Shown here one piece after another: positions 1 to 64,000 of a DNA stretch of 64,000 bases (the stretch's first letter is position 1; every line of letters starts with the position of its first letter). Both the position numbers and the translations under genes were made by a program. The notes beneath the pieces are model-generated. The model made no database searches. It saw only the letters and a list, made by a program, of their open reading frames with translations, and had not been told where the DNA came from. The stretch comes from Bacteroidales bacterium (lineage in GTDB: Bacteria; Bacteroidota; Bacteroidia; Bacteroidales; WCHB1-69), in the NCBI GenBank assembly GCA_017615795.1, contig JAFZZK010000047.1, positions 1 to 64,000 on the forward strand. The letters run 5' to 3'.

Positions 1-1
1 C

Positions 2-273
2 ACGGGCCCCCATACTTTTGTAGTGCATAATGGCCAGCAGGGTGCACAAGGCGAACAGGGTCCAGCCGGCACTAATGGCATCAACGGCACGAATGGTCAA
101 GACGGTGTTTCGCCCACCGTGACGACCCTCACAGCTGGAGACAGCACAGTGGTCACCATCACCGACGCCACGGGCCCCCATACGTTTGTAGTGCATAATG
201 GCCAGCAGGGTGCACAAGGCGAACAGGGTCCAGCCGGCACTAATGGCATCAACGGCACGAATGGTCAAGACGG
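2..273 (+). repeat. 168-bp near-identical direct repeat in the collagen-like region
   Basis: Bases 2-105 recur almost unchanged at 170-273, an offset of exactly 168 bp (56 codons). Each copy encodes a beta-type TGPHTFVVHNG segment plus a Gly-X-Y block. More diverged relatives of the unit lie near 318-399, 780-870 and 944-1060. The unit keeps the reading frame, so gain or loss of copies would change stalk length without breaking the gene. Confidence 0.85.
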
Positions 274-3200
274 CCAGGATGGTGCAGACGGATTCTCGCC
301 TACGGTGACAACCGTTTCAGCCGGAGACAGCACAACAGTGACTATCACGGATGCCAACGGCCCCCATACGTTTGTGTTGCATAATGGACAGCAGGGTCCT
401 GCTGGTCCGGCGGGCAGCAATGGCACTAATGGTGTCGATGGCACCAACGGTCGCGGCATTCAGGAGATTGCCGGCCCGGTGAGCGCTGGTAATGTGGACA
501 CCTACACTATCCATTATACGGACGGGACCACCAGCACCTTCACGGTGACCAACGGGTTGGACGGTGCTGCGGCAGCGGCCGGCGTTGGCATACAGTCCAT
601 CACGAAGACGGGTACCTCCGGTCTGGAGGATACCTATACGATTACCTACACCAATGGCACGACTTCCACTTATACGGTAACCAACGGCGCGCCAGGTGCG
701 GACGGTGCAAATGGCACCAATGGCACAAACGGCCAAGACGGCCAGGACGGTTTTTCGCCCACAGTGACCACCCTCACTGCTGGCGACAGCACTACCGTGA
801 CTATCACCGATGCGAACGGCCCCCACACTTTCGTGGTGCGTAATGGGCAACAAGGCCCGCAAGGTCCTATCGGTCCTGCTGGTGCCAGCGGTAGTAACGG
901 CACAAATGGTCAGGACGGTGTTTCACCCACAGTGACGACCCTCACAGCCGGAGACAGCACAACAGTGACTATCACGGATGCCAACGGCCCCCATACGTTT
1001 GTGCTACATAATGGACAACAGGGTCCGCAAGGTCCTATCGGTCCTGCTGGTACCAATGGCACTGACGGCACGAATGGTCAGGACGGACGTGGCATTCAAA
1101 GCATTTCAGGTCCTGTGACCAACGGCTTGGTGGATACCTATACTATTCATTATACCGACAACACCACCTCCACCTTCACGGTCGCCAATGGGGCGGCGGG
1201 AGCGCAGGGCCTTCAAGGCGAACAGGGCCCTCAAGGCCCGGCAGGTGTTTCCCCGACCGTGACGGCGGCGGCCTCCGGCTCCAACATCGTCATCACAGTG
1301 ACGGACAGTGCGGGAACCCATGAATACACCATCCCGGTTTCCAGAGACAGCGTTGCCCAGGTGAACGCCGACTGGAACGCCACCTCCGGCGCTGCGGAGA
1401 TTCTCAACAAACCCACTATCCCCGACATCAGCGGTCTGCAGCATCGGATTGACAGCCTGCAGGACATCTTGGGCACTATTGCTCAAAACACCTTTGTTTG
1501 CGGTGTAAGCAAGGTGAAGGACTACGACGGTAATGAATACAACACGTTGAAGTTGGGCGACCAGTGCTGGATGAAGGAGAATCTCCGTACTACGCGATAT
1601 AGCGACGGCACCGCCATTCCCACTTCTTCTTCAATATCCTCGACCCTACCGTATCGTTATTATCCGGGCAACGACAGCACGAATGTACCGGTTTACGGTT
1701 TGTTGTACAACTGGACAGCCGTGATGCACGGCGCGGTTGCCAGCAACACCAACCCGAGCAAAGTGCAAGGTGTCTGCCCTACGGGTTGGCACGTGCCCAG
1801 CGAGGCAGAATGGAACCAACTTAACGTTTTCGTCAGCAGCCAAAGCGAGTACGTCTGTGGCGACACCAATGTCAATATTGCCAAGGCGATGTGCGCCGCT
1901 ACGGGGTGGATGAGTTCTGTGACCGACTGTGCGCCTGGAAACAATCAGGATCTTAACAATGCAACAGGCTTCTCTGTCTGCGCTGCAGGTTATTATAGGG
2001 GCAGCACGGTTTACAATGTTGGATACTTGGCGGCTCTCTGGCTCTCTACAAAGGAAGGAACAGAACCTAATTGTGGATTCTGGAATTTTACAACCAGTTA
2101 TTCCTGGATAGCATCTTATCAAGGTTACTCGGGCTTGTCCGTCCGTTGCATACAAGACCCGGAGATGTCTTCCTCCCAGATGCAGGACTTGTTGGATAGT
2201 TTGAAGGGAGAAGTTCAGACCCTGCAGAACCAACAGATTACGTCGGATTTTTATTGCGGTTATTCAACGGTGAGAGACTATGACGACAACGAGTACAACA
2301 CGATTAAAATGGGAAGTCAGTGCTGGATGAAGGAAAACCTGAAGTCTGAACACTATACAGACGGCACGCCTATCGCCCTTGGTACCGACACCTCGTCGGT
2401 AGTGGCTAATTTTTATCGTCCTGGAAATAATATTGCCAATGTGAACACGTACGGTTATCTGTACAACTGGAAGGCTGTGATAAACAATGAGGAGGGACAT
2501 TCAGGATACATACAGGGCATTTGTCCAGAGGGCTGGCACGTGCCGTCGAGAGCCGAATGGGACCAATTGTTCACCTATGTGAGAAGTAAGGATGAGTATA
2601 TTTGTGGTGGTTCTGCAAACAATATCCTCAAGGCATTGGCGGCAAACACGGGATGGTACAATACTTCTACAGCGTGTTCCCCAGGTAATGATATGTCCTC
2701 AAACAATGCCACGGGTTTTGGGATGACGGCCGCTGGAATGTTGACGAAAAATGGTGGCATTGTAGCTCTTGGCAATAGTAGCGGTTACTGGGCTCACGAT
2801 GGCCAGGGGAATGTTCTTCAATGGCCGATGTTTTATAATAGCTATAGCGTTCAACCCATCTTTACTGGAGGCAGTGACGCTTACCAGTATAAGGTTGAGG
2901 GACATTCAATGCGCTGTCTGCGCAATGAAGTTGAGGTGACAGATGTGTCGCCATTGCAACTATTGCTCTATTCCTTGCAGCGCCGCATTGACAGTCTGGA
3001 AAATCGCGTCCGTGACCTGGAGGAGTCCAGGAATGAGACGGAGTCAAGATTGTTTGTGTGCGGTGACCCATTGAGGGATGTGGACGGCAATGTCTATAGC
3101 ACAGCGAAATATGGAGAACAATGCTGGATGAAGGAGAACCTCAGGGTTACGCATTTCAGCGACGGGACAGAGATTCCTCTCAGAACGGATACGTCATCCA

Positions 3201-4522
3201 CTATCGCCTGCCGGTTCATTAGTTCCATTGACGAACCGAGACTGTCAAAGGTTGGATATGCATACAATGCGAAAGCCTTGTTGCACGGTTCCAATGGCAG
3301 TTCCGACAACCCGAGTGGCGTGCAAGGTGTTTGTCCCGTCGGCTGGCACGTGCCTTCAAAGGCGGAGTGGGTACAACTGCTGGACTATATCAAGGGACAG
3401 AATGAATATCGCTGTGGCAGCGCCAATGACAATATCGCCAAGGCTTTGGCATCCACATCCGGATGGAGATCTTACACTGGAGCGTGCGCTGTTGGCAATG
3501 ACTTGAACGCGAATAATGCCTCCGGGTTCGACATCTATCCCACAGCGTTCATGATGAATACCGGTTTTTCCACTTCAGACGGATATGCCTACTTTGTAAC
3601 TGCAACGCGTTTCTCAAGTAGTTCGCTTTGGGTGGTTTCGTTAAACTACTCAACAGCCACTGTTGCTACAAATGGTTATATGAATGATGCTGCGGGTGCA
3701 CAGGTCCGTTGTGTGCGAGATCCTGAAATAACCGGCGCGGCAGTGCCTTCGGCTGCGGACGTGCAGGATATGATCAACAACAGTCTGGTATCGCTGCTGA
3801 ACAGGCTCGACAGTATGCAGAATGTGATTGATGACCTCACCCACCAACTCGGTGAAAACGATGTGTGCGGGTTCGTCACGGTCACCGACTATGACGGCAA
3901 CGTGTACAACACGGTGAAGGTCGGCAACCAGTGCTGGTTGCGGGAGAACCTGAGAAGCGAGCACTACAGCGACGGGACGTTGATACCATTAGGCACGGAC
4001 ACGTCCTCTACGGTGGCGTATCGGTACAATCCGGGCAACACGGCCGACAATGTCCCCACTTACGGCTATATGTACAATTGGACGGCTGCGATGAACGGAG
4101 GATCTTCCTCTACGGCCACTCCGAGCGGTGTCCAAGGCATCTGCCCCACCGGCTGGCACGTGCCCAGTTACGATGAGTTGGTCCAAATGATTAATTACGT
4201 GAAGAGCAGAAGCGAATATTGGTGTGCTGACACGAATATCAACATTTCCAAGGCTCTCGCTGCAACAAGCGGATGGTCATCCAGCACAACTGCTTGTGCT
4301 CCGGGTAACAATCCTGCAGACAACAATGCCACGGGTTTATCCCTGGTCGCTGCAGGTTATTACGATAAACAATACAGGAATTTGGGTAATACTTGTTATA
4401 TGTGGTCAACCACAAAGTATTCTTATGCGTTTCACATTTCTTTACAAGCCTCTAGGTCGTTTGTGTCTATGACATCTTCGAAACCGTATTACGCTTTTAC
4501 TGTTCGCTGCCTCCGCGATTAA
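2..4522 (+). CDS. Giant collagen-like surface protein with four FISUMP domains (5' partial)
   Basis: The reading frame is open from base 2 with no start codon that fits, so the gene begins before the window; a GTG at 23 lies inside a repeat and is not a start. At least 1506 residues are present. The first ~420 residues are Gly-X-Y blocks (GPQGPIGPAG and similar) alternating with beta-rich repeats containing TDANGPHTF. A motif of the ADWNATSG...ILNKPT type, also common in phage tail fibres, follows near 1365-1425. Then come four FISUMP domains at about 1495-2160, 2245-2925, 3050-3725 and 3860-4522, each with the QCW(M/L)xENLR signature, paired cysteines and a terminal RC. Short heptad-like helices (for example LQRRIDSLENRVRDLEE) join them. 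I infer a trimeric extracellular stalk carrying lectin-like heads. Its function is unknown. A paralogue lies at the other end of the window (61423). Confidence 0.9.
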   Translation, partial: TGPHTFVVHNGQQGAQGEQGPAGTNGINGTNGQDGVSPTVTTLTAGDSTVVTITDATGPHTFVVHNGQQGAQGEQGPAGTNGINGTNGQDGQDGADGFSPTVTTVSAGDSTTVTITDANGPHTFVLHNGQQGPAGPAGSNGTNGVDGTNGRGIQEIAGPVSAGNVDTYTIHYTDGTTSTFTVTNGLDGAAAAAGVGIQSITKTGTSGLEDTYTITYTNGTTSTYTVTNGAPGADGANGTNGTNGQDGQDGFSPTVTTLTAGDSTTVTITDANGPHTFVVRNGQQGPQGPIGPAGASGSNGTNGQDGVSPTVTTLTAGDSTTVTITDANGPHTFVLHNGQQGPQGPIGPAGTNGTDGTNGQDGRGIQSISGPVTNGLVDTYTIHYTDNTTSTFTVANGAAGAQGLQGEQGPQGPAGVSPTVTAAASGSNIVITVTDSAGTHEYTIPVSRDSVAQVNADWNATSGAAEILNKPTIPDISGLQHRIDSLQDILGTIAQNTFVCGVSKVKDYDGNEYNTLKLGDQCWMKENLRTTRYSDGTAIPTSSSISSTLPYRYYPGNDSTNVPVYGLLYNWTAVMHGAVASNTNPSKVQGVCPTGWHVPSEAEWNQLNVFVSSQSEYVCGDTNVNIAKAMCAATGWMSSVTDCAPGNNQDLNNATGFSVCAAGYYRGSTVYNVGYLAALWLSTKEGTEPNCGFWNFTTSYSWIASYQGYSGLSVRCIQDPEMSSSQMQDLLDSLKGEVQTLQNQQITSDFYCGYSTVRDYDDNEYNTIKMGSQCWMKENLKSEHYTDGTPIALGTDTSSVVANFYRPGNNIANVNTYGYLYNWKAVINNEEGHSGYIQGICPEGWHVPSRAEWDQLFTYVRSKDEYICGGSANNILKALAANTGWYNTSTACSPGNDMSSNNATGFGMTAAGMLTKNGGIVALGNSSGYWAHDGQGNVLQWPMFYNSYSVQPIFTGGSDAYQYKVEGHSMRCLRNEVEVTDVSPLQLLLYSLQRRIDSLENRVRDLEESRNETESRLFVCGDPLRDVDGNVYSTAKYGEQCWMKENLRVTHFSDGTEIPLRTDTSSTIACRFISSIDEPRLSKVGYAYNAKALLHGSNGSSDNPSGVQGVCPVGWHVPSKAEWVQLLDYIKGQNEYRCGSANDNIAKALASTSGWRSYTGACAVGNDLNANNASGFDIYPTAFMMNTGFSTSDGYAYFVTATRFSSSSLWVVSLNYSTATVATNGYMNDAAGAQVRCVRDPEITGAAVPSAADVQDMINNSLVSLLNRLDSMQNVIDDLTHQLGENDVCGFVTVTDYDGNVYNTVKVGNQCWLRENLRSEHYSDGTLIPLGTDTSSTVAYRYNPGNTADNVPTYGYMYNWTAAMNGGSSSTATPSGVQGICPTGWHVPSYDELVQMINYVKSRSEYWCADTNINISKALAATSGWSSSTTACAPGNNPADNNATGLSLVAAGYYDKQYRNLGNTCYMWSTTKYSYAFHISLQASRSFVSMTSSKPYYAFTVRCLRD

Positions 4523-4548
4523 TAACTCTTTTAACAACTGATGAGGTC

Positions 4549-4577
4549 ACGCCCTGCACTGTCGGGGCGTTTTTTTT
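4549..4577 (+). terminator. Intrinsic terminator after the collagen/FISUMP gene
   Basis: ACGCCC (4549-4554) pairs with GGGCGT (4565-4570) around a 10-nt loop, and a run of eight T starts at the end of the stem. It begins 27 bases after the stop codon of the upstream gene. Confidence 0.75.
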
Positions 4578-4636
4578 GGGTGGTTATATACATGATGGCA
4601 CCAGGCTGGGATAAACGCCACATTTTTCCGACATCT

Positions 4637-4696
4637 CCCTTTCGCGGCGAGCAAGTTTCATGCATCTTGGATGCCGACTCCCGCGCCGCGAGAGGG
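4637..4696. repeat. Long imperfect hairpin in the gene-free region
   Basis: CCCTTTCGCGGCG at 4637-4649 is complementary (12 of 13) to 4684-4696, with a 34-nt loop. The stretch 4578-4823 around it holds no convincing gene. Near 4717-4742 there is a short piece resembling, on the opposite strand, the start of the inverted repeat at 4824 (CAACTCCCCTT on the minus strand), so this may be a decayed relative of that element. Confidence 0.5.
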
Positions 4697-4823
4697 CTTC
4701 TGTGCCTTCGTTCCGCCCCACACCCAAGGGAAGGGGAGTTGTGCTCACGCCGTCACTGCGTGCGGGTTGGAAAAGTAGGCAATGATATAGAAGTTGACCC
4801 AGAGAGACTAATACAACGGTCTT

Positions 4824-5137
4824 GACATCCCATAAACACCTGTGGCACCTTCGTGCCACAATGCCCCAACTCCCCTTCTGATTTTCAGAAGGGGTGCCCG
4901 AAGGGCGGGGTAGTAATATAAAAGATTGGCCGATAGGCCATCCTTAGTGCCAGACTCGACATATTGGGGGGCATGATCCGACAGATTCTTGTTCGAAGAA
5001 AGATTCCGGACATTGTGGCCTTCGGCTCTGATGCCGTTGTTGACAGCCTTTTTCTATAAGGTATTCTGATACTTTATGTTACTACCCCGGCCTGCGGCCA
5101 CCCCTTCTTAAAAAAGAAGGGGAGTTATGGGATGTCC
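4824..5137. repeat. Inverted-repeat element with hairpin-rich arms
   Basis: The left arm (4824-4920) and right arm (about 5075-5137) are inverted copies of one sequence: both start GACATCCCATA reading inward, continue CTCCCCTTCT, and end GGGGTAGTAA. Each arm folds on itself: 4872-4894 has a 10-bp stem with a TTT loop, and 5101-5122 has a 9-bp stem. The left arm also contains an inserted 8-bp hairpin TGTGGCAC-CTTC-GTGCCACA (4841-4860). The 154-bp core (4921-5074) has only a 28-codon frame (4973-5059) that I do not recognise. A perfect 8-bp hairpin (5134-5153) abuts the right end. No target-site duplication is visible. It could be a MITE-like or REP-like element. Confidence 0.7.
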
Positions 5138-5363
5138 GCACGGGTGTGCGGACTAAGAAAACAATGTGTATCTGATTATGAAAAATACTGCAACTGCACA
5201 TGCAATCTGCTATAACAAGTGTTAATCCGTAATAACCAATAAAACTGCAGATCAACATCTATATCATTGCCGAAAAGTATATCGTATGGTTTTTCCTTTG
5301 CTCAGCTAAACATTGTGAAATATCACATCAGTTGTGATGGTAGAAAAAAAATTTATCAACATA

Positions 5364-5392
5364 TTGTTCATAAAGAAAAAAGTGTATCTTTG
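5364..5392 (+). promoter_or_regulatory. Bacteroidota-type promoter for the rpmD-rplQ run
   Basis: TTG at 5364-5366 and TATCTTTG at 5385-5392 are separated by 18 bases, matching the minus-33/minus-7 arrangement of the primary sigma factor of this phylum. Transcription should start near 5399, giving a leader of about 210 nt before rpmD. No other gene lies between this promoter and rpmD. Confidence 0.8.
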
Positions 5393-5410
5393 CACGCTTT
5401 TTGAAGTGGA

Positions 5411-5458
5411 ATGCAGATGCCAATTCCGTTAAGGCGGTTGAGGCTTGTAACTATCTGA
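5411..5458 (+). CDS. Possible 15-residue leader peptide upstream of rpmD
   Basis: An ATG 12 bases after the predicted transcript start opens a 15-codon frame, MQMPIPLRRLRLVTI, ending in TGA. Four of its codons in a row are AGG CGG TTG AGG; AGG and CGG look uncommon in the neighbouring ribosomal genes, which prefer CGT/CGC. There is a purine-rich stretch right before the ATG but it is too close for a classical ribosome binding site. The frame may be chance. It is listed because it sits between a clear promoter and a terminator-like hairpin. Confidence 0.2.
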   Translation: MQMPIPLRRLRLVTI

Positions 5459-5526
5459 TTTTCACGGACTGTATTGAAATATAGAGATGGATTGAAGGGT
5501 GGATTTCTTATGGTTACGTATGTTAG

Positions 5527-5565
5527 AATAGTTGCATTTTTCTTCCAAAAGTGCGCTATTTTTTT
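5527..5565 (+). terminator. Attenuator-like hairpin in the rpmD leader
   Basis: AATAG (5527-5531) pairs with CTATT (5556-5560). After one bulged T, 5533-5541 pairs with 5547-5555 including two G-T wobbles, giving 14 base pairs around a CTTCC loop. Five T follow (5561-5565). It lies about 130 nt into the transcript and 45 nt before rpmD, so it would act inside the leader. Its stem is A/T-rich and may be only partly effective. Confidence 0.45.
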
Positions 5566-5610
5566 ATGATATAAACAATAAAAGTAATAAACAAAAAAAA
5601 TTTGTAGGGA

Positions 5611-5787
5611 ATGAAAAAGATTAAAATCACACAAGTTAAGAGTGCGGTTGACAGACCCAGCCGCCAGAAGAGATCCTTGGAAGCCTTGGGCTTGCGCAAG
5701 ATGCATCAAACTGTCGAACATGAGGCCACGCCGCAAATCCTCGGCATAGTGGACTCCATCAAGCACCTTGTTTCCGTGGAGGAGTAA
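5611..5787 (+). CDS. rpmD: Ribosomal protein L30
   Basis: A 58-residue protein starting MKKIKITQVKSAVDRP with the L30 core (RQKRSLEALGLRKMHQTV) and the usual C-terminal beta strand (GIVDSIKHLV). It is a component of the large ribosomal subunit. Length and sequence are normal for the family. In most bacteria rpmD follows rpsE directly. Here rpsE is absent and the gene is the first of its run, behind its own promoter and leader. rplO follows after 34 bases. Confidence 0.95.
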   Translation: MKKIKITQVKSAVDRPSRQKRSLEALGLRKMHQTVEHEATPQILGIVDSIKHLVSVEE

Positions 5788-5821
5788 TCATTAAATTAGT
5801 AACATAGAAATTCAAGATAGA

Positions 5822-6295
5822 ATGAACTTACACAACCTTAAACCAGCAGCGAATTCAACTCACAGTGAAAGAAGAATAGGAAGAGGCCAGGGCTCCGGCA
5901 AAGGAGGCACTTCCACCCGTGGTAACAAGGGCGCACAGTCCCGTTCCGGCTACAGCCGCAAAATTGGTTTCGAAGGCGGCCAGATGCCCATCTACCGTAT
6001 CCTCCCCAAGAGAGGCTTCAAGAACATCAATCGTGTGGAGTACAACGCCATCAACGTGAGCACGCTCCAGACCTTGGCTGATAAGAAGAACATCACCGAT
6101 GTGAACCTTGAGGTTCTCGTCGCCAACGGTCTCGCCAAGAAGAGCGACCGCATCGCCATCCTGGCCAAGGGTGAACTTACCGCCAAGGTCAATGTGACGG
6201 CTGACAAGTTCTCTGCCAAAGCCAAGGAAGCCATCGAGAAGGTCGGCGGCACCGCCACGCTCCTCCACGCCCCCGCTGAGACGCCGGTAGAATAG
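5822..6295 (+). CDS. rplO: Ribosomal protein L15
   Basis: This 157-residue protein opens MNLHNLKPAANSTHSERRIGRGQGSGKGGTS, the glycine/arginine-rich N-terminal tail of L15 that reaches into the large subunit, and has the FEGGQMPIYRRLPKRGF-type segment (here YRILPKRGF). The globular L15 domain follows, with a short Ala/Glu-rich C-terminus ending PAETPVE. It is co-transcribed with rpmD and secY; the secY start is 24 bases downstream. Confidence 0.97.
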   Translation: MNLHNLKPAANSTHSERRIGRGQGSGKGGTSTRGNKGAQSRSGYSRKIGFEGGQMPIYRILPKRGFKNINRVEYNAINVSTLQTLADKKNITDVNLEVLVANGLAKKSDRIAILAKGELTAKVNVTADKFSAKAKEAIEKVGGTATLLHAPAETPVE

Positions 6296-6319
6296 TTCCT
6301 AACTTAACTTCCATCACCA

Positions 6320-7678
6320 ATGAAAAAATTTATCGAAACTATTAAAAACATCTTCAGGATTGAAGACCTGCGCAAGAGAATCCTCTATACGCTCTTCATC
6401 ATCCTGATTTATCGTTTCGGCGCGCACGTCGTGCTGCCCGGCATCAACCCCGGCGGCCTGTCCGCGTTCACCAGTGCAGCCCAAAAGGGTCTGCTCGGCA
6501 TGTTGGACCTCTTCTCCGGTGGTGCATTCTCCAATGCCTCCATCTTCGCCTTGGGTATCATGCCGTATATCTCCGCATCCATTATCGTGCAATTGATGAC
6601 GTTGGCAGTGCCTTATTTCCAACGTCTCCAAAAGGAAGGCGAAAGCGGTCGTAAGAAAATCAACCAGATCACCCGTTATTTGACGGTTCTCGTGTTGGCC
6701 ATCCAGGCCCCGGCTTACATCGCCCAAATCGCCAACCAATTCCCTGGCGCCATTGCCCCCTCCATGCTGAACACGAAGATTCTCGGATTCTCCGCATTCG
6801 CCATCAGCGCCTTCATCCTCCTCATCTCCGCCACCTTGTTCATCATGTGGCTCGGTGAGAGAATCACCGACAACGGTATCGGCAACGGTATCTCCATGAT
6901 CATCATGATTGGTATCATCGCCCGTCTGCCTTACGCTCTTCGCGCCGAATTTGTGGCTCGTATCAGCGAAATGAACGGCGGCCCGATCATCTTCATCATC
7001 GAAATCGTGCTGATGATGGTCATCATCGGTGTCTGTATCATGCTCGTCCAAGGCACCCGCCGCGTGCCCGTCCAATACGCCAAGCGTGTGGTCGGCAACA
7101 AGCAATATGGCGGTGTCCGCAACTATCTTCCCCTCAAGGTCAACGCTGCCGGCGTGATGCCTATCATCTTCGCCCAGGCCCTCATGTTCATCCCCTTGAC
7201 CTTCGTTAATATCTCCACGGAGACCACCTCCGGTTTCTGGAGCAGTTTCATTGATTATAACCGTCTCGGCTATAATGTCGTGTTCTTCCTGCTCATCGTC
7301 GCCTTCACCTATTTCTATACGGCCATCACCATCAATCCTCAGCAGATTGCCGATGACCTGAAGAAGAACGGTGGCTTCATCCCCGGCACGAAGCCAGGAA
7401 AGCAGACCGCCGAGCTGATCGATACCATCATGTCGCGCATCACCCTGCCCGGTTCCATTTTCCTGGGTATCGTGGCCGTGTTGCCCGCTATTGTTCGTCA
7501 TTTCGGTGTGAACCAACAGTTCGCCCAGTTCTTCGGCGGCACCTCCCTGCTCATTATGGTCGGTGTCGTGCTGGACACCCTCCAGCAGATTGAGAGCCAC
7601 CTGTTGATGAGACATTACGATGGTTTGACCAAATCCGGTAGAATTAAAGGCCGCATGGGCGGTGTCTATGGAGGCTAA
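6320..7678 (+). CDS. secY: Protein translocase subunit SecY
   Basis: A 452-residue integral membrane protein with about ten hydrophobic segments, the channel subunit of the Sec translocon. Family landmarks include the N-terminal RIEDLRKRILYTLFIILIYRFG, the plug region near GLLGMLDLFSGG, GIMPYISASII, ITDNGIGNG(I)S in the middle, and the cytoplasmic loop RRVPVQYAKRVVG used for SecA and ribosome contact. It ends GRMGGVYGG. Its place between rplO and map/infA is standard. There is no adk gene here, unlike in many other phyla. It has no apparent defects. Confidence 0.97.
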   Translation: MKKFIETIKNIFRIEDLRKRILYTLFIILIYRFGAHVVLPGINPGGLSAFTSAAQKGLLGMLDLFSGGAFSNASIFALGIMPYISASIIVQLMTLAVPYFQRLQKEGESGRKKINQITRYLTVLVLAIQAPAYIAQIANQFPGAIAPSMLNTKILGFSAFAISAFILLISATLFIMWLGERITDNGIGNGISMIIMIGIIARLPYALRAEFVARISEMNGGPIIFIIEIVLMMVIIGVCIMLVQGTRRVPVQYAKRVVGNKQYGGVRNYLPLKVNAAGVMPIIFAQALMFIPLTFVNISTETTSGFWSSFIDYNRLGYNVVFFLLIVAFTYFYTAITINPQQIADDLKKNGGFIPGTKPGKQTAELIDTIMSRITLPGSIFLGIVAVLPAIVRHFGVNQQFAQFFGGTSLLIMVGVVLDTLQQIESHLLMRHYDGLTKSGRIKGRMGGVYGG

Positions 7679-7684
7679 TATTTG

Positions 7685-8488
7685 ATGACAATGTTCCGCA
7701 GGATTAAATATAAGAGTGAAGAGGACTTCGAGAAGCTTAAACGGAGTGCCCATGTGGTGGCCGTCACGCTTGCCGAGGTGGCCAAGCACATACAGCCGGG
7801 CGTGCCCTTGCTGTACCTCGACCAAGTGGGCGAGACGTGCATCCGCGACCACCACGCCATCCCTTCCTTCAAGGGATACGAAGGATACCCTGCTTCCCTC
7901 TGCCTGTCTGTCAACGATGTCGTGGTTCACGGCATCCCCAAACAGGGCGATGTGCTCAAAGACGGCGATATAATCTCTGTGGATTGTGGAGCGTTGCTGG
8001 ACGGTTTCCACGGCGATTTCTGCTACACTTTCGCTGTCGGCGAGGTGAAGGAGGAAGTCCGCTTGCTGCTGGAACGCACCAAGGAGTCTCTCAACCGTGC
8101 TATCGCTGTGGCCATTGCCGGCAATACGGTGGGCGACATCGGTTATACGGTGGAGAGCTACGTGGGACAGTACAACTATGGCGTGGTGCGCGAGCTCTGC
8201 GGCCATGGCATCGGCAGGGATATGCACGAGCGCCCGGATATCACGAACTACGGACGCCCCCATACGGGCGACCGTCTGCAGCCGGGCATGTGCATCTGCA
8301 TCGAGCCGATGATCACCCTGGGATCCCGCAAGATCTACATGGAGAATGACGGCTGGACCATCCGCACCCAAGACCACAAGCCTGCGGCTCATTACGAACA
8401 TCAATTGATCATCACCGACAAGGGCACGGAGGTCATCTCGACCTACAAGCTCCTGGCAGAAGTGATCGGAACCACTGAACTTTACTAA
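7685..8488 (+). CDS. map: Methionine aminopeptidase, type I
   Basis: Removes the N-terminal methionine from new proteins. The start is taken as ATG 7685, about 11 bases after GGAGG at the end of secY; a TTG three bases earlier is less likely and another ATG lies at 7691. The metal ligands of the pita-bread fold can be seen: the two aspartates in SVDCGALLDGFHGDFCYTF, the histidine in CGHGIGRDMHERP, the glutamate in CIEPMITLG and the final glutamate in AHYEHQLIIT. The substrate-binding histidine is in VVHGIP. Length (267 residues) is normal. Having map between secY and infA is usual in this phylum. Confidence 0.96.
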   Translation: MTMFRRIKYKSEEDFEKLKRSAHVVAVTLAEVAKHIQPGVPLLYLDQVGETCIRDHHAIPSFKGYEGYPASLCLSVNDVVVHGIPKQGDVLKDGDIISVDCGALLDGFHGDFCYTFAVGEVKEEVRLLLERTKESLNRAIAVAIAGNTVGDIGYTVESYVGQYNYGVVRELCGHGIGRDMHERPDITNYGRPHTGDRLQPGMCICIEPMITLGSRKIYMENDGWTIRTQDHKPAAHYEHQLIITDKGTEVISTYKLLAEVIGTTELY

Positions 8489-8500
8489 CACATAAATAAT

Positions 8501-8722
8501 ATGGCTAAGCAATCATCATTCGATTTAGACGGCATTGTGACGGAAGCACTCGGCAACGGTCTCTATCGCGTCCAATTGGAAAGCGGGCACGAGATCATCG
8601 CCCATCTCTCTGGCAAGATGCGCCTACATTACATTAAGATTCTGCCCGGCGACAAAGTTCAAGTGGCCATGTCCCCATACGACCTCACAAAAGGAAGAAT
8701 CACTTTCCGCTACAAGGCGTAA
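8501..8722 (+). CDS. infA: Translation initiation factor IF-1
   Basis: A 73-residue OB-fold protein ([32 protein letters not shown]) that binds the A site of the 30S subunit during initiation. The family motifs AHLSGKMR and ITFRYK are present, and the length is typical. It begins 12 bases after the map stop codon and is followed by rpmJ after 48 bases of AT-rich spacer. Confidence 0.96.
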
Positions 8723-8770
8723 AAGTTCAAAGACAACAAGAAATAATAAAAACAATAAACAAATAAGACA

Positions 8771-8887
8771 ATGAAAGTAAGAGCATCAGTAAAGAAGAGA
8801 TCAGAAGACTGTATCGTGGTGAAGCGCCACGGCGTGGTTTACGTGATTAACAAGAAAAACCCCAAGATGAAACAACGTCAAGGATAA
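8771..8887 (+). CDS. rpmJ: Ribosomal protein L36
   Basis: A 38-residue protein, [14 protein letters not shown]...NPKMKQRQG, with the conserved ends of L36. Only one cysteine (C14) and one histidine of the usual Cys3-His zinc site remain, so this is a zinc-independent (C-minus) form, which is common in Bacteroidota. It lies in its normal place between infA and rpsM and is below the length most gene finders report by default. Confidence 0.95.
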
Positions 8888-8921
8888 AATAATTATTAAC
8901 TCAATAAAATCATAAAGTAAT

Positions 8922-9296
8922 ATGGCAAGAATTGCAGGTATTGATTTACCTAAAAACAAACATGGCGAGATCGGTCTGACCTATATTTACGGAATCGGCA
9001 GGAGCACCGCCCAAAAGATTCTGACGAAGGCCGGTATCAGCTGGGACAAGAAGGTAAATGAATGGAATGACGACGAATTGGCAGCAATTCGTGGGCTGGT
9101 TAACGAGATGAAGGTGGAAGGACCGCTCAGATCTGAAGAGCAAATGAACATCAAGCGTCTGATGGACATCGGTTGCTATCGTGGCATCCGTCACCGTCTG
9201 GGACTGCCCGTGCGCGGTCAGAGCACCAAGAACAATGCTCGTACCCGCAAGGGACGTAAGAAGACCGTTGCTAACAAGAAGAAAGCAACGAAGTAG
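8922..9296 (+). CDS. rpsM: Ribosomal protein S13
   Basis: A 124-residue protein of the head of the small subunit that contacts the P-site tRNA and bridges to the large subunit. It begins [31 protein letters not shown] and has the [13 protein letters not shown](S/R)[10 protein letters not shown] signature, with a lysine-rich tail. Length and order before rpsK are standard. Confidence 0.97.
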
Positions 9297-9333
9297 TTAT
9301 TAATCATTTCATGGATAGAGAAAACATATAATT

Positions 9334-9723
9334 ATGGCAAAGAACACCAAAACATCCAAGAAGAAAGTCGTCAGAATAGATGCTTCCGGAAAAGCGTTCA
9401 TATATGCTTCTTTCAATAATGTCATCGTGTCCCTCACCAACAACGACGGTCAGGTGATTTCCTGGTCTTCCGCTGGCAAGATGGGATACAGAGGTTCCAA
9501 GAAAAACACTCCCTACGCTGCCCAGATGGTCGCACAGGATTGTGCCAAGGTTGCATACGACCTCGGCCTGCGCAAGGTGAAGGTTTATGTGAAGGGTCCC
9601 GGCCAAGGTCGTGAATCCGCCATCCGCTCCATCTACACCACGGGCATCATGGTGGAAGAGATCACCGACGTGACTCCGCTTCCCCACAACGGCTGTCGTC
9701 CCCCGAAACACAGAAGAGTATAA
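9334..9723 (+). CDS. rpsK: Ribosomal protein S11
   Basis: A 129-residue small-subunit platform protein. Recognisable parts are the segment [15 protein letters not shown], the [11 protein letters not shown] motif, [13 protein letters not shown] and the C-terminal [16 protein letters not shown]. An extra lysine-rich N-terminus ([11 protein letters not shown]) is typical for this phylum. It is followed by rpsD after 42 bases. Confidence 0.97.
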
Positions 9724-9765
9724 TTTGAGAATCGAAAACGTTTTACAATAAGAAATTTTAGAATT

Positions 9766-10371
9766 ATGGCAAGATATACAGGTCCCAAAACCAAAATCGC
9801 ACGTAAATTCAAGGAACCCATCTACGGCCCCGACAAATATCTCGAGAGACGCAACTACGCCCCGGGTCAGCACGGCCAGTCCAGAAGACGTTCAAAACTC
9901 TCTGAGTATGGCATGCAGCTTCAGGAGAAACAAAAAGCAAAATACACCTACGGTATCCTCGAGCGCCAGTTCCGTAAGATCTTCCGTCTCGCCGCCAGCC
10001 GCAAGGGTGTGACCGGCCAGAACTTGATGCAGCTCATCGAGTCCCGTCTCGACAATGTTGTGTATCGTCTCAACATCGCCCCGTCGCGTGCAGCAGCCCG
10101 CCAGTTGGTCAACCACCGTCACATTTCCGTGAATGGCCAAATCTGCAACATCCCCTCCCGTTTGCTCGTGCCCGGCGACACCGTTGAAGTGCGCGAACGC
10201 TCCCAAGCCCTCGAAGTGGTTACCAACTCCCTCAATGGCAAGGCCATGAACCACGCCTGGCTCGAATGGGACGGCAACATGATGGTGGGCAAGTTCATGA
10301 ACTACCCGCAAAGAGAGGAAATTCCGGAGACCATCAACGAGCAGGCAATCGTCGAGTTGTACTCCAAATAG
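9766..10371 (+). CDS. rpsD: Ribosomal protein S4
   Basis: A 201-residue primary 16S rRNA-binding protein that in many bacteria also represses its own operon. It starts MARYTGPKTKIARKFKEPIYGP, has ERRNYAPGQHG, and contains the S4 RNA-binding domain at about residues 93-155 (ESRLDNVVYRLNIAPSRAAARQLVNHRHISVNG). The N-terminal zinc-site cysteines found in some S4 proteins are absent. It is followed by rpoA after a 100-base spacer containing heptamer repeats. Confidence 0.97.
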   Translation: MARYTGPKTKIARKFKEPIYGPDKYLERRNYAPGQHGQSRRRSKLSEYGMQLQEKQKAKYTYGILERQFRKIFRLAASRKGVTGQNLMQLIESRLDNVVYRLNIAPSRAAARQLVNHRHISVNGQICNIPSRLLVPGDTVEVRERSQALEVVTNSLNGKAMNHAWLEWDGNMMVGKFMNYPQREEIPETINEQAIVELYSK

Positions 10372-10406
10372 TGATCCGTAACCTGTGGCCTGTGATCTGT
10401 TGCAAC

Positions 10407-10441
10407 CAGTTCACAGTTCACAGTTCACAGCTCACAGTTCA
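10407..10441 (+). repeat. Tandem heptamer repeat, five units, between rpsD and rpoA
   Basis: Five perfect or near-perfect copies of CAGTTCA run head to tail from 10407 to 10441, the fourth reading CAGCTCA. They end about 30 bases before the rpoA start codon and would lie in the untranslated spacer of the operon transcript. Confidence 0.85.
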
Positions 10442-10471
10442 CACAGATCATTAATTTAAAAAACAACAACA

Positions 10472-11467
10472 ATGGCTATATTAACATTTCAAAAACCTGA
10501 CAAGGTCATAATGAACGAGGCCGACGATTTCCACGGCATATTCGAGTTTCGTCCCCTCCAGCAAGGCTATGGCGTCACCATCGGCAACGCCCTTCGCCGC
10601 GTGCTGCTCTCCTCATTGGAAGGCTATGCCATTACATCCGTGAAGATACAAGGCGTATCTCAGGAGTTCTCCTCCATCCCTGGCGTTATGGAAGATGTCA
10701 TCGACATCGTCCTCAACCTCAAACAGGTCCGCTTCAAGAACAAGGTCGAGAACAACAATGCGGAAAAGGCCACCATCGTCATCTCCGGTCAGGAGACTTT
10801 CAAGGCCGGCGACATCAACCGTTTCCTCAACTTCTTCCAAGTTCTCAACACCGAACAACTGATCTGCCGCATGGATCCTTCCGTGATTCTCACCATGGAA
10901 ATCACGATTGACAAGGGCCGTGGCTATGTGCCGGTTGAGGATAACCGCACCTTGCACGAAGGTATCGACGTCATCGCGATGGACTCTATCCACACGCCTA
11001 TCAAGAACGTGAAGTATGTGATCGAGCCTTACCGTGTCGAGCAGAAGACCGACTTCGAAAAGCTCGTTCTCGATGTCGAGACCGACGGCTCCATCCATCC
11101 CAAGGATGCCCTGAAGGAAGCTGCCAAAATCCTCATCCAACACTTTGCCCTCTTCTCTGAAGACAAGATTTCTCTTGACGCACCGGAACAAACGGAGGTT
11201 GTGGAGAATGTTGACGAGGATGCCATGCTCATTCGCCAGATCCTGAAGTCCAAGCTCGTTGACATGGACCTTTCCGTCAGAGCCATCAACTGCCTGAAGT
11301 CCGCTGAAATTGAAACTCTCGGCGACCTTGTGGCTATCCAGAAGAGCGATCTTCTCAAGTTCCGCAACTTCGGCAAGAAGTCCTTGGCCGAGTTGGAAGA
11401 GCTGGTGAAATCCAAAGGTCTGGAATTTGGTATGAATATTTCAAAATATAACTTAGATAACGAATAA
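10472..11467 (+). CDS. rpoA: RNA polymerase alpha subunit
   Basis: A 331-residue protein. The N-terminal dimerisation and assembly domain covers about residues 1-235 ([26 protein letters not shown] is diagnostic). A flexible linker follows, then the C-terminal DNA- and activator-binding domain at about 255-325 with the helix-hairpin-helix motifs [21 protein letters not shown] and [14 protein letters not shown]. It lies between rpsD and rplQ as in most bacteria. Confidence 0.97.
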
Positions 11468-11472
11468 TAACA

Positions 11473-11976
11473 ATGAGACACGCTAAAAGAATCAATCACT
11501 TAGGAAGAACGGACGCCCATCGGAAGGCTATGCTTTCCAATATGGCCACGTCCCTCATCATGCATAAGCGCATCAACACGACCCTGGCCAAGGCCAAGGA
11601 GTTGAGAAAGTATGTGGAACCTTTAGTGACCCGCAGCAAGAGTGATACTACCCATTCCCGTCGTATTGTATTTGCCCAGTTGCATAACAAATACGCCATC
11701 AAGGAACTGTTTACCGAAATCGCTCCCAAGATCGCTACGCGTCCCGGTGGTTATACCCGCATCCTCAAGACCGGTTTCCGCAAAGGTGATAATGCCGAAA
11801 TGTGCATGATTGAGTTCGTTGACTACAACGAGAACTACACCACGGAGGCTGGCACCAAGAAGAAGGCCACTCGTACCCGTCGTAGCAGCAAGAAATCCGC
11901 TGCTCCCGCCGCCGAGCCCGTTGCCGAAGCTGCCGTCGAGACCCCCGCTGAGGAGAGTGCTCCCACCGCTGAATAA
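11473..11976 (+). CDS. rplQ: Ribosomal protein L17
   Basis: A large-subunit protein starting [29 protein letters not shown], the L17 signature. The core ends near residue 120. An additional ~45-residue tail rich in Lys, Ala, Pro and Glu ([22 protein letters not shown]) extends it to 167 residues, longer than the ~120-residue proteobacterial form; such tails are known in this phylum. It begins five bases after the rpoA stop and is the last gene of the run. Confidence 0.97.
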
Positions 11977-12005
11977 AGCAAACACTATACTCAAAGATAT
12001 ACCCC

Positions 12006-12033
12006 AAGGCCACTCGAAAGAGCGGCCTTTTTT
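12006..12033 (+). terminator. Terminator after rplQ
   Basis: AAGGCC-A-CTC and GAG-C-GGCCTT form a stem with a GAAA tetraloop, followed by six T. It closes the ribosomal transcription unit 30 bases after the rplQ stop. Confidence 0.85.
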
Positions 12034-12110
12034 GTTGGCTTGTCTCAAGCCCGAAAGCCTAAAAGTCTGGCAAGAATATGCCGATGTGACGGCGCTATCC
12101 GATTATTTGC

Positions 12111-12118
12111 TACTTTTG
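12111..12118 (+). promoter_or_regulatory. Minus-7 box for the GH20 gene
   Basis: TACTTTTG fits TAnnTTTG and lies 20 bases before the chosen ATG at 12139. No convincing minus-33 TTG is visible. Its presence argues against a longer reading frame that would begin upstream at 12040. Confidence 0.55.
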
Positions 12119-12138
12119 CACCCTCCAACACATCCTCT

Positions 12139-14667
12139 ATGAATATTCGTCAAATCCATTCACGACTCACGTTAGTATGCATCCTGTGCCTGCTCGGCAC
12201 ACTCTCCTGTCGCGCCCAAAATATTGGGGTCATCCCCGCGCCACAGCATGTGGAAATACTTTCGGGCACCTGCTCTGTTACCGAAAAAACACCCGTAAAG
12301 AAGCTCTTGGTGAGTGCTCTGCCCATCGACACAAACATGGATCAGGGATATGTCCTTGAAATTCTGCCGAAAAAGATTGTAATGTCCGCGACCACGGAGA
12401 CGGGACTCTACTATGCGGAAATGAGCCTTCGGCAGATATGCAGACATTATCAAAACAAAGTGCCTTGCATGCGCATCACCGACTATCCGGCACTCCAATA
12501 CCGGGGCTGGATGGATGACATCAGTCGCGGGCCTGTGCCCACGGTGGAGTTCCTTAAACGTGAAATTGCGACATTGGCGCAATACAAAATGAACTTCTTT
12601 AATCTTTATACTGAGCATCTTTTTAAGTTGGACGACTATCCTGACATTGCGCCGGGAGATGGACTTACTGTCTCGCAAATCAAGGAGCTGGAGGAGTATG
12701 CCGCGCAGTTCCATATTGAATTTTTTGGCAACCAGCAGTGCTTGGCGCATGCCGAGAAAACCCTGCGCATCCCGTTTTACCAAGATATGGCCGACACCAA
12801 GGCGAACGTTGACCCTGGCTCGGATGACACCCGCAAATTTCTGCAGTATCAGTTGGAGACTGTGGCAAAGGCATACAAGTCCCCCTTCTTTAATATTAAC
12901 TGCGATGAGACGGAGGCCTTGGGCAACGGCAAGGCGCGTGGCTATGTGGAGTCCCATGGCGGTGCCTCGCAGGTTTATGTCGACCACGTCCGTTGGGTAT
13001 ATGACATCCTGCGGAAGCAGGGCAAGCGTGTGATGATGTGGGGGGATATTGCCGCCAAGGATCCTGAAATCGTGCGCCAACTGCCCAAGGACATGCTGAT
13101 GCTTGTCTGGATGTACGCCCCTTCAGATAGCTATGCCGACATGATGGAGCCTTTTGCTAAGGCGGGCTTTGAATTTATGGTTGCGCCGGGCATGAGTATG
13201 TGGGGTACGGTCTATCCCAGCTATGATACGTATACTAAAAATATTGCCAACTTGGTTCGTGATGGACATCAGCATGGTGCTATGGGAATGATGAATACGG
13301 CTTGGGATGATTCTGGTGAATCACTCTTCAACACCACGTGGCACGGCATGGCCTGGGCTGCAGATATGGCGTGGAAGCCGTTGCAACAGAATGCTCCTGT
13401 CGCTGCCGACCAGGAACGAGCGGCGCGCCTCGATGAATTTAACAAGTGCTTTGGTGAAAGTTTCTTTTTCCCGCCGGAACACATCGACCTTATGCGCCTC
13501 TATGAACAGGTTGACATCCCGCTCTTTTTCCAGAACAATGCGCTTTACGAGAGCATCTGGGATAGTTATGCTTCCAATATGTCGCGTGACTATTACGACA
13601 TGAATGCCAAGCTGATTCAGGTTAGCGAACAAGCCTGTCGCAAGATTCCCGTTCCAACCATCGAAGATTACAATGCCACAGCCGTTGCCCGCTTTGTTCC
13701 ATACGTCTATGACCGGCAACGCTTTGTGATGCTTCGCAATATGTTTCGATATGACCTTAACCGCTATGTGGAGGGCAACAAAGAGGTTTCAGCCCAATCC
13801 TTGCGAACAAGAGCGGATGAGTTGTTGAAGCAGCTGCATGCTGTGAAAAAGCAATACATTCCTCTTTGGGACGAGGAGTGCCGGCAGTATAGCCGCGATA
13901 TCGTGGAACGACGCTTTGACCGCGTCGCGCAGGAGTTGCTTGACCTCGACAACCATGTGCTTATCAGCTCGAAGTTGAATGACAGGGGAGAAGCAGTGGT
14001 TACCATGCGTACGTTGTTTGGAGACCAGGATATATACTATACGCTGGATGGACGTGTACCGCAAATGGGAGAGAATCCCTATCAGGGTCCTTTTACCCTC
14101 GATCATTCCGCTAATGTTCGGGCGATGACGCGCAATGCAATGGGGGAGGATGTGGTCTCTGAAAAGTATGTGTTGCTCCATAAGGGGTTAGGGAAGATTA
14201 GCAAACTGAACACGCCCTTTGCCACGTATAGACCTCAGTACGAAGCGTCCGGAATGCAAGGACTTGCTGACGGTACGGCCGGTGGCGATTCGTACGGCGA
14301 TGGCACGTGGCAGGGCTACTGGGGAAACGACATCGACGTGGAGTTCGACTTCGGCTCAACTTTGCACCTCGACCACTTCAAGACGCGTTTCTTCCAGCAT
14401 ATCCACGATTGGATCATGGCTCCGACGACCGTGGAGCTGTATGTCTCCAAGAATGGCCGCGACTATGATTTATATCGCACGTTGACCGTGCCCAACGTGG
14501 ACCATCACGCGAGTGAAAGCGGAATCTATACGCTACAAGCCGATGATCTTGGATTGGACGCGCGCTATGTGCGTGTGGTAGTGAAGAATGCGGGGCCGTT
14601 GCCCGCATGGCACCAGGCTCCGGGGCAACCATCCTATCTCTTTTGTGATGAAATGATTTGGCAATAA
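12139..14667 (+). CDS. Secreted GH20 beta-N-acetylhexosaminidase with F5/8C-like domain
   Basis: An 842-residue protein with a signal peptide (VCILCLLGTLSCRAQ, probably cleaved after AQ). The GH20 accessory domain comes first (about 25-125), then the TIM barrel from PALQYRGWMDD. The catalytic Asp-Glu pair of substrate-assisted hexosaminidases is D256-E257 in NINCDETEALG. A chitobiase/Fn3-like C-terminal domain follows (IYYTLDGRVP), and residues ~694-842 look like a discoidin (F5/8 type C) carbohydrate-binding module. It would release terminal GlcNAc or GalNAc from host or bacterial glycans in the periplasm or at the surface. The frame is open upstream to 12040, but the signal peptide and promoter favour ATG 12139. 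A FISUMP gene follows after 18 bases. Confidence 0.88.
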   Translation: MNIRQIHSRLTLVCILCLLGTLSCRAQNIGVIPAPQHVEILSGTCSVTEKTPVKKLLVSALPIDTNMDQGYVLEILPKKIVMSATTETGLYYAEMSLRQICRHYQNKVPCMRITDYPALQYRGWMDDISRGPVPTVEFLKREIATLAQYKMNFFNLYTEHLFKLDDYPDIAPGDGLTVSQIKELEEYAAQFHIEFFGNQQCLAHAEKTLRIPFYQDMADTKANVDPGSDDTRKFLQYQLETVAKAYKSPFFNINCDETEALGNGKARGYVESHGGASQVYVDHVRWVYDILRKQGKRVMMWGDIAAKDPEIVRQLPKDMLMLVWMYAPSDSYADMMEPFAKAGFEFMVAPGMSMWGTVYPSYDTYTKNIANLVRDGHQHGAMGMMNTAWDDSGESLFNTTWHGMAWAADMAWKPLQQNAPVAADQERAARLDEFNKCFGESFFFPPEHIDLMRLYEQVDIPLFFQNNALYESIWDSYASNMSRDYYDMNAKLIQVSEQACRKIPVPTIEDYNATAVARFVPYVYDRQRFVMLRNMFRYDLNRYVEGNKEVSAQSLRTRADELLKQLHAVKKQYIPLWDEECRQYSRDIVERRFDRVAQELLDLDNHVLISSKLNDRGEAVVTMRTLFGDQDIYYTLDGRVPQMGENPYQGPFTLDHSANVRAMTRNAMGEDVVSEKYVLLHKGLGKISKLNTPFATYRPQYEASGMQGLADGTAGGDSYGDGTWQGYWGNDIDVEFDFGSTLHLDHFKTRFFQHIHDWIMAPTTVELYVSKNGRDYDLYRTLTVPNVDHHASESGIYTLQADDLGLDARYVRVVVKNAGPLPAWHQAPGQPSYLFCDEMIWQ

Positions 14668-14685
14668 TCCTAAAAACTCCTCACT

Positions 14686-15423
14686 ATGAAAAGACTCACT
14701 CTTGTATCGCTGTTGATATTTTTGAACTTTGCATGCGTAAGGGCGCAGGGCGACTGCGGCATGGTAACCGACCGTGACGGCAACGTCTATCAGACAGTAC
14801 AACTCGGCAGCCAGTGCTGGATGCGCGAAAATTTGCGCGTCACCCATTTCCCGGACGGCAAGCCGTTGGTGTTGGGCAAGGAGACCTCCGCAACAGAACT
14901 CTTTTACTATTATCCCAACGGCGACTCCACGCAGGTGGCCAGATATGGTCTGCTTTATAGCTGGAACACTTGTCTGACGGGTAAAAAACCGACAGAGGCG
15001 GTGCCCAGCGGCATCCAGAGTTTATGCCCCGATGGTTGGCATCTGCCCTCCAACTTCGAGTGGATGAACTTGGAGGATTACTTGGGTTACAAGGAAGAAC
15101 ATCGTTGCGGCACTGACGTGAACAACGTGGCAAAGGCGATGGCATCGCGTGAAGGGTGGCAATACAACTCCTTCTCGCCTGCACCCGATTGCAGCGTCGC
15201 AGATGCTTCGAGGGCGAACAACACTTCCGGCATGGACGTGCTCCCTGCCGGCAATTTCCTCCACACCTTCGACGGCTTCGGCGTTGATGCCGGCTTCTGG
15301 ACCGCCTCCGACGGTAGCGAAGTGACGGCGCCCATCCACCATTTCTACGTCACCAACGCCACGGTGGAAATTAACTGCACCCCCAAGGAGGCTGCCTATT
15401 CGGTGAGATGCATCAAGGATTGA
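14686..15423 (+). CDS. Secreted single-domain FISUMP protein
   Basis: A 245-residue protein with signal peptide (LVSLLIFLNFACVRAQG) and one FISUMP domain filling the rest: DRDGNVYQTVQLGSQCWMRENLRVTHFPDG, then YGLLYSWN, LCPDGWHLPSNFEW, paired cysteines and VRCIKD at the end. FISUMP is a fold related to sulfatase-modifying/C-type-lectin-like proteins and its role is unknown. It lies 18 bases after the GH20 gene and is probably co-transcribed, suggesting it acts in the same extracytoplasmic glycan context. It ends 40 bases from the convergent gene at 15464. Confidence 0.85.
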   Translation: MKRLTLVSLLIFLNFACVRAQGDCGMVTDRDGNVYQTVQLGSQCWMRENLRVTHFPDGKPLVLGKETSATELFYYYPNGDSTQVARYGLLYSWNTCLTGKKPTEAVPSGIQSLCPDGWHLPSNFEWMNLEDYLGYKEEHRCGTDVNNVAKAMASREGWQYNSFSPAPDCSVADASRANNTSGMDVLPAGNFLHTFDGFGVDAGFWTASDGSEVTAPIHHFYVTNATVEINCTPKEAAYSVRCIKD

Positions 15424-15463
15424 AAACCAGTTGTAATCTTAATGTCAGCAGCTGATAATCAGG

Positions 15464-17170
15464 TTATCTCCATATACTTACCACTTTCCGTACACGTTTC
15501 GCCTTCCCTTCCTGATTCCACCAGCTGATCAGTGCCACGTATGACCCTGACGGCAGGGGTTGTCTGTTGTCGTCGGTGCCATCCCAGCGGAACAGGGCTT
15601 CTGTACCGCAATATTCGTTGTTCGCCAACAGTCGCACGGGATGTCCGTGTCGGTCAAAAATTTGAATCGACAGCCGGTTCTCTAATTGAGTGAAGATGAG
15701 GGCGAACTCGGTATAGTCGTCGACCCCGTCGTTGTCGGGAGAGAAGACTTCCGGTATGATGGTGATGTCGTCGCGGGGCAGTTCCGCTCCGGCTTGGGAG
15801 TTTTTGAATCCAGGGGTGGCATATCCGGCGGTGGAGGCGGCGGAGTGCCAGTTGTCTTCATCCTGCGTGGGGTAATCCGTGCGCAGGCGTTCTAAGCTCA
15901 CGCCTTCGTCGGAGGTAAGTCCCGAGTAGTGCATTTTATCGTTATAGGCCAGTCTGTCGAGTGTCTGCAGGCCGATGGTGGTGAGGAATACCACCCCTTC
16001 GGCGTTGGCGTAGGCCAGCAGCGAGTCACATTCCTGCAGGGCTCTCGGGTCGTGGCAGAAGTAGTGTGCCATGGTGTGCGTCCTATCCTTGCAGAGTGCG
16101 CAGTATTCATCGGGGAACAGCAGCCGCCCCGAGCCGACGGCAATGACAGCCTTGTTGGGCATGGTGTCCCCGCCAGAGCCAATCTTGACCTCCTTGAGGT
16201 CGATGATCTTGTTGGAGCGGTTGTAAAGTTCCACAAAGTCGGCATCCGCACCCTCGAAGGGGTGGGAGAGTATTTCGTTGATGACGATGTCACCCGGCAA
16301 AGGTCGTTCGCTTGCGCCTGCGGGTAGGCATTCTGTGCGGATGACGTTGCCTGCACAGTCGCACAGAGTGCCGTCTGTGCAAAGCCTGTAGCGTATGCCC
16401 GCGGATAGCGGGTCGGCTATCTGGATGTCAAGGGCGTTGAAGTTGGGTGGCACCTCCCGGATGTCAATAATGTTTACAGATGGTTCTATGGAAATCCAGT
16501 CCATGGGCGGCGGTGGCAGCCGCACGGGTTCGGTGAAGAAGAGCCGTATCGTATTGCTGTCTATGAGCGTGAGCCGTTGCATCTCAGGTGGCTCGTAGTC
16601 CCTTATATCCTGTCTGGACGCGTTGGGCATGCCGGGCGTGCCGCCTTCGGGGGATATAGAGGAGTTCCAGTTCTCCCGCCCGGCACAAGGTAAGTCTTCG
16701 TCTATCATCTCCAGTGACCAGCCGCCATCCTGTTTGATGCTTTCTGTATGCCACGACTTGCGAAATGTAACAGAGTGTATGACGGAGCCCTGCTCGTTGT
16801 ACAGCGTGAGGCTTTGCCCGCCGTCGGTGATACTGAGCGACGATAGTGTGTAAAGATGTGTGCAGAAGGGTAGGAACTCCGCTCGGTATTTGTCTGCAAG
16901 AATGACGCAATAGTCGGCACTGTCCAGCTCAATGTTCGGCAGATTCTTGACAGTGTTGCCAATCTTAAGTTTCCAGTTGTTCAACGTGCAGGTATAGGGT
17001 AGACGATTGTGCAGTTCCACGTATTCCGCGGCGGGCAGGCCCACGACAGGCGTGGGGTCGGCCATGATCTCGCTGATGACGATGTCGTAGCGCCCGATGG
17101 GTTGAGCCGACAGGCTCCATAGGCTGGCACAACATAATAATAGATACATATGTTTTTTCATACTGTTCAT
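15464..17170 (-). CDS. T9SS-exported protein with lamin-tail domains and type B sorting domain
   Basis: The start is taken at ATG 17170 (MNSMKKHMYLLLCCASLWSLSAQ); a longer frame to 17215 would run over the minus-strand promoter. After the signal peptide there is a lamin-tail-like domain (DIVISEIMADPTP...AAEYVELHNR), a Ca/beta-rich middle with an Ig-like RLFFTEPVRL segment, and a second lamin-tail domain (GDIVINEILSHPFEGADADFVELYNR). The C-terminus (EVFSPDNDGVDD...DGTDDNRQPLPSGSYV...RVRKVVSIWR) is the gliding-motility-associated CHU_C type, which directs T9SS export. The protein is probably surface-bound or released; no catalytic motif is visible. Confidence 0.85.
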   Translation of the reverse strand: MNSMKKHMYLLLCCASLWSLSAQPIGRYDIVISEIMADPTPVVGLPAAEYVELHNRLPYTCTLNNWKLKIGNTVKNLPNIELDSADYCVILADKYRAEFLPFCTHLYTLSSLSITDGGQSLTLYNEQGSVIHSVTFRKSWHTESIKQDGGWSLEMIDEDLPCAGRENWNSSISPEGGTPGMPNASRQDIRDYEPPEMQRLTLIDSNTIRLFFTEPVRLPPPPMDWISIEPSVNIIDIREVPPNFNALDIQIADPLSAGIRYRLCTDGTLCDCAGNVIRTECLPAGASERPLPGDIVINEILSHPFEGADADFVELYNRSNKIIDLKEVKIGSGGDTMPNKAVIAVGSGRLLFPDEYCALCKDRTHTMAHYFCHDPRALQECDSLLAYANAEGVVFLTTIGLQTLDRLAYNDKMHYSGLTSDEGVSLERLRTDYPTQDEDNWHSAASTAGYATPGFKNSQAGAELPRDDITIIPEVFSPDNDGVDDYTEFALIFTQLENRLSIQIFDRHGHPVRLLANNEYCGTEALFRWDGTDDNRQPLPSGSYVALISWWNQEGKAKRVRKVVSIWR

Positions 17171-17191
17171 TTTTGTTTGATTTTCTGTCTG

Positions 17192-17199
17192 CAAAAATA
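17192..17199 (-). promoter_or_regulatory. Minus-7 box for the lamin-tail gene
   Basis: Read on the minus strand this is TATTTTTG, 22 bases before the ATG at 17170. It directly abuts the plus-strand box of asd at 17201. Confidence 0.6.
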
Positions 17200-17200
17200 G

Positions 17201-17208
17201 TATCTTTG
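17201..17208 (+). promoter_or_regulatory. Minus-7 box for asd
   Basis: TATCTTTG lies 48 bases before the asd ATG, with a TTG at 17177-17179 (21-base spacing). It overlaps the divergent promoter region of the lamin-tail gene, with one base between the two boxes. Confidence 0.7.
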
Positions 17209-17255
17209 CAGGCAAAAGTCCAGATTTGTTAATAACTTTTTAGAATCGAAAAACA

Positions 17256-18239
17256 ATGATGAAAATAGCTTTGGTAGGAGCCACTGGATTAGTGGGTGGC
17301 GTTATGCGTAAAGTGTTGGAAGAAAGAGGATTTGGAGATTGCGAACTTATTCCTGCCGCTTCCGCCCGCTCAGTGGGCAAAAAGGTGACATTTGCCGGAA
17401 AAGTGTGTAATGTGGTCTCAGTCGAGGAGGCCATAGAACAGGCTCCAGAGTATGCCATTTTCTCTGCCGGCAGCGGTCCGTCGCTGCAATACGCCCCTTT
17501 GTTTGCCCAGAAGGGCACGGTGGTCATCGACAACTCTTCGGCATGGCGCAGTGACCCCGACATTCCCTTGGTGGTGCCCGAGATTAACGGTGATGTGATT
17601 CGTCCTGCCGATCACATTATTGCCAACCCGAATTGCTCGACTATACAGATGGTGATGGCGTTGGCTCCGTTGCACAAACGTTATCGCATCAAACGCATCG
17701 TTGTCTCCACGTATCAATCCATTACGGGCACAGGCATGAAGGCTGTCAACCAGTTGGCCAAGGAGCGCGCCGGTGAGCCTTGCGACATGGCATATCCATA
17801 TCAGATAGACATGAACCTATTCCCGCATGGTGGCACCTTTGAGGAGAATGGTTATACGACGGAAGAGACCAAATTGTTGAATGAGACGCGCAAAATATTG
17901 CGTGACAATGAGATTGGCGTATCTGCCACCGTTGTCCGCGTTCCTGTGACGGGTGGGCACTCCGAGTCTGTCAATGTGGAGTTCTACGAGGATTTCGAAA
18001 TGTCAGAAGTGTATGATTTGCTGAACAATATGCCTGGTGTTGTTGTGCAAGACAATCCTGCCGAGAATCTCTATCCCATGCCGTTGTTTGCCAAGGACAA
18101 GGACGAGGTTTTTGTGGGACGCATCCGTCGAGACTTCTCGCAGCCCAAGACACTGAACCTCTGGGTGGTGGCTGACAACCTCCGGAAGGGGGCCGCCACC
18201 AACGCCATCCAGATCATGCAGATGCTGGTTAACCGATAG
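17256..18239 (+). CDS. asd: Aspartate-semialdehyde dehydrogenase
   Basis: Converts L-aspartyl-4-phosphate to L-aspartate semialdehyde with NADPH, on the path to lysine/diaminopimelate, threonine and methionine. The 327-residue protein has the nucleotide-binding GATGLVGGVM at the N-terminus, NSSAWR, the active-site cysteine C127 in NPNCSTIQ, the substrate-binding QSITGTGMKAV, and the histidine in VTGGHSESV. Length is normal. ATG 17256 or the next codon could be used. It is a stand-alone gene with its own promoter. Confidence 0.95.
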   Translation: MMKIALVGATGLVGGVMRKVLEERGFGDCELIPAASARSVGKKVTFAGKVCNVVSVEEAIEQAPEYAIFSAGSGPSLQYAPLFAQKGTVVIDNSSAWRSDPDIPLVVPEINGDVIRPADHIIANPNCSTIQMVMALAPLHKRYRIKRIVVSTYQSITGTGMKAVNQLAKERAGEPCDMAYPYQIDMNLFPHGGTFEENGYTTEETKLLNETRKILRDNEIGVSATVVRVPVTGGHSESVNVEFYEDFEMSEVYDLLNNMPGVVVQDNPAENLYPMPLFAKDKDEVFVGRIRRDFSQPKTLNLWVVADNLRKGAATNAIQIMQMLVNR

Positions 18240-18319
18240 GTCAAACGCCACTTGCCGTGGCCGCCGACCTTATACAATAAATTATCCATTCTCTCGTTTC
18301 ATGCAACGCGGTATTTTCG

Positions 18320-18327
18320 TATTTTTG
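18320..18327 (+). promoter_or_regulatory. Minus-7 box for the S41 peptidase gene
   Basis: TATTTTTG lies 15 bases before ATG 18343. It falls inside the open frame that begins at 18301, which is why the later ATG is chosen as start. Confidence 0.6.
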
Positions 18328-18342
18328 CCGCCTTTATTGAAT

Positions 18343-19983
18343 ATGATGAAAAGAGCGCTATTGACTGTGGTGGCAGCCGTTCTTCTGACGGCGCCTTTGG
18401 CCGCCCAAAACGATTTTGAAATCGCGAAGAATGTGGACATATTCGTCTCCATTCTCAAGGAACTAAACGACAAGTATGCCGACGAGATTTCGCCCGGCGC
18501 ATTGACGCAGACCGCCATTGATGCGATGCTCAACTCGCTGGATCCGTATACGGTTTTCTATCCGGAGTCGGAGATAGAGGATTTTCGCATGATGACCACC
18601 GGCCAGTATGGCGGGATTGGGGCGCTTATTCAGCAGCATGGCAAGGATGTGGTGATTTCCGAGCCCTACGAAGGAACTCCTTCCCAAAAGTCCGGTCTTC
18701 GTGCCGGCGACGTGGTTCGCAAGGTGAATGGCCAATCCCTCGAAGGCAAGAACTCCTCCGACGTGAGTGCAGCCATGAAAGGCCAACCCGGATCCACCCT
18801 TGTGTTGGAAGTCTTCCGCCCGTCTGAGAATAAAAACCTTACCTTCAACATTGTCCGCGAAGAGATAAAGATGCCCAACATTCCCTATTCCGGCATGTTG
18901 GACAAGGAAATCGGCTACGTGAAACTCGACCAGTTCACCGAAAAGGCCAGCTCTGAGGTGCGCGAGGCTTTCCTTAAGCTCAAGGAACAAGGCATGAAAT
19001 ATTTTATCCTTGATCTTCGCGACAATGGAGGCGGCCTCTTGAACGAAGCAGTCAACATCATGAACATCTTCGTGGACAAAGGCGTGCAAATTGTCGAGAC
19101 CAAGGGCAAGATTCCTGAATTGCAGCGTGTTCATAAAACTATGGCACCCGCTACGGACAAGGATATCCCGGTGGTCGTTCTTGTGAATGACCATAGCGCC
19201 TCTGCCTCCGAGATTGTCTCGGGCGCTTTCCAGGATCTTGACCGAGGTGTCATCGTTGGCAAGAAGAGCTTTGGCAAGGGGTTGGTGCAGAATGTGTTGC
19301 CTCTTGATTACAACACTTCCTTGAAAATTACGGTTGCCAAATATTATATCCCTTCCGGACGTTGCGTGCAAAATATCGAATATTTCGACAAGGATACGAC
19401 TAAGGGTGCTTTCAAAATCCCTGATTCCTTGGCGGTTGCCTATAAGACGAAAAACGGACGCACCGTTTACGACAAAGGCGGCGTCGAACCTGACGTGATT
19501 ACCGAAGATAGTCTGCTGAGCGAAATTTTGCTTTCGTTGGTGACGCACAACCTCGTTTTTGACTTTGCGAACGATTATCGTGCCAAGCATGAGTCTATTC
19601 CGCCCGCCGACCAGTTTACGGTGGATGACAAACTCTACCAGGAATTTGTCAATTTCTTGAAGGACAAGGACTACTCCTATAAGACTGTCACAGAGGAACT
19701 GCTTGAGAAACTCAAAACGGCTGCGCAGGAGGATCGTGTCTTCAAGGATATCGAGCCCTATTATAATCAACTGAAAGAAAAACTCAAACAGGAGAAGTCG
19801 GAGGATCTTACTCGTTACAAGGATGAAATCTGCAAGTATCTGGCTTCGGAGATAGTAGTGCGTTACTACTATCAGAAGGGCCGCATCATCAATATGCTTA
19901 GCGAGGATAATGACATCGCCGTCGCCAAAGCCATCCTGCTCGACAAGGCTCGCTACAACTCTATTCTCTCCCCCAAAAAATAG
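18343..19983 (+). CDS. C-terminal processing peptidase (S41 family) with PDZ domain
   Basis: A 546-residue periplasmic serine protease. It has a signal peptide (ALLTVVAAVLLTAPLAAQ), a ~60-residue N-terminal helical region (SLDPYTVFYPESE), a PDZ domain at about 85-165 (GIGALIQ...AGDVVRKVNGQ) and the S41 core (YVKLDQFTEKA, LRDNGGGLL). The Ser-Lys dyad segments are NDHSASASEIVSG and GKKSFGKGLVQ. A C-terminal helical domain follows. Such proteases trim periplasmic or outer-membrane proteins. The ATG at 18343 is favoured by the promoter at 18320 and the signal peptide. The ligase-like gene follows after 6 bases. Confidence 0.9.
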   Translation: MMKRALLTVVAAVLLTAPLAAQNDFEIAKNVDIFVSILKELNDKYADEISPGALTQTAIDAMLNSLDPYTVFYPESEIEDFRMMTTGQYGGIGALIQQHGKDVVISEPYEGTPSQKSGLRAGDVVRKVNGQSLEGKNSSDVSAAMKGQPGSTLVLEVFRPSENKNLTFNIVREEIKMPNIPYSGMLDKEIGYVKLDQFTEKASSEVREAFLKLKEQGMKYFILDLRDNGGGLLNEAVNIMNIFVDKGVQIVETKGKIPELQRVHKTMAPATDKDIPVVVLVNDHSASASEIVSGAFQDLDRGVIVGKKSFGKGLVQNVLPLDYNTSLKITVAKYYIPSGRCVQNIEYFDKDTTKGAFKIPDSLAVAYKTKNGRTVYDKGGVEPDVITEDSLLSEILLSLVTHNLVFDFANDYRAKHESIPPADQFTVDDKLYQEFVNFLKDKDYSYKTVTEELLEKLKTAAQEDRVFKDIEPYYNQLKEKLKQEKSEDLTRYKDEICKYLASEIVVRYYYQKGRIINMLSEDNDIAVAKAILLDKARYNSILSPKK

Positions 19984-19989
19984 CCTGAT

Positions 19990-21507
19990 TTGACGCGCGA
20001 ACTTTTTCATCATAAAGTCTACCTGTTTGGCACGATGGTGTTGGTTGCCTCCATGCCGCTGTCTCATTTCTCCATGGGGCTGACTTCGTTCATTCTCTTT
20101 TTGAATTGGATTGCAGAGTGGAATTGGAAGGAAAAATGGAGCAATCTGAAAGCTAACAAGGAAGGCCTTATATTTGCCGGTCTTTTCGTGGCATGCCTCT
20201 TGGGTCTCATCAAAACGGAAAACTGGGCGTTCGCCTCGCATAACTTGCTGTCCAAGCTGCCCTTGCTTTTTGCCCCGATAGTGGTCATCACGACTCGGCC
20301 ATTCACAAAGAAGGAGCTGGATTGGATCCTGAACACGTTTGTCGCCAGCACGGCATTCTGCTGCGTCTGCTCTGTCACCTATTGGCTGACCCATACCGTA
20401 TCCAATATCCGGGAAATCTCGATTTTCATCGACCATATTCGTTTCAGCCTGTGCATTGACCTGTCCATCACGTTCTGTTTCTATTTCCTCACCCGGAGCA
20501 GCCAGTGGCACTGGTTGAATTGGTTGTATTTGGCCGTGATGGTCTTCTTCGTCGGGTATCTGTTCTTTGCCCAAACCTTGACGGGCATTCTCATTTTGGC
20601 TGTTCTTTGTGTGGTGTTCTTGTTCTACGCCTTGATTTCCATGCCGTCAGGCTGGATTCGCGCCGTCTCGTTGTCTCTGCTCACGGCGGCGATTGTCGCA
20701 GGCACCGTCTATACCAGTCGTATTTGTACCAAATATTTTAAGAACCAGGACATCACGATTACGGAGACTCAGACGGCGCTGGGGAACGCGTATGAATTTG
20801 ACGAGGAGACACCCGTGGAAAGCGGGCACCGCATCGGCTATTATGTGTGCAAGCCCGAGTTGCAGGCCGCATGGGCTCTCAGGTCCGACTCCCTGTACAA
20901 CGATTATCTGGAACAAACCCTGATACGTTATCTCAACTCCAAGGGGCTGCACAAAGACTATGCCGGTGTGATGGCTTTGGATGAGGATGATATCCGCAAT
21001 GTGGAACGCTACATTGCCAATTATGACTATACCCGTCCGTTTGGCCTTCGCCGCGTGCTTTACCAGAATTTTTTCAGCTTATCGATGTTCTGGCAATATC
21101 GCTATATTGATAACTCCACGCTTTTGCAGCGCATCGAGCTGTGGCGTGCATCCGCGGCAGTCATAGAGGATAACTGGCAGCTGGGGGTCGGTATCGGCGA
21201 TTTCAAGGCGGCATTGGACGAACAGCTGGCCGCGCAGAATTCCACCATCGCATACAAGCAAAACCGCGGCAGCCACCAGCAATTCCTTACATATTGGCTG
21301 ATGGGCGGCATATTGTTGGTGGTATATTTCCTGTTTGTCCTCGTCTTTCCCTTCCTCAAGATGCGCAACAAGGTCACGCTCCTCTATATTGCCCTTATAG
21401 TCATCATCTTTGTGTCATGTTTTGGCGAGGACACATTAGAAACACAAACAGGACGGATGCTGTTTTCTGTGTTTGCACCCATCCTGTTGTTTACATTGGA
21501 TGATTAG
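19990..21507 (+). CDS. O-antigen ligase / Wzy-polymerase family membrane protein
   Basis: A 505-residue polytopic membrane protein with about ten or more hydrophobic segments. It has a large loop at residues ~240-395 containing LLQRIELWRASAAVIEDNWQLGVGIGDF, the pattern typical of the Wzy_C/O-antigen-ligase domain, and R-GSHQQFLTYWLMGG with the expected histidine. It probably joins or polymerises surface polysaccharide at the periplasmic face. The start is a TTG six bases after the upstream gene; ATG 20035 would lose part of the first segment. It ends 60 bases from the convergent pepE. Confidence 0.8.
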   Translation: MTRELFHHKVYLFGTMVLVASMPLSHFSMGLTSFILFLNWIAEWNWKEKWSNLKANKEGLIFAGLFVACLLGLIKTENWAFASHNLLSKLPLLFAPIVVITTRPFTKKELDWILNTFVASTAFCCVCSVTYWLTHTVSNIREISIFIDHIRFSLCIDLSITFCFYFLTRSSQWHWLNWLYLAVMVFFVGYLFFAQTLTGILILAVLCVVFLFYALISMPSGWIRAVSLSLLTAAIVAGTVYTSRICTKYFKNQDITITETQTALGNAYEFDEETPVESGHRIGYYVCKPELQAAWALRSDSLYNDYLEQTLIRYLNSKGLHKDYAGVMALDEDDIRNVERYIANYDYTRPFGLRRVLYQNFFSLSMFWQYRYIDNSTLLQRIELWRASAAVIEDNWQLGVGIGDFKAALDEQLAAQNSTIAYKQNRGSHQQFLTYWLMGGILLVVYFLFVLVFPFLKMRNKVTLLYIALIVIIFVSCFGEDTLETQTGRMLFSVFAPILLFTLDD

Positions 21508-21567
21508 ACTTGATGCGACGGAGCGTTGATTGTCTCCTGTCGTGCAAAGGTGATTCCGAGAAAGAAC

Positions 21568-22314
21568 TTATTTGAGGTCGAACTCGAAAGTGTCGCCCGG
21601 TTTCTTTTCCGTCGGTTTTTTGCCGTAACGGAGGACAATCATTTTGCGGGTGCCGCGCAGCGTGATGCGCTCGTGGTCAACCCAAAGGGCGGTGCCTTCG
21701 CGCAGGCCGGCGACGGTGCGCTCCTGGTTGACGGCCAAGTATTCGTTGATGCGCACTTGACGGGTCTCGCCACCATGACGGATGGCGTCGTTGATTTTCT
21801 CGGGATAAGGGTCGATATAGTGCGGGTTGATCTGGAAAGGCACCAGGTCGAGGCACTTGAAACTCTCGGGCATGACGATGGGCATGTCATTGGTGGTGCA
21901 GAGAGTGGGGCAGGCCACGTTGGAACCGGCGCTCCAGCCGATGTAGGGCGTGCCTTCCATGACCTTGCGGCGGATAGGCTCGATGAGCTTGTTGCGGTGC
22001 AGCTCGGCGACCAGATGGAAGGTGTTGCCGCCACCCACCACGATGATGTCGGCCTTCTCGATGACCTTGGCGGGGTCTTTGGCACTGTGGACGGAATTGA
22101 TCTTCTTGCCGAATTGTTTGAACACATTCTGCACGCGCTCCGTGTAGGCGTCATAGCTGGCGGGATAGACCTTGCCGGCCACATCCACGCCTGCGTAAGG
22201 CACAAAAGCCACGTTCTTGCCCATGCCTTGCATGAACTCTTCCAGAAGAGGCTGGCACCAACCAAGATAGGGTTCCTTGTAGTTGGTGGAATTGCTGATC
22301 AGTAATAATTTCAT
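21568..22314 (-). CDS. pepE: Dipeptidase E (alpha-aspartyl dipeptidase)
   Basis: A cytoplasmic S51 peptidase of 248 residues that hydrolyses Asp-X dipeptides. The nucleophile elbow GWSAGSN is present, preceded by VVGGGNTFHL, and the histidine of the triad is in FQINPHYIDP. The start ATG gives MKLLLISNSTNYKEPYLG, as in the family. It is the last gene of a minus-strand series and is separated by 66 bases from the nucleotidyltransferase gene, with no clear promoter in the gap. Confidence 0.92.
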   Translation of the reverse strand: MKLLLISNSTNYKEPYLGWCQPLLEEFMQGMGKNVAFVPYAGVDVAGKVYPASYDAYTERVQNVFKQFGKKINSVHSAKDPAKVIEKADIIVVGGGNTFHLVAELHRNKLIEPIRRKVMEGTPYIGWSAGSNVACPTLCTTNDMPIVMPESFKCLDLVPFQINPHYIDPYPEKINDAIRHGGETRQVRINEYLAVNQERTVAGLREGTALWVDHERITLRGTRKMIVLRYGKKPTEKKPGDTFEFDLK

Positions 22315-22380
22315 ATCGAATATATTTTAAATGTGAATGTTCTTGATTTTATGACATAGGCGTATCACCTACCGCATCTC

Positions 22381-23256
22381 CTAAATCTTTAATTGTGCTA
22401 ATTTTTCCACCACATAGGGCCTGTCTTCCTTGTAGGTGACGCCGAACCATTCGGCATCGCAGGGCAGCACCTTGACCCGGGCTTCGTCGCGTGCCATGAG
22501 GGTGGCAATGACGTTGGGTATGGGGTATTCCGCCGTGATGTTGTCTTGGTTGGCCTTCATGAACTCCACAAACTGTTCCTGCAAGGCGTCAAAGAAGCCG
22601 GGCGTGAAACCCCAGAAATTCATGGAGACGGGCTCGTCGCCGGTAAAGTGGTTGTATAGTCCCTCCTCGATGTTCTCGATGCCCTTGTCGGTGTAGCCGA
22701 TTTTGTGGTTCTCCACGATGTCGGTCAGGAAGCCTTGCTCATTAGTACGGCACACACCGCGCGAGACGGTGCCATTGCGCGACAGCGTCTTGTCGAGGCG
22801 ATAGCCCACCATCGAGTAGGTCGGTGGCACTGTCGGCGCGCTGTTGAGCAGGAAATCGGCCATCACTTTGAAGGCCTGCCGCCCGTAGAAGTCGTCGGCG
22901 TTGATGACAGTGAAAGGCTCATGGATGGCATCACGGGCCACCAGGATGGCATGCGCCGTGCCGTAGGGCTTCTTCCGCTCCGGATTGACCGTGAAACCCT
23001 CGGGCAGCAGGTCAAGCTCCTGAAAAACGTATGCCACAGTGATTTTGTCCGCATATCGCGGCAGGATGTGCTGCTTGAAATCCTCTTCCATGGAACGGCG
23101 GATAACGAAGACAACCTTTCCAAAGCCGCTTTCCCAGGCGAAGCGGACCGAGTAGTCCATGATGGTCTCACCATGGGGTCCCATCGGATCCAACTGCTTG
23201 AGTCCGCCGTAACGGCTGCCCATTCCGGCAGCAAGAATCAGTAATGTAGGGGTCAT
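22381..23256 (-). CDS. Sugar-nucleotide transferase (NTP_transferase family)
   Basis: A 291-residue protein beginning TPTLLILAAGMGSRYGGLKQLDPMGPHGE, the nucleotide-binding signature of the RmlA/GalU/GlmU superfamily. PYGTAHAILVARD and VINADDFYG provide the nucleotide and metal contacts. It would activate a sugar phosphate to an NDP-sugar; the sugar cannot be told from sequence. Its position among polysaccharide genes (MurL-like protein, initiating glycosyl-phosphate transferase, O-antigen ligase nearby) supports a cell-envelope role. Confidence 0.85.
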   Translation of the reverse strand: MTPTLLILAAGMGSRYGGLKQLDPMGPHGETIMDYSVRFAWESGFGKVVFVIRRSMEEDFKQHILPRYADKITVAYVFQELDLLPEGFTVNPERKKPYGTAHAILVARDAIHEPFTVINADDFYGRQAFKVMADFLLNSAPTVPPTYSMVGYRLDKTLSRNGTVSRGVCRTNEQGFLTDIVENHKIGYTDKGIENIEEGLYNHFTGDEPVSMNFWGFTPGFFDALQEQFVEFMKANQDNITAEYPIPNVIATLMARDEARVKVLPCDAEWFGVTYKEDRPYVVEKLAQLKI

Positions 23257-23297
23257 GTTAGGGGTTGGTATTTAGTGATCAGAACTTAAGGTATTAA

Positions 23298-23318
23298 CTA
23301 TTATCTATTATCTATTAT
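23298..23318. repeat. Tandem heptamer repeat, three units
   Basis: Three copies of CTATTAT run from 23298 to 23318 and are followed by two degenerate copies (CTGTTAA, CTAGTAA). They lie in the 82-bp spacer between the nucleotidyltransferase and the MurL-like gene. I see no promoter there. Confidence 0.8.
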
Positions 23319-23338
23319 CTGTTAACTAGTAACTCTCT

Positions 23339-24640
23339 TCACGGTGCCATATTAATGTAGTCTTCCATCAGGTCGTTGTCGAGTTGGGCGAGCTGGGCGT
23401 TGATATAGTGCTTGATGAGATATAGGTCCTTGTGGCTTTCGAGGATGCGGTGGATAGCCTCGTTAACCTCCCGCAGGGTGCCAACACACTCGAATGGCTT
23501 GTAAGGACTGAGGCCGGTCAGCTCATCAAAGGTGTGTTCCAACGAGGGCTTGTCGAGCAGGTCTTCCCCGAAGATTCTAATCATCTCTTCTCGCGGAATG
23601 AACGGCGAGAGGATGATGTAGGCGAAGAGGCACTTGGGACAGTTGCAGCACCATTTGTTCTCCTTGCTCCCCGCATTGCAGCTCTTGAAAACCGGGAAAT
23701 ATTGGGGATGTTGCGCGAAACGTTCTGCAATCTGCAACTCGTTGAGCGGACGGAGATGGCTGTAATAGTGGTTGCAGTCACCCATGAAATCGTGGACATA
23801 TTCGCGGAAATCCTCTTCAAATTCCAGTGATTTGGAGTATTGATGATTGACGTAGGTGCCAGGGATGGTCGGTTCGTTGGCAGACGACTCGTTGGAGAGG
23901 GCCACGTCGCGGATGCCGGTGACCGCGCTCAACAGGGTGGTGTAAAAGGCCAGCATGGCGGAGAAGGGGGTGTGGCCGTTAAGGTACCCTTCGCGGTTGA
24001 GTTCGAGCAGCTTGGGGTCGATTTGGCGCTCAAGGATGATGATGTCGTCAGGTGTCGTGAACCCGGCAATGCGGGCACAGTCGAGTGTGGCGCCGCGCGG
24101 GTTGATGATGAAGGGCACCACCTCGCGCTCGCGGCGGAGCTCTTCGAGCGTGACCACGGAGTCTTTGCCGCCGCCGATGGGCACGATGACGCGCTGGCTG
24201 TCGTTTGCATGAGGAAATGCCAACGTCGAAGCCTCGGGTGCGCTGCCAGGGAACTCGAAATTGAGAAAATCCTGGTGGTTGGAATGGATGTGATTCTTGA
24301 AAAAGAACTCTCCCAAGCCGTTCCAATATAACTTTCTCCAGAAAAATTGCTGGTCGTCGGAGATTTTGTATCCATGGATGCATAACCTTGGACTGCAGGT
24401 GCATTTCCAATAGCTGATCAGCTCAATCATGCCGACGTTAAACACAATGCCGTCCAAGATTGCCAGGTCTGCTGGCCACTGGGCATGCTTGCCGGGCTTC
24501 AGAATCATGTGTGGCCTGAAATGAATTTCATCTCCAATCTGAAAATGGAATTCAATATGAAGAGCGTTGCCTTTTAGTTCGTAGGTATAAGAAGAATAAT
24601 CAAATGTTGGATATTTTTCTCTCAGTTCTTCGAAACTCAT
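23339..24640 (-). CDS. PP-loop ATPase, MurL-like (UDP-MurNAc-L-Ala-glutamate epimerase?)
   Basis: A 433-residue soluble protein with a PP-loop ATP-binding motif, IGGGKDSVVTLE, near residue 155, and a Cys-rich C-terminal segment (KENKWCCNCPKCLFAYIIL). The pattern IGGGKDS...SNESSANEP...NHQYSKSLEFEEDF recalls MurL, which adenylates and epimerises the terminal glutamate of UDP-MurNAc-L-Ala-L-Glu in some bacteria. I recognise this from memory only, so other PP-loop adenylating or amidating enzymes are possible. It is encoded three bases from the sugar-transferase gene and so is likely in one operon with it. Confidence 0.5.
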   Translation of the reverse strand: MSFEELREKYPTFDYSSYTYELKGNALHIEFHFQIGDEIHFRPHMILKPGKHAQWPADLAILDGIVFNVGMIELISYWKCTCSPRLCIHGYKISDDQQFFWRKLYWNGLGEFFFKNHIHSNHQDFLNFEFPGSAPEASTLAFPHANDSQRVIVPIGGGKDSVVTLEELRREREVVPFIINPRGATLDCARIAGFTTPDDIIILERQIDPKLLELNREGYLNGHTPFSAMLAFYTTLLSAVTGIRDVALSNESSANEPTIPGTYVNHQYSKSLEFEEDFREYVHDFMGDCNHYYSHLRPLNELQIAERFAQHPQYFPVFKSCNAGSKENKWCCNCPKCLFAYIILSPFIPREEMIRIFGEDLLDKPSLEHTFDELTGLSPYKPFECVGTLREVNEAIHRILESHKDLYLIKHYINAQLAQLDNDLMEDYINMAP

Positions 24641-24643
24641 TGT

Positions 24644-26065
24644 TTATTTCCCTTCTTTCTTTAGTACAATTAAAACCGTGTATATCAATATCTTGATATC
24701 CATCTGTATCGACATGTTCTCGATGTAGAGCAAATCCCAGCGGAGGCGTTCAATCATCTCGTCCACATTTTCGGCATAGCCGAACTTGACTTGCCCCCAT
24801 GAGGTGATGCCGGGGCGGATACCGAGCAGCAGCTTGTAGTAAGGCACGCGCTCGGAGATTTTGTCGATGTAGTATTGGCGTTCCGGACGCGGCCCCACCA
24901 GCGACATGTCACCGATGAGGACATTGAAAAACTGCGGGGTTTCGTCGAGGCGGTATTGGCGCATGAACTTGCCAAAGGGTGTAATGCGCACGTCGTCCTT
25001 GGAGGAGAGCATCGGCCCCGCCTCTTCCGCATTCTTCTTCATGGAGCGGAATTTGATGATATTGAAGGGCTTGCCCTTGTAACCGATTCGTTCTTGCTTG
25101 TAAAATATAGGGCCGGGTGAGGAGCGTTTCACACCAATGGCCAAGAATATGTAGAGCGGCAACAGCAGGATGAGGGCTATCAGCGAAAACAGGATGTCGA
25201 ACCCGCGCTTGATGAAGCGCTGCCATGTAGGAAGATATTCCGGGGTTATGGAGATGAGCGGCTCGTACATAACGGAGCTGGTCTTGACTGCGCCCAACAA
25301 CACATCCTGTTGCTGGGGGGTGATGTGCAGCGTGAGGTTGCCGAGGTCGCGCGTCAAGGCGATAAGCATTTCGATGTGCTTGCGCTGGCCGTTGTGCAGG
25401 GTGACAATCAGCTCCTCGATGTGGTCCTTCTCGATGATGTCGGGCAATTGTTCCAATGTGCCGAGGCATACGAGATGGTCGTGCAGCAGATCTTCAGACT
25501 GCTCGTCCACCTTGACATAACCGATCAGAAAGTTGCCGGGTGCAGGTTTCTGTTGCATCACAGTCTTGTAAACTTGGTGTGCGTAGGCATCGCTGCCGAT
25601 AATGAGCGTGTTGAAGCCGATTTGTCCGCTGTGGATGCGGCGATTGACGCGCGTGGTGGTGCAAACACGCGGTATGTAGGTTGTTAAAAACTGCACGGCA
25701 AAATAGAACAACATGTACCGCACATAATCTTTCGGCGATGTGACGATGTCGTCCAATATGAAGAAGAAGAAAAAAATCAGGATGCCGAAAATGGTGATGC
25801 CGAGCGTCGTGGTCAGCTCGTCCATGCGGGATTTCCGGTAGATTTTGTTATAGTAGCCGATGAAGGCATGCAGGAACACCCAATAGATCGGGCAGAGCAG
25901 GATGCCCCAGAAGAAGGTCCTGTCGGCCATCATGGCAGCGCCGATGCTGCTGAAAGAGAGGGATTCTCCCACGAGTTTTCGATATACGTAGAGGCACACC
26001 CAGGAAATGATGGCGGCCAGCACATCGAAAAAAACGTATGAAAACAGGAGTCTCCTTTTGTTCAT
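24644..26065 (-). CDS. Initiating undecaprenyl-phosphate sugar-1-phosphate transferase
   Basis: A 473-residue membrane enzyme of the WbaP/polyprenyl glycosylphosphotransferase type. There are four N-terminal membrane segments, a Rossmann-like middle domain (LIIGSDAYAHQVYK), a fifth hydrophobic segment near 280-305, and the catalytic bacterial sugar transferase domain. This has SSPGPIFYKQERIGYKGKPFNIIKFRSM, the Asp-Glu in YRLDETPQFFNVL, and GDMSLVGPRPE. It starts a surface polysaccharide by placing the first sugar phosphate on the lipid carrier. It is six bases downstream of the lipoprotein gene. Confidence 0.92.
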   Translation of the reverse strand: MNKRRLLFSYVFFDVLAAIISWVCLYVYRKLVGESLSFSSIGAAMMADRTFFWGILLCPIYWVFLHAFIGYYNKIYRKSRMDELTTTLGITIFGILIFFFFFILDDIVTSPKDYVRYMLFYFAVQFLTTYIPRVCTTTRVNRRIHSGQIGFNTLIIGSDAYAHQVYKTVMQQKPAPGNFLIGYVKVDEQSEDLLHDHLVCLGTLEQLPDIIEKDHIEELIVTLHNGQRKHIEMLIALTRDLGNLTLHITPQQQDVLLGAVKTSSVMYEPLISITPEYLPTWQRFIKRGFDILFSLIALILLLPLYIFLAIGVKRSSPGPIFYKQERIGYKGKPFNIIKFRSMKKNAEEAGPMLSSKDDVRITPFGKFMRQYRLDETPQFFNVLIGDMSLVGPRPERQYYIDKISERVPYYKLLLGIRPGITSWGQVKFGYAENVDEMIERLRWDLLYIENMSIQMDIKILIYTVLIVLKKEGK

Positions 26066-26071
26066 GCTACA

Positions 26072-27004
26072 CTATGCGGCTGGGTGGTAAATGACTTTGA
26101 CGTTGTCGATTTGGAAATGTGTCTCACTGGACCCGGCCACGCCGTTGCCGGAGAAGATGATGTTGGCGTTTGTGGTGGATGCGCCGGTGTAATTGTAGCC
26201 GTGAATGATGCTGGACAGGTCGAAGTAGATGGTTTTCCACTTTCCATTCGAAGCATAGATGCCGCCCAACTGATGTACGGAGTTGGGACTCGATGCCGTG
26301 GAGAGTTTCATGCCGATGTCAATGTCGCCTTCGGTTTTGTAAGTCACTTCTAAGTAAACATAGTAGTTGTAGGTGGGCAGAGCGATGTCGGTGGTGGAGA
26401 CGTCGAATTTGTCGGTGGCGCCGTGCAGCACGATTTCGCCCACTGTTCGTCCGTCCGCAACCGTAGGCACGAAACTATGTGTGCTGTAGGAGGTGTCGGT
26501 GGGGGTGAACGACGAGCTGTTGGAGAAGGTCTCGAAGTAGGGGAAGCGAGCGTATGCGCTGTATTTGTACACGGGCGGGTTGTCCGAAACATTGAAGGTT
26601 TCGCCGGCTTTGAGCGGCAGGTTCTGTCGCAGCACATTGAAGAAGGGGTAGCCGCTGATGGTGCGCCCCATGCCGGTCTTCTTGAAGGCGGGCAGAAGCA
26701 CTACCGCAGAGGAGTCGCTGCCGGCAGTGTGCAACACGGGCACCTTGCAGGGCAACTGCCAGCAACCCAAGTTTTTGTTGTTCACATAGACATTGACGTG
26801 CGTGAAAGAGTGCTTTTGCAGGTCGGCCAGGTGTTCGCTGTCGAAGTTGAGGTCGTGGTCGTAATTGAACGTGCTGACATCCACGCAGTTGTTGAGGTCT
26901 TCCTCCGTGATGTACAAATAAGCCGGCGTGAGGTCGGTGTCTTTGCACCCCGCGCCACACAAAAGGCATGATATGATGACGAACGTAAAAATTTGTCTCC
27001 GCAT
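26072..27004 (-). CDS. Lipoprotein of unknown function
   Basis: A 310-residue protein with an N-terminal hydrophobic segment and lipobox (LLCGAGC, lipidated Cys near residue 20). The rest is beta-rich with no domain I recognise. The C-terminal half (NYYVYLEVTYKTEGDIDIGMKL... WKTIYFDLSSII) resembles a jelly-roll carbohydrate-binding fold. It sits six bases upstream of the sugar-transferase gene, so it may be exported with or act on the same polysaccharide; this is inference from position only. Confidence 0.7.
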   Translation of the reverse strand: MRRQIFTFVIISCLLCGAGCKDTDLTPAYLYITEEDLNNCVDVSTFNYDHDLNFDSEHLADLQKHSFTHVNVYVNNKNLGCWQLPCKVPVLHTAGSDSSAVVLLPAFKKTGMGRTISGYPFFNVLRQNLPLKAGETFNVSDNPPVYKYSAYARFPYFETFSNSSSFTPTDTSYSTHSFVPTVADGRTVGEIVLHGATDKFDVSTTDIALPTYNYYVYLEVTYKTEGDIDIGMKLSTASSPNSVHQLGGIYASNGKWKTIYFDLSSIIHGYNYTGASTTNANIIFSGNGVAGSSETHFQIDNVKVIYHPAA

Positions 27005-27064
27005 AGATTAATGTTTATGTTTTGAGAAACGTTGATTTATAGTTATTATTGCAAGACGGGAATA

Positions 27065-28738
27065 TTATTTTTCTTTATGGTTTTTTATTTTGTCTGATGG
27101 TATCGAAAACTGGAACCATATTGGATAATGGTCTGATATATAGGGAACTCCATAGTAATCCACAATCGTTTTGAACTGTATGGGGAAGATGTTCTTGACG
27201 AAGAATTGGTCGATGATGTTGGCAAAGGCGTTGTTTGCGAAAGCATTGTTTACAGTGCCATAGCCGTTGAAGGATGGCTCCCTGTCTGTTTGCTCTGTAA
27301 GGTCGCGGGCGGGGTACATGCCCAACTCCCGGGATAGGGGAGCGAAGATGGTGTCGGCTGTCGAGGAGTTCATGTCGCCGCCCAGAAGCACGGGTATGCC
27401 TTGTTGGACATCAGGCTCCATCAGTCTGCAGAGCAGTTTTATGGACTCGCGGCGTGCCACGGTGCCCACATGATCCAAGTGGGTGTTGTAATAGTGGATG
27501 ACGGCCTTCGTTTTCTTGTCTTGCAGCACAGCCTTGGTGACGGTGCGGCGGCAAGCGGCATCCCACCCAAAGGAAACGGAGTCGGGTGTGGCACTCAGCC
27601 AGTAGGTTTTATCTTGCAACAGCTTGAATTTCTTTTTGTTGTAGAAAACAGCCATGTTCTCGCCCTTTTGGTCGCCGTCGTCGCGCCCCACGCCCACCAT
27701 GGCGTAATCTGACAAGTTCTGGCGTAGGAAATCGCGTTGGTCGGGCAGCATCTCCTGCACGCCGAAAGCATCGGGTGCCAGCTCGCGCAGCATCTTGGCC
27801 ACAGCCTCCTTGCGATAGGGCCAGGCGTTTTCCTCGTCGTATTCGGGAAACCCGCTTTGGCGGATGTTGAAGGAGACAAAGGTGAACACCGACTCGTCGC
27901 GAAGCCAGGCCCGCATGCGTGCCGGCTCGTTGGTCGTGATGAGATCCACGTCTAGTCCCGACATTTTTTTTGCGATGGCTTTGCTGTCCACGGTCCACGC
28001 ATTGACACTCATGCCGAGTGCGTGTGCCTGTTGAACCCATTTCGGATGTTGCAGCAGGATGCTGAAGTGGTAGTCGATACCGTCGATGCCCCATGAGTGC
28101 AACTCCTCGGGGGTCTTGTCGCCTTCGAGGTAGGCGACGGGAATGTCGGGACAGCGTTCGGCCAGCATCTTGCACATTTCTAAATCGAAGGATATGAACT
28201 CTAACCGGCCCTCCATCCTGTAACGGCGCGCCAGCTCCGTGCACTTCGCGACGTATATCTGCCGTTCACCATCGGAGCGTGCGGGCTTGATTTCGAAATA
28301 GAGCTTGAAGTTCTTGTTGCAATACTGGGCGGCCTGTTGCAGGTAGGCTTCCGCCGTGGGGATGGATTCGCCGTTGGGCAGCCGATATTGCATGATGCGG
28401 CTGTAGGGGATGCGATCCACATACTCGTCGCCAATCTTGCGGTCGTGGATGATGACGAGCACACTGTCGGCAGTCAGTCGGGCGTCGCACTCCACGCCGG
28501 CACATACTTGCCCTGGATGGGCCGAGGCATGATAGGCTGCTGTCAAGGCGGACAGTGTGTTCTGCTGTGCCCCATCTGCCTTCCAAAAGCCGCGGTGCGC
28601 CACGATGCCTTGGGCGGACAAGTGGATGGATAGGGAAGACAGGATGATCGCTGATATGGCCAACGCATGCATCAGCCACCGGGGGATTACAGTGCTGACG
28701 CGCACGTCGGTCATGAATGTGCTGCTTCTGAATCCCAT
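27065..28738 (-). CDS. Fusion of glycerophosphodiester phosphodiesterase and EEP phosphodiesterase
   Basis: A 557-residue protein with an N-terminal membrane or signal segment (ALAISAIILSSLSIHLSAQ). Residues ~45-300 are a GDPD domain: AHRGF, the metal-binding ECDARLTADSVLVIIHD, FEIKP, and NAWTVD. Residues ~310-550 are an endonuclease/exonuclease/phosphatase domain: FVSFNIRQ, FGVQEM, YYNTHLDHVG, LLGGDMNSS and ISDHYPIW. All core catalytic residues seem present in both halves. EEP members include sphingomyelinases and inositol phosphatases, so a two-step lipid or polyol-phosphate breakdown is plausible. It is encoded three bases downstream of the beta-barrel gene at 28742. Confidence 0.85.
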   Translation of the reverse strand: MGFRSSTFMTDVRVSTVIPRWLMHALAISAIILSSLSIHLSAQGIVAHRGFWKADGAQQNTLSALTAAYHASAHPGQVCAGVECDARLTADSVLVIIHDRKIGDEYVDRIPYSRIMQYRLPNGESIPTAEAYLQQAAQYCNKNFKLYFEIKPARSDGERQIYVAKCTELARRYRMEGRLEFISFDLEMCKMLAERCPDIPVAYLEGDKTPEELHSWGIDGIDYHFSILLQHPKWVQQAHALGMSVNAWTVDSKAIAKKMSGLDVDLITTNEPARMRAWLRDESVFTFVSFNIRQSGFPEYDEENAWPYRKEAVAKMLRELAPDAFGVQEMLPDQRDFLRQNLSDYAMVGVGRDDGDQKGENMAVFYNKKKFKLLQDKTYWLSATPDSVSFGWDAACRRTVTKAVLQDKKTKAVIHYYNTHLDHVGTVARRESIKLLCRLMEPDVQQGIPVLLGGDMNSSTADTIFAPLSRELGMYPARDLTEQTDREPSFNGYGTVNNAFANNAFANIIDQFFVKNIFPIQFKTIVDYYGVPYISDHYPIWFQFSIPSDKIKNHKEK

Positions 28739-28741
28739 ATA

Positions 28742-29353
28742 TTAAAACTTATACCCAATACCCAATACAACATACGAGGCATAACCGAAATTGGTCTCGA
28801 AAAGGCCGTAAAATCTCTTGCCGACGGTCACGCCGATGGGGGTGATGTTGAAGGCGAACATGAAATTGGTGTTCTTCCCATCCTTGTCGGCAGATTTTCC
28901 GCGGCTGTCAAACAGATAGCTGGCGCCAAGGTCTATGCTGGAGTATATCCGTACCCAGGGGCGGTTGAGGTAGTTGAATCGCACGCTGGGCATCAAGGTA
29001 AGGAAACACATTTTGTATTTGTCGGTGATTACAGTTCGTGTGCTGTCGGAAAAACGCGTTACTCCGGCACCCTCCAAGGTCGCCCTGAAACCAACCTGGC
29101 ACCATGGTTTTACCTGATAGTAATAATGGAATCCGTATTCTCCATAGAGTTTCAAGTCGACGGGCTTGTGGGAAATAGAACCGCCGAGTGCCTCGAAAAA
29201 ACCGACTGTGCCATATATTAAAGAACCCATGAAGGAGAATGGGCCTGCATCAATGCCGACTTCATGCGTACACTCGTTGTGTGGATGCTGTGCTTGAACC
29301 TGACCGTGAAACAGGACGGTCAATATGAGGCATAGGATGATGATGCGTTTCAT
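28742..29353 (-). CDS. Small outer-membrane beta-barrel-like protein
   Basis: A 203-residue protein with signal peptide (IIILCLILTVLFHGQVQAQ) and alternating hydrophobic strands ending in an aromatic residue (YVVLGIGYKF), as expected for a small outer-membrane barrel. Family not recognised. It is the first gene of a minus-strand series that probably includes the GDPD/EEP fusion (three bases apart) and may reach to 21568. Confidence 0.65.
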   Translation of the reverse strand: MKRIIILCLILTVLFHGQVQAQHPHNECTHEVGIDAGPFSFMGSLIYGTVGFFEALGGSISHKPVDLKLYGEYGFHYYYQVKPWCQVGFRATLEGAGVTRFSDSTRTVITDKYKMCFLTLMPSVRFNYLNRPWVRIYSSIDLGASYLFDSRGKSADKDGKNTNFMFAFNITPIGVTVGKRFYGLFETNFGYASYVVLGIGYKF

Positions 29354-29372
29354 AGGTCTTTTTTTGAGGCTG

Positions 29373-29380
29373 CAAATATA
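29373..29380 (-). promoter_or_regulatory. Minus-7 box for the beta-barrel gene
   Basis: TATATTTG on the minus strand, 20 bases before the ATG at 29353. It is divergent from the plus-strand box at 29412. Confidence 0.6.
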
Positions 29381-29411
29381 GGATTTTTATAGTAACTGAC
29401 GGCTTTTTTTG

Positions 29412-29419
29412 TACATTTG
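29412..29419 (+). promoter_or_regulatory. Minus-7 box for the GNAT gene
   Basis: TACATTTG lies 23 bases before ATG 29442. It falls inside the open frame starting at 29409, arguing for the later start. Confidence 0.6.
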
Positions 29420-29441
29420 CCGCCTCAAAACACATTCCTTT

Positions 29442-30014
29442 ATGACGGTCAACGCTGCCATTACCATACGGCCTGCTACAGACGACGATGTTCCCTTGAT
29501 TGCGCACAATGTGCTTGATGCCGTGGGTATAGAACATCCCGAGACAGAGGCTCTCGATCATCTTGCTGAGTTGTGCCGCTGTACTGATGTGCTGTACAGT
29601 TGGGCGAACACAGACATTGCCCTTTGGGATGGTCGGCCTGTCGGGTCGCTTACATCCTACGATGGCGGGCGGTATGCCGAAATGCGTGTCAAAACGTTCG
29701 CCGAGTTGGAAAAGTTTCTCGGTATGGATTTCAGCAGGATGAGCGTAGAGACGGGTCCCGGCGAGTTCTACCTCGATTCTCTTGCCGTGCTCCCTGGATT
29801 CCGTGGAAAGGGCATTGGAACGCTTTTGATGCAACATGGCATTGCCAAGGCTCGCGCATTGCGCTTCCCGCGTGCCGCATTGCTCGTGGATATTGATAAT
29901 CCTGACACCATGCGTCTGTATGAGTCTTTGGGATTCAAGAAAGTGGGGGAGATGTACCTGTTTAGCACGCTCTATGCGCGCATGATTGTAGAATTGCCGC
30001 CTGAAAGACGCTAA
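29442..30014 (+). CDS. GNAT-family N-acetyltransferase
   Basis: A 190-residue protein starting MTVNAAITIRPATDDDVPLIA. The acetyl-CoA binding motif A is LDSLAVLPGFRGKGIGTLLMQHG, followed by VDIDNPDTMRLYESLGFKKVGE. The substrate cannot be predicted. Its last four bases overlap the end of the convergent L,D-transpeptidase gene, so the two stop codons interlock. Confidence 0.88.
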   Translation: MTVNAAITIRPATDDDVPLIAHNVLDAVGIEHPETEALDHLAELCRCTDVLYSWANTDIALWDGRPVGSLTSYDGGRYAEMRVKTFAELEKFLGMDFSRMSVETGPGEFYLDSLAVLPGFRGKGIGTLLMQHGIAKARALRFPRAALLVDIDNPDTMRLYESLGFKKVGEMYLFSTLYARMIVELPPERR

Positions 30015-31846
30015 CGTCGCATCAGCTGCATGATGTTGCCGTCCTTGTAATAAACATCTTCCCGATATTGTATGCTCCCGTCATCTCCGGTAAAGCAGGT
30101 GTAGTATTCAATGTAGAGCGGCATTGTCTTTTTGAGCTGGATGCTGGTGGGACGCAGCTCCCGATAGAATTTTTTCTCGCGGTCGGAGAGCTTGTCGTAA
30201 TACTCCTGCTCCTTCTCCAATTTCTTCTCTAAATATTTCTCGCCGTCTTCCGTGGTCGGCTCGTTGCCGAGGATGATGCTGATTTCTTCGAGTCGCTTTT
30301 CGTCAAACTCGTTGATGGCGTAAAGCACGGCGGCGAGGTCCATGGGATTTTCCACGCGGATGCAGCCGTGGCTCAGCGCGCGGGTGCGACGCTTGAAAGC
30401 TCCCTTGTTGTTGGTGTCGTGCAGATACACGGATTCTGTGTTGGGGAAGTCGAACTTGATGCGGCCCAAGGCGTTGTGCCGTCCTGAAGTCTGGCGTAGG
30501 CGATAGGGGATGTTGCCGCGATTCACCTTGTTCCAGTCGATGGAGTCGGGAACCACGTAGTCGCCGGTGCGCGCGTCCTTGATGTAAAGCTTCTCGCGAT
30601 TGACCACGGCGGTGTTGCTCTTGCAAAGCTTGTAGTAGTACTCATTCTTGATGATGTCGTACGGGATGTTCCACTCCGGGTTGAGCACGATTCGGTTGAT
30701 GCGGCTGTAAAGCAGGGGAGACTCGGCCTTGTAGGCGGTGACGAGACCCTTCCTGATGCGTGACGGGTTCTTGGCCGGGTCTTGCGTGCGTCCGCAGCAA
30801 ATGCGGGTCTTGAAGGCTATGGTGTCCTCCACAAATGTCTTCAGCGTGTAGTCGGGGATGTTTACTGCGATGTAGGTGCGGTCCTTCTCCGGTGTGACGT
30901 GCCAGCGCAGACGTTCCATGTTGGCCGCCAATTTATCGAGATAGTAGCTGATGGGCCTGTTGAGCTTGCGGACGGTTTCCTCGCCCAAGCTGTCGCACTC
31001 CGGAATGGCGTTGTGCCGGCGGAAGAGGTTTATGCCCGCTAACAGGGAGTCCGTGAGGCGGTCGGTAACCGTGAAGTTGGCGGGTAGCTCGCCCGTGAGC
31101 ATCAGTCGCTTGCATACATTGGGCAAGGCCGTGTGGCGTTGTCCCTTGCGCACGGTGGGCATGACGATTTTTGGCACGACTGTGTCTTTGAGAGGATAGA
31201 GCCGCAGCAGTTCTGCCTGCAAGTGCTTGTATTCCGGCGTGTTGGGCTCTTTTTCTCTGATGACTGACGGGAATTGCCCAAGCTTTTCCATGATGGAGTT
31301 CTCGAACTCCTTGTCTGGTTTCAGGTTTTTCATCAGCCATTTGCCGCCATTGGCCTTGGCTGGGTCGGTGGCTCCGTAGCACAGCGCGTTGACATAACGG
31401 AGGTATGCCTCGGAGAGGCGCATCTCTAAGTTGAAGAGCGTGTCGAAGAGGGTTGTGTCGTTGGCGACTTGGTGGCTCTTGAGCAAATCGAGCGTGCGCT
31501 CGAGGGCCGGGCGTTGCAGAAAAGTGTCGGGGATGCCGTGCTCGTAGGAACGGGTGAGAATGTTCAGCAGGGAGTCGATGCGCGCCTCCTGGATGCCGCG
31601 TGCCGTCCAATAGGGTTCGCAACGGTGCGTCTGATAGTAGTGCTGCAGGGCATCGGCATACACGAAACAACTGTCGCTCAAGGCATCGACACGGCGGGCG
31701 AAATGCTCGTTGTAGGCCTTTTCGTGATAGGCGGAATAGTGCGAGAACCAGTGGGGCGCACGCTCCGTGCCAATGGACTTGCTATGGCAGGAGGAACCTA
31801 TCAGGATGGCGATGATTAGGATGAGAATATTGGAAGAGCGCAACAT
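30011..31846 (-). CDS. L,D-transpeptidase lipoprotein (YcbB/LdtD-like)
   Basis: A 611-residue envelope protein with lipobox (IAILIGSSC, Cys near residue 20). There is an N-terminal helical scaffold domain, and a peptidoglycan-binding-like part around 255-300. The YkuD catalytic domain follows, with C495 in SHGCIRVENPMDLAAVL. The upstream histidine is in the family segment SVYLHDTNNK. It forms 3-3 cross-links in peptidoglycan or anchors proteins to it. The C-terminal ~100 residues (LEKKLEKEQEYYDKL) are an extra helical tail. No clear promoter; a weak TATCTTTC lies at 31877-31884. Confidence 0.85.
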   Translation of the reverse strand: MLRSSNILILIIAILIGSSCHSKSIGTERAPHWFSHYSAYHEKAYNEHFARRVDALSDSCFVYADALQHYYQTHRCEPYWTARGIQEARIDSLLNILTRSYEHGIPDTFLQRPALERTLDLLKSHQVANDTTLFDTLFNLEMRLSEAYLRYVNALCYGATDPAKANGGKWLMKNLKPDKEFENSIMEKLGQFPSVIREKEPNTPEYKHLQAELLRLYPLKDTVVPKIVMPTVRKGQRHTALPNVCKRLMLTGELPANFTVTDRLTDSLLAGINLFRRHNAIPECDSLGEETVRKLNRPISYYLDKLAANMERLRWHVTPEKDRTYIAVNIPDYTLKTFVEDTIAFKTRICCGRTQDPAKNPSRIRKGLVTAYKAESPLLYSRINRIVLNPEWNIPYDIIKNEYYYKLCKSNTAVVNREKLYIKDARTGDYVVPDSIDWNKVNRGNIPYRLRQTSGRHNALGRIKFDFPNTESVYLHDTNNKGAFKRRTRALSHGCIRVENPMDLAAVLYAINEFDEKRLEEISIILGNEPTTEDGEKYLEKKLEKEQEYYDKLSDREKKFYRELRPTSIQLKKTMPLYIEYYTCFTGDDGSIQYREDVYYKDGNIMQLMRR

Positions 31847-31900
31847 GAGTGTTCAGGTGTATGGAATATGCGAAAGTGAAAGATATGCAGGGACGGATTT

Positions 31901-34900
31901 CTATTGATTACGCACGCATCGCACCGAGAAGGCGGAGCTTTTTAATTCTTGGTTGGATTGCAGGGTGGATTGGCTGTAAGAGATGTATCGGACGGTCACG
32001 AAGTAGCTAAGGAAACTGGAGCCGGCGGTGGAGGTGGCAAAGTATGCGTTGGGACCGATATCGCTCGGCATGCTTCCTCCGGTGAAGAATCCGGCGGGCA
32101 TGGCCGTGAAGCCGGACTGGTTGTTGAGCGCAGGGTTGTTGCCGACGGCACAGGCGTTGGAATTATCCGTGTACCAGTCGTTCGTGGTGGAGGCCAGCGC
32201 TTTCGCAATGTTTTGTGCGTCGCCGCCACAGGAATAGTTGATGCCGAGTGTGTTGGCCAGGTCGTTCCATTCCGCATTGCTGGGCACGTGCCATCCGTTG
32301 GGGCAGACGCCTTGCAGGCCGCTCGGGTTGGAACTGCTTCCCGAACTCCCGTTCACCAAGGCCGGCCAGTTGTACAGGTAGCCATACAGGGGCACCTTGC
32401 TCATGTCGTTTTCGGGCGCATAGCGGTAGGCGTCGTTCGTGGACGAGCCGGTGTGGCCCATGGCGATGGGGTTGCCGTTGGCATAGCTGGTGGTGCGCAG
32501 GTTCTCCTGCATCCAGCACTGGCTGCCAATCTGAACGGCATGATAGACGTTGCCGTCATAGTCCGTCAGGGTGGGCGGGTCGCACGGCTGCCCGTAGGTG
32601 ACGGTCGTGTCGGGAGGGGTGAGGGTGTCCGGGGCGAGAGTGTCTGTCCGGAAGATTTTCATGGCGCCATATCCGGTATCGACATCGTTGATGGCAAAGG
32701 CGCTGAGAAAATAGAAGGTGTCGGGCAAAAGTTCCGTGATGGTGCCGACGAAATGTCCGGTGTCGGAGCCGCAGACAAGAACGTTGTCCCTTACCGTTGG
32801 CCCATATTCAAGGCTCCAGCAGAACCCTCTCGATATCAGCGAGTCGCTGTTGAAATCTATTACGCGTCCGCTGGCGGTGGCCGACGATGCAGTGACGTTG
32901 TAAACGGAGTCCGTCTCCACCTCGGGGGCAGCGGGGCTCAATGTAAAGAAACTGATGCTGTCGCTGTAGGCGGTGCCGGAACTGTTGGTGGCGAAGGTGC
33001 GCACGTAGTAGCAGGTGCCCGGAGCCAAGTTCGTCAGTGTGCAGGAGAATTCGCCCAAGCCGCTGCCGCAATTGACGGTGTGGACCGACCCGGAAGACGG
33101 GTTCAGCGTCGTTCCCCAGCAGATTCCGCGCGCGGTGACGGGAGAACCGCCGTCCGATAGGACCTCTCCGCTAGCCCTTGCTGATGTATAGGAAATGTTT
33201 GAGACGTTGGAGGTGACATTGGGCATGTAGGGCGCAGTTGTTAGGAAGTGCGTGCTGTTGCCGTAAATGGTGTCGTTAGGTGTGATGGCGTATGCCCTGA
33301 CGAAGTAGGTGGTGTTGGAGGACAAACCTGTGATGTTGTAATCGTAGACGCATTGCTGGCAGGCAGTGGTGTAATCCAGTTTGGAGTGCAGCACGGTCGG
33401 GTTGTCCTGAATATCCCAGCAGACCCCGCGATGCAACACATACGACGGGTCTTCCGTGTAGAGCGTCGCGTGTGCCTTGGCAGAATGATCTCCGACATTG
33501 TCAACTCTCATAGTGACTACAATTACCTCTTTGGGCTCCACGGGATCGGTTTGGAATGAACAACTTCTGACACAACCAAGAGAGTCTTTGACATACGCGG
33601 TATGGTTCCCGGGTGTGAGGCCATAATAGGTGGGGTCTGGTTGGAATACCATGCTATTGGGATCTCCGTCCAACAAATAGGTATAGGGTGGTGCACCGCC
33701 TTCCGCAAACAGGAATAACACAGGATTGGCGAATCCTTCAATGTTTGACGTGCCATATCCTAAAGAGAGAGTGGAACTGCTGCAGGAAAAAGGTTCGGTC
33801 TTGATATCTGCGGATGCAGAGCATAGCGTGGCATCCACCACCACAAAATGGTGGAACACTCCCGGCTCTGGGGTGATGACAGGCGGTGTGCTGCCAAAAG
33901 ATACCCCATCTAAATAATAAGTGTAAGGAGGATATCCTCCGGTGGCATCTACGCTGATTCTTTCCCCTACATATTTTTTAGACAAGTTTAATGTCGTATT
34001 GTGGCAGTCTCCAGGACTAACTCTAAATATTGTTTGTAAAATCGGGTCTTGATTGCAGCCGTAAACAGTGGCTTTTACTTTACTGTTCAGATTGGAGGGA
34101 CGCCAAAAGGTCTGCGCTTCCCCACTTATTATGTCGGTATATACGTAAGGATGACTTATGGTGCCTCCGTTGATAGTTTCAAAGTATACAGGGGTTGGAA
34201 ATAAATCTGGAACTTTTACACGAAGAGGTTGAGGTAATAATGCATCTGGGACGTTAAAAGATTGGTTGTTCCCAGATACAGCAAATATCTGATTTGGAAA
34301 AGATTGTTTTAGGAGTTGAAAATCAAACTGTGTTCCAAGTGCTTTGTTGATAAAAGAAGTGAGTGGTGTGGAAATGTTGAAATGTCCAAACTTTGTTCTG
34401 AATTTAAAGCCGAGTGGAAATTCTGCAGATATTATATTTTGAATTTCTCGTTCCCTAAATGTGGTATTTCTATCTAAACAAAGATTAACTTTGCCCTTGA
34501 CATTAGCACCTACGTATGCTGTAAATATTTCATACAAGTTAAGTCCAAATTCTAATCCTATAGAAACTGAGAAAGAAACCTGACTTCCTTCTGGGTTTGT
34601 TATGTTAAAGATAGGGGTGAAGTGAGGGGGATGGAAATCAAAATCGGGAATAAGATCATCTATTGATGCATTAAAGGTGAAATGAGATGTAACACCAAGT
34701 CTCATATCAAAAGCACTGACTTCTCCTGATGCCGATATGGATGCAGGAATTGTGAAACTCAAGCTATATACAACAGGAATAGGAATTCCTGAGGGGTTTG
34801 GAATCAAAAGAAGTTTCGGTGTTGACTTGATTTTTTTCAAATCACCTTTTGTGAATAATGCAAAAGAAGCACTGTTAAAATGTAAGTCAACGGCGATATG

Positions 34901-36049
34901 AGAAGTCGAATTAAAAAAACCAAAAGCAATGTATGACTTATATAAAGGTTTCCTTTTTTCGTGTTTTAGGCTTGGAAAGGGCGATAATTGAATGTCTAAA
35001 TCCTCCAAAATAATATCAGCACTTAGCGCTATACCAGAATTATCAGAATGTGAAAATGAAAAATCAATATTTGGATCGTTCCTATGTTCTCCGAGATGGT
35101 TGTGGTCAAAGTAATATATAGGCTTATTTACTTCATTTGCAAATATATTTTGCATTTCCGCACGGGTGGGGAAATGATCAAGGCGCACGAATTTTCCCTG
35201 TCCTGGGGCGCGTCGGCGACTCATTTCAGCGTAATTCTCAATATTGATGACCCCGCTGATTAGAATGTCGTCCAATGTCGCTTGTTTCGTCACCATCCAG
35301 CAGGTGTCGCCGTGGTACTCATGGTAGTACACTTTCCGCAAGAACCCTCCGTCGTGGCTTACGCCAATCAGAACTGTGGTGTCGGTGATGTTGGGCACTG
35401 GCGTGTTGAACACGATTTTGTAGAATCCCATCTCCATCTCGGAGGTGTCGCTCACGATAAGGTCCGTGGTGTCCACCATCACGATGGCATCGTAGTATTC
35501 GCTCTCCACATACTCCACCTCCACCGTGTCGGAGGTGGAACCGCAGACGTTGCTCAGCGTCCAGAGCAGCCGGTAGAGCGTGTCGGTGCCCGTGAACACC
35601 GGCATGTTGTCAGTCAAGTCGGACAACACTCCGCCGGTCCCTTCCAAGAAGGTCCATTCGCCCCACGCATCATCCTCCATGTTGCCGTACAGGAAGGTGG
35701 GCAAACCTGTTTGCACCACCTTGTCGGGCCCGGCATCCGCCTGGGCGGTCACCCGCACCAACGTGGCTTGTGAGGTGTCAAAAGGACAACTTTCATAAAA
35801 TACCATGGCCCGGTAATATCGCGTCCTTTCAGGTTTGAAAACATACACGGTGTCCGTGGCATATTCAATGTCTTCCCACTCAATGTTGTCGTCCGACTGC
35901 TGCCATTGCACGTTCCCGTAGAGGAAGTTGTCCAAACGAAGCTTGACACTGTCCGCGCCTGCGCACGCTTCGATCACTTGCGCCCGGGCGTTCCCGCCTG
36001 CCAATAGGAAGGCGAATATCATCATACCTAAAATGTATATTCTCTTCAT
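31901..36049 (-). CDS. 1382-residue multidomain surface protein ending in a FISUMP domain
   Basis: The signal peptide (MMIFAFLLAGGNARAQ) is followed by beta-rich Ig-like domains to ~residue 290, then a ~400-residue part with no family I recognise. Two SprB-like repeats (GGYPPYTYYLDG near 700, GGAPPYTYLLDG near 785) come next, then three Fn3-like units with the ARASGEV...RGICWGTT pattern (about 850-1140), and a C-terminal FISUMP domain (DYDGNVYHAVQIGSQCWMQENLRTT). The DNA at about 33900-35200, coding the unrecognised part, is visibly richer in A/T than either side. It has no T9SS CTD of its own. It starts five bases after the mini-CTD gene and is the last gene of the operon. Confidence 0.85.
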   Translation of the reverse strand: MKRIYILGMMIFAFLLAGGNARAQVIEACAGADSVKLRLDNFLYGNVQWQQSDDNIEWEDIEYATDTVYVFKPERTRYYRAMVFYESCPFDTSQATLVRVTAQADAGPDKVVQTGLPTFLYGNMEDDAWGEWTFLEGTGGVLSDLTDNMPVFTGTDTLYRLLWTLSNVCGSTSDTVEVEYVESEYYDAIVMVDTTDLIVSDTSEMEMGFYKIVFNTPVPNITDTTVLIGVSHDGGFLRKVYYHEYHGDTCWMVTKQATLDDILISGVINIENYAEMSRRRAPGQGKFVRLDHFPTRAEMQNIFANEVNKPIYYFDHNHLGEHRNDPNIDFSFSHSDNSGIALSADIILEDLDIQLSPFPSLKHEKRKPLYKSYIAFGFFNSTSHIAVDLHFNSASFALFTKGDLKKIKSTPKLLLIPNPSGIPIPVVYSLSFTIPASISASGEVSAFDMRLGVTSHFTFNASIDDLIPDFDFHPPHFTPIFNITNPEGSQVSFSVSIGLEFGLNLYEIFTAYVGANVKGKVNLCLDRNTTFREREIQNIISAEFPLGFKFRTKFGHFNISTPLTSFINKALGTQFDFQLLKQSFPNQIFAVSGNNQSFNVPDALLPQPLRVKVPDLFPTPVYFETINGGTISHPYVYTDIISGEAQTFWRPSNLNSKVKATVYGCNQDPILQTIFRVSPGDCHNTTLNLSKKYVGERISVDATGGYPPYTYYLDGVSFGSTPPVITPEPGVFHHFVVVDATLCSASADIKTEPFSCSSSTLSLGYGTSNIEGFANPVLFLFAEGGAPPYTYLLDGDPNSMVFQPDPTYYGLTPGNHTAYVKDSLGCVRSCSFQTDPVEPKEVIVVTMRVDNVGDHSAKAHATLYTEDPSYVLHRGVCWDIQDNPTVLHSKLDYTTACQQCVYDYNITGLSSNTTYFVRAYAITPNDTIYGNSTHFLTTAPYMPNVTSNVSNISYTSARASGEVLSDGGSPVTARGICWGTTLNPSSGSVHTVNCGSGLGEFSCTLTNLAPGTCYYVRTFATNSSGTAYSDSISFFTLSPAAPEVETDSVYNVTASSATASGRVIDFNSDSLISRGFCWSLEYGPTVRDNVLVCGSDTGHFVGTITELLPDTFYFLSAFAINDVDTGYGAMKIFRTDTLAPDTLTPPDTTVTYGQPCDPPTLTDYDGNVYHAVQIGSQCWMQENLRTTSYANGNPIAMGHTGSSTNDAYRYAPENDMSKVPLYGYLYNWPALVNGSSGSSSNPSGLQGVCPNGWHVPSNAEWNDLANTLGINYSCGGDAQNIAKALASTTNDWYTDNSNACAVGNNPALNNQSGFTAMPAGFFTGGSMPSDIGPNAYFATSTAGSSFLSYFVTVRYISYSQSTLQSNQELKSSAFSVRCVRNQ

Positions 36050-36054
36050 AACCG

Positions 36055-36441
36055 CTATTTTTGAATGATGATCTTTTGAGTGACTACAGCCTCTTTGCTG
36101 CTTAGTTTCAGCATATAGATCCCCGCTGCGAGGTTCTTTAGGTCAAGCGTTTTGCTGAACTGGCTTTCAGGTGCAGTGAAATGTTCTGTTATCAAGGTTT
36201 TGCCTTGAATGGAGGAGATCTCCAAAAATAGGGCGCCCAGCGCCTCCTGCCCGGAAGCCAGGAGCGTTATCTCTCCACTGCTGGGGTTGGGGTAGACTTC
36301 CAATTCCAACGGATTGGCAGAGAAATGTGTGGCGATGGATGTTTCAGTGCAGGGTAGGGGCAGATGTAACGTGATCACCGTTTGCCCGTTGAGCGAAAGG
36401 AATAGAAGCAAGGCTCCTATAAAGGTAACGACTTTATGCAT
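36055..36441 (-). CDS. Mini T9SS protein: signal peptide plus sorting domain
   Basis: Only 128 residues. It consists of a signal peptide (VVTFIGALLLFLSLNGQ), a ~25-residue linker, and a type A T9SS C-terminal domain from about residue 48 (LEVYPNPSSGEITL ... TLDLKNLAAGIYMLKLSSKE ... QKIIIQK). There is no passenger domain. It may be a real peptide-sized cargo, a decoy or lipoylation/attachment substrate, or the remnant of a larger gene. It has its own minus-7 box and lies 12 bases after the SGNH gene. Confidence 0.8.
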   Translation of the reverse strand: MHKVVTFIGALLLFLSLNGQTVITLHLPLPCTETSIATHFSANPLELEVYPNPSSGEITLLASGQEALGALFLEISSIQGKTLITEHFTAPESQFSKTLDLKNLAAGIYMLKLSSKEAVVTQKIIIQK

Positions 36442-36453
36442 AGATGATTTCTT

Positions 36454-37611
36454 TTAATTCGAGGCTGCAAAGATAGCGTTTTTATGGGTATTTATTGATT
36501 CTTGGATTTCTTCCAGACAATGCCATCCGAAATTCCTCAGGTTTGCATCCGTGGTCATCAGCAGGATGACGTCTTTCTGCCTTAAGACCTCGGGCAGGGT
36601 CCGTTTGTCAACATAGTAGGCGGTTGGATCCCAGATGTGAGGATATATGGTGAGATTGTAGTACCAGAACTCGGGTTGGTCGAACCACTGCTTCAGGATG
36701 CCGTGGTTCCAAAGACTCCAGACATAGCTGTCGGCGATGACGAGCGCGCGCGGGCGCGAACCCGTGACGGGCTGCGGCTCCATGACGGGGAAGCAGAGCT
36801 TCTCGTGCGGCAGCTCCGACAGCAGGTTCATCGGAGGCTCCAAGTCGAAGTCGAGGTCCTTATTGACCGTGGAGAGCGTGTCAAACACATGGCGGAACGA
36901 GGGCATCGTAATCTGGCACTCCCGCTCGATGAATCGTTGCAGCGTGTCGGCAGCGTGCCACATCCCATAGGTGGTCCAGTGGATGCCGTGGCGGCTGTAG
37001 AGCGGGTACGGCTCGCTGACGACGATGGACTGGAAATAGGCGTTCAGATCCAACATGCGCACCCCCAGCTCCTTGGCAATGCGGGTATAGCTGTCGTAAT
37101 TGGTCTGTGCGCCCTTGCGGCAGCGTCGCGGCAGATATTCGGGCATACAGCGCGCCTTGCCAGGCTCCAACACTAACAAAAACTCGATGCCATGGCTGTG
37201 CAAGGAATCTTGCAATCTCTTGAATTTTAAAAGATTGTCTCTGACAATGGCCTCGCCGACAAAATCTTTGCCCTGATACTCGTCAATATAGATGTTCTCA
37301 TAGAAATAATCGTCCTGTCCGATGATGAGTTTCGGCGCAGAAGAATATTTGAAAAGTCTATAATTCAGTTCGTTGTAGAGTCGCACGGCATGGTTGCAGC
37401 CCCCCACGCTCTGCTTGACCAGCATTTCATCCCTGTCGTGAGAACCGAGATAGAGCATGACGGGAGTTCTCTCTTTGTCGGGAATGGGGGGGATGCCAAA
37501 GAGCGGCTTTCCTCTCGTGGCCGGCACAAACATCAGCACGCCCGGCAGTGTCATGATGACGAGCAGGAGGGCGAAGAGGATGCGGCAGGGTCGTTGTGTA
37601 TTGGGGTCCAT
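36454..37611 (-). CDS. SGNH/AlgJ-like O-acyltransferase partner
   Basis: A 385-residue protein with one N-terminal membrane anchor (ILFALLLVIMTLPGVLMFVP) and a periplasmic domain of the AlgX/AlgJ SGNH-hydrolase type. GQDDYFYENIYI is near the start. The Asp-His pair is in YSRHGIHWTTYGMWHAAD, and the serine is in ALVIADSYVWSLWNHG. Proteins of this kind take an acyl group delivered by an MBOAT protein and transfer it to a polysaccharide. The MBOAT gene is three bases upstream. Confidence 0.8.
   Translation of the reverse strand: MDPNTQRPCRILFALLLVIMTLPGVLMFVPATRGKPLFGIPPIPDKERTPVMLYLGSHDRDEMLVKQSVGGCNHAVRLYNELNYRLFKYSSAPKLIIGQDDYFYENIYIDEYQGKDFVGEAIVRDNLLKFKRLQDSLHSHGIEFLLVLEPGKARCMPEYLPRRCRKGAQTNYDSYTRIAKELGVRMLDLNAYFQSIVVSEPYPLYSRHGIHWTTYGMWHAADTLQRFIERECQITMPSFRHVFDTLSTVNKDLDFDLEPPMNLLSELPHEKLCFPVMEPQPVTGSRPRALVIADSYVWSLWNHGILKQWFDQPEFWYYNLTIYPHIWDPTAYYVDKRTLPEVLRQKDVILLMTTDANLRNFGWHCLEEIQESINTHKNAIFAASN
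36468..36475 (-). promoter_or_regulatory. Internal minus-7 box for the mini T9SS gene
   Basis: TATCTTTG on the minus strand, 26 bases before ATG 36441. It lies within the last codons of the SGNH gene, so the two downstream genes can be transcribed separately from the rest of the operon. Confidence 0.6.
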
Positions 37612-37614
37612 AGG

Positions 37615-39036
37615 TCAGAATCTGAAATAGATGAAAGGATTGAAGCCGCTGGCAAGCAGTGCGCAACCGTTGAGCACGTACAGTGCCACCATGAAGAGCG
37701 TGACGAGAATGGCCCGGCGGGTGCTTAAGGTGCGTCCATACAGGCCGTTGGCCGCTGATTCGATCTTGCTGAAGATGCCTGAGAAGGCGCAAAGGGTTGC
37801 CGCGATGAGAATGAACATGAAGCGGGTGTCAAGGAGGATGCCGTCGGCAGGCGCGCTCCACGCGAAGAGGCGGCTGATATACTCGACGGCGTAGCCCGTC
37901 GTGTCGGCGCGGAAGATCACCCAGCCTATCATCACGAAAAGGAAGGTGAGCAGGGTGGAGGGGATTTTGCCCATTTTGTCCAACAACTTGCGCAATCCCC
38001 ACTTGTCAAGCACAAGGAACAATCCGTGATAAAGCCCCCAGATTACAAAGGTCCAGGCCGCACCGTGCCAGAGGCCGGAGAGGAGGAATACGATGACGAG
38101 GTTGAGGTAGGTGCGTGCCGTGCCCTTGCGGTTGCCGCCAAGCGGGATATAAAGGTAGTCTTTCATCCAGTTGCCCAGCGTGATGTGCCACCGTTTCCAG
38201 AATTCGGTGAAGCTGCGCGATATATAGGGGAAGTTGAAGTTTTCGGGGAAGGAGAATCCAAACATTCGGCCCAAGCCGAGTGCCATGTCGGAGTAGCCTG
38301 CAAAATCGAAATAAATTTGCAAGGTGTAGGCTAACATGCCTATCCAAGCGGTGCTGGCGGCCAACTCGGCTGGCGCAGTGGCGAAGATGATATCCACCTG
38401 CTTGGCTAACACGTTGGCTATTAACATCTTCTTGGATAATCCGATAAGGAATCTATAGAGTCCGTTGAATCGGTTGGCGGGGGTGTCCTGCGCGCTGCGG
38501 TCGGCTAATTGCGCCACAATCTCCTTGTAGCGGATAATGGGGCCGGCGATGAGCTGCGGGAACATCAGGATGTAGAGGGCCAGCACCTCCCAGCGGCGCT
38601 GCGCGGGATGGTCCCTGCGATATACATCCACCATGTATGATATTTTCTGGAAGGTGACGAACGAGATGCCCACGGGCAATGCGACCTTGTGCCATTCAAA
38701 TGGCTCCATCCCAAACCACCTGTATAGTTGCTGCACGTTGTCGATGAAGAAGTTGGCATACTTGAAATAGGCCAGGATGCCGATGTTGAGCACCAAGGAA
38801 AGCGCCAGCCATCCTTTCCGCTTTTTGCCTTCGGCTTTGTCCATGGCACGGGCAATGAAGTAGTCGGCGGTGATGGAGACGAGAAGCAGGGCGATGAAAC
38901 TCGGCTCGCTCCAGGAATAAAACAGCAGACTTGCAATCAATAACAGCACATTCCGGCCTCTTGCAGGCATCAGGTAGTACAGTATCAGTACTGCCGGCAA
39001 GAAGATGAACAAGAAGGTGGCGGAACTGAAAACCAT
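37615..39036 (-). CDS. MBOAT-family O-acyltransferase (AlgI-like)
   Basis: A 473-residue polytopic membrane protein with the family N-terminus (MVFSSATFLFIFLPAVLILYYL). The conserved part is YFDFAGYSDMALGLGRMFGF...NFPYISRSFTEFWKRWHITLG, and the catalytic histidine is in LSGLWHGAAWTFVIWGLYHG. It moves acyl groups (usually acetyl) across the membrane for O-acylation of a surface glycan. It is paired with the SGNH gene and lies six bases after a T9SS cargo gene, which is an unusual neighbourhood. Confidence 0.93.
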   Translation of the reverse strand: MVFSSATFLFIFLPAVLILYYLMPARGRNVLLLIASLLFYSWSEPSFIALLLVSITADYFIARAMDKAEGKKRKGWLALSLVLNIGILAYFKYANFFIDNVQQLYRWFGMEPFEWHKVALPVGISFVTFQKISYMVDVYRRDHPAQRRWEVLALYILMFPQLIAGPIIRYKEIVAQLADRSAQDTPANRFNGLYRFLIGLSKKMLIANVLAKQVDIIFATAPAELAASTAWIGMLAYTLQIYFDFAGYSDMALGLGRMFGFSFPENFNFPYISRSFTEFWKRWHITLGNWMKDYLYIPLGGNRKGTARTYLNLVIVFLLSGLWHGAAWTFVIWGLYHGLFLVLDKWGLRKLLDKMGKIPSTLLTFLFVMIGWVIFRADTTGYAVEYISRLFAWSAPADGILLDTRFMFILIAATLCAFSGIFSKIESAANGLYGRTLSTRRAILVTLFMVALYVLNGCALLASGFNPFIYFRF

Positions 39037-39042
39037 GTGTCT

Positions 39043-40842
39043 CTAATCTTTCAAAAACTTCTTTGTCACAGTTTTTCCACCATCCTGATACGTCAGAAAA
39101 TACATCCCTGTAGGCAAGTCTGCCACCGGAATCCGGCACTGGGTCCCCTCGGCCTTTTGTTGGTGGCAAACCCTTCCCAACAAGTCGGTGATCACTGCCG
39201 AACCGTTCATTTCTTCCCCTTCGCTCATTTCCAACGTCACATATTGGGTGGCGGGGTTGGGGTAGAGGTGCAGGTCTTGGGCGGACATCGTGTGATCATC
39301 GATTTTGGCGGCTTTATGCAATGTGATGGGAATGATGAAGGTCGTGTCAAGTCCGGCGACCGTTACCCGAAGTGCTGTGGTATAGTCGCCTGCAAAGAAT
39401 CCTGAAGTGTTGAAGTTGAGTGTTATGTTGCGCTGTTGGTGCGCGTTCAGGGAACCATTGGGCGTGGCGACGCTCACCCACCCGACAGGATTGTTGTTTT
39501 CATCGCATAACTCGTTGTCAAAAAGCAAGTAAACGCCCGATTCGTTGGAGAATTGCAAGGTGCGTTCAAAACATGGGCTCTCCTCCGCCTCATGTATTAC
39601 ATCAATGCTGGTCGGTGAGATGGCCAGTTGCGGCAGTTCTTCGTCGTAGTTGCTCAAACAGATGTCGTCGATCCAGACGCAGTCGCTGCCCGAGTTGACG
39701 GACTGGTCCTTGATGTAGCGCCAGGTCAGGATGTGATTGCCTTCTAAAATGGGGTAGGAGACTGATGTCCAATCACCTTGCCCCGACCAGCGCGCTTTCT
39801 GCACACCGTCGATATAGAAATAGAGCCAGTCGTAGTTGTTCTCGCTGGAAACGCGATACATGAAGGATATCTCGCCGTCGTGGTGGATGGTGACGGGCAT
39901 GTTGACGGTGCTGGAATCGTAGTGGGTGATGACGCCGCTGCGAAGGCTGTAGAAGTCGCTGTAGGCATTTGCATTATCAAGGAACCAACTCGCCTGTGTG
40001 CCTTCACCGTACATTTCGGGAGGAATGACACCCGCGGCGAAATCCGTGCAGTTGGAAATGCCGATGATGGAGACGAACTGTCGGTTTAAAATGGTTCCGG
40101 AAGATTGTCTTGCCGCTGTAATTTCGACATCAAAGGTGTGTCCGTCAATGAATTGTGAATTGGTGGAAATGATGGCAGGGAAGACAAATGTTTCGTCGCC
40201 ATATAGCATCTCCTTGAGCATGGGAGTGGAAACCACCTGTATGCCAGGCTCGTCGGTCTGCATCGTGAATGTGATGTTGCTGATTTCCGAGGTTCCTTCA
40301 TTGTGGAAAGTGAAGAAGATGGTGTCGGTTTCATTGCTGTTCACCAATCCGTTACGGTTCCCGTTGTCTATAACGAAATAGTCTGTCAGCGAGAGTCTGA
40401 ATGATTGTACGCGATAAGAACGGTAAGCAATGGCGGTTTCTGTGTTGTTGGTTATAAGGAAGGTGAAAGTGACAATGTCGCCATCTGCAATTTCTTCGTC
40501 CAAAACGCAGGTGGCGCAACTGTGCAGCGCATATTCATTGCCGGGTGCAATGTATTCGAAGTATTCGGTGCTGTCCAGAAAGTGTACATGCGGATTTACG
40601 GAGGTGACGGTCAATTGGCAGTTTTGAAAGGGCTCGTTACCGGCATTGTTGACATGAACAGAGAAGACCAGCGTGTCGCCCGCCTCAATCATCGGAGATG
40701 CTTCTCCATTCAGTGTGATGCTGCTGAAATGCAGGGCATCCGTGAAGCGCGTGGTGGGCTGTGCCTGTAGTGTCTTGAAGCCCCAAAGCCCCAATATCCA
40801 TATTAACCAAAACTTTAAGATATGTCTACTAAATAAATGCAT
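39043..40842 (-). CDS. T9SS-exported adhesin-like protein with MAM/cleaved-adhesin-like domain
   Basis: A 599-residue protein with signal peptide (WLIWILGLWGFKTLQAQ). The first half has two Ig-like beta domains, the first with the distinctive DSTEYFEYIAPGNEYALHSCATCV stretch. A jelly-roll domain (about 260-395) follows, with SSENNYDWLYFYIDGVQ and VWIDDICL, like MAM or gingipain cleaved-adhesin domains. A further beta domain and a type A T9SS sorting domain (LHLYPNPATQYVTLEM ... DLPTGMYFLTYQDGG ... KKFLKD) end the protein. The same arrangement, clearly related, forms the C-terminal half of the upstream protease gene product. Confidence 0.85.
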   Translation of the reverse strand: MHLFSRHILKFWLIWILGLWGFKTLQAQPTTRFTDALHFSSITLNGEASPMIEAGDTLVFSVHVNNAGNEPFQNCQLTVTSVNPHVHFLDSTEYFEYIAPGNEYALHSCATCVLDEEIADGDIVTFTFLITNNTETAIAYRSYRVQSFRLSLTDYFVIDNGNRNGLVNSNETDTIFFTFHNEGTSEISNITFTMQTDEPGIQVVSTPMLKEMLYGDETFVFPAIISTNSQFIDGHTFDVEITAARQSSGTILNRQFVSIIGISNCTDFAAGVIPPEMYGEGTQASWFLDNANAYSDFYSLRSGVITHYDSSTVNMPVTIHHDGEISFMYRVSSENNYDWLYFYIDGVQKARWSGQGDWTSVSYPILEGNHILTWRYIKDQSVNSGSDCVWIDDICLSNYDEELPQLAISPTSIDVIHEAEESPCFERTLQFSNESGVYLLFDNELCDENNNPVGWVSVATPNGSLNAHQQRNITLNFNTSGFFAGDYTTALRVTVAGLDTTFIIPITLHKAAKIDDHTMSAQDLHLYPNPATQYVTLEMSEGEEMNGSAVITDLLGRVCHQQKAEGTQCRIPVADLPTGMYFLTYQDGGKTVTKKFLKD

Positions 40843-40867
40843 ATCAATAATTTAATATATTAATGAT

Positions 40868-43800
40868 TTAATACTTTAGCAACTTGGAGGTAATTGTATC
40901 CCCGTTTTCAATTTCCACTTTCAGCAGATAGATGCCGGCAGGCAATCCCGACAAGTTTAGATTTCCTTGATAATCGTTTACGGGTATGATGGCTACGGTT
41001 CGGCCGTAAAGGTCGGTGACGGTCACACGTTCGATGAGGGTGCTCTCGTGTTGCACGGTGACACTTCCGTATGTTGGATTGGGATAGACTTTCAGCTCGC
41101 GGGACTGCTCCACGGTCGGGATGCCCACGCTGCTGACGTGCATGGTGACGGGGACGAGCTGCTCGCCGCCGGTGTGGCGAATGTGCAGCGTGGCGTGATG
41201 GTCGTTCTCTGCGCAGCCGTAACTGTTGAAGTGAAGGACAATCTGTTGTTGCCCGTTCGCATCGATGAAGTCGTTGGCAGGTGCGCAGGTGATCCATAAC
41301 GGTGTGTGTCCCTCTTCGTCTTCCAATACATTGTTGAACAGGATGATACCATTGAAGGGGCTCCCCAATGTGACCACTGCGCTGTCGGTTACATGGGCGG
41401 AGACACCCATTGTGATTTCCACAGATTCCGGGTGAACGTCCAGCTCAAAGGTGGGGTTGTCGAACTCCGCAAAGCAGATGTCGTCAATCCAGACGTGATC
41501 CTCGTTGCTGCTGGTGTTGTAGTCCTTGATGTATTTCCAGGAGGCGTTATGGCTGCCCGCCTCGACGGGATAGTGTACGTCGGTCCAGTTGTGTACGCCC
41601 GACCAGCGTCCTTGTTGCACGCCGTCGATGAAGAAGTAAAGCCAGTCGTATTTGTTCTCCGAGGAGGTGCGGAAAGCGAACATCAGGTGCTCGCCTTGCA
41701 CGGAGGTGAACTCGATTTGCACGGTGCTGGTGTCATTGTGACTGATGTCGCCGCTGCGCAGGCAGGCACGCCCGGAGCTGTTATCGAATATCCAGTCGGC
41801 TTGGGAGACGCCGCCTGTGAACTGCGTGGGCACGTGCCCGTCCTCAAAGTCGAAACAGACGGTCTCGCCGAGAATGGTGACAGTCTTGACATCCGCCAAC
41901 GCGCCGTTGACGTAAATGTCCAAGTAGGCATTGAATGTTGTGCCAGGCACGTAGTCCGGGGTGACGTAGAGGATGGCCGGCAGCTCAAACGTTGCTTCTG
42001 CAGCGATGGCGTCGAGGTGCCTCGTTGCAACAGGAACCTCCACTTCAGGGACAGGAACGCGCAAGCGCAGGTCCACATTGTGGATCTCTCCTTTGTTGTT
42101 GCGCAGGGTCAACAGCAACGTGTCCAGCTCGATGGGATGGAGTATGCCTGTGTTGTTGCCGTGGTTGAGGATGGCGTAGTGTAGTAGAGAGAAATCGTAG
42201 CTGTGGACAGCAAAGGCGCGCGTGGTGGTGACGGAGGCGATGTCGTTGGCGATCTCGATGGAGAACGGAATCTCATGCCCGTCGGGAACACCTCTTCGCA
42301 CGACGCACGTGACGCAGTTGTTGAGCGTGTACTCGTTGCCGGGACCGATGTAGCCAAAATATTCGGTGCTGTCGATGAACGAGACGAATGGGTCTGTGCT
42401 GCGCACATGCAGGACGCCGTTGGGATAGGCCAATGTGTCTGTGTTGAGGACGGAAATGGTAAACCGCATCGTGTCGCCCACAAAGAGATTGGGATTGTCG
42501 CTGTTGTTGATTTTGAGGTCTGACATCAGAAGACGCGATGTGTAGAGGCTGGAGATGTGAAATCGCCTGGTCGTCTCCACGTCGTTGTTGTCGTAGCAGG
42601 TGAGCGAGAAGGTGGCGTCCTCGAATGCGCGTTCGGACTTGCCTGACAGGGTGCCGGAGGCGGAGAGTGTCAGGCAGTCGGGGAGGATGCTGGGCGTCAT
42701 CGAGAAGCTGCGGTGCGCAATGTTGGCGGCAACCTGTCTTGAAACAGGCGTGTGCTGGATCACCTGCTGGTCGCCACGCAAGAGCGCTGACCAGAAATTG
42801 CTCCCGGAGAAGGTCATATCCCCATATTGGAACTCGATGACACCCGAAGCGTGCAATGTGACGGCAAAGTTCACTGACGAGGATGTCTGTCCCGATATCT
42901 TGGCAGAGAACACCAAGGTGAGCATGTCGTTGCCTGCAATCTTGCGGACACTGCAGTTGGTCAGGTCGGCCTTGAAGGGGCAGATGGAGCGGATGGACAT
43001 GGTCTGCATATCCGAATGTTGCAGGAAGGGCCAGTTGGCGGGCTGGTGGTGGAAGGCGATGTAGCCGTCGGCGTAGACGACAATTTGGTCGTATTCGTCG
43101 CCATAGTAGGGGAACTCGAAAGGCAGGTTGACGATGGCGTAGCCGGTGCCGGTGTTGGAGAGGCTCACAGCTTGTCCCGATTCGGTGGGGTAGGATGAGT
43201 TGGTTTCCGAGATTTCGAACTGCCGGCTCACCTCCCAGCGGTAAGGGGGCTTGCCGCCGGTCGCGGTCAGCGTCTTGCTGTAGGGCACAAAGGCCTCCAT
43301 ATCCGGCAGCACCGTGTCCTGGATCTCGGGTTTCGTGAAGTGGATGGCACGCACCACCGACAAGGTGGTCGTCGTGTTGTTGGCGATGGGCACGTTACCG
43401 TTGGGACAAACCTGCTCATCCCCCACGCCCGAGGTGTAGTCCATCAAACTGAATCCTATAATCTGTCCGTCGCTCGCATTGTCAGGGTCGTCCTCAATCA
43501 CGTTGAAGAAGAACTTGCAGGGTGCGTCCGGAGTGGCGTAGTTGAGCAGCGGACTCACGTCAAGTCCCAGTTCGATATCCTTGTTTGACTCGTCGGTGTT
43601 GTCGCCCAACATATAGAGGTCGCCGCCCTGGAAGTTGAAGACGCGGAACTCAAGGGTGTGTTCGGGCTGGGTGGCGTTGACGTTGTTGGCGATGCCGGCG
43701 GTGAGCTTGATCTTGCCGCGCGACGAGTGGCGAATCATTGCCTTGTAGGTGATTTGCGGGAAGACCTCGTCCTTCACCTGCACCACATAGACGCACTTGT

Positions 43801-44782
43801 TCCAGATGCCGCCCTCTGCGGGCAGCGACGCTAACTTGCAGTAGGGCAGGTAGCAGTAGCCGTTGTCGCCAAAAGCATCGCCGAAGGTGTTGCAGAAGAT
43901 GACGGCGCCGATCTCCCAGTCCTTCATGTTCACCACGCCGTCGCCGTTGATGTCAATGTCGTTGGTATATTGCCCGTCGCCGTTGTAGTCCCAGCAGACG
44001 GCGTCGTTGTAGCCGACGATGGTCTGCGAGTGGTTGACGGTGGTGGTGAGGTTGACCACGATGTGCTTACCCGCCTCGGGCGCACCGGGAGGAATCACTG
44101 AAAGACCGGAGTTGCCGTAGTAGGTGCAGTAGTAGTTGGCCAGACCGCCGGAGCTCTCGCCCGCCAGGTGGTCGTATAGCCAGTGCTTGAGCGTCAGCAG
44201 TCCCTCTTCGTCGTCCACGGGGATGGCGTACATCTCCGAGATGCGGTTCTTCATCGCGCTGTGGTAGGTCTCGTACCCGCTGATCCAGCGGCTGGCGCCC
44301 CCCGTACTGAACCATCCGCCCCATTCGTTGACATTGGGCGTGCCGGCGGTACGGATTACCTCCCACGTCTCCATAAAGGCTACCCCGCGACTGCTACCAC
44401 CGTTGCAGAAGTTCCAGGCGAAGTGCGAGGGGTAGTTGTAGTTCATTCCCCATAAAGGGCTCACGTTGCGCCGCCGTGCCAACTCATACGCGAAATTATA
44501 GCAGATGCTGCTGGCCTGGCCGCACTCCAATGCCGCCTGGTAGAATATCGCGGGCATCCACATCCGCTCTGAGTTGTTTACGTAGGAGGGCAGCGGGATG
44601 TTGCGCTCGTCTTGCGACAACTTCAGCCTCGGCACATTGCTGAGTGCGGCCGATTCCAACGCTTCCATAGGGGGTATCGACGCATACAGGCTGTCAATGT
44701 CGTATGCCGTCGGACCTGGTTGCGCGACCGCAAAGGTCGTCAACAAAGCCAGTATGGTGAATAGGGCGGACCTCTTTCTCAT
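40868..44782 (-). CDS. T9SS-exported papain-like cysteine protease with adhesin domains
   Basis: A 1304-residue protein from ATG 44782 (MRKRSALFTILALLTTFAVAQ); the frame is open to 44941 but the extension crosses the promoter and lacks a signal. The catalytic domain has Cys94 in ECGQASSICYNFAYE (Gln of the oxyanion hole in the same motif) and His251 in VNHSQTIVGYND, as in C1 peptidases. A calcium-loop-like DYNGDGQYTNDIDINGDG lies just after it. Then come an Ig-like putative domain (~535-640), two or three beta domains, a MAM/cleaved-adhesin-like jelly roll (ENKYDWLYFFIDGVQ, VWIDDICF) and a type A T9SS sorting domain (LKVYPNPTYGSVTV ... GLPAGIYLLKVEI). It is first in a six-gene probable operon. 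Probably a secreted protein-degrading adhesin. Confidence 0.88.
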   Translation of the reverse strand: MRKRSALFTILALLTTFAVAQPGPTAYDIDSLYASIPPMEALESAALSNVPRLKLSQDERNIPLPSYVNNSERMWMPAIFYQAALECGQASSICYNFAYELARRRNVSPLWGMNYNYPSHFAWNFCNGGSSRGVAFMETWEVIRTAGTPNVNEWGGWFSTGGASRWISGYETYHSAMKNRISEMYAIPVDDEEGLLTLKHWLYDHLAGESSGGLANYYCTYYGNSGLSVIPPGAPEAGKHIVVNLTTTVNHSQTIVGYNDAVCWDYNGDGQYTNDIDINGDGVVNMKDWEIGAVIFCNTFGDAFGDNGYCYLPYCKLASLPAEGGIWNKCVYVVQVKDEVFPQITYKAMIRHSSRGKIKLTAGIANNVNATQPEHTLEFRVFNFQGGDLYMLGDNTDESNKDIELGLDVSPLLNYATPDAPCKFFFNVIEDDPDNASDGQIIGFSLMDYTSGVGDEQVCPNGNVPIANNTTTTLSVVRAIHFTKPEIQDTVLPDMEAFVPYSKTLTATGGKPPYRWEVSRQFEISETNSSYPTESGQAVSLSNTGTGYAIVNLPFEFPYYGDEYDQIVVYADGYIAFHHQPANWPFLQHSDMQTMSIRSICPFKADLTNCSVRKIAGNDMLTLVFSAKISGQTSSSVNFAVTLHASGVIEFQYGDMTFSGSNFWSALLRGDQQVIQHTPVSRQVAANIAHRSFSMTPSILPDCLTLSASGTLSGKSERAFEDATFSLTCYDNNDVETTRRFHISSLYTSRLLMSDLKINNSDNPNLFVGDTMRFTISVLNTDTLAYPNGVLHVRSTDPFVSFIDSTEYFGYIGPGNEYTLNNCVTCVVRRGVPDGHEIPFSIEIANDIASVTTTRAFAVHSYDFSLLHYAILNHGNNTGILHPIELDTLLLTLRNNKGEIHNVDLRLRVPVPEVEVPVATRHLDAIAAEATFELPAILYVTPDYVPGTTFNAYLDIYVNGALADVKTVTILGETVCFDFEDGHVPTQFTGGVSQADWIFDNSSGRACLRSGDISHNDTSTVQIEFTSVQGEHLMFAFRTSSENKYDWLYFFIDGVQQGRWSGVHNWTDVHYPVEAGSHNASWKYIKDYNTSSNEDHVWIDDICFAEFDNPTFELDVHPESVEITMGVSAHVTDSAVVTLGSPFNGIILFNNVLEDEEGHTPLWITCAPANDFIDANGQQQIVLHFNSYGCAENDHHATLHIRHTGGEQLVPVTMHVSSVGIPTVEQSRELKVYPNPTYGSVTVQHESTLIERVTVTDLYGRTVAIIPVNDYQGNLNLSGLPAGIYLLKVEIENGDTITSKLLKY

Positions 44783-44809
44783 ATTTTTTATGCTAAATAA
44801 ATAAAACCG

Positions 44810-44817
44810 CAAACATA
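44810..44817 (-). promoter_or_regulatory. Minus-7 box for the cysteine-protease operon
   Basis: TATGTTTG on the minus strand, 28 bases before ATG 44782. It is the likely start of the operon running to 31901. Confidence 0.6.
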
Positions 44818-44841
44818 CAAAAAAAACACAATCGCTACCCA

Positions 44842-46152
44842 TCAACTGTTGGCGGATGTGGACGAGACACTCTCCAACTTTCTGACGCCCAGGTGCATCA
44901 GCAATCCCCTCAATACGAGGAATAGCAGGAAAGCTATCCACAATCCGTTGTTACCCAGCGTGTTGTGCAAAGCGTAGTAGGCGGCGAAAAAGGCGGCGGT
45001 GGCCACAAACATCACGTTGCGCATCGCCTTGGAGGCAGTCGCTCCGATGTAGATGCCATCGTAAATGAAGGCTGCGAATCCCGCAAATGGTACCATCACC
45101 GTCCAGATGATGTACTCCATGGCCTTGTCGATGACCTCCACTTTGTTGGTGAGGATGCTGAGCAGCCCGCGTCCGCAGAGGGCATACAACACGGTGAACA
45201 TTGCCGCCAGTCCTGTCCCCCATAAGAGCAGCAGTCGGATGACCCGGCGCAGGGATGGGTTGTCCTGAGCCCCCACGTAGCGTCCCACCAACGACTCGCC
45301 GGCGTAGGCGAAGCCGTCCATGATGTACGACAGCAGTGTGAAGAGCTGCATCAGCAGCGTGTTGGCGGCCAGCACCTCATCGCCCATTTCGGCGGAGATG
45401 TAGGGGATGAAGGTGAACACGGCGATGAGACAGAGCGTCCGGAGGAAGATGTCGGCATTGATCTTGAAGAAGCGTATCATCTCGTTGATTTTCAGGCTTT
45501 CACGGATGTGGATGTCGTGACGCATCTTTCCGTATTTGTAGAACCAGATCACTACGGCCATGGATAGTCCCATGTATTGAGCGATTACTGTGCCCCACGC
45601 CACGCCTGCGATGCCGTAGTGCAGTACAAAGACAAACACCAGGCTGCCGACGATGTTGACGAGATTCAGGATGATGGCGATCCACATGGGGGCTTTGGCG
45701 TTCTGCATGCCGATGAACCATCCCTTGAGGACATAAAGGCCCAACGTGGCAGGAGCTGCCCAAATGCGGATGTGGAAGTAAACCATCGTAAGGTCAAGGG
45801 TCTCTTGGCTGGAGTGAATCCAACGGCGGCATAGGAAATCAATGGGCTGCTGCAGTGCGATGAGCAGGACGGCGGCACTTAGCGCTATGGCCATGCCTCG
45901 CACCAAAATGCGCAGGCATTCGGCACGGTCTTCCGCTCCGTAGGCCTGTGCCGTCAAGCCGCTGGTTCCCATCCGCAGGAATCCGAAGTTCCAGTAGACC
46001 AGATTGAAGATCATGGTGGCCAAGGCGATGGCGGCGATGTAACTGGCCTGGCCGATGTGTCCCACAATGGCAACGTCCACCATCCCCAAAAGAGGCACGG
46101 TTATGTTGGTGATGATGCTCGGTATGGCGAGGCGTAAAATCTGCTTGTTCAA
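44842..46152 (-). CDS. MATE-family efflux transporter
   Basis: A 436-residue membrane protein with twelve hydrophobic segments in two halves. It begins NKQILRLAIPSIITNITVPLLGMVDVAIVGHIG, typical of the DinF-like branch, and has GTSGLTAQAYGAED. It exports drugs or metabolites using Na+ or H+. It has its own promoter, divergent from that of yqgE. It ends 60 bases before the start of the protease gene on the same strand. Confidence 0.92.
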   Translation of the reverse strand: MNKQILRLAIPSIITNITVPLLGMVDVAIVGHIGQASYIAAIALATMIFNLVYWNFGFLRMGTSGLTAQAYGAEDRAECLRILVRGMAIALSAAVLLIALQQPIDFLCRRWIHSSQETLDLTMVYFHIRIWAAPATLGLYVLKGWFIGMQNAKAPMWIAIILNLVNIVGSLVFVFVLHYGIAGVAWGTVIAQYMGLSMAVVIWFYKYGKMRHDIHIRESLKINEMIRFFKINADIFLRTLCLIAVFTFIPYISAEMGDEVLAANTLLMQLFTLLSYIMDGFAYAGESLVGRYVGAQDNPSLRRVIRLLLLWGTGLAAMFTVLYALCGRGLLSILTNKVEVIDKAMEYIIWTVMVPFAGFAAFIYDGIYIGATASKAMRNVMFVATAAFFAAYYALHNTLGNNGLWIAFLLFLVLRGLLMHLGVRKLESVSSTSANS

Positions 46153-46171
46153 GGCTCGTGTTTTAAAACGG

Positions 46172-46179
46172 CAAAATTA
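46172..46179 (-). promoter_or_regulatory. Minus-7 box for the MATE gene
   Basis: TAATTTTG on the minus strand, 20 bases before ATG 46152. Confidence 0.5.
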
Positions 46180-46207
46180 CAAAAAATGCCCCATATCTAT
46201 TTTTTTG

Positions 46208-46215
46208 TATCTTTG
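46208..46215 (+). promoter_or_regulatory. Minus-7 box for the YqgE gene
   Basis: TATCTTTG, 23 bases before ATG 46238. It faces away from the MATE box at 46172. Confidence 0.65.
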
Positions 46216-46237
46216 CACTGCGAAAAAATGCTGATAA

Positions 46238-46819
46238 ATGCCCTACAATAGTGACTTGCTGAAAGTTAAACAGACAGGATACTCGTTGACAGCGGGCAGG
46301 ATCCTGATCTCCGTGCCCTACTACAACGACGCCTTCTTCAACCGTTCGGTGGTGTTGCTGACGGATTACGATCCAGAGCATTGTGCAGGGCTGATTGTCA
46401 ACCACAGGTTGCCCTTCCCCGTGCGTGAGCTCGTGGACGAGTTGCCGATAGACGCTCCCATGCATCTCGGCGGCCCGGTGATGCCCACCGCACTTTTCCT
46501 GTTGCACAACTATGGTGAGAGCGAGGCCTCTGCCCGCATTGTGCCCGACGTTTACGTGGGATACGACAAGTCTCTGCTTTCGCTCATCTCGAACCAGGCG
46601 GTTGCCAACCTGCGCTATAAGTTCTTGATGGGCTACGCCGGCTGGGCACCCGGCCAGCTGGAGGGCGAGTTGCGCAGAAACATGTGGGTGATCGGTAACC
46701 CGACATCTGACCTGGTGTTCCGCACCGAACCCGAAAAGGTCTGGGAACAGGCCGTGCGCATTTTAGGCCCTGAATACAAACATTGGCTGCAAGTCCCCAA
46801 GTTTATCAACCTCAATTAA
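46238..46819 (+). CDS. YqgE/AlgH family protein
   Basis: A 193-residue protein with the family pattern: TAGRILISVPYYNDAFFNRSVVLLTDYDPEHCAGLIVN, then MHLGGPV, a RYKFLMGYAGWAPGQLEGEL signature and SDLVF. The molecular function is not established; in other bacteria the family has been tied to envelope polysaccharide regulation. It is a single gene, converging on the lipoprotein gene at 46888. Confidence 0.92.
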   Translation: MPYNSDLLKVKQTGYSLTAGRILISVPYYNDAFFNRSVVLLTDYDPEHCAGLIVNHRLPFPVRELVDELPIDAPMHLGGPVMPTALFLLHNYGESEASARIVPDVYVGYDKSLLSLISNQAVANLRYKFLMGYAGWAPGQLEGELRRNMWVIGNPTSDLVFRTEPEKVWEQAVRILGPEYKHWLQVPKFINLN

Positions 46820-46830
46820 AAAGAGTAACA

Positions 46831-46845
46831 CCGCGCAAAGCGCGG
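46831..46845. terminator. Hairpin between two convergent genes
   Basis: CCGCGC-AAA-GCGCGG lies between the stops of yqgE (plus) and the Ig-like lipoprotein (minus). The minus-strand reading is followed by CTCTTTTT, so it may end that transcript; the plus strand has no T run. Confidence 0.4.
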
Positions 46846-46887
46846 CGGACATGGGTGGAATGGACGCTTCTTGTGGGGGGTAAGGGA

Positions 46888-48588
46888 TTATTTAGCCTCG
46901 TCTATCTTAAAGTCTTCCTCCAAATCCCAGAAGGCCCGGACGGAAAGGCCTTTGGTGAATGGAATGATTGGCTCGGGTTGTATGCCGCGGGGGTAGTCGC
47001 CTGTGTCCCAGCGACCGTTGCCATTGAAATCCAAGATGGCACGGAGGGAATAGACGCCAGGTGCCAGATGCTCGTAGCGAATGGTGGCATCCTGCGTCAG
47101 AATATCCTGTTGTATCATGCTTGTTCCACTAAAAAGCTGCACGATGACGGGGCATGTGATGGTGCCCAATTGGCAATTGAGTGTGATGTCGCCGTACTCT
47201 TTTTCGGATTTCATGGAGAATGAACAGCGCAAGGTGTCTTGTGTCAAGCCGTTATACCCCAAAAATAGGGAGTCTGGAATCATGACGTCGTAATGTTTCT
47301 TGGTCTCGAAATTGTAGGGAATAGGGATTTCGGTGACAAATGCGTCGGGCACATGGACATGCACGACGGCGGTGTCACCCTTGCCTTGCCGTTGTGAAAA
47401 GATGTAGACGGGGAACGAATCCAACGGCAGGATGGGGTAGGAGAACTGCAAGGTCAGGGGCTTGAAGCGATGTCCTTCGTTCAGAAATTTGACTCGGAGA
47501 TATTTGGGGGATCCGCCGCCGCCTCCGCGTGTCGGACTGTTTTTTGCCTTGTGGGGTTTCAAGAGGACGGTGTCCGTATGGCCGTTGGTGGTGAAGAGAT
47601 ATGTCAAGGTGTCGAATTGCGGTGCCTTTAGATACCACGTGAGAGTGTCGTGGCGGGGATTCCAAAAGTAAAAATGGTCGATGCTGCCGGCCAACCGCTC
47701 TTCTTCGAACTCCGTCACGGGTGTGGAGAAGGGGAACTTGTAGACCCCCGCTTCAGGATTGTCGTAGCGCAGTAGTTTCGGGAAGGTGTCGGACGCGAGG
47801 AATGTCTTCAGCAGGATTTCAGCGGGTCGGGTTGTTGAGTCTTCCTGGGAGGTTTCGCCCTGCTGTGTGCTGTCTTTTGCTACAGGCGGCGGGCAGGCGC
47901 TGACCAGTCCCTTCTGGAATGCGACGGCCTCGTTGGGCAAGTCGTAAATGTAGTTGCTGTTGATGTCCTTGAGGGCGAATATCTTATAATCGCCAGGGGA
48001 GATGTTCTGGAAATGGAAGGTGCCGTTCTTCTGGCTCTTGGTGACGTAATCGGGAATGGTGGTCAACGGCAAGGAGTCGATGTCGCGGTTGTAGAGCAAC
48101 ACCAGGAAATCCTCTTCAGGTGCAAGTGTGTTGGCGTTGACGAGTTTCCCATCCATTTGGAAGGAGTCGATGGTGGGGCCGGTGGAGAAACTGTAATGGT
48201 AGAGCGGCAGCTTGTTGCCTTCATGGTAGTCTTGTATGCAGTTGGAGAAGACGACATTATAGGTTGTGTTCTCGCGCAGGGTGTCTTTGATCTTGATAGT
48301 TAATGTTTTGCCGTTGATGGTGTATGTGGGCTGATGTTGCAGGGGAGGGGAGAACATCACGTTCTCGTTCGGGTTGTTGAGGGTGAAGAATTCGTCGAAG
48401 GTGATGTGGATCTGGTTGGCATTAAAGTTGACGCTTTGATTGGCTGGCGCCTCCTTGGTTAACTTGGGCGGCACGTTGTCGCGCGGCCCTCCGGTTGGAG
48501 TCACAACCTTGGCACACGCCCCCGCTAACAGGGCGATCGCGATGAAATAGGGAAGATATACGCTTTGCACCAATTTTTCGTAGGCCAT
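46888..48588 (-). CDS. Lipoprotein with bacterial Ig-like (Big_5) domain
   Basis: A 566-residue protein from ATG 48588. A signal and lipobox (IAIALLAGAC, Cys near residue 23) are followed by TPTGGPRDNVPPKLTKEAPANQSVNF and an Ig-like Big_5 domain at about 40-140 (ITFDEFFTL...YNVVFSNCIQDYHEGN). A carboxypeptidase-regulatory-like fold (FHFQNISPGDYKIFALKDINSNYIYD) comes next, then beta-rich parts. This architecture is common in Bacteroidota outer-membrane lipoproteins of unknown role. The frame stays open to 48762, but that extension would overlap the GNAT gene and cross a promoter. Confidence 0.82.
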   Translation of the reverse strand: MAYEKLVQSVYLPYFIAIALLAGACAKVVTPTGGPRDNVPPKLTKEAPANQSVNFNANQIHITFDEFFTLNNPNENVMFSPPLQHQPTYTINGKTLTIKIKDTLRENTTYNVVFSNCIQDYHEGNKLPLYHYSFSTGPTIDSFQMDGKLVNANTLAPEEDFLVLLYNRDIDSLPLTTIPDYVTKSQKNGTFHFQNISPGDYKIFALKDINSNYIYDLPNEAVAFQKGLVSACPPPVAKDSTQQGETSQEDSTTRPAEILLKTFLASDTFPKLLRYDNPEAGVYKFPFSTPVTEFEEERLAGSIDHFYFWNPRHDTLTWYLKAPQFDTLTYLFTTNGHTDTVLLKPHKAKNSPTRGGGGGSPKYLRVKFLNEGHRFKPLTLQFSYPILPLDSFPVYIFSQRQGKGDTAVVHVHVPDAFVTEIPIPYNFETKKHYDVMIPDSLFLGYNGLTQDTLRCSFSMKSEKEYGDITLNCQLGTITCPVIVQLFSGTSMIQQDILTQDATIRYEHLAPGVYSLRAILDFNGNGRWDTGDYPRGIQPEPIIPFTKGLSVRAFWDLEEDFKIDEAK

Positions 48589-48612
48589 TGTTCTGTTCTT
48601 CTTCAAACGATG

Positions 48613-48620
48613 CAAAAATA
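48613..48620 (-). promoter_or_regulatory. Minus-7 box for the Ig-like lipoprotein gene
   Basis: TATTTTTG on the minus strand, 25 bases before ATG 48588. Confidence 0.6.
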
Positions 48621-48661
48621 AGATTATTTTTTGAATGTTATGCGAAAAATGATTGGAAAAA

Positions 48662-49123
48662 TCATGCAACGGGTTGGTCACTCTCCTCTTGCTCTTGGTT
48701 TTTGAAACTGTAGTAGTTGAGATCCGTGCGTTCTGTCCAGCCTTGGGAACGCCAGAAGGCATTGCCGATGTCGTTGCGTTTCATCACTAACAGGCCGCTC
48801 TTTTTGATGCCCTCTTGCTCGGCGGCAGCGTAGACGGCGTGCAGCAGTGCCTTGCCGATGCCTTGGTTGCGCAGGTCGCTGCGCACCACCGTGTGGTAAA
48901 TGTAGGCGCGTCGTCCGTCCATGCCGCACAAGATGACCCCCACCAGCTCGTCGCCGCGCAGTGCCACAAAATTCGATGTCGGGTTCTTTTTCAGAAACTT
49001 GCAGATGCCCTCCTCGGAATCGTCATAGCCCCGTAGGGCCATGCCATCGGTCACAGACCAGAGGTGATACACTTTTGAATAGTCTTCTGCTGTCATCAGA
49101 CGGATGGTGATATCGGGGGCCAT
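48662..49123 (-). CDS. GNAT-family N-acetyltransferase
   Basis: A 153-residue protein with the order TIRLMTAEDYSKVYHLW, FVALRGDELVGVILCGMDGRRAYIYHTVV, the acetyl-CoA loop RSDLRNQGIGKALLHAVY, and NDIGNAFWRSQGW. The pattern suggests a small-molecule or amino-terminal acetyltransferase, but the substrate is unknown. It has its own promoter and a ~60-nt leader containing a small hairpin (CTCGT-CCCT-ACGAG). Confidence 0.88.
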   Translation of the reverse strand: MAPDITIRLMTAEDYSKVYHLWSVTDGMALRGYDDSEEGICKFLKKNPTSNFVALRGDELVGVILCGMDGRRAYIYHTVVRSDLRNQGIGKALLHAVYAAAEQEGIKKSGLLVMKRNDIGNAFWRSQGWTERTDLNYYSFKNQEQEESDQPVA

Positions 49124-49185
49124 TTGTCGTAAATTAATGTAAATAAATAGGTTATAACAAAATTATTCTCGTAGGGACGAGATTG

Positions 49186-49193
49186 CAAAGATA
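49186..49193 (-). promoter_or_regulatory. Minus-7 box for the GNAT gene at 48662
   Basis: TATCTTTG on the minus strand, 63 bases before ATG 49123. The leader contains the CTCGT/ACGAG hairpin right after the expected transcript start. Confidence 0.65.
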
Positions 49194-49351
49194 CGTTTTT
49201 CAGCGTATCTTTTAATGGAATTATTTTGGTTATGCCATAAGGTTGTGTACGATACACTGTTTTTGTAACTTTATTACATGCTTTATTATATACTCTTTGC
49301 AAATTTTCTATCTGTTAAATTCCTCTTTTGAGAGCAACAACACTGATAACA

Positions 49352-49570
49352 ATGGCAGCATATCCACATGTCGGAAGAATGATAAAGTCGCAACTGAAAG
49401 CGCAAGGCCGCAGTGCTGTTTGGCTGGCAGCACAGCTCAATTATGGCACGGACAATATTTACAAGATCCTGCAGCGGGACCATTTGTCCACGGATGTACT
49501 GTGGAAAGTGTGTCTGGTTTTGGACCACGACTTTTTCAAAGAGATTTCCCGGTGTATCTCAACCGAGTGA
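49352..49570 (+). CDS. Small helix-turn-helix protein
   Basis: A 72-residue protein, MAAYPHVGRMIKSQLKAQGRSAVWLAAQLNYGTDNIYKILQRDHLSTDVLWKVCLVL, predicted all-helical. SAVWLAAQLNYGTDNIYKIL fits the helix-turn-helix of XRE/Cro-like repressors. ATG 49352 is preferred over 49328 because homology-like sequence begins there. A possible promoter (TTTTG 49261, TACTCTTTG 49291) precedes it. It lies just upstream of the kinase/FHA cluster on the same strand with a separate promoter between, so it could regulate that cluster; this is inference. Confidence 0.65.
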   Translation: MAAYPHVGRMIKSQLKAQGRSAVWLAAQLNYGTDNIYKILQRDHLSTDVLWKVCLVLDHDFFKEISRCISTE

Positions 49571-49720
49571 CGTGCGGTCTGTCTGCCCGTCTCTTTTTTC
49601 TGGAAAAGCGTATTATTCACATCGGATTGTGAATATTATTTTTGTTAAAAACTGCATTTTGGTAAAATATTTACATGTTCTGTTGTAAATCCAATGCTAA
49701 AGTTGTTATGTTTAAAATTA

Positions 49721-49728
49721 TATTTTTG
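49721..49728 (+). promoter_or_regulatory. Minus-7 box for the kinase/FHA cluster
   Basis: TATTTTTG, 27 bases before ATG 49756; a TTG sits at 49703-49705, somewhat closer than usual. It probably drives the genes from 49756 onward. Confidence 0.6.
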
Positions 49729-49755
49729 CCTTCTAAAATATATTAAAGTTTAAAA

Positions 49756-50871
49756 ATGATTAGATGTGAAAATTGTGGCTGGAGCAATAATCCAGACGGA
49801 AGTACCACTTGTCAAAAATGTGACAGCCCTCTGATGAGAGCTTCTGGGTCTAATCCCAACGAAAAAGCGGCTCAAGAAGAAAAGGTTGAGCCCAAACCCA
49901 ACAGACCTTTGCGTCAGACCATACGCGACATCCTGAAGGACCCATCCCAAAGGGATGCAGACAATCCTGTCAATGAAAGTCGTATGACGCAGAGAATTGG
50001 TAAAGTAGAGGAACCTGCCTCTGCGGAAAAGGAGGTTTCCGCACCCAAGTCCGAACCCAAGGCGGAGGAGCAGCCCAAGGAGAAGGAAGCCTCAGCTCCC
50101 CAAGCAGCGGTGTGCCCTTCATGCGGATACCCTCTGCGTCCGGGCAGCCTAACATGCCCCAAGTGCAACACCTCTGTTGCCGCACGCACCATACATGACA
50201 AACCCTCTCCTCTGAAGGGAACCGTCATAGAAGTTCCCCCAACTGCAGAAAAAGAGACAGCCTCGGCACAGAAGAATACCGTTTATGAAGGCAACAACCC
50301 TCAAAAGGGCACTTTCTTCCAGGGTAAAGACCCTCAGAAAGGCACTCGTTATGAAGGTGCTAACCCACAAAAAGCCACCCGTTATGAAGGTGTCAATCCG
50401 TTGAGGGCGACGCGCCGCGAGGGACAGTTTCCTCAGAAAGGCACAATCAATGAGCATATTGACGAATCCCGTGAACCGGTGAAGACCCCGAATCCGTCGC
50501 CCGCCGAGCCGAAGGCTGCCGAGGTTGTGAGCAAGGGTACGGTTTTCCCCAGTCATCTGTCGGATGATGAGCCGCAAAAGGGAAAATCCATCCGCATGAC
50601 AGCCGTGAATGTCGGGGAACGTTCCGATTTTGCTCCCATAGACCTGGAGTTTTCGGATAAAGAGGTCGTCCTCAACAGGGGCAATGTCGCTCCCAACGAC
50701 CTCACGATCTCCCGTTCCGCGCAGGCCCTGCTCACCTGTGAGGATGGACATTGGTATCTGGAAAACAAAAGTCGCCTGTTGACCACCTCGTTGGTCCTGG
50801 ACAAAAAACATGAGCTTCAGGATGGTGACATTGTGATCATTGGGGACAAAATGTTCAGAATCGGCTTCTAA
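49756..50871 (+). CDS. Zinc-ribbon protein with 11-residue threonine repeats and FHA domain
   Basis: A 371-residue cytoplasmic protein. Residues 1-26 are a zinc ribbon (CENCGWSNNPDGSTTCQKC), a charged low-complexity linker follows, and a second zinc ribbon lies at ~118-140 (CPSCGYPLRPGSLTCPKC). Residues 175-235 hold six 11-residue repeats of the form T-x-x-E/Q-G-x-x-P-Q-K-G. Residues ~280-371 have the FHA pattern (NDLTISRSAQALL, WYLENKS, ELQDGDIVIIGDKMFRIGF), although the usual Gly-Arg is replaced by NRGN. I infer an adaptor that is phosphorylated on the repeats and bound by FHA domains of the neighbouring proteins. The kinase gene starts four bases after its stop. Confidence 0.8.
   Translation: MIRCENCGWSNNPDGSTTCQKCDSPLMRASGSNPNEKAAQEEKVEPKPNRPLRQTIRDILKDPSQRDADNPVNESRMTQRIGKVEEPASAEKEVSAPKSEPKAEEQPKEKEASAPQAAVCPSCGYPLRPGSLTCPKCNTSVAARTIHDKPSPLKGTVIEVPPTAEKETASAQKNTVYEGNNPQKGTFFQGKDPQKGTRYEGANPQKATRYEGVNPLRATRREGQFPQKGTINEHIDESREPVKTPNPSPAEPKAAEVVSKGTVFPSHLSDDEPQKGKSIRMTAVNVGERSDFAPIDLEFSDKEVVLNRGNVAPNDLTISRSAQALLTCEDGHWYLENKSRLLTTSLVLDKKHELQDGDIVIIGDKMFRIGF
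50278..50454 (+). repeat. 33-bp coding repeat: threonine every 11 residues
   Basis: Threonine codons occur at 50278, 50311, 50344, 50377, 50410 and 50443, that is T175, T186, T197, T208, T219 and T230, each followed by two residues, then Glu or Gln, then Gly, and most preceded by Lys-Gly or Lys-Ala. The DNA is diverged between units, so the spacing is kept by selection on protein rather than by recent copying. Confidence 0.85.
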
Positions 50872-50875
50872 GGTT

Positions 50876-52168
50876 ATGTCAACAGTTGTAAAGCGTTGTG
50901 ATTTCAAGATAGACGACGTCATACAGGGAAGGTATGTCGTTCAAAAAGTGCTGGGTGAAGGTACATTCGGAAAGGTGTACAAGGTCACGGACAGGCACGA
51001 CCCTTCGAAACCGGTGGCTTTCAAGCTGCTGAAATTGTGGGAAGTGCCCCCGACCATCCGCGAGGAACTCCAGCAGCGTTTCCAGATGGAGTTCGAGACG
51101 GGACGCATTGACAGCCCTTACTTGGTCCGTTCCATGGATTATGGCATCGAAGGCGGCAATCCTTTCTTCGTCATGGAGTTCTGTCCTAACGGAGACATCA
51201 GCAAGTTTATACCTTCCTCTCCTGTGGATGTGATTTCGGACGAGAAGCTGTGCGACATTTTCAGCAACGTGCTTTTAGGCTTGCGTATGCTGCACAGTTG
51301 CGGCAAAGTGCATCGCGACTTGAAACCCGAGAACGTTTTGCTCAAGGAGAACGATTTTGCCGTGCTGACCGATTTCGGCATCTGTGGCGACCGCAACAAC
51401 CGGATGACGGAGCGCAACATCCTGGGCAAGCCCATGCAGATGTTCGGCACCTACGCTTACATGCCGCCCGAGCAGCTGCGGCGCGTGAGGGGCAACGCCA
51501 CCGTGCTTCCCACCACGGACATCTTCTCGTTCGGCGTTTTGGTCTACCAGCTTATCACGGGCCGACTTCCTTTCGGCAGCATGGAGGACCAGAACCAGCT
51601 GGTGATGTATCAGAAAAACGCCACCGCGGGGCAATGGGACCGCACCCAGCTCAACCGCTACGGTGTCCACCCTCGCTGGCGCGAAATTGTCGAGGGCTGC
51701 CTTGTGCCTGACTACAAGGAGCGCTTCCAAAGTGTGGACGAATGTCTTAAATGCATTCCCCATGCACACCATTCATATTTGCAGAATGTCGCGGCATCCC
51801 ATCATGGCAATGGACGCCGCCTGCGCGTGATGCAGGGTGAGGAATACGGCAAAATCTATGACCTGGGTAACCTGCTGATGAGTCACGGCTCCATGCTCTC
51901 CGTGGGGTGCAGACCGGAAAACGACATTCACATTCGCGAAGAACACACGTTTGTCATTTCCCGCCGCCATTGTACCTTGGAAACGGAAGATGACGGACGC
52001 ACATGGTATGTGCGCGACGGACAGTGGATTGCGGACAAGCGCGAATGGTGCCGTTCCACCAACGGCACGTTCCTGAACTCTGCCGAGGTTACACCAGACG
52101 GCCTGGAATTGTCGCCGGGTGACATCTTGACCATCGGCGATGCAAAACTTAGATACGAAACTTTTTAA
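50876..52168 (+). CDS. Eukaryotic-type Ser/Thr kinase with C-terminal FHA domain
   Basis: A 430-residue soluble protein from ATG 50876 (a longer frame from 50840 overlaps the upstream gene). The kinase domain covers ~15-285: glycine loop GEGTFGKVY (27-35), Lys50 in VAFKLL, HRDLKPEN with D148 and N153, DFG at 166-168, and GTYAYMPPEQ as the P+1/APE region. It is an RD kinase with all catalytic residues. Residues ~325-430 form an FHA domain (VGCRPENDIHI, ISRRHC, TNGTFLN, LELSPGDILTIGDAKLRYETF) with the pThr-binding Arg and Ser. No membrane segment is present. Confidence 0.93.
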   Translation: MSTVVKRCDFKIDDVIQGRYVVQKVLGEGTFGKVYKVTDRHDPSKPVAFKLLKLWEVPPTIREELQQRFQMEFETGRIDSPYLVRSMDYGIEGGNPFFVMEFCPNGDISKFIPSSPVDVISDEKLCDIFSNVLLGLRMLHSCGKVHRDLKPENVLLKENDFAVLTDFGICGDRNNRMTERNILGKPMQMFGTYAYMPPEQLRRVRGNATVLPTTDIFSFGVLVYQLITGRLPFGSMEDQNQLVMYQKNATAGQWDRTQLNRYGVHPRWREIVEGCLVPDYKERFQSVDECLKCIPHAHHSYLQNVAASHHGNGRRLRVMQGEEYGKIYDLGNLLMSHGSMLSVGCRPENDIHIREEHTFVISRRHCTLETEDDGRTWYVRDGQWIADKREWCRSTNGTFLNSAEVTPDGLELSPGDILTIGDAKLRYETF

Positions 52169-52217
52169 AATAGAAAACACAGTTAACTTTATTATTAATT
52201 ATTAAAACAACAATGCT

Positions 52218-53732
52218 ATGAGTAAAACAGACTCCTTTAAGTCCTCCTTCGGCGGCACCGTCGGTTCTGGTATGAAATCTGTATTCAACCCGTCCGGCAA
52301 GCGGTTCTATATTTTGGAACACCGCAATGATTCGCAATATCATCGTGCGGGCGAAGCCCAGAACATCATCGTGGATGAGGCCACCATCGGTCGTGACCCC
52401 AAGTGCACGGTCCGCTTCGATGAAGACTTCAACACGGTGAGCCGCATGCATGCCGCCATCCGCCACGAGGGCGAAAATTATGTGCTGTATCACTTGTCAA
52501 AGACCAACCCCACGCTCGTGAATGGTTCTCCGATACAAAGCACGTATTACCTCAAGAACGGTGATGAAATCCAGCTTTCCTCCAACGGACCGCGCCTCGG
52601 CTTCATCATCCCCCAAGGCGAACAGTCCCTCGTGAAGAGCCTCGGCCTCACCGCTCGTCTCAACCTTTTCCGCAAACAGGCCCTGCGTCCCTATAAAACC
52701 GCACTGTCCATCCTTTGCGCCCTCCTCGCGCTCGCTATCGCCGGTGGTGTTATCTACGGCGTCCATAGCAACAAGAAAATCAAGGAACTTACCCTCTTGT
52801 CCGACCAACTGAAACAACATCAGGATTCCCTGTTGCTCGAACAGGCTCGTATCCAGAGTATTCTGGACTCCATGGACAGAGTTGAGCCTAACGTCGTGCA
52901 TGTCTGGCACAATGGTGCTGTGGTCGATGCGAAAAAGCTCAAAGACGAAATGGAATCCGGCATCGCCCCGGAATACATCACCTCACTTGACCAGGTCAAG
53001 AGCAGCGTATGCTATGTTGAGACAACCGTTATGGCGGATGTCGAAGGCGAACCGATCGAGGTCGGCAAAGTGTCGGGCAGCGGTTTCCTCCTCACTGACG
53101 GCACCTTCATCACCGCACGTCACATGGTCACGCCGTGGCTCTATCCCTCCAGCATCCTTGACCTCTTCATGAACTCCAAGGCTTCCAACGACGAGGTGTT
53201 CCTCTATTCCAAGGTTAAAGTGTTCTACGGCAACAAGAGCTTCACCCTCAATAGCAACGACTTCAAGATGGATGTCAGCAAGGATGTGAAATGGACGGAC
53301 GGCGATGGTACAGTCCTCAATGTCGCCTTCCCCATGAACAGCGAGCATAACAAGAAGGCCATGAGCACCGACTGGGCTGCAGCTGCCACCCGTTACAAAG
53401 GCAACATCCAAATCGATGCTGCCGCATCCATGTCTCCTGTCAGCGGCCAAGATGTGTACATCATGGGCTTCCCCGGCGGACTGGGCTACAAGGACAGTGA
53501 GGATGTCGAGAACATTGTCAATCCGATCTACAACCAGACCACAATTGCCCGCCAGGGTCTCAACGATGCCGACTGCATCACCATCTCCAACACGGTTGAC
53601 CACGGCAATTCCGGCGGTCCTGCCTTCATCATCCGCGATGGCAAGCTGTATGCCATTGGCATCGTCTCGCGTATCGACAAGGATTCGCAGAAATATGCTC
53701 ACATCGTTCCTATCAAGAACGTTGTACGTTAA
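52218..53732 (+). CDS. Membrane protein: cytoplasmic FHA domain, periplasmic trypsin-like protease
   Basis: A 504-residue protein. An FHA domain lies at ~30-130 (IGRDPKCTVRF, VSRMHAAI, KTNPTLVNG, LKNGDEIQL). A single membrane helix follows at ~160-182, a coiled coil at ~185-222 (IKELTLLSDQLKQHQDSLLLEQARI), and an S1-type protease domain at ~255-504. The His302 region is FITARHMV, and the serine is S465 in DHGNSGGPAF. An aspartate for the triad is probable between them (D363 or D385) but not assigned. The design suggests that phosphothreonine binding inside the cell is transmitted to a periplasmic protease. I do not know a described system of this kind. Confidence 0.85.
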   Translation: MSKTDSFKSSFGGTVGSGMKSVFNPSGKRFYILEHRNDSQYHRAGEAQNIIVDEATIGRDPKCTVRFDEDFNTVSRMHAAIRHEGENYVLYHLSKTNPTLVNGSPIQSTYYLKNGDEIQLSSNGPRLGFIIPQGEQSLVKSLGLTARLNLFRKQALRPYKTALSILCALLALAIAGGVIYGVHSNKKIKELTLLSDQLKQHQDSLLLEQARIQSILDSMDRVEPNVVHVWHNGAVVDAKKLKDEMESGIAPEYITSLDQVKSSVCYVETTVMADVEGEPIEVGKVSGSGFLLTDGTFITARHMVTPWLYPSSILDLFMNSKASNDEVFLYSKVKVFYGNKSFTLNSNDFKMDVSKDVKWTDGDGTVLNVAFPMNSEHNKKAMSTDWAAAATRYKGNIQIDAAASMSPVSGQDVYIMGFPGGLGYKDSEDVENIVNPIYNQTTIARQGLNDADCITISNTVDHGNSGGPAFIIRDGKLYAIGIVSRIDKDSQKYAHIVPIKNVVR

Positions 53733-53793
53733 TTGGAACAAGCTGTTCGAATGCCAATTTCTTTAAATTATTAAGTATTAAATATATTAAAGT

Positions 53794-55233
53794 ATGAGTG
53801 ACATAACGATATGTCTCACCGCCGCCACTGACGTGGGCGTATATCGCAAGAATAACGAAGACAACTTCATCGTATGCCCCGATGTCAGTGTCGACAACTG
53901 GACCATACCCCAAGACCCTAACGGAGTTATTCCGTTGGGGTCTCGGGGCAGTCTTATAGTTGTCGCCGACGGCATGGGTGGGATGAATGCCGGCGAGGTT
54001 GCATCCGACATTGCCGTGCATACAGTCAAGGATTGTTTTGCACCGGACAAGGTTACCCCGGAGGATTTCGCAAATCCAGCCGCCGCCTGCAAGTTTATGA
54101 AGCAGGTGATTTTGGAGGCTGACAACCGTATCAAGAAACATGCCAAAAAGCATTCCGACACCAGTGGCATGGGCACCACCATCGTGATGGCCTGGCTGTT
54201 GGACAACACGGCGTGCGTGGCATGGTGCGGTGACAGCCGGGCTTATGCCTTCCACCCGGAAACCGGCCTGCGTCAGCTGTCGAAGGACCACTCATACGTG
54301 CAGTCGCTGGTCGACTCCGGCCAGCTCCTGCCGGAATTGGCATTCGATCATCCTGACAGCAACATCATAACTTCGAGTCTTGGCGACTTCGTCAACTCCG
54401 CATCGCCCGACAGTGTGGTCACATATCTCCACAACGGAGAGATGCTGCTGCTTTGCAGCGATGGATTGTGCGGCATGATCCGCGACAATGAGACGGAGCA
54501 GATCCTCCAGCACACGCACGAGGATCTCGACGCCTGCCGTCAGGCCCTGATTCAGGGCGCGCTCAATGCGGGCGGCCACGACAATGTGACCATTGCCCTG
54601 CTCAAGGTGCTGTCGGGCGCTCCCGACCTGCCGCCTGTCACCAACACCCCGACCCGCACGCTCTCACCCACGGAGATTGAGCAAGAAAAGCAAGAAATTC
54701 AGGCAGCGGAAGAGGGTTCCGACCTCAACGAGTTGGTGCAGCCTGTCGTCGAACCGAAGGTCGCCAACGACCTCGACGCCAAGGCCAAGGCCAAGGTCGA
54801 AGAGCTGAAGAAAAGCAAGAAAAAAGGACGCAAGTTCTTCTGGACCCTCTTCATCCTCCTGCTCTTGGCGGGCGGCCTCTACCTCTTGTGGCGCTTCGTG
54901 CCGGGTATGCCGTTCCAACCCAAACAAGGCGAGGAGATTGACTCAACCCAGATCGTGAATGTTGACACCATAAAACCAACGCCACCTTCACCAGAGGTGC
55001 CACCTGTCGCAGCTCCAGAGACTCCCAAAACGGAGCCTGTTACCGCTCCTGAGCCGCAGAAACCGCAAACCACAACTCCGAAAACCACTTCTCCTCCAGC
55101 AGCCAACCCCATTGACAAGATCATCGAAAAGCAGCAGGCAAAAACAGCGACTGCAACCGAGTCGTCTGATAAGCCGCAGACCGATGCAGACGCTTCGGGC
55201 GAGGCACCGGAATCCACTTCGGAAGAGGAGTAG
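53794..55233 (+). CDS. Membrane-anchored PP2C-type Ser/Thr phosphatase
   Basis: A 479-residue protein. The phosphatase domain (1-~275) has the metal ligands and motifs of the PPM family: TDVGVYRKNNEDNF, VVADGMGGMNAGEVAS, SGMGTTIVMAWL, VAWCGDSRAY, LLLCSDGLCGMI and AGGHDNVTIALLK. A basic stretch and one membrane helix (~348-371) follow, then a ~105-residue Pro/Thr/Glu-rich tail (PSPEVPPVAAPETPKTEP) that should be periplasmic. It would oppose the two kinases of the cluster. Confidence 0.93.
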   Translation: MSDITICLTAATDVGVYRKNNEDNFIVCPDVSVDNWTIPQDPNGVIPLGSRGSLIVVADGMGGMNAGEVASDIAVHTVKDCFAPDKVTPEDFANPAAACKFMKQVILEADNRIKKHAKKHSDTSGMGTTIVMAWLLDNTACVAWCGDSRAYAFHPETGLRQLSKDHSYVQSLVDSGQLLPELAFDHPDSNIITSSLGDFVNSASPDSVVTYLHNGEMLLLCSDGLCGMIRDNETEQILQHTHEDLDACRQALIQGALNAGGHDNVTIALLKVLSGAPDLPPVTNTPTRTLSPTEIEQEKQEIQAAEEGSDLNELVQPVVEPKVANDLDAKAKAKVEELKKSKKKGRKFFWTLFILLLLAGGLYLLWRFVPGMPFQPKQGEEIDSTQIVNVDTIKPTPPSPEVPPVAAPETPKTEPVTAPEPQKPQTTTPKTTSPPAANPIDKIIEKQQAKTATATESSDKPQTDADASGEAPESTSEEE

Positions 55234-55272
55234 TTTAGAGTTTATAAGTACAACAAGAAAAAAGAAACAGAT

Positions 55273-56673
55273 ATGTTGACAGAAAATAGCATGTTTGCCG
55301 GACGTTACCGGTTGTTGAAGAAAATTGGCGGCGGCGGTTTCTCCGTCGTATGGAAAGCCATTGACACGATGGCTGGCAATTTGATTGTCGCCATTAAAAT
55401 CTATGTGCCTGACAATGGCATGGACGAGGAGGGCTTGCGCATCTTCCGGGATGAGTTCTCCTTGGTGTTCGCGCTGAACCATACGAATTTGTTGCGTCCT
55501 ACCTACTATGACATTTGTGACGACTCTCCGTACCTGGTGCTGCCCTTCTGCGACAGGGGCAGTGCGGAGCGTCTGATCAACCCCGAACGGCCGCTGCCTG
55601 AAAAGGCTGTGGTGGAGTTTATCCGCGACGTCGCGGCGGCCTTGGCATACCTGCACAGTCAGGAACCGCCCATCATCCATCAAGACATCAAGCCGGGCAA
55701 CGTGCTTTTGGCCAACGATGGCTCCTACAAGGTCACCGACTTCGGCATCAGCACCCGTATGCGCAGCACGTTGCGCAAGACGGTGGGCGCCTCGGAGATG
55801 GACAAGCTCTCCAAAAGCAATGGCAGCGGATCCATCCCCTATATGGGACCGGAACGCTTCTCCGCCTCGCCCACGCCGGTCAAGGCCAGCGATGTCTGGG
55901 CTCTCGGTGCCGCCGCTTTCGAGATTATGACCGGTGACGTGCCGTTCGACGAGATGTTTGGCGGAAGCCTCCAGAAAAACGGCGCTGATGTGCCGGTAAT
56001 CCCCGGCAGCTATTCCAAGGGACTCAAGAAGTTAGTCTACAAGTGTCTCGCCAAGGAGACTTGGGACCGTCCCACTGCCGCCCGCATCGAACAGTGCTGC
56101 AACGAATACCTCGAAACGGGCAAATGGCGCCTTCACCTGCTCGACCCGCCCGTCGTATGGCAGCGCTATCGCAGAAAAGTAATCGCCATCATTGCCGTCA
56201 CTATCCCGCTGTTGCTCGGCATTGCTTTCTTCTCCTTTGAGCACCACAAGGCCTCAAAACTCGTCTCCAAAGTGGAGAACTACTCTGTCTCGGCCCAACA
56301 GCATTTGGACGGAAGCCTCATGGACATCGACCGCGCACGGCGTTCCTCCATCATGGATTGCGAGAACATGGGATTGGAGAAATCCTTGTGTACTCACATC
56401 GACACGCTCAACATGATATGCAAGAATCTCCAAGCGATTTCCTCGAACTGGACTTTCAGGCATTTCGTGGACGAGGAGAAAAGAGTCCAGCCCAACAAGA
56501 TTCTTTCCGGCATTGTCATTGCTTTGGACGACCAATATGATATCTCGATGGAAATACGTGAAAAGAATATCGAGGACGGTTTCCCCACGGATGTTGCCAC
56601 CATGCTCATCAACACACTGCGCAATTTCAGCTACCTGTCGAAGAATCAGGGCGTGAAACAGGAAATAAAATGA
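55273..56673 (+). CDS. Membrane-anchored eukaryotic-type Ser/Thr kinase (non-RD)
   Basis: A 466-residue protein. The kinase domain is at ~10-285: IGGGGFSVVW, Lys42 in VAIKIY, HQDIKPGN with D138 and N143, DFG from D156, and PYMGPERF. The residue before the catalytic Asp is Gln rather than Arg (HQD), so activation-loop phosphorylation is probably not required. A single membrane helix (302-322) is followed by a ~140-residue periplasmic domain of mostly helices with no family I recognise, which could sense a signal. Confidence 0.9.
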   Translation: MLTENSMFAGRYRLLKKIGGGGFSVVWKAIDTMAGNLIVAIKIYVPDNGMDEEGLRIFRDEFSLVFALNHTNLLRPTYYDICDDSPYLVLPFCDRGSAERLINPERPLPEKAVVEFIRDVAAALAYLHSQEPPIIHQDIKPGNVLLANDGSYKVTDFGISTRMRSTLRKTVGASEMDKLSKSNGSGSIPYMGPERFSASPTPVKASDVWALGAAAFEIMTGDVPFDEMFGGSLQKNGADVPVIPGSYSKGLKKLVYKCLAKETWDRPTAARIEQCCNEYLETGKWRLHLLDPPVVWQRYRRKVIAIIAVTIPLLLGIAFFSFEHHKASKLVSKVENYSVSAQQHLDGSLMDIDRARRSSIMDCENMGLEKSLCTHIDTLNMICKNLQAISSNWTFRHFVDEEKRVQPNKILSGIVIALDDQYDISMEIREKNIEDGFPTDVATMLINTLRNFSYLSKNQGVKQEIK

Positions 56674-56680
56674 TAAATTG

Positions 56681-58402
56681 ATGCGAGACAAGTCAACCCG
56701 AGTTAAAGTCCTTGTTTTCACTGTGGTGTCGTTGCTCATGGCTACGACGGCGTTTGCGCAGTGCATGGCCCCTCGTGAACAGAGGGGCGACGGCTTCGCG
56801 AAGGCGCACAAGTACGATCAGGCCATCAGCGACTATGCCAACGCCTTGACTTGCCCGGAACTGACCACCGCCGACAAGACTCGACTCAACAAGAAAATCC
56901 AAAACTGCAAGGCTCTCAAGGAAAAGGATAAAAAGGACAAGGAGAACAGGGAAAAGCTTGCGCAGGCCAAGAACGGGACGGCGGTCCCGCAGCAGGACGC
57001 TACGGAAGGCCAGGCCGTTGACAACGAGGTGGCAGACACAGAAGAGGATGCATTGGACACTCTGATCGGGAAAGAGGAGATCGACCCCTACCAGCTGCTC
57101 CGCGAACTGCATGAGAAATGGAAGAAGACCGCTTACATGGGAAGTATCCAAGTCACCATCGAGGGGCAGTGCCCGGACGGTTCGAAGCTGCTCAACGAAG
57201 AGATGGACTACGTGGTGCCCAAAGTCTTCTATGCGCCCCTCGACCCCGACTCCGTCCATGACGTGACGTTGGATGTCTGTATATTGTACAAGGGTAAAAT
57301 CGTTGTCCGCCGGGATTGCCAGGTGGAGGTGAAGCCCGTGTCGGGCGACTTCATCATCAAGGACCTGCAGTGGTCGCCGGAATACGAGCCGGGCAGCTAC
57401 ACCTTCCAGATTATGAATGAGGGAATCCCCATCTATATGGGCGAGTTCATTGTCCAACAAAAGAAAATCAAATTGGTTGTCAACACGGTCGATGCGGCGT
57501 ATGTGGACACCTTGCACCGGATTGTGGTCAACAACGGCGACACGGTGCTGACGTTCACAGTCGAGACCAACGCTCCTTACACGGTGACATTGCCTGACTG
57601 GTGCATGCTGAAGCAAAAGAAGGGCGACATGTTCGAGGTTGAGGTGTTGCGGAACACGGCCAAGGATGCGCGCATCGGCACCGGTTCCGTGACGGCTTCG
57701 TCGCGCAACAAGAACAACTTCAAGACCATTTCGTTCGACATCCAGCAGGCTGGCACGCAGTACAGTTTCGATGTCAAAAACAAAACGACTGCCATTTCAC
57801 GGATCATGAAGGCCCGGGGCGGCAACATCTCTTTGTTGGCGCACACCGACGCCCCTTCCTGCCGCATAGAGGGAGCCGCCGCGTGGTGTACCGGTGTGGT
57901 GAGCCACGACAAGTACAACTTGAATCTTCAGATCCATGTCAACACCAACAAGAGCGCCCGGGCAAGAAACCATACGCTCTATGCGGTTGTCTACGACGGT
58001 GTCGACAAGGCTATCGACACCATCCCAATCCAGATACGCCAGCGTGGAAACATCCCCATTTTGGAATCCATCTTCATTCCGGGTGCGGGCCTGATCAGCA
58101 AGGGCCGCAACGGTCTTGGCGGCGTCATTCTCTTCGGCGAAATCCTTTCGGGTGGAGTCGCCCTCGCCAACCATTTCATCTGCGACTTTTCCAAGAACAG
58201 CAACAGGACGAATTTCTTCACCCGGAACGAAGCCACCATCCGCGCCGCCTCCCTCGGCACGTGCATAGGCATCTATGTGCTGAATCTGGTGCTTACGCCG
58301 ACGTTGAAGGCCAAAGAGAACTATGACATCAGTTTTTATCCAGCGGTGCAGCCCTCCATGGGGCAGGCAACCCTCTCTCTGGGGTTCTCCTGCCGGTTTT
58401 AA
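56681..58402 (+). CDS. Periplasmic/membrane protein with TPR-like region and BACON-like domains (copy 1)
   Basis: A 573-residue protein from ATG 56681. The signal peptide (VVSLLMATTAFAQ) is followed by a TPR-like helix pair (CMAPREQRGDGFAKAHKYDQAISDYANAL), a charged linker to ~125, a beta domain (~145-265), and two BACON-like domains (VETNAPYTVTLPDWCMLKQKKGDMFEVEVL; HTDAPSCRIEGAAAWC). The C-terminus has membrane segments with SIFIPGAGLISKGRNGLGGVILFGEI, the PGxG...G...G pattern of DUF5683-like proteins, and ends in a beta strand (LSLGFSCRF). It starts eight bases after the kinase stop and is co-transcribed. A ligand-binding or structural role is inferred. Confidence 0.8.
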   Translation: MRDKSTRVKVLVFTVVSLLMATTAFAQCMAPREQRGDGFAKAHKYDQAISDYANALTCPELTTADKTRLNKKIQNCKALKEKDKKDKENREKLAQAKNGTAVPQQDATEGQAVDNEVADTEEDALDTLIGKEEIDPYQLLRELHEKWKKTAYMGSIQVTIEGQCPDGSKLLNEEMDYVVPKVFYAPLDPDSVHDVTLDVCILYKGKIVVRRDCQVEVKPVSGDFIIKDLQWSPEYEPGSYTFQIMNEGIPIYMGEFIVQQKKIKLVVNTVDAAYVDTLHRIVVNNGDTVLTFTVETNAPYTVTLPDWCMLKQKKGDMFEVEVLRNTAKDARIGTGSVTASSRNKNNFKTISFDIQQAGTQYSFDVKNKTTAISRIMKARGGNISLLAHTDAPSCRIEGAAAWCTGVVSHDKYNLNLQIHVNTNKSARARNHTLYAVVYDGVDKAIDTIPIQIRQRGNIPILESIFIPGAGLISKGRNGLGGVILFGEILSGGVALANHFICDFSKNSNRTNFFTRNEATIRAASLGTCIGIYVLNLVLTPTLKAKENYDISFYPAVQPSMGQATLSLGFSCRF

Positions 58403-58432
58403 TAGTTCGTCTCAAAAGAAGTTAGTTAGCTT

Positions 58433-60040
58433 ATGAGAAAAATACTTGCCTTAATCTGCCTTGTGATCCTTCCATGCATGCTTTGGGCACAATGCTTCAC
58501 CCCCCGAGAGCAAAGGGGGGACTCTTTTTATGCGGAAAAAGATTACAAGAGCGCGAAAGAATGGTATGAACGAGCCAAGAACTGCATGGACCTGACGAAC
58601 AGCGACAAGTCGCGCCTGAACGGTAAAATTGCGAAATGCAACAAGCTTATCAACAAGCCAGAATCCGACGACACACCGACGAAGACGCCTGCCAAACCCG
58701 AAACCGAGTGGGTCAAGACCGCTTATATGCAGGATCCGGAAATCAGCCTCGAGTTCTATAAAGACGGGGATAAACTGCAATCCCCTGCGCAGGATATGGA
58801 CTATTTTGTCCCGGTTGTGCGGTATGTGCCCAAAGACACCGTCAAGGACCATGTGGCGAACCTGCGCCTGCGCGTCTGGCAGGGCACCGATGTGAGCCGA
58901 CGCCCCAAGTCGGACGTAAACCTCGATTGTCAGGTGCTGCATGACAAGCGGGAAACGAGATTGGAACAGCAGAAATGGAGTTATGGCACCGGCAACTTCA
59001 CCATTGAGATTACGAACCGCTACAACAACACAACCCTCTTCAAGGACGTCATAGAGGTCCTCGAAAAAACCATCAGTCTCCAAGTGAACACCACCAGCGG
59101 AACACCGGCTGAAAACTTGCTGCTTGGGAAAGGGGCTCCGACGAAGGTGTATCGCTACATGGTTTCCACCAATGCCGAGAGTTTCCAGGCAGTTTCCACT
59201 GCCCCGGACTGGTGCAAGATTGAAAATATAACCGGAAACAGTTTTGATGTCCGTGTGATAGAAAACAACGGTCGCAATGTGCGAACCGCCGACTGTCGTG
59301 TGACGGCCGGTGACAAGGCCGTCTCCTTCACCGTGACGCAGGAGGGCAAGTCCTTCTTCCTGACGGTGGACGGCTTTTCCACGCGAATGCCGGATCAGTC
59401 CTGCCGCGCCCGAGGTGGCCGGCTGACATTCCCCGTCAAGTCCAATGCCCGTTGGACAGTACAAGGTGACACCCGCTGGTGCCATTGGAACACAGTGTTG
59501 AGCAATGACTCCCTGCTGGTGCTTGATGTGGATCCCAACAACAAGGCATCCAAGCGTTCATCTCAGATACAGGTGGTGGCAATGGACGGCAATGGGGTAG
59601 AAGTCGACAAGCTCGCCATGAACATTGTGCAGACTGGCGACCTCGCGCTGCTGAAATCCATCTTCATCCCGGGTTTGGGCCAGATGGGCAAAGGGCAAGT
59701 GGGCAAGGGTGCCGTCATCCTTACGGGCGAGGTGCTTTTTGCCGGCACGGCCCTCATCACTTACGCTTCGGGCAAATCGAAGCTGAAACAGATGAACAAT
59801 AGCATCGAAACCGGCAATTACGATGATTTTATGCGTGCCAGCAAGAACTACAAGAGCTTGCGTGCCGCCAACTATACTTTCTGGAGCTTGGCAGGAGCAC
59901 TGTACGTCTACAATTTTGTGGACGCCATTGTCTCCAAGGGAAAACCGAACTACAAGAGTTCCAAAATCTCTTTTGCCCCAGTCGCCGCCCCGACGCTGGA
60001 AGGGCCTGTGTTCTCGATGGGGTTCAATTTTAAATTCTGA
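58433..60040 (+). CDS. Periplasmic/membrane protein with TPR-like region and BACON-like domains (copy 2)
   Basis: A 535-residue paralogue of the gene before it. Shared landmarks are the signal peptide ending in AQC, TPREQRGDSFYAEKDYKSAKEWYERAKNC, WVKTAYMQDPEI (WKKTAYMGSIQV in copy 1), a BACON-like domain with STAPDWCKIENITGNSFDVRVIENN, a second with NARWTVQGDTRWC, and SIFIPGLGQMGKGQVGKGAVILTGEVL before two membrane segments. It lacks the long linker of copy 1. A tandem duplication is the simplest explanation. Confidence 0.85.
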   Translation: MRKILALICLVILPCMLWAQCFTPREQRGDSFYAEKDYKSAKEWYERAKNCMDLTNSDKSRLNGKIAKCNKLINKPESDDTPTKTPAKPETEWVKTAYMQDPEISLEFYKDGDKLQSPAQDMDYFVPVVRYVPKDTVKDHVANLRLRVWQGTDVSRRPKSDVNLDCQVLHDKRETRLEQQKWSYGTGNFTIEITNRYNNTTLFKDVIEVLEKTISLQVNTTSGTPAENLLLGKGAPTKVYRYMVSTNAESFQAVSTAPDWCKIENITGNSFDVRVIENNGRNVRTADCRVTAGDKAVSFTVTQEGKSFFLTVDGFSTRMPDQSCRARGGRLTFPVKSNARWTVQGDTRWCHWNTVLSNDSLLVLDVDPNNKASKRSSQIQVVAMDGNGVEVDKLAMNIVQTGDLALLKSIFIPGLGQMGKGQVGKGAVILTGEVLFAGTALITYASGKSKLKQMNNSIETGNYDDFMRASKNYKSLRAANYTFWSLAGALYVYNFVDAIVSKGKPNYKSSKISFAPVAAPTLEGPVFSMGFNFKF

Positions 60041-60042
60041 CT

Positions 60043-61362
60043 ATGAAATACAAAGCCATACTCATACTGACCGCGCTTGCGTTTATTCTCCCGACGGGTT
60101 GTCTCAAGAAACTCGAGAAGGAGGGCATTTTTAGTGATACCTTGGTGTTCGGGACCGTCACTGTCAACGATGACGACCATACTCCGGCTTCAAATGTGGT
60201 GGTCTCCCTGGTGGATGGCGAGAACACGGTCCGTTCCACTACCACCGACGCGCTCGGTTATTACGAATTATCCGTCTCTGCCGATGAAGTCCATAAGGGC
60301 TTCACCTTCAAACTTACAGCCGACTCGGTGTATCAGGACGCCGTGTTCTCCTTGGAGGAGGTGGGCTTCGGCTTGGAGCGATACGAGCTCAACATGTCGC
60401 TTGACGGCCCTTCGGTACCGCATGTGCAGACGCTTGGGGTAACCAATATCACGGGCCAGACGGCGCTCGCCAAGGGCGTGGTTACGGATAACGGGAACCT
60501 GCCCCTCCAGTCACGCGGTTTTTGCTGGAGCCGTTTGCCCAATCCAACCGTTAACGACGCCCATGTGAACGTGCCGGGTGGGGTGGGTGAATATACGGCC
60601 ACCCTCGTGGGGCTTGAGCCTGCCATCACCTATTATGTACGCGCCTACGCCTCCAACAGCCAGGGCCTCGTGTATGGCGAAGAGCTGTCGTTTACCACGG
60701 AGGGTGTGTTCCACTGCGGCACCTCCTTGGTCTATGACTTTGACGGCAACTCCTACAATACCTTGCAGATCGGCAACCAGTGCTGGACTCGCGAGAGCAT
60801 GCGCACCACCCATTATTCCGACGGAACGGCAATTCCGGTGGGCACCACCAGCGGCGACACCCCTTACCGCTATGCTCCCGGCAACGAGGAGACCAACGTA
60901 TCCATATATGGCTATCTCTACAATTGGCCTGCCACGATGCATGGCGCAGGCTCAAGCCCGTCGGGCGTGCAGGGCGTATGTCCCTCTGGTTGGCATGTGC
61001 CTTCCGATGCCGAGTGGACCCAGCTGACCAACACCGTTGCGGCACTGGGCTACACGTGCAATGGCGTCGCGGCTAATACCGCCAAGGCCTTGGCCTCCAC
61101 ATGGGGGTGGAATTCCAGCACGGTGACCTGTGCCGTTGGCAACGACCTCTCTGACAATAACGCCACCCAGTTCTCGGCACTGCCAGCCGGATTCTACTCC
61201 GGAAACATCAGCAGTATGGGTGGCTATGTCTATTTCTGGACGGCAACCGAAAGCGGTGGATCCACGAGCAACAGCCGTCTTTTCAAGAACGACAAGGCGA
61301 CCGTTGACATCAGGTCGAATGACAAGACCTGCGGCTTCCTCGTGCGCTGCGTGCTTGATTGA
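60043..61362 (+). CDS. FISUMP lipoprotein
   Basis: A 439-residue protein, two bases after the second BACON gene. The signal sequence ends FILPTGC; the minus-3 residue is not classical, but a lipoprotein is likely. Order: carboxypeptidase-regulatory-like domain (FGTVTVNDDDHTPASNVVVSLVDGE, YYELSV), an Fn3-like unit (ALAKGVVTDNGNLPLQSRGFCWSRLPNP, YYVRAYASNSQG), and a FISUMP domain (YDFDGNSYNTLQIGNQCWTRESMRTTHYSDGT ... FLVRCVLD). It may be the outer-surface component of the kinase cluster. Confidence 0.85.
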   Translation: MKYKAILILTALAFILPTGCLKKLEKEGIFSDTLVFGTVTVNDDDHTPASNVVVSLVDGENTVRSTTTDALGYYELSVSADEVHKGFTFKLTADSVYQDAVFSLEEVGFGLERYELNMSLDGPSVPHVQTLGVTNITGQTALAKGVVTDNGNLPLQSRGFCWSRLPNPTVNDAHVNVPGGVGEYTATLVGLEPAITYYVRAYASNSQGLVYGEELSFTTEGVFHCGTSLVYDFDGNSYNTLQIGNQCWTRESMRTTHYSDGTAIPVGTTSGDTPYRYAPGNEETNVSIYGYLYNWPATMHGAGSSPSGVQGVCPSGWHVPSDAEWTQLTNTVAALGYTCNGVAANTAKALASTWGWNSSTVTCAVGNDLSDNNATQFSALPAGFYSGNISSMGGYVYFWTATESGGSTSNSRLFKNDKATVDIRSNDKTCGFLVRCVLD

Positions 61363-61422
61363 TTTTTAAGTCCGTATTAATCCTATTAATGTAATCCCAA
61401 GCAGTCGATAAATATTCAATCT

Positions 61423-64000
61423 ATGAAAAGATTAACAGGCATATTTTTGTTTTTCTTGCTGTTGGTGCAGACCGTCATGGCACAAGCTCCGAACAAGTTT
61501 ACCTACCAAGCCGTGGTTCGGAATAACAGTAACAACAATCTGCTGGTCGCCAATACGGAAATAGGTGTCAGAATCTCCATCCGCCAAGGTTCGTTGTCGG
61601 GCGCGGCAGTGTATACGGAGACCCACCATCCGACCACCAATGCCAACGGCCTCATGACCGTGGAGGTGGGCGGCGGAGTCCCGCAGGGCGGTTCCGTCTT
61701 TTCCAATATCGACTGGTCGCAGGGCCCCTATTTCCTGAAAGTGGACATCGACATGCAGGGAGGCAACAGCTACACGGACTACACCTCACAGCAGATCTTG
61801 AGTGTGCCATACGCGTTGTACTCCGAGACGGCTGGTAACGTGCCAACGTTGAACATCACGCCCATCAGTGACGGCTACGAGTTGGAGTTGTCCAATCCGG
61901 GGGGCGGCAGCCAGACCTATTCGCTGCACAATGGCGTGCAAGGCCCGCAGGGCCCCACTGGCCCGCAGGGACCTGCCGGTCCCCAGGGCTTGTCCGGACA
62001 CTCCATCAATGTGCAGTCCATACCCACTGCTTCCGGTAACTTGGTGACTTTGTATTATTATGACCAGAACGGGATGCAGCAGAGTGTCCAGTTCAATGTG
62101 TCGAATGGCCCGCAGGGACCCACGGGACCTGCCGGACAGTCGGGCGTGTCGCCTACCATTGTGACACAACAGTATGCCGACAGCACGGTGGTGGTGATTA
62201 CGGATGTGAACGCCACGCAGTCGTTCACCATCCGCAACGGTGCGCAAGGTCCCGCCGGTGCGCAGGGTCCGCAAGGCCCTCCGGGATTCTCCCCGAGAGT
62301 CACCACCTCCCCGACCACCAACGGCACCATCGTCACCATTGTTGACTCGGTGGGCACTCATTCCTTTACGGTCCATAACGGGGCCACCGGCGCGCAAGGC
62401 CCTGCCGGCAATAACGGCTCCACCGGTGCTGCCGGTTTCTCCCCGACAGTCTCCACCACGCCGACCAACGGCGGCACCGTCGTCACCATCACGGATGCCA
62501 ACGGCCCGCACACCTTCAACGTCCAAAACGGCCTGTCGGCCTACCAGATATGGCTGAATGCGGGCAACAGCGGCAGCGAGGCCGACTTCTTGGCGGCCAC
62601 CACGCCCCAGACTCTCTCGCTCTCCGGTGACCAACTCTCCATCTCCGGCGGCAACACCGTGACCCTGCCCATGACGCACACCACGGGTGCCACCGGTCTC
62701 TCGGCCTACCAAATATGGCTCAACAACGGCCATAGCGGCTCCGAAGCCGACTTCCTGGCCTCCTTGCAAGGCACCAATGGCTACAGCCCTGTGGTGACCA
62801 TCGAGCCGCTCGACTCCATGAGCACCCGCCTGACCATCACCTCTGCCGCCTATCCCAACGGGCAGTCCTTCGTGTTGCGCAATGGCACCGACGGCGGCCC
62901 GTTTGTGCAGGAGCAAGCCAACTGGACGGAGGCCAACAGCTCCAGCAAGGCCTACATCCTCAACAAGCCCGCGTTGGCGCCGGTGGCCACCTCCGGCAGC
63001 TATAACGACCTGACGAACAGACCCACGCTTTTCAGCGGCAACTATAACGATTTGGCCAACCGTCCCACCATCCCGACCGTGCCCACCCAGGTCAGTGCCT
63101 TCCAGAATGATGCCCACTATGTGTCCAATGCAGGCTGCGACTCGGTGGCTTTTTGCGACATGTTGGCGCAGGCGGATCTCTTGCGCGCCCGTATCGCGGC
63201 GTTGCAGGCCTGGCTGGAACAGAGTGGGGGAGACCCCAATGCGGCGCTTCCCACTGTGGCCACCGCCTCGGTGTCTGATGTGAGCTATGCAACAGCCACC
63301 TGCGGAGGCAACGTGACCTCCGACGGCGGCGGGGTGGTGACCGCCAAGGGGGTGTGCTGGAACACAACCGGCAGTCCCACGCTGGCCGACAACCATACCA
63401 TAGATGGTGGCGGACGCGGCACCTTTGTGAGTTCCATGCAGGCGTTGATTCCGGCTACCACTTACCACGTGCGGGCATACGCCACCAACGCCGCGGGCAC
63501 GGCTTACGGCAACGAGGTGACCTTTACGACTCTTGCCGGTCCTGCCGTGGGCGACATCCTCTGCACCGACGGCAGCTGGGTGGCTCCGGGCGACTACGCC
63601 GCCTCCGGCAAGACCGCACAGGGTGTCATCTTCCATGTGGACGACTCCGGCCTCCACGGATGGGCGGTGCATTTGACCGACGACTGCACCAGCTGCCAAT
63701 GGGACGGCGATGGTACAGACATCCCCGACCTGCCCAATATCACTAACTCGGCAGCGGCACTTGCTGACACGGCGGGCTACGGCAACACGCAAAGTATCCG
63801 CGAATATGGTGATGCGGCCACCTACCCGGCAGCCTGGGCGGTGGATTTCCCCAACGACTGGTACCTGCCCGCCGCAGGACAGCTGTACACGCTCTATAAT
63901 GCCCTCTCCACCGTGAACCCGTCACTGACCACGGTGGGTGGCACTGCGATTGGCGATGGATCCTCTACTTGGTGGTATTGGTCTTCCACGGAGTACAGTT
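61423..64000 (+). CDS. Second collagen-like surface protein (3' partial)
   Basis: The frame is open from ATG 61423 to the window end (859 codons). The signal peptide (LTGIFLFFLLLVQTVMAQ) is followed by a ~125-residue domain (FTYQAVVRNNSNNNLL ... VPYALYSETA) that begins many fibre proteins of this phylum. Gly-X-Y and TDANGPHTF repeats fill ~165-365. Fibre-type units resembling phage tail-fibre modules follow (SAYQIWLNAGNSGSEADFL twice, LSISGGNTVTLP, YILNKPA, SGSYNDLTNRPT), then an Fn3-like unit (ATCGGNV...AKGVCW, YHVRAYATNAAG) and a DUF1566-like domain (WYLPAAGQLYTLYN ... WYWSSTEYS). It is the counterpart of the gene at the start of the window. Confidence 0.88.
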   Translation, partial: MKRLTGIFLFFLLLVQTVMAQAPNKFTYQAVVRNNSNNNLLVANTEIGVRISIRQGSLSGAAVYTETHHPTTNANGLMTVEVGGGVPQGGSVFSNIDWSQGPYFLKVDIDMQGGNSYTDYTSQQILSVPYALYSETAGNVPTLNITPISDGYELELSNPGGGSQTYSLHNGVQGPQGPTGPQGPAGPQGLSGHSINVQSIPTASGNLVTLYYYDQNGMQQSVQFNVSNGPQGPTGPAGQSGVSPTIVTQQYADSTVVVITDVNATQSFTIRNGAQGPAGAQGPQGPPGFSPRVTTSPTTNGTIVTIVDSVGTHSFTVHNGATGAQGPAGNNGSTGAAGFSPTVSTTPTNGGTVVTITDANGPHTFNVQNGLSAYQIWLNAGNSGSEADFLAATTPQTLSLSGDQLSISGGNTVTLPMTHTTGATGLSAYQIWLNNGHSGSEADFLASLQGTNGYSPVVTIEPLDSMSTRLTITSAAYPNGQSFVLRNGTDGGPFVQEQANWTEANSSSKAYILNKPALAPVATSGSYNDLTNRPTLFSGNYNDLANRPTIPTVPTQVSAFQNDAHYVSNAGCDSVAFCDMLAQADLLRARIAALQAWLEQSGGDPNAALPTVATASVSDVSYATATCGGNVTSDGGGVVTAKGVCWNTTGSPTLADNHTIDGGGRGTFVSSMQALIPATTYHVRAYATNAAGTAYGNEVTFTTLAGPAVGDILCTDGSWVAPGDYAASGKTAQGVIFHVDDSGLHGWAVHLTDDCTSCQWDGDGTDIPDLPNITNSAAALADTAGYGNTQSIREYGDAATYPAAWAVDFPNDWYLPAAGQLYTLYNALSTVNPSLTTVGGTAIGDGSSTWWYWSSTEYS

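Follow-up and report, generated by a model that had tools for sequence, protein, structure and literature searches.

What do eight closely packed genes of a member of the Bacteroidales, among them two kinases, readers of phosphothreonine, a phosphatase and a protease, have in common, and which of them truly belong together? The genes, here designated A to H, lie in a window of 64,000 nucleotides (positions 1-64,000 of contig JAFZZK010000047.1 of the Bacteroidales bacterium assembly GCA_017615795.1, which is 87% complete). They all occupy the + strand between 49756 and 61362, at the positions given in an earlier note on this DNA, and the close spacing remarked on there holds true, the gaps from A through H being 4, 49, 61, 39, 7, 30 and 2 bases when B and F are taken to begin at the ATG codons (50876 and 56681) that follow shortly after the listed TTG starts. 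The same-strand run extends beyond H into two further genes, I and J, both of surface type. The features are as follows:

49756..50871, + strand: gene A, two zinc ribbons, a threonine-rich linker and a C-terminal FHA-like domain; 371 amino acids
50215..50454, + strand: array of candidate phosphothreonines in A (T156, and T175, T186, T197, T208, T219 and T230 at an exact 11-residue spacing)
50533..50550, + strand: threonine motif ahead of the FHA-like domain of A, K-G-T262-V-F-P, its threonine column at least 90% conserved
50659..50865, + strand: FHA-like domain of A, in which the window retains the Arg but neither the His nor the Asn-Gly
50876..52168, + strand: gene B, RD Ser/Thr kinase with a C-terminal FHA domain
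52218..53732, + strand: gene C, N-terminal FHA domain, membrane helix and trypsin-like protease domain
about 52698-52754, + strand: membrane helix of C, from hydropathy
53794..55233, + strand: gene D, PP2C phosphatase; a single membrane helix and a tail rich in Pro and Thr
55273..56673, + strand: gene E, Ser/Thr kinase of non-RD (HQD) type; a single membrane helix, followed by a C-terminal region
56681..58402, + strand: gene F, accessory; signal-peptide-like start, sub-threshold BACON_2, two C-terminal hydrophobic segments
58433..60040, + strand: gene G, accessory; BACON protein with a signal-peptide-like start
60043..61362, + strand: gene H, FISUMP protein with a lipoprotein-like N terminus (by eye)
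61423..64092 (the window ends at 64000), + strand: gene I, collagen-like surface protein
64195 to the contig end at 75330, + strand: gene J, giant FISUMP/FN3 gene of at least 3712 amino acids

Most of the domains that the earlier note had assigned by eye (kinase, FHA, PP2C, protease, FISUMP and, in G, BACON) were recovered by Pfam, but the BACON domain of F and the FHA domain of A stay below threshold, and A carries two zinc ribbons rather than the one proposed. By hydropathy, C, D and E have a single helix apiece, in keeping with the predicted single-pass C and membrane-bound D and E, and A and B have none.

The neighbourhood itself is conserved. Of 33 loci outside the window, from 32 genomes, 32 carry A, B and D beside C and on its strand, which rules out a chance neighbourhood, and the one miss is L034, whose contig ends after D; E accompanies C in 29 of the 33, and the order of A-E permutes between loci. 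Since 13 genomes of the family were first picked by a strong match to E, the 17 loci picked on C alone form a less biased subset, and all 17 have A, B and D. The 33 exclude two E-only fragments of one genome (L039 and L041 of G103), other kinase clusters that came from the search with E (L052-L054), L064 and the fragmentary match genomes G008 and G1112; they include L063, whose C is interrupted by a stop and which enters counts of gene content and not of residues, and near-duplicate pairs occur among the loci (window/L036, L034/L035, L037/L038, L042/L043). A-E (49756-56673) thus form a conserved five-gene module with F-H outside it, so that of the single eight-gene pathway suggested earlier the A-E part gains support, F and G are optional and H is not specific. 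Own genome included, the system is found in 15/104 genomes of the family, 12/393 of the order, 7/395 of the class and 3/395 of the phylum, the last three counts being possibly low because genomes were sampled and mostly three candidates were scored in each. This patchy distribution fits an accessory function.

The catalytic and FHA residues of the module hardly vary. B matches Pkinase at 147 bits and FHA at 52.1 bits, E matches Pkinase at 144 bits, and the catalytic residues are kept in 30/30 B proteins (not counting a split B in L058, one that the initial gene picking passed over in L067 and one truncated at the end of its contig in L070) and in 39/39 E proteins (taking in L039 and L041). The residue following the DFG motif is Ile in 39/39 E and Ile or Thr in 29/30 B. 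Beta-branched residues at this position are common among bacterial kinases. They go with a preference for threonine as substrate (PMC3898841). D has a PP2C_2 match of 55 bits, with the metal-binding acidic residues present in 33/33, and C matches FHA at 59 bits and Trypsin_2 at 37 bits. Residues G58, R59, S75, H78 and N97 of its FHA domain are found in 34/34 sequences, counting the window and L064, an extra FHA paralogue of G436. In B the FHA Arg was left out of the column-wise scoring, since an additional residue stands between Gly and Arg in the window; setting that Arg aside, the catalytic and phosphothreonine-binding residues of a Hanks-type kinase/PP2C/FHA set are intact, and the earlier expectation that kinase and FHA residues be conserved is borne out. 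The triad H302-D385-S465 of C is kept in 32/33; the exception, L050, lacks the His and Ser and has a second protease-like gene following, so proteolysis by C itself is not needed everywhere.

Three features lay beyond the earlier note, namely the threonine array of A, the relation of A to ArnA and a secreted-looking protein, X, of most relatives. The zinc ribbons of A (Cys 4/7/19/22 and Cys 120/123/134/137) are matched by Pfam too. Its FHA-like domain reaches 13.9 bits in the window against a Pfam cut-off of 20.7, which A of many relatives exceeds, and hhalign relates it to the FHA domain of C at 67%. A profile of 14 A proteins matches archaeal ArnA (PDB 5a8i; 7.2e-13) in two stretches, both aligning to the N-terminal zinc ribbon plus C-terminal FHA architecture of that protein, which makes ArnA the closest solved relative of A by profile.

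FHA domains require phosphothreonine, with pTxx[ILV] and pTxx[ED] among their motifs (PMC8786283), and the linker of A is rich in candidate sites. Five of the six threonines at 11-residue spacing match [KR]-x-T-x-x-E, T186 having Gln at +3, and the window's A contains six [KR]xTxx[ED] sites against 0.26 in shuffled sequences (maximum 3 in 5000 shuffles), although these copies are not independent of one another. A 33-base DNA repeat (50330-50392) lies inside the array. Across A proteins the shuffle test gives an excess of [KR]xT in longer linkers only, with none in L035, L037, L038, L040, L045, L056-L063 and others; judging from the A proteins compared, the 11-residue array is lineage-specific. 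More widespread is T[VIMYQ]x[PIVLF], a motif chosen after viewing the sequences and counted in linkers delimited either by rule or manually, which occurs in 30/32 A proteins against 8.9 expected and has no match in L040 and L057.

Is the circuit complete within its genome? Pfam finds two kinase matches, two FHA matches and one PP2C_2 match in the window's assembly, all of them at the locus, so the circuit is apparently closed, with the proviso that the missing 13% of the assembly, or kinase and phosphatase families outside the search, could open it. These whole-assembly counts make a closed pathway likelier than the earlier note could know. By our tally of 30 other genomes, all of them bearing the system, every Pfam FHA match falls on the system contig(s) in 23, and additional FHA proteins occur elsewhere in seven. 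In the tree of B, the window and G003 group with two genomes from a different genus (100/100) and away from the remaining loci of the same genus, and L060, a member of the same order, falls among genomes that do not belong to that order (100/99), with support of only 83/45 for its pairing with L035. Such branching would fit transfer, or old duplication with loss. A plasmid or phage origin was not taken up, C having no match in plasmid or phage records, a search run with no positive control.

The genes downstream are of a different standing. F and G are paralogous; G matches BACON at 37.5 bits and, weakly and toward its C-terminal side, DUF5683, and F reaches 16.3 bits for BACON_2 against a cut-off of 25. 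A scan of 26 of the 90 accessory genes finds BACON again at L051, L055, L056 and L063 and a match narrowly under the cut-off at L049, and F and G represent a recurring yet optional class. H matches FISUMP at 119 bits, and we rejected it as a specific partner of the module since the genome has 42 FISUMP matches. X accompanies C in 28/33 loci and is missing from the window. It has no match in PDB at E up to 1 and none in Pfam in the three X proteins scanned; we do not claim it as a dead trypsin-like relative of C, for which hhalign gave 3.0%, 3.0% and 1.6%.

We consider it somewhat probable that A-E form a self-contained phosphothreonine circuit at the inner membrane, in which phosphorylation inside the cell controls proteolysis outside it. 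The proposal builds directly on the conservation of genes and residues, the apparent closure in the assembly and the threonine array. We infer the topology, from hydropathy only, and likewise the kinase-substrate pairs, the FHA-ligand pairs and the gating of the protease. At odds with a single helix in E, the E proteins of two module loci, L040 and L055, show several hydrophobic segments. Kinase E, lineage-variable past its helix (Sel1, FGE-sulfatase, carboxypeptidase-regulatory, ankyrin, MORN, TPR and WG domains were found there in seven of ten proteins scanned), probably senses an envelope signal. Together with the soluble kinase B it would phosphorylate A, on the conserved threonine of T262 type and also, within this lineage, on the 11-residue K-x-T-x-x-E array. 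Juxtamembrane threonines of D and E in relatives may be further sites, threonine motifs occurring in the linkers of some other E proteins and not in that of the window. The FHA domains of B and C would bind the phosphothreonines, with the binding of B acting as positive feedback, and D would strip the phosphate off again. If the FHA side of C clustered or changed its conformation, the single helix would relay this to the trypsin-like domain, predicted to lie in the periplasm; it is in this way that phosphorylation inside might control proteolysis outside, and that intracellular phosphothreonine controls C is suggested by the architecture of the protein. Candidate substrates are X, in most relatives, and proteins of the envelope, F and G for example; the control of surface proteins supposed earlier has found no direct support.

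A reading in which C is merely placed by its FHA domain, so that an always-active protease is tethered to phosphorylated A or E and phosphorylation decides where and not whether it cuts, seems unlikely. It gains from the single helix and the poorly conserved linker that separate FHA and protease in C, and FHA docking on a juxtamembrane phosphothreonine of a kinase is known from PknB and FhaA (cited in PMC12077195); the conservation of both halves of C, however, fits gating equally well. Rather more doubtful is the opposite direction of flow, with C or E responding to envelope damage and the FHA/kinase side relaying inward, C serving as a regulated protease that cleaves E or X, in the manner of regulated proteolysis pathways. 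The region of E past the helix varies as sensors do and X is a frequent companion of C, but no conserved transcription factor is found among the module genes, leaving the zinc-ribbon protein A as the sole candidate output. Very improbable is a conflict or antiphage module like KKP (PfkA, PfkB, PfpC), whose unbalanced kinases would be toxic and whose PP2C would be the antidote, even though KKP likewise has two kinases, one with a C-terminal FHA domain as in B, and a PP2C, and occurs in Bacteroidetes as well (PMC11341870), and the patchy distribution would suit it: the Pfam matches of B and E include no cold-shock domain, the order is A-B-C-D-E with the kinases flanking C and D instead of a PP2C followed by two adjacent kinases, the zinc-ribbon protein and the membrane protease are not KKP parts, D and E have membrane helices, and C has no match in the phage and plasmid records. 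A defence system was rejected, the PADLOC matches being generic for the kinases and weak for the protease.

Returning to the inside-out circuit, we tentatively put forward a bolder version of it, namely an undescribed, horizontally moving system of Bacteroidota in which phosphothreonine, displayed on a tandem-site zinc-ribbon scaffold (A) by interchangeable non-RD receptor kinases, would switch a periplasmic protease on or off through one helix. A description of the A-E system was not found in the literature searched. In this assembly the apparently whole circuit takes up five neighbouring genes, which makes its reconstruction and testing in a single strain feasible, and the tandem sites of A allow asking whether the number of sites sets a threshold.

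How does the module compare with known systems? PppA belongs to the threonine phosphorylation pathway of type VI secretion. That pathway (PpkA, Fha, TssL) shares a kinase and an FHA protein reading phosphothreonine at the inner membrane (PMC3953482), whereas here the FHA domain is fused to a protease through a membrane helix. As the earlier note had it from the locus, type VI and Ter genes are missing: the single marker family searched for each, VipA and TerD, has 0 matches in the whole 87% complete assembly (G000). The Ter-associated triad of TerY type is marked by TerD-type proteins in its genome and a vWA protein within the cluster; among A-I, Pfam matches no vWA domain. MarP has several helices and is not known to carry an FHA domain; C resembles it as a membrane-anchored trypsin-like protease, the match being weak (NF033740, 31.2 bits against a curated cut-off of 250). 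Pairs of PASTA kinase and Stp1 (StkP, PknB), with FhaA, also combine a membrane kinase, a PP2C and an FHA reader of juxtamembrane phosphothreonine (PMC12077195), but E is non-RD and carries other regions past its helix, with no Pfam match to PASTA; the two kinases score 137.6 and 146.3 bits for NCBIfam NF033483 (Stk1 family PASTA kinase; curated cut-off 450), and D, at 211.4 bits, falls narrowly short of the curated cut-off of 230 for NF033484 (Stp1/IreP PP2C). The Arn network of Sulfolobus (ArnA, ArnB, kinase ArnC, phosphatase PP2A) comes close in another way: A resembles ArnA in its zinc ribbon and FHA domain, ArnA binds phosphothreonine of ArnB through the latter, and a kinase and a phosphatase work on the threonines so read (PMC12852372). 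The vWA protein ArnB, however, is missing from the window's cluster (a coiled-coil/vWA gene occurs in the Chitinophagales locus L034), ArnA is a reader where A is also a candidate substrate, and Arn has no protease, its output being archaeal motility. The targets of the bacterial phosphothreonine pathways compared are cytoplasmic or belong to division or secretion; a phosphothreonine reader fused to a periplasmic protease would, if our reading is true, link phosphorylation in the cytoplasm by a defined route to proteolysis in the envelope.

The eight same-strand genes of the earlier note (A to H) are confirmed, all on the + strand and separated by 4, 49, 61, 39, 7, 30 and 2 bases. Pfam finds a kinase joined to an FHA domain in B, an FHA domain joined to a trypsin-type protease in C, a PP2C phosphatase in D, a second kinase in E and FISUMP in H. 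Two of the note's calls stand in part: A, described as a zinc-ribbon/FHA protein, has two zinc ribbons but an FHA-like domain scoring under the Pfam cut-off, and of the BACON-like pair G has a Pfam BACON match but F is sub-threshold. Hydropathy gives C, D and E one membrane helix apiece. Past H the run continues with two further genes:

61423-64092, + strand: gene I, surface-type protein following H
64195-75330 (contig end), + strand: gene J, surface-type protein, next after I

Gene J (contig C29 / L073) is a giant: its open frame spans 3712 aa or more before the contig end cuts it off, and it has FISUMP, FN3 and collagen-like stretches. The genome (G000) holds 42 FISUMP (PF09603) matches, many within multi-domain giants and 12 on the window's contig, an expanded surface protein family. 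A small ORF 5' of A on the same strand (49355-49570) has a helix-turn-helix look by eye and no Pfam match, and 40868-44941 encodes a large protein with Por_Secre_tail, the type IX secretion C-terminal sorting domain.

Genes A to E form a conserved module. A search with protein E matched 64 of 104 family genomes at E-values up to 1e-3; strong matches occurred in 13 besides the window's own, and these 13 were fetched. A profile of the protease C (E-values up to 1e-20, own genome included throughout) gave 15 system-bearing genomes among the 104 of the family and, in genome samples with mostly three candidates scored per genome, at least 12 of 393 from the order, 7 of 395 from the class and 3 of 395 from the phylum; two Chitinophagales contigs were added to the locus set from a separate search. 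The neighbourhood anticipated by the earlier note was recovered: leaving the window out, A, B and D lie beside C in 32 of 33 loci (32 genomes), the sole exception being cut by a contig end, and E does so in 29/33 and X, a gene missing from the window and from genome G003, in 28/33. Among the 17 loci picked by C alone the figures are 17/17 for A, B and D and 13/17 each for E and X. X (L042 8793-9824 and equivalents) is a family of proteins about 250-420 aa long whose start, judged by eye, resembles a signal peptide; it has no PDB match, and three X proteins scanned gave no Pfam match. The genes stay close but their order does not hold, reading along transcription A-B-C-X-D-E, C-X-D-A-B-E or D-A-B-C-X-E, a pattern suggestive of selection on closeness, not of an operon fixed in one arrangement. 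In a tree of 30 B proteins the window and G003 form a group (100/100) together with a pair of genomes from a second genus in the family, and the remaining loci of the window's genus join another pair from that second genus. Each genus therefore holds two lineages, a result either of transfer or of duplication followed by loss.

The residues expected of working domains are retained; for the kinases and FHA domains the earlier note had made this a condition of a common pathway. In C, the FHA residues G58, R59, S75, H78 and N97 are present in 34/34 proteins and R76 in 33/34, and the triad H302-D385-S465 is intact in 32/33. At locus L050 (6704-9218) the C orthologue has lost both catalytic His and Ser and is followed by a second gene matching the protease half only; the two may be a pseudoenzyme and an enzyme. 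B is an RD kinase with the catalytic set and the FHA Gly, Ser, His and Asn-Gly in 30/30. E keeps Lys, Glu, His, Asp, Asn and DFG in 39/39 and is non-RD (HQD Gln in 36/39; GPE Glu in 38/39), and D has its metal-binding acidic residues in 33/33. A beta-branched DFG+1 residue is common among bacterial kinases. Here all 39 E proteins have Ile at this position, and 29 of the 30 B proteins have either Ile or Thr; a beta-branched residue there favours threonine as substrate (PMC3898841).

Between its second zinc ribbon and FHA-like domain, the window's A carries ten [KR]xT sites (T156, 168, 175, 186, 197, 208, 219, 230, 262, 282), those from 175 to 230 at exact 11-residue spacing. [KR]xTxx[ED] occurs at six of them (T156 and five array sites) against 0.26 expected (shuffles, maximum 3 in 5000). 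Array units differ in some relatives (e.g. KKTERF, KKTMVI), and other relatives have short linkers with [KR]xT not in excess. Aligning 32 A proteins gives one threonine column with conservation of 90% or higher, and T[VIMYQ]x[PIVLF], a motif picked after viewing, occurs in 30/32 against 8.9 expected from shuffled linkers. FHA domains have two ligand classes, pTxx[ILV] and pTxx[ED] (PMC8786283); T262 of the window, with Pro at +3, lies outside both. In several relatives TQ[IVM]LRKK precedes the helix of D and GRxT that of E, the latter motif being absent from the window's E. The G000 assembly (2.04 Mb, 87% complete) has, for the three Pfam families counted, two Pkinase, two FHA and one PP2C_2 matches, all at the A-E locus, which on this count looks like a closed circuit. 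In a tally of system genomes only, all FHA matches lie on the system's contig(s) in 23 of 30 others, the rest (G016, G057, G103, G213, G129, G118, G240) having extra ones elsewhere; A exceeds the Pfam FHA cut-off in many relatives, unlike the window's A.

Inside-out control of C by phosphothreonine is, we think with slightly better than even chances, the best reading of the module. The earlier idea of one pathway stands as far as the conservation and architecture of A-E, which are observed; the kinase-substrate and ligand pairs, the topology and the gating of the protease are what we infer. The FHA domain might instead localise C without gating it, or signals might run outside-in; a third alternative would make the genes a conflict module.

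E is receptor-like: its kinase domain is conserved among relatives and the part past its helix varies, with Sel1, FGE-sulfatase, carboxypeptidase-regulatory, ankyrin, MORN, TPR or WG repeats in seven of ten proteins scanned and no further domain in three. E copies number three in locus L037, and genome G103 has seven strong matches. Accessory envelope proteins are recurrent, not fixed: among the 26 of 90 accessory genes scanned with Pfam, BACON occurs at L051, L055, L056 and L063 (L049 falls just under, at 24.9 versus 25 bits) and FISUMP at L037, L038 and L045, alongside unrelated genes, ABC transporters and a methyltransferase among them. Pairs of a MotA/ExbB-type gene and a coiled-coil gene, recognised by their resemblance to the pairs at L034, L057 and L066, lie at these three loci and at L035, L040, L058, L067, L069 and L071, a vWA domain being Pfam-confirmed in L034 only. 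At L034 (6676-8582; also L035, L069, L071 and others) the MotA/TolQ/ExbB-type and coiled-coil genes adjoin C, and in lineages other than the window's such a pair may serve the module as a proton-channel partner.

Among the papers listed from an open-access library, which covers few subscription journals and no bioRxiv preprints, we saw none on the A-E module. One marker family each for type VI secretion (VipA) and Ter genes (TerD) is absent from the assembly, in line with the earlier note, and the module does not fit the definitions of the kinase-kinase-phosphatase modules or of the PASTA kinases. In profile searches GarA is closest to the FHA domain of C, with OdhI and EmbR among the matches, and the best solved relatives of A are 8s05 and the archaeal zinc ribbon-FHA protein ArnA (5a8i), whose zinc ribbon and FHA domain both align to the A profile.
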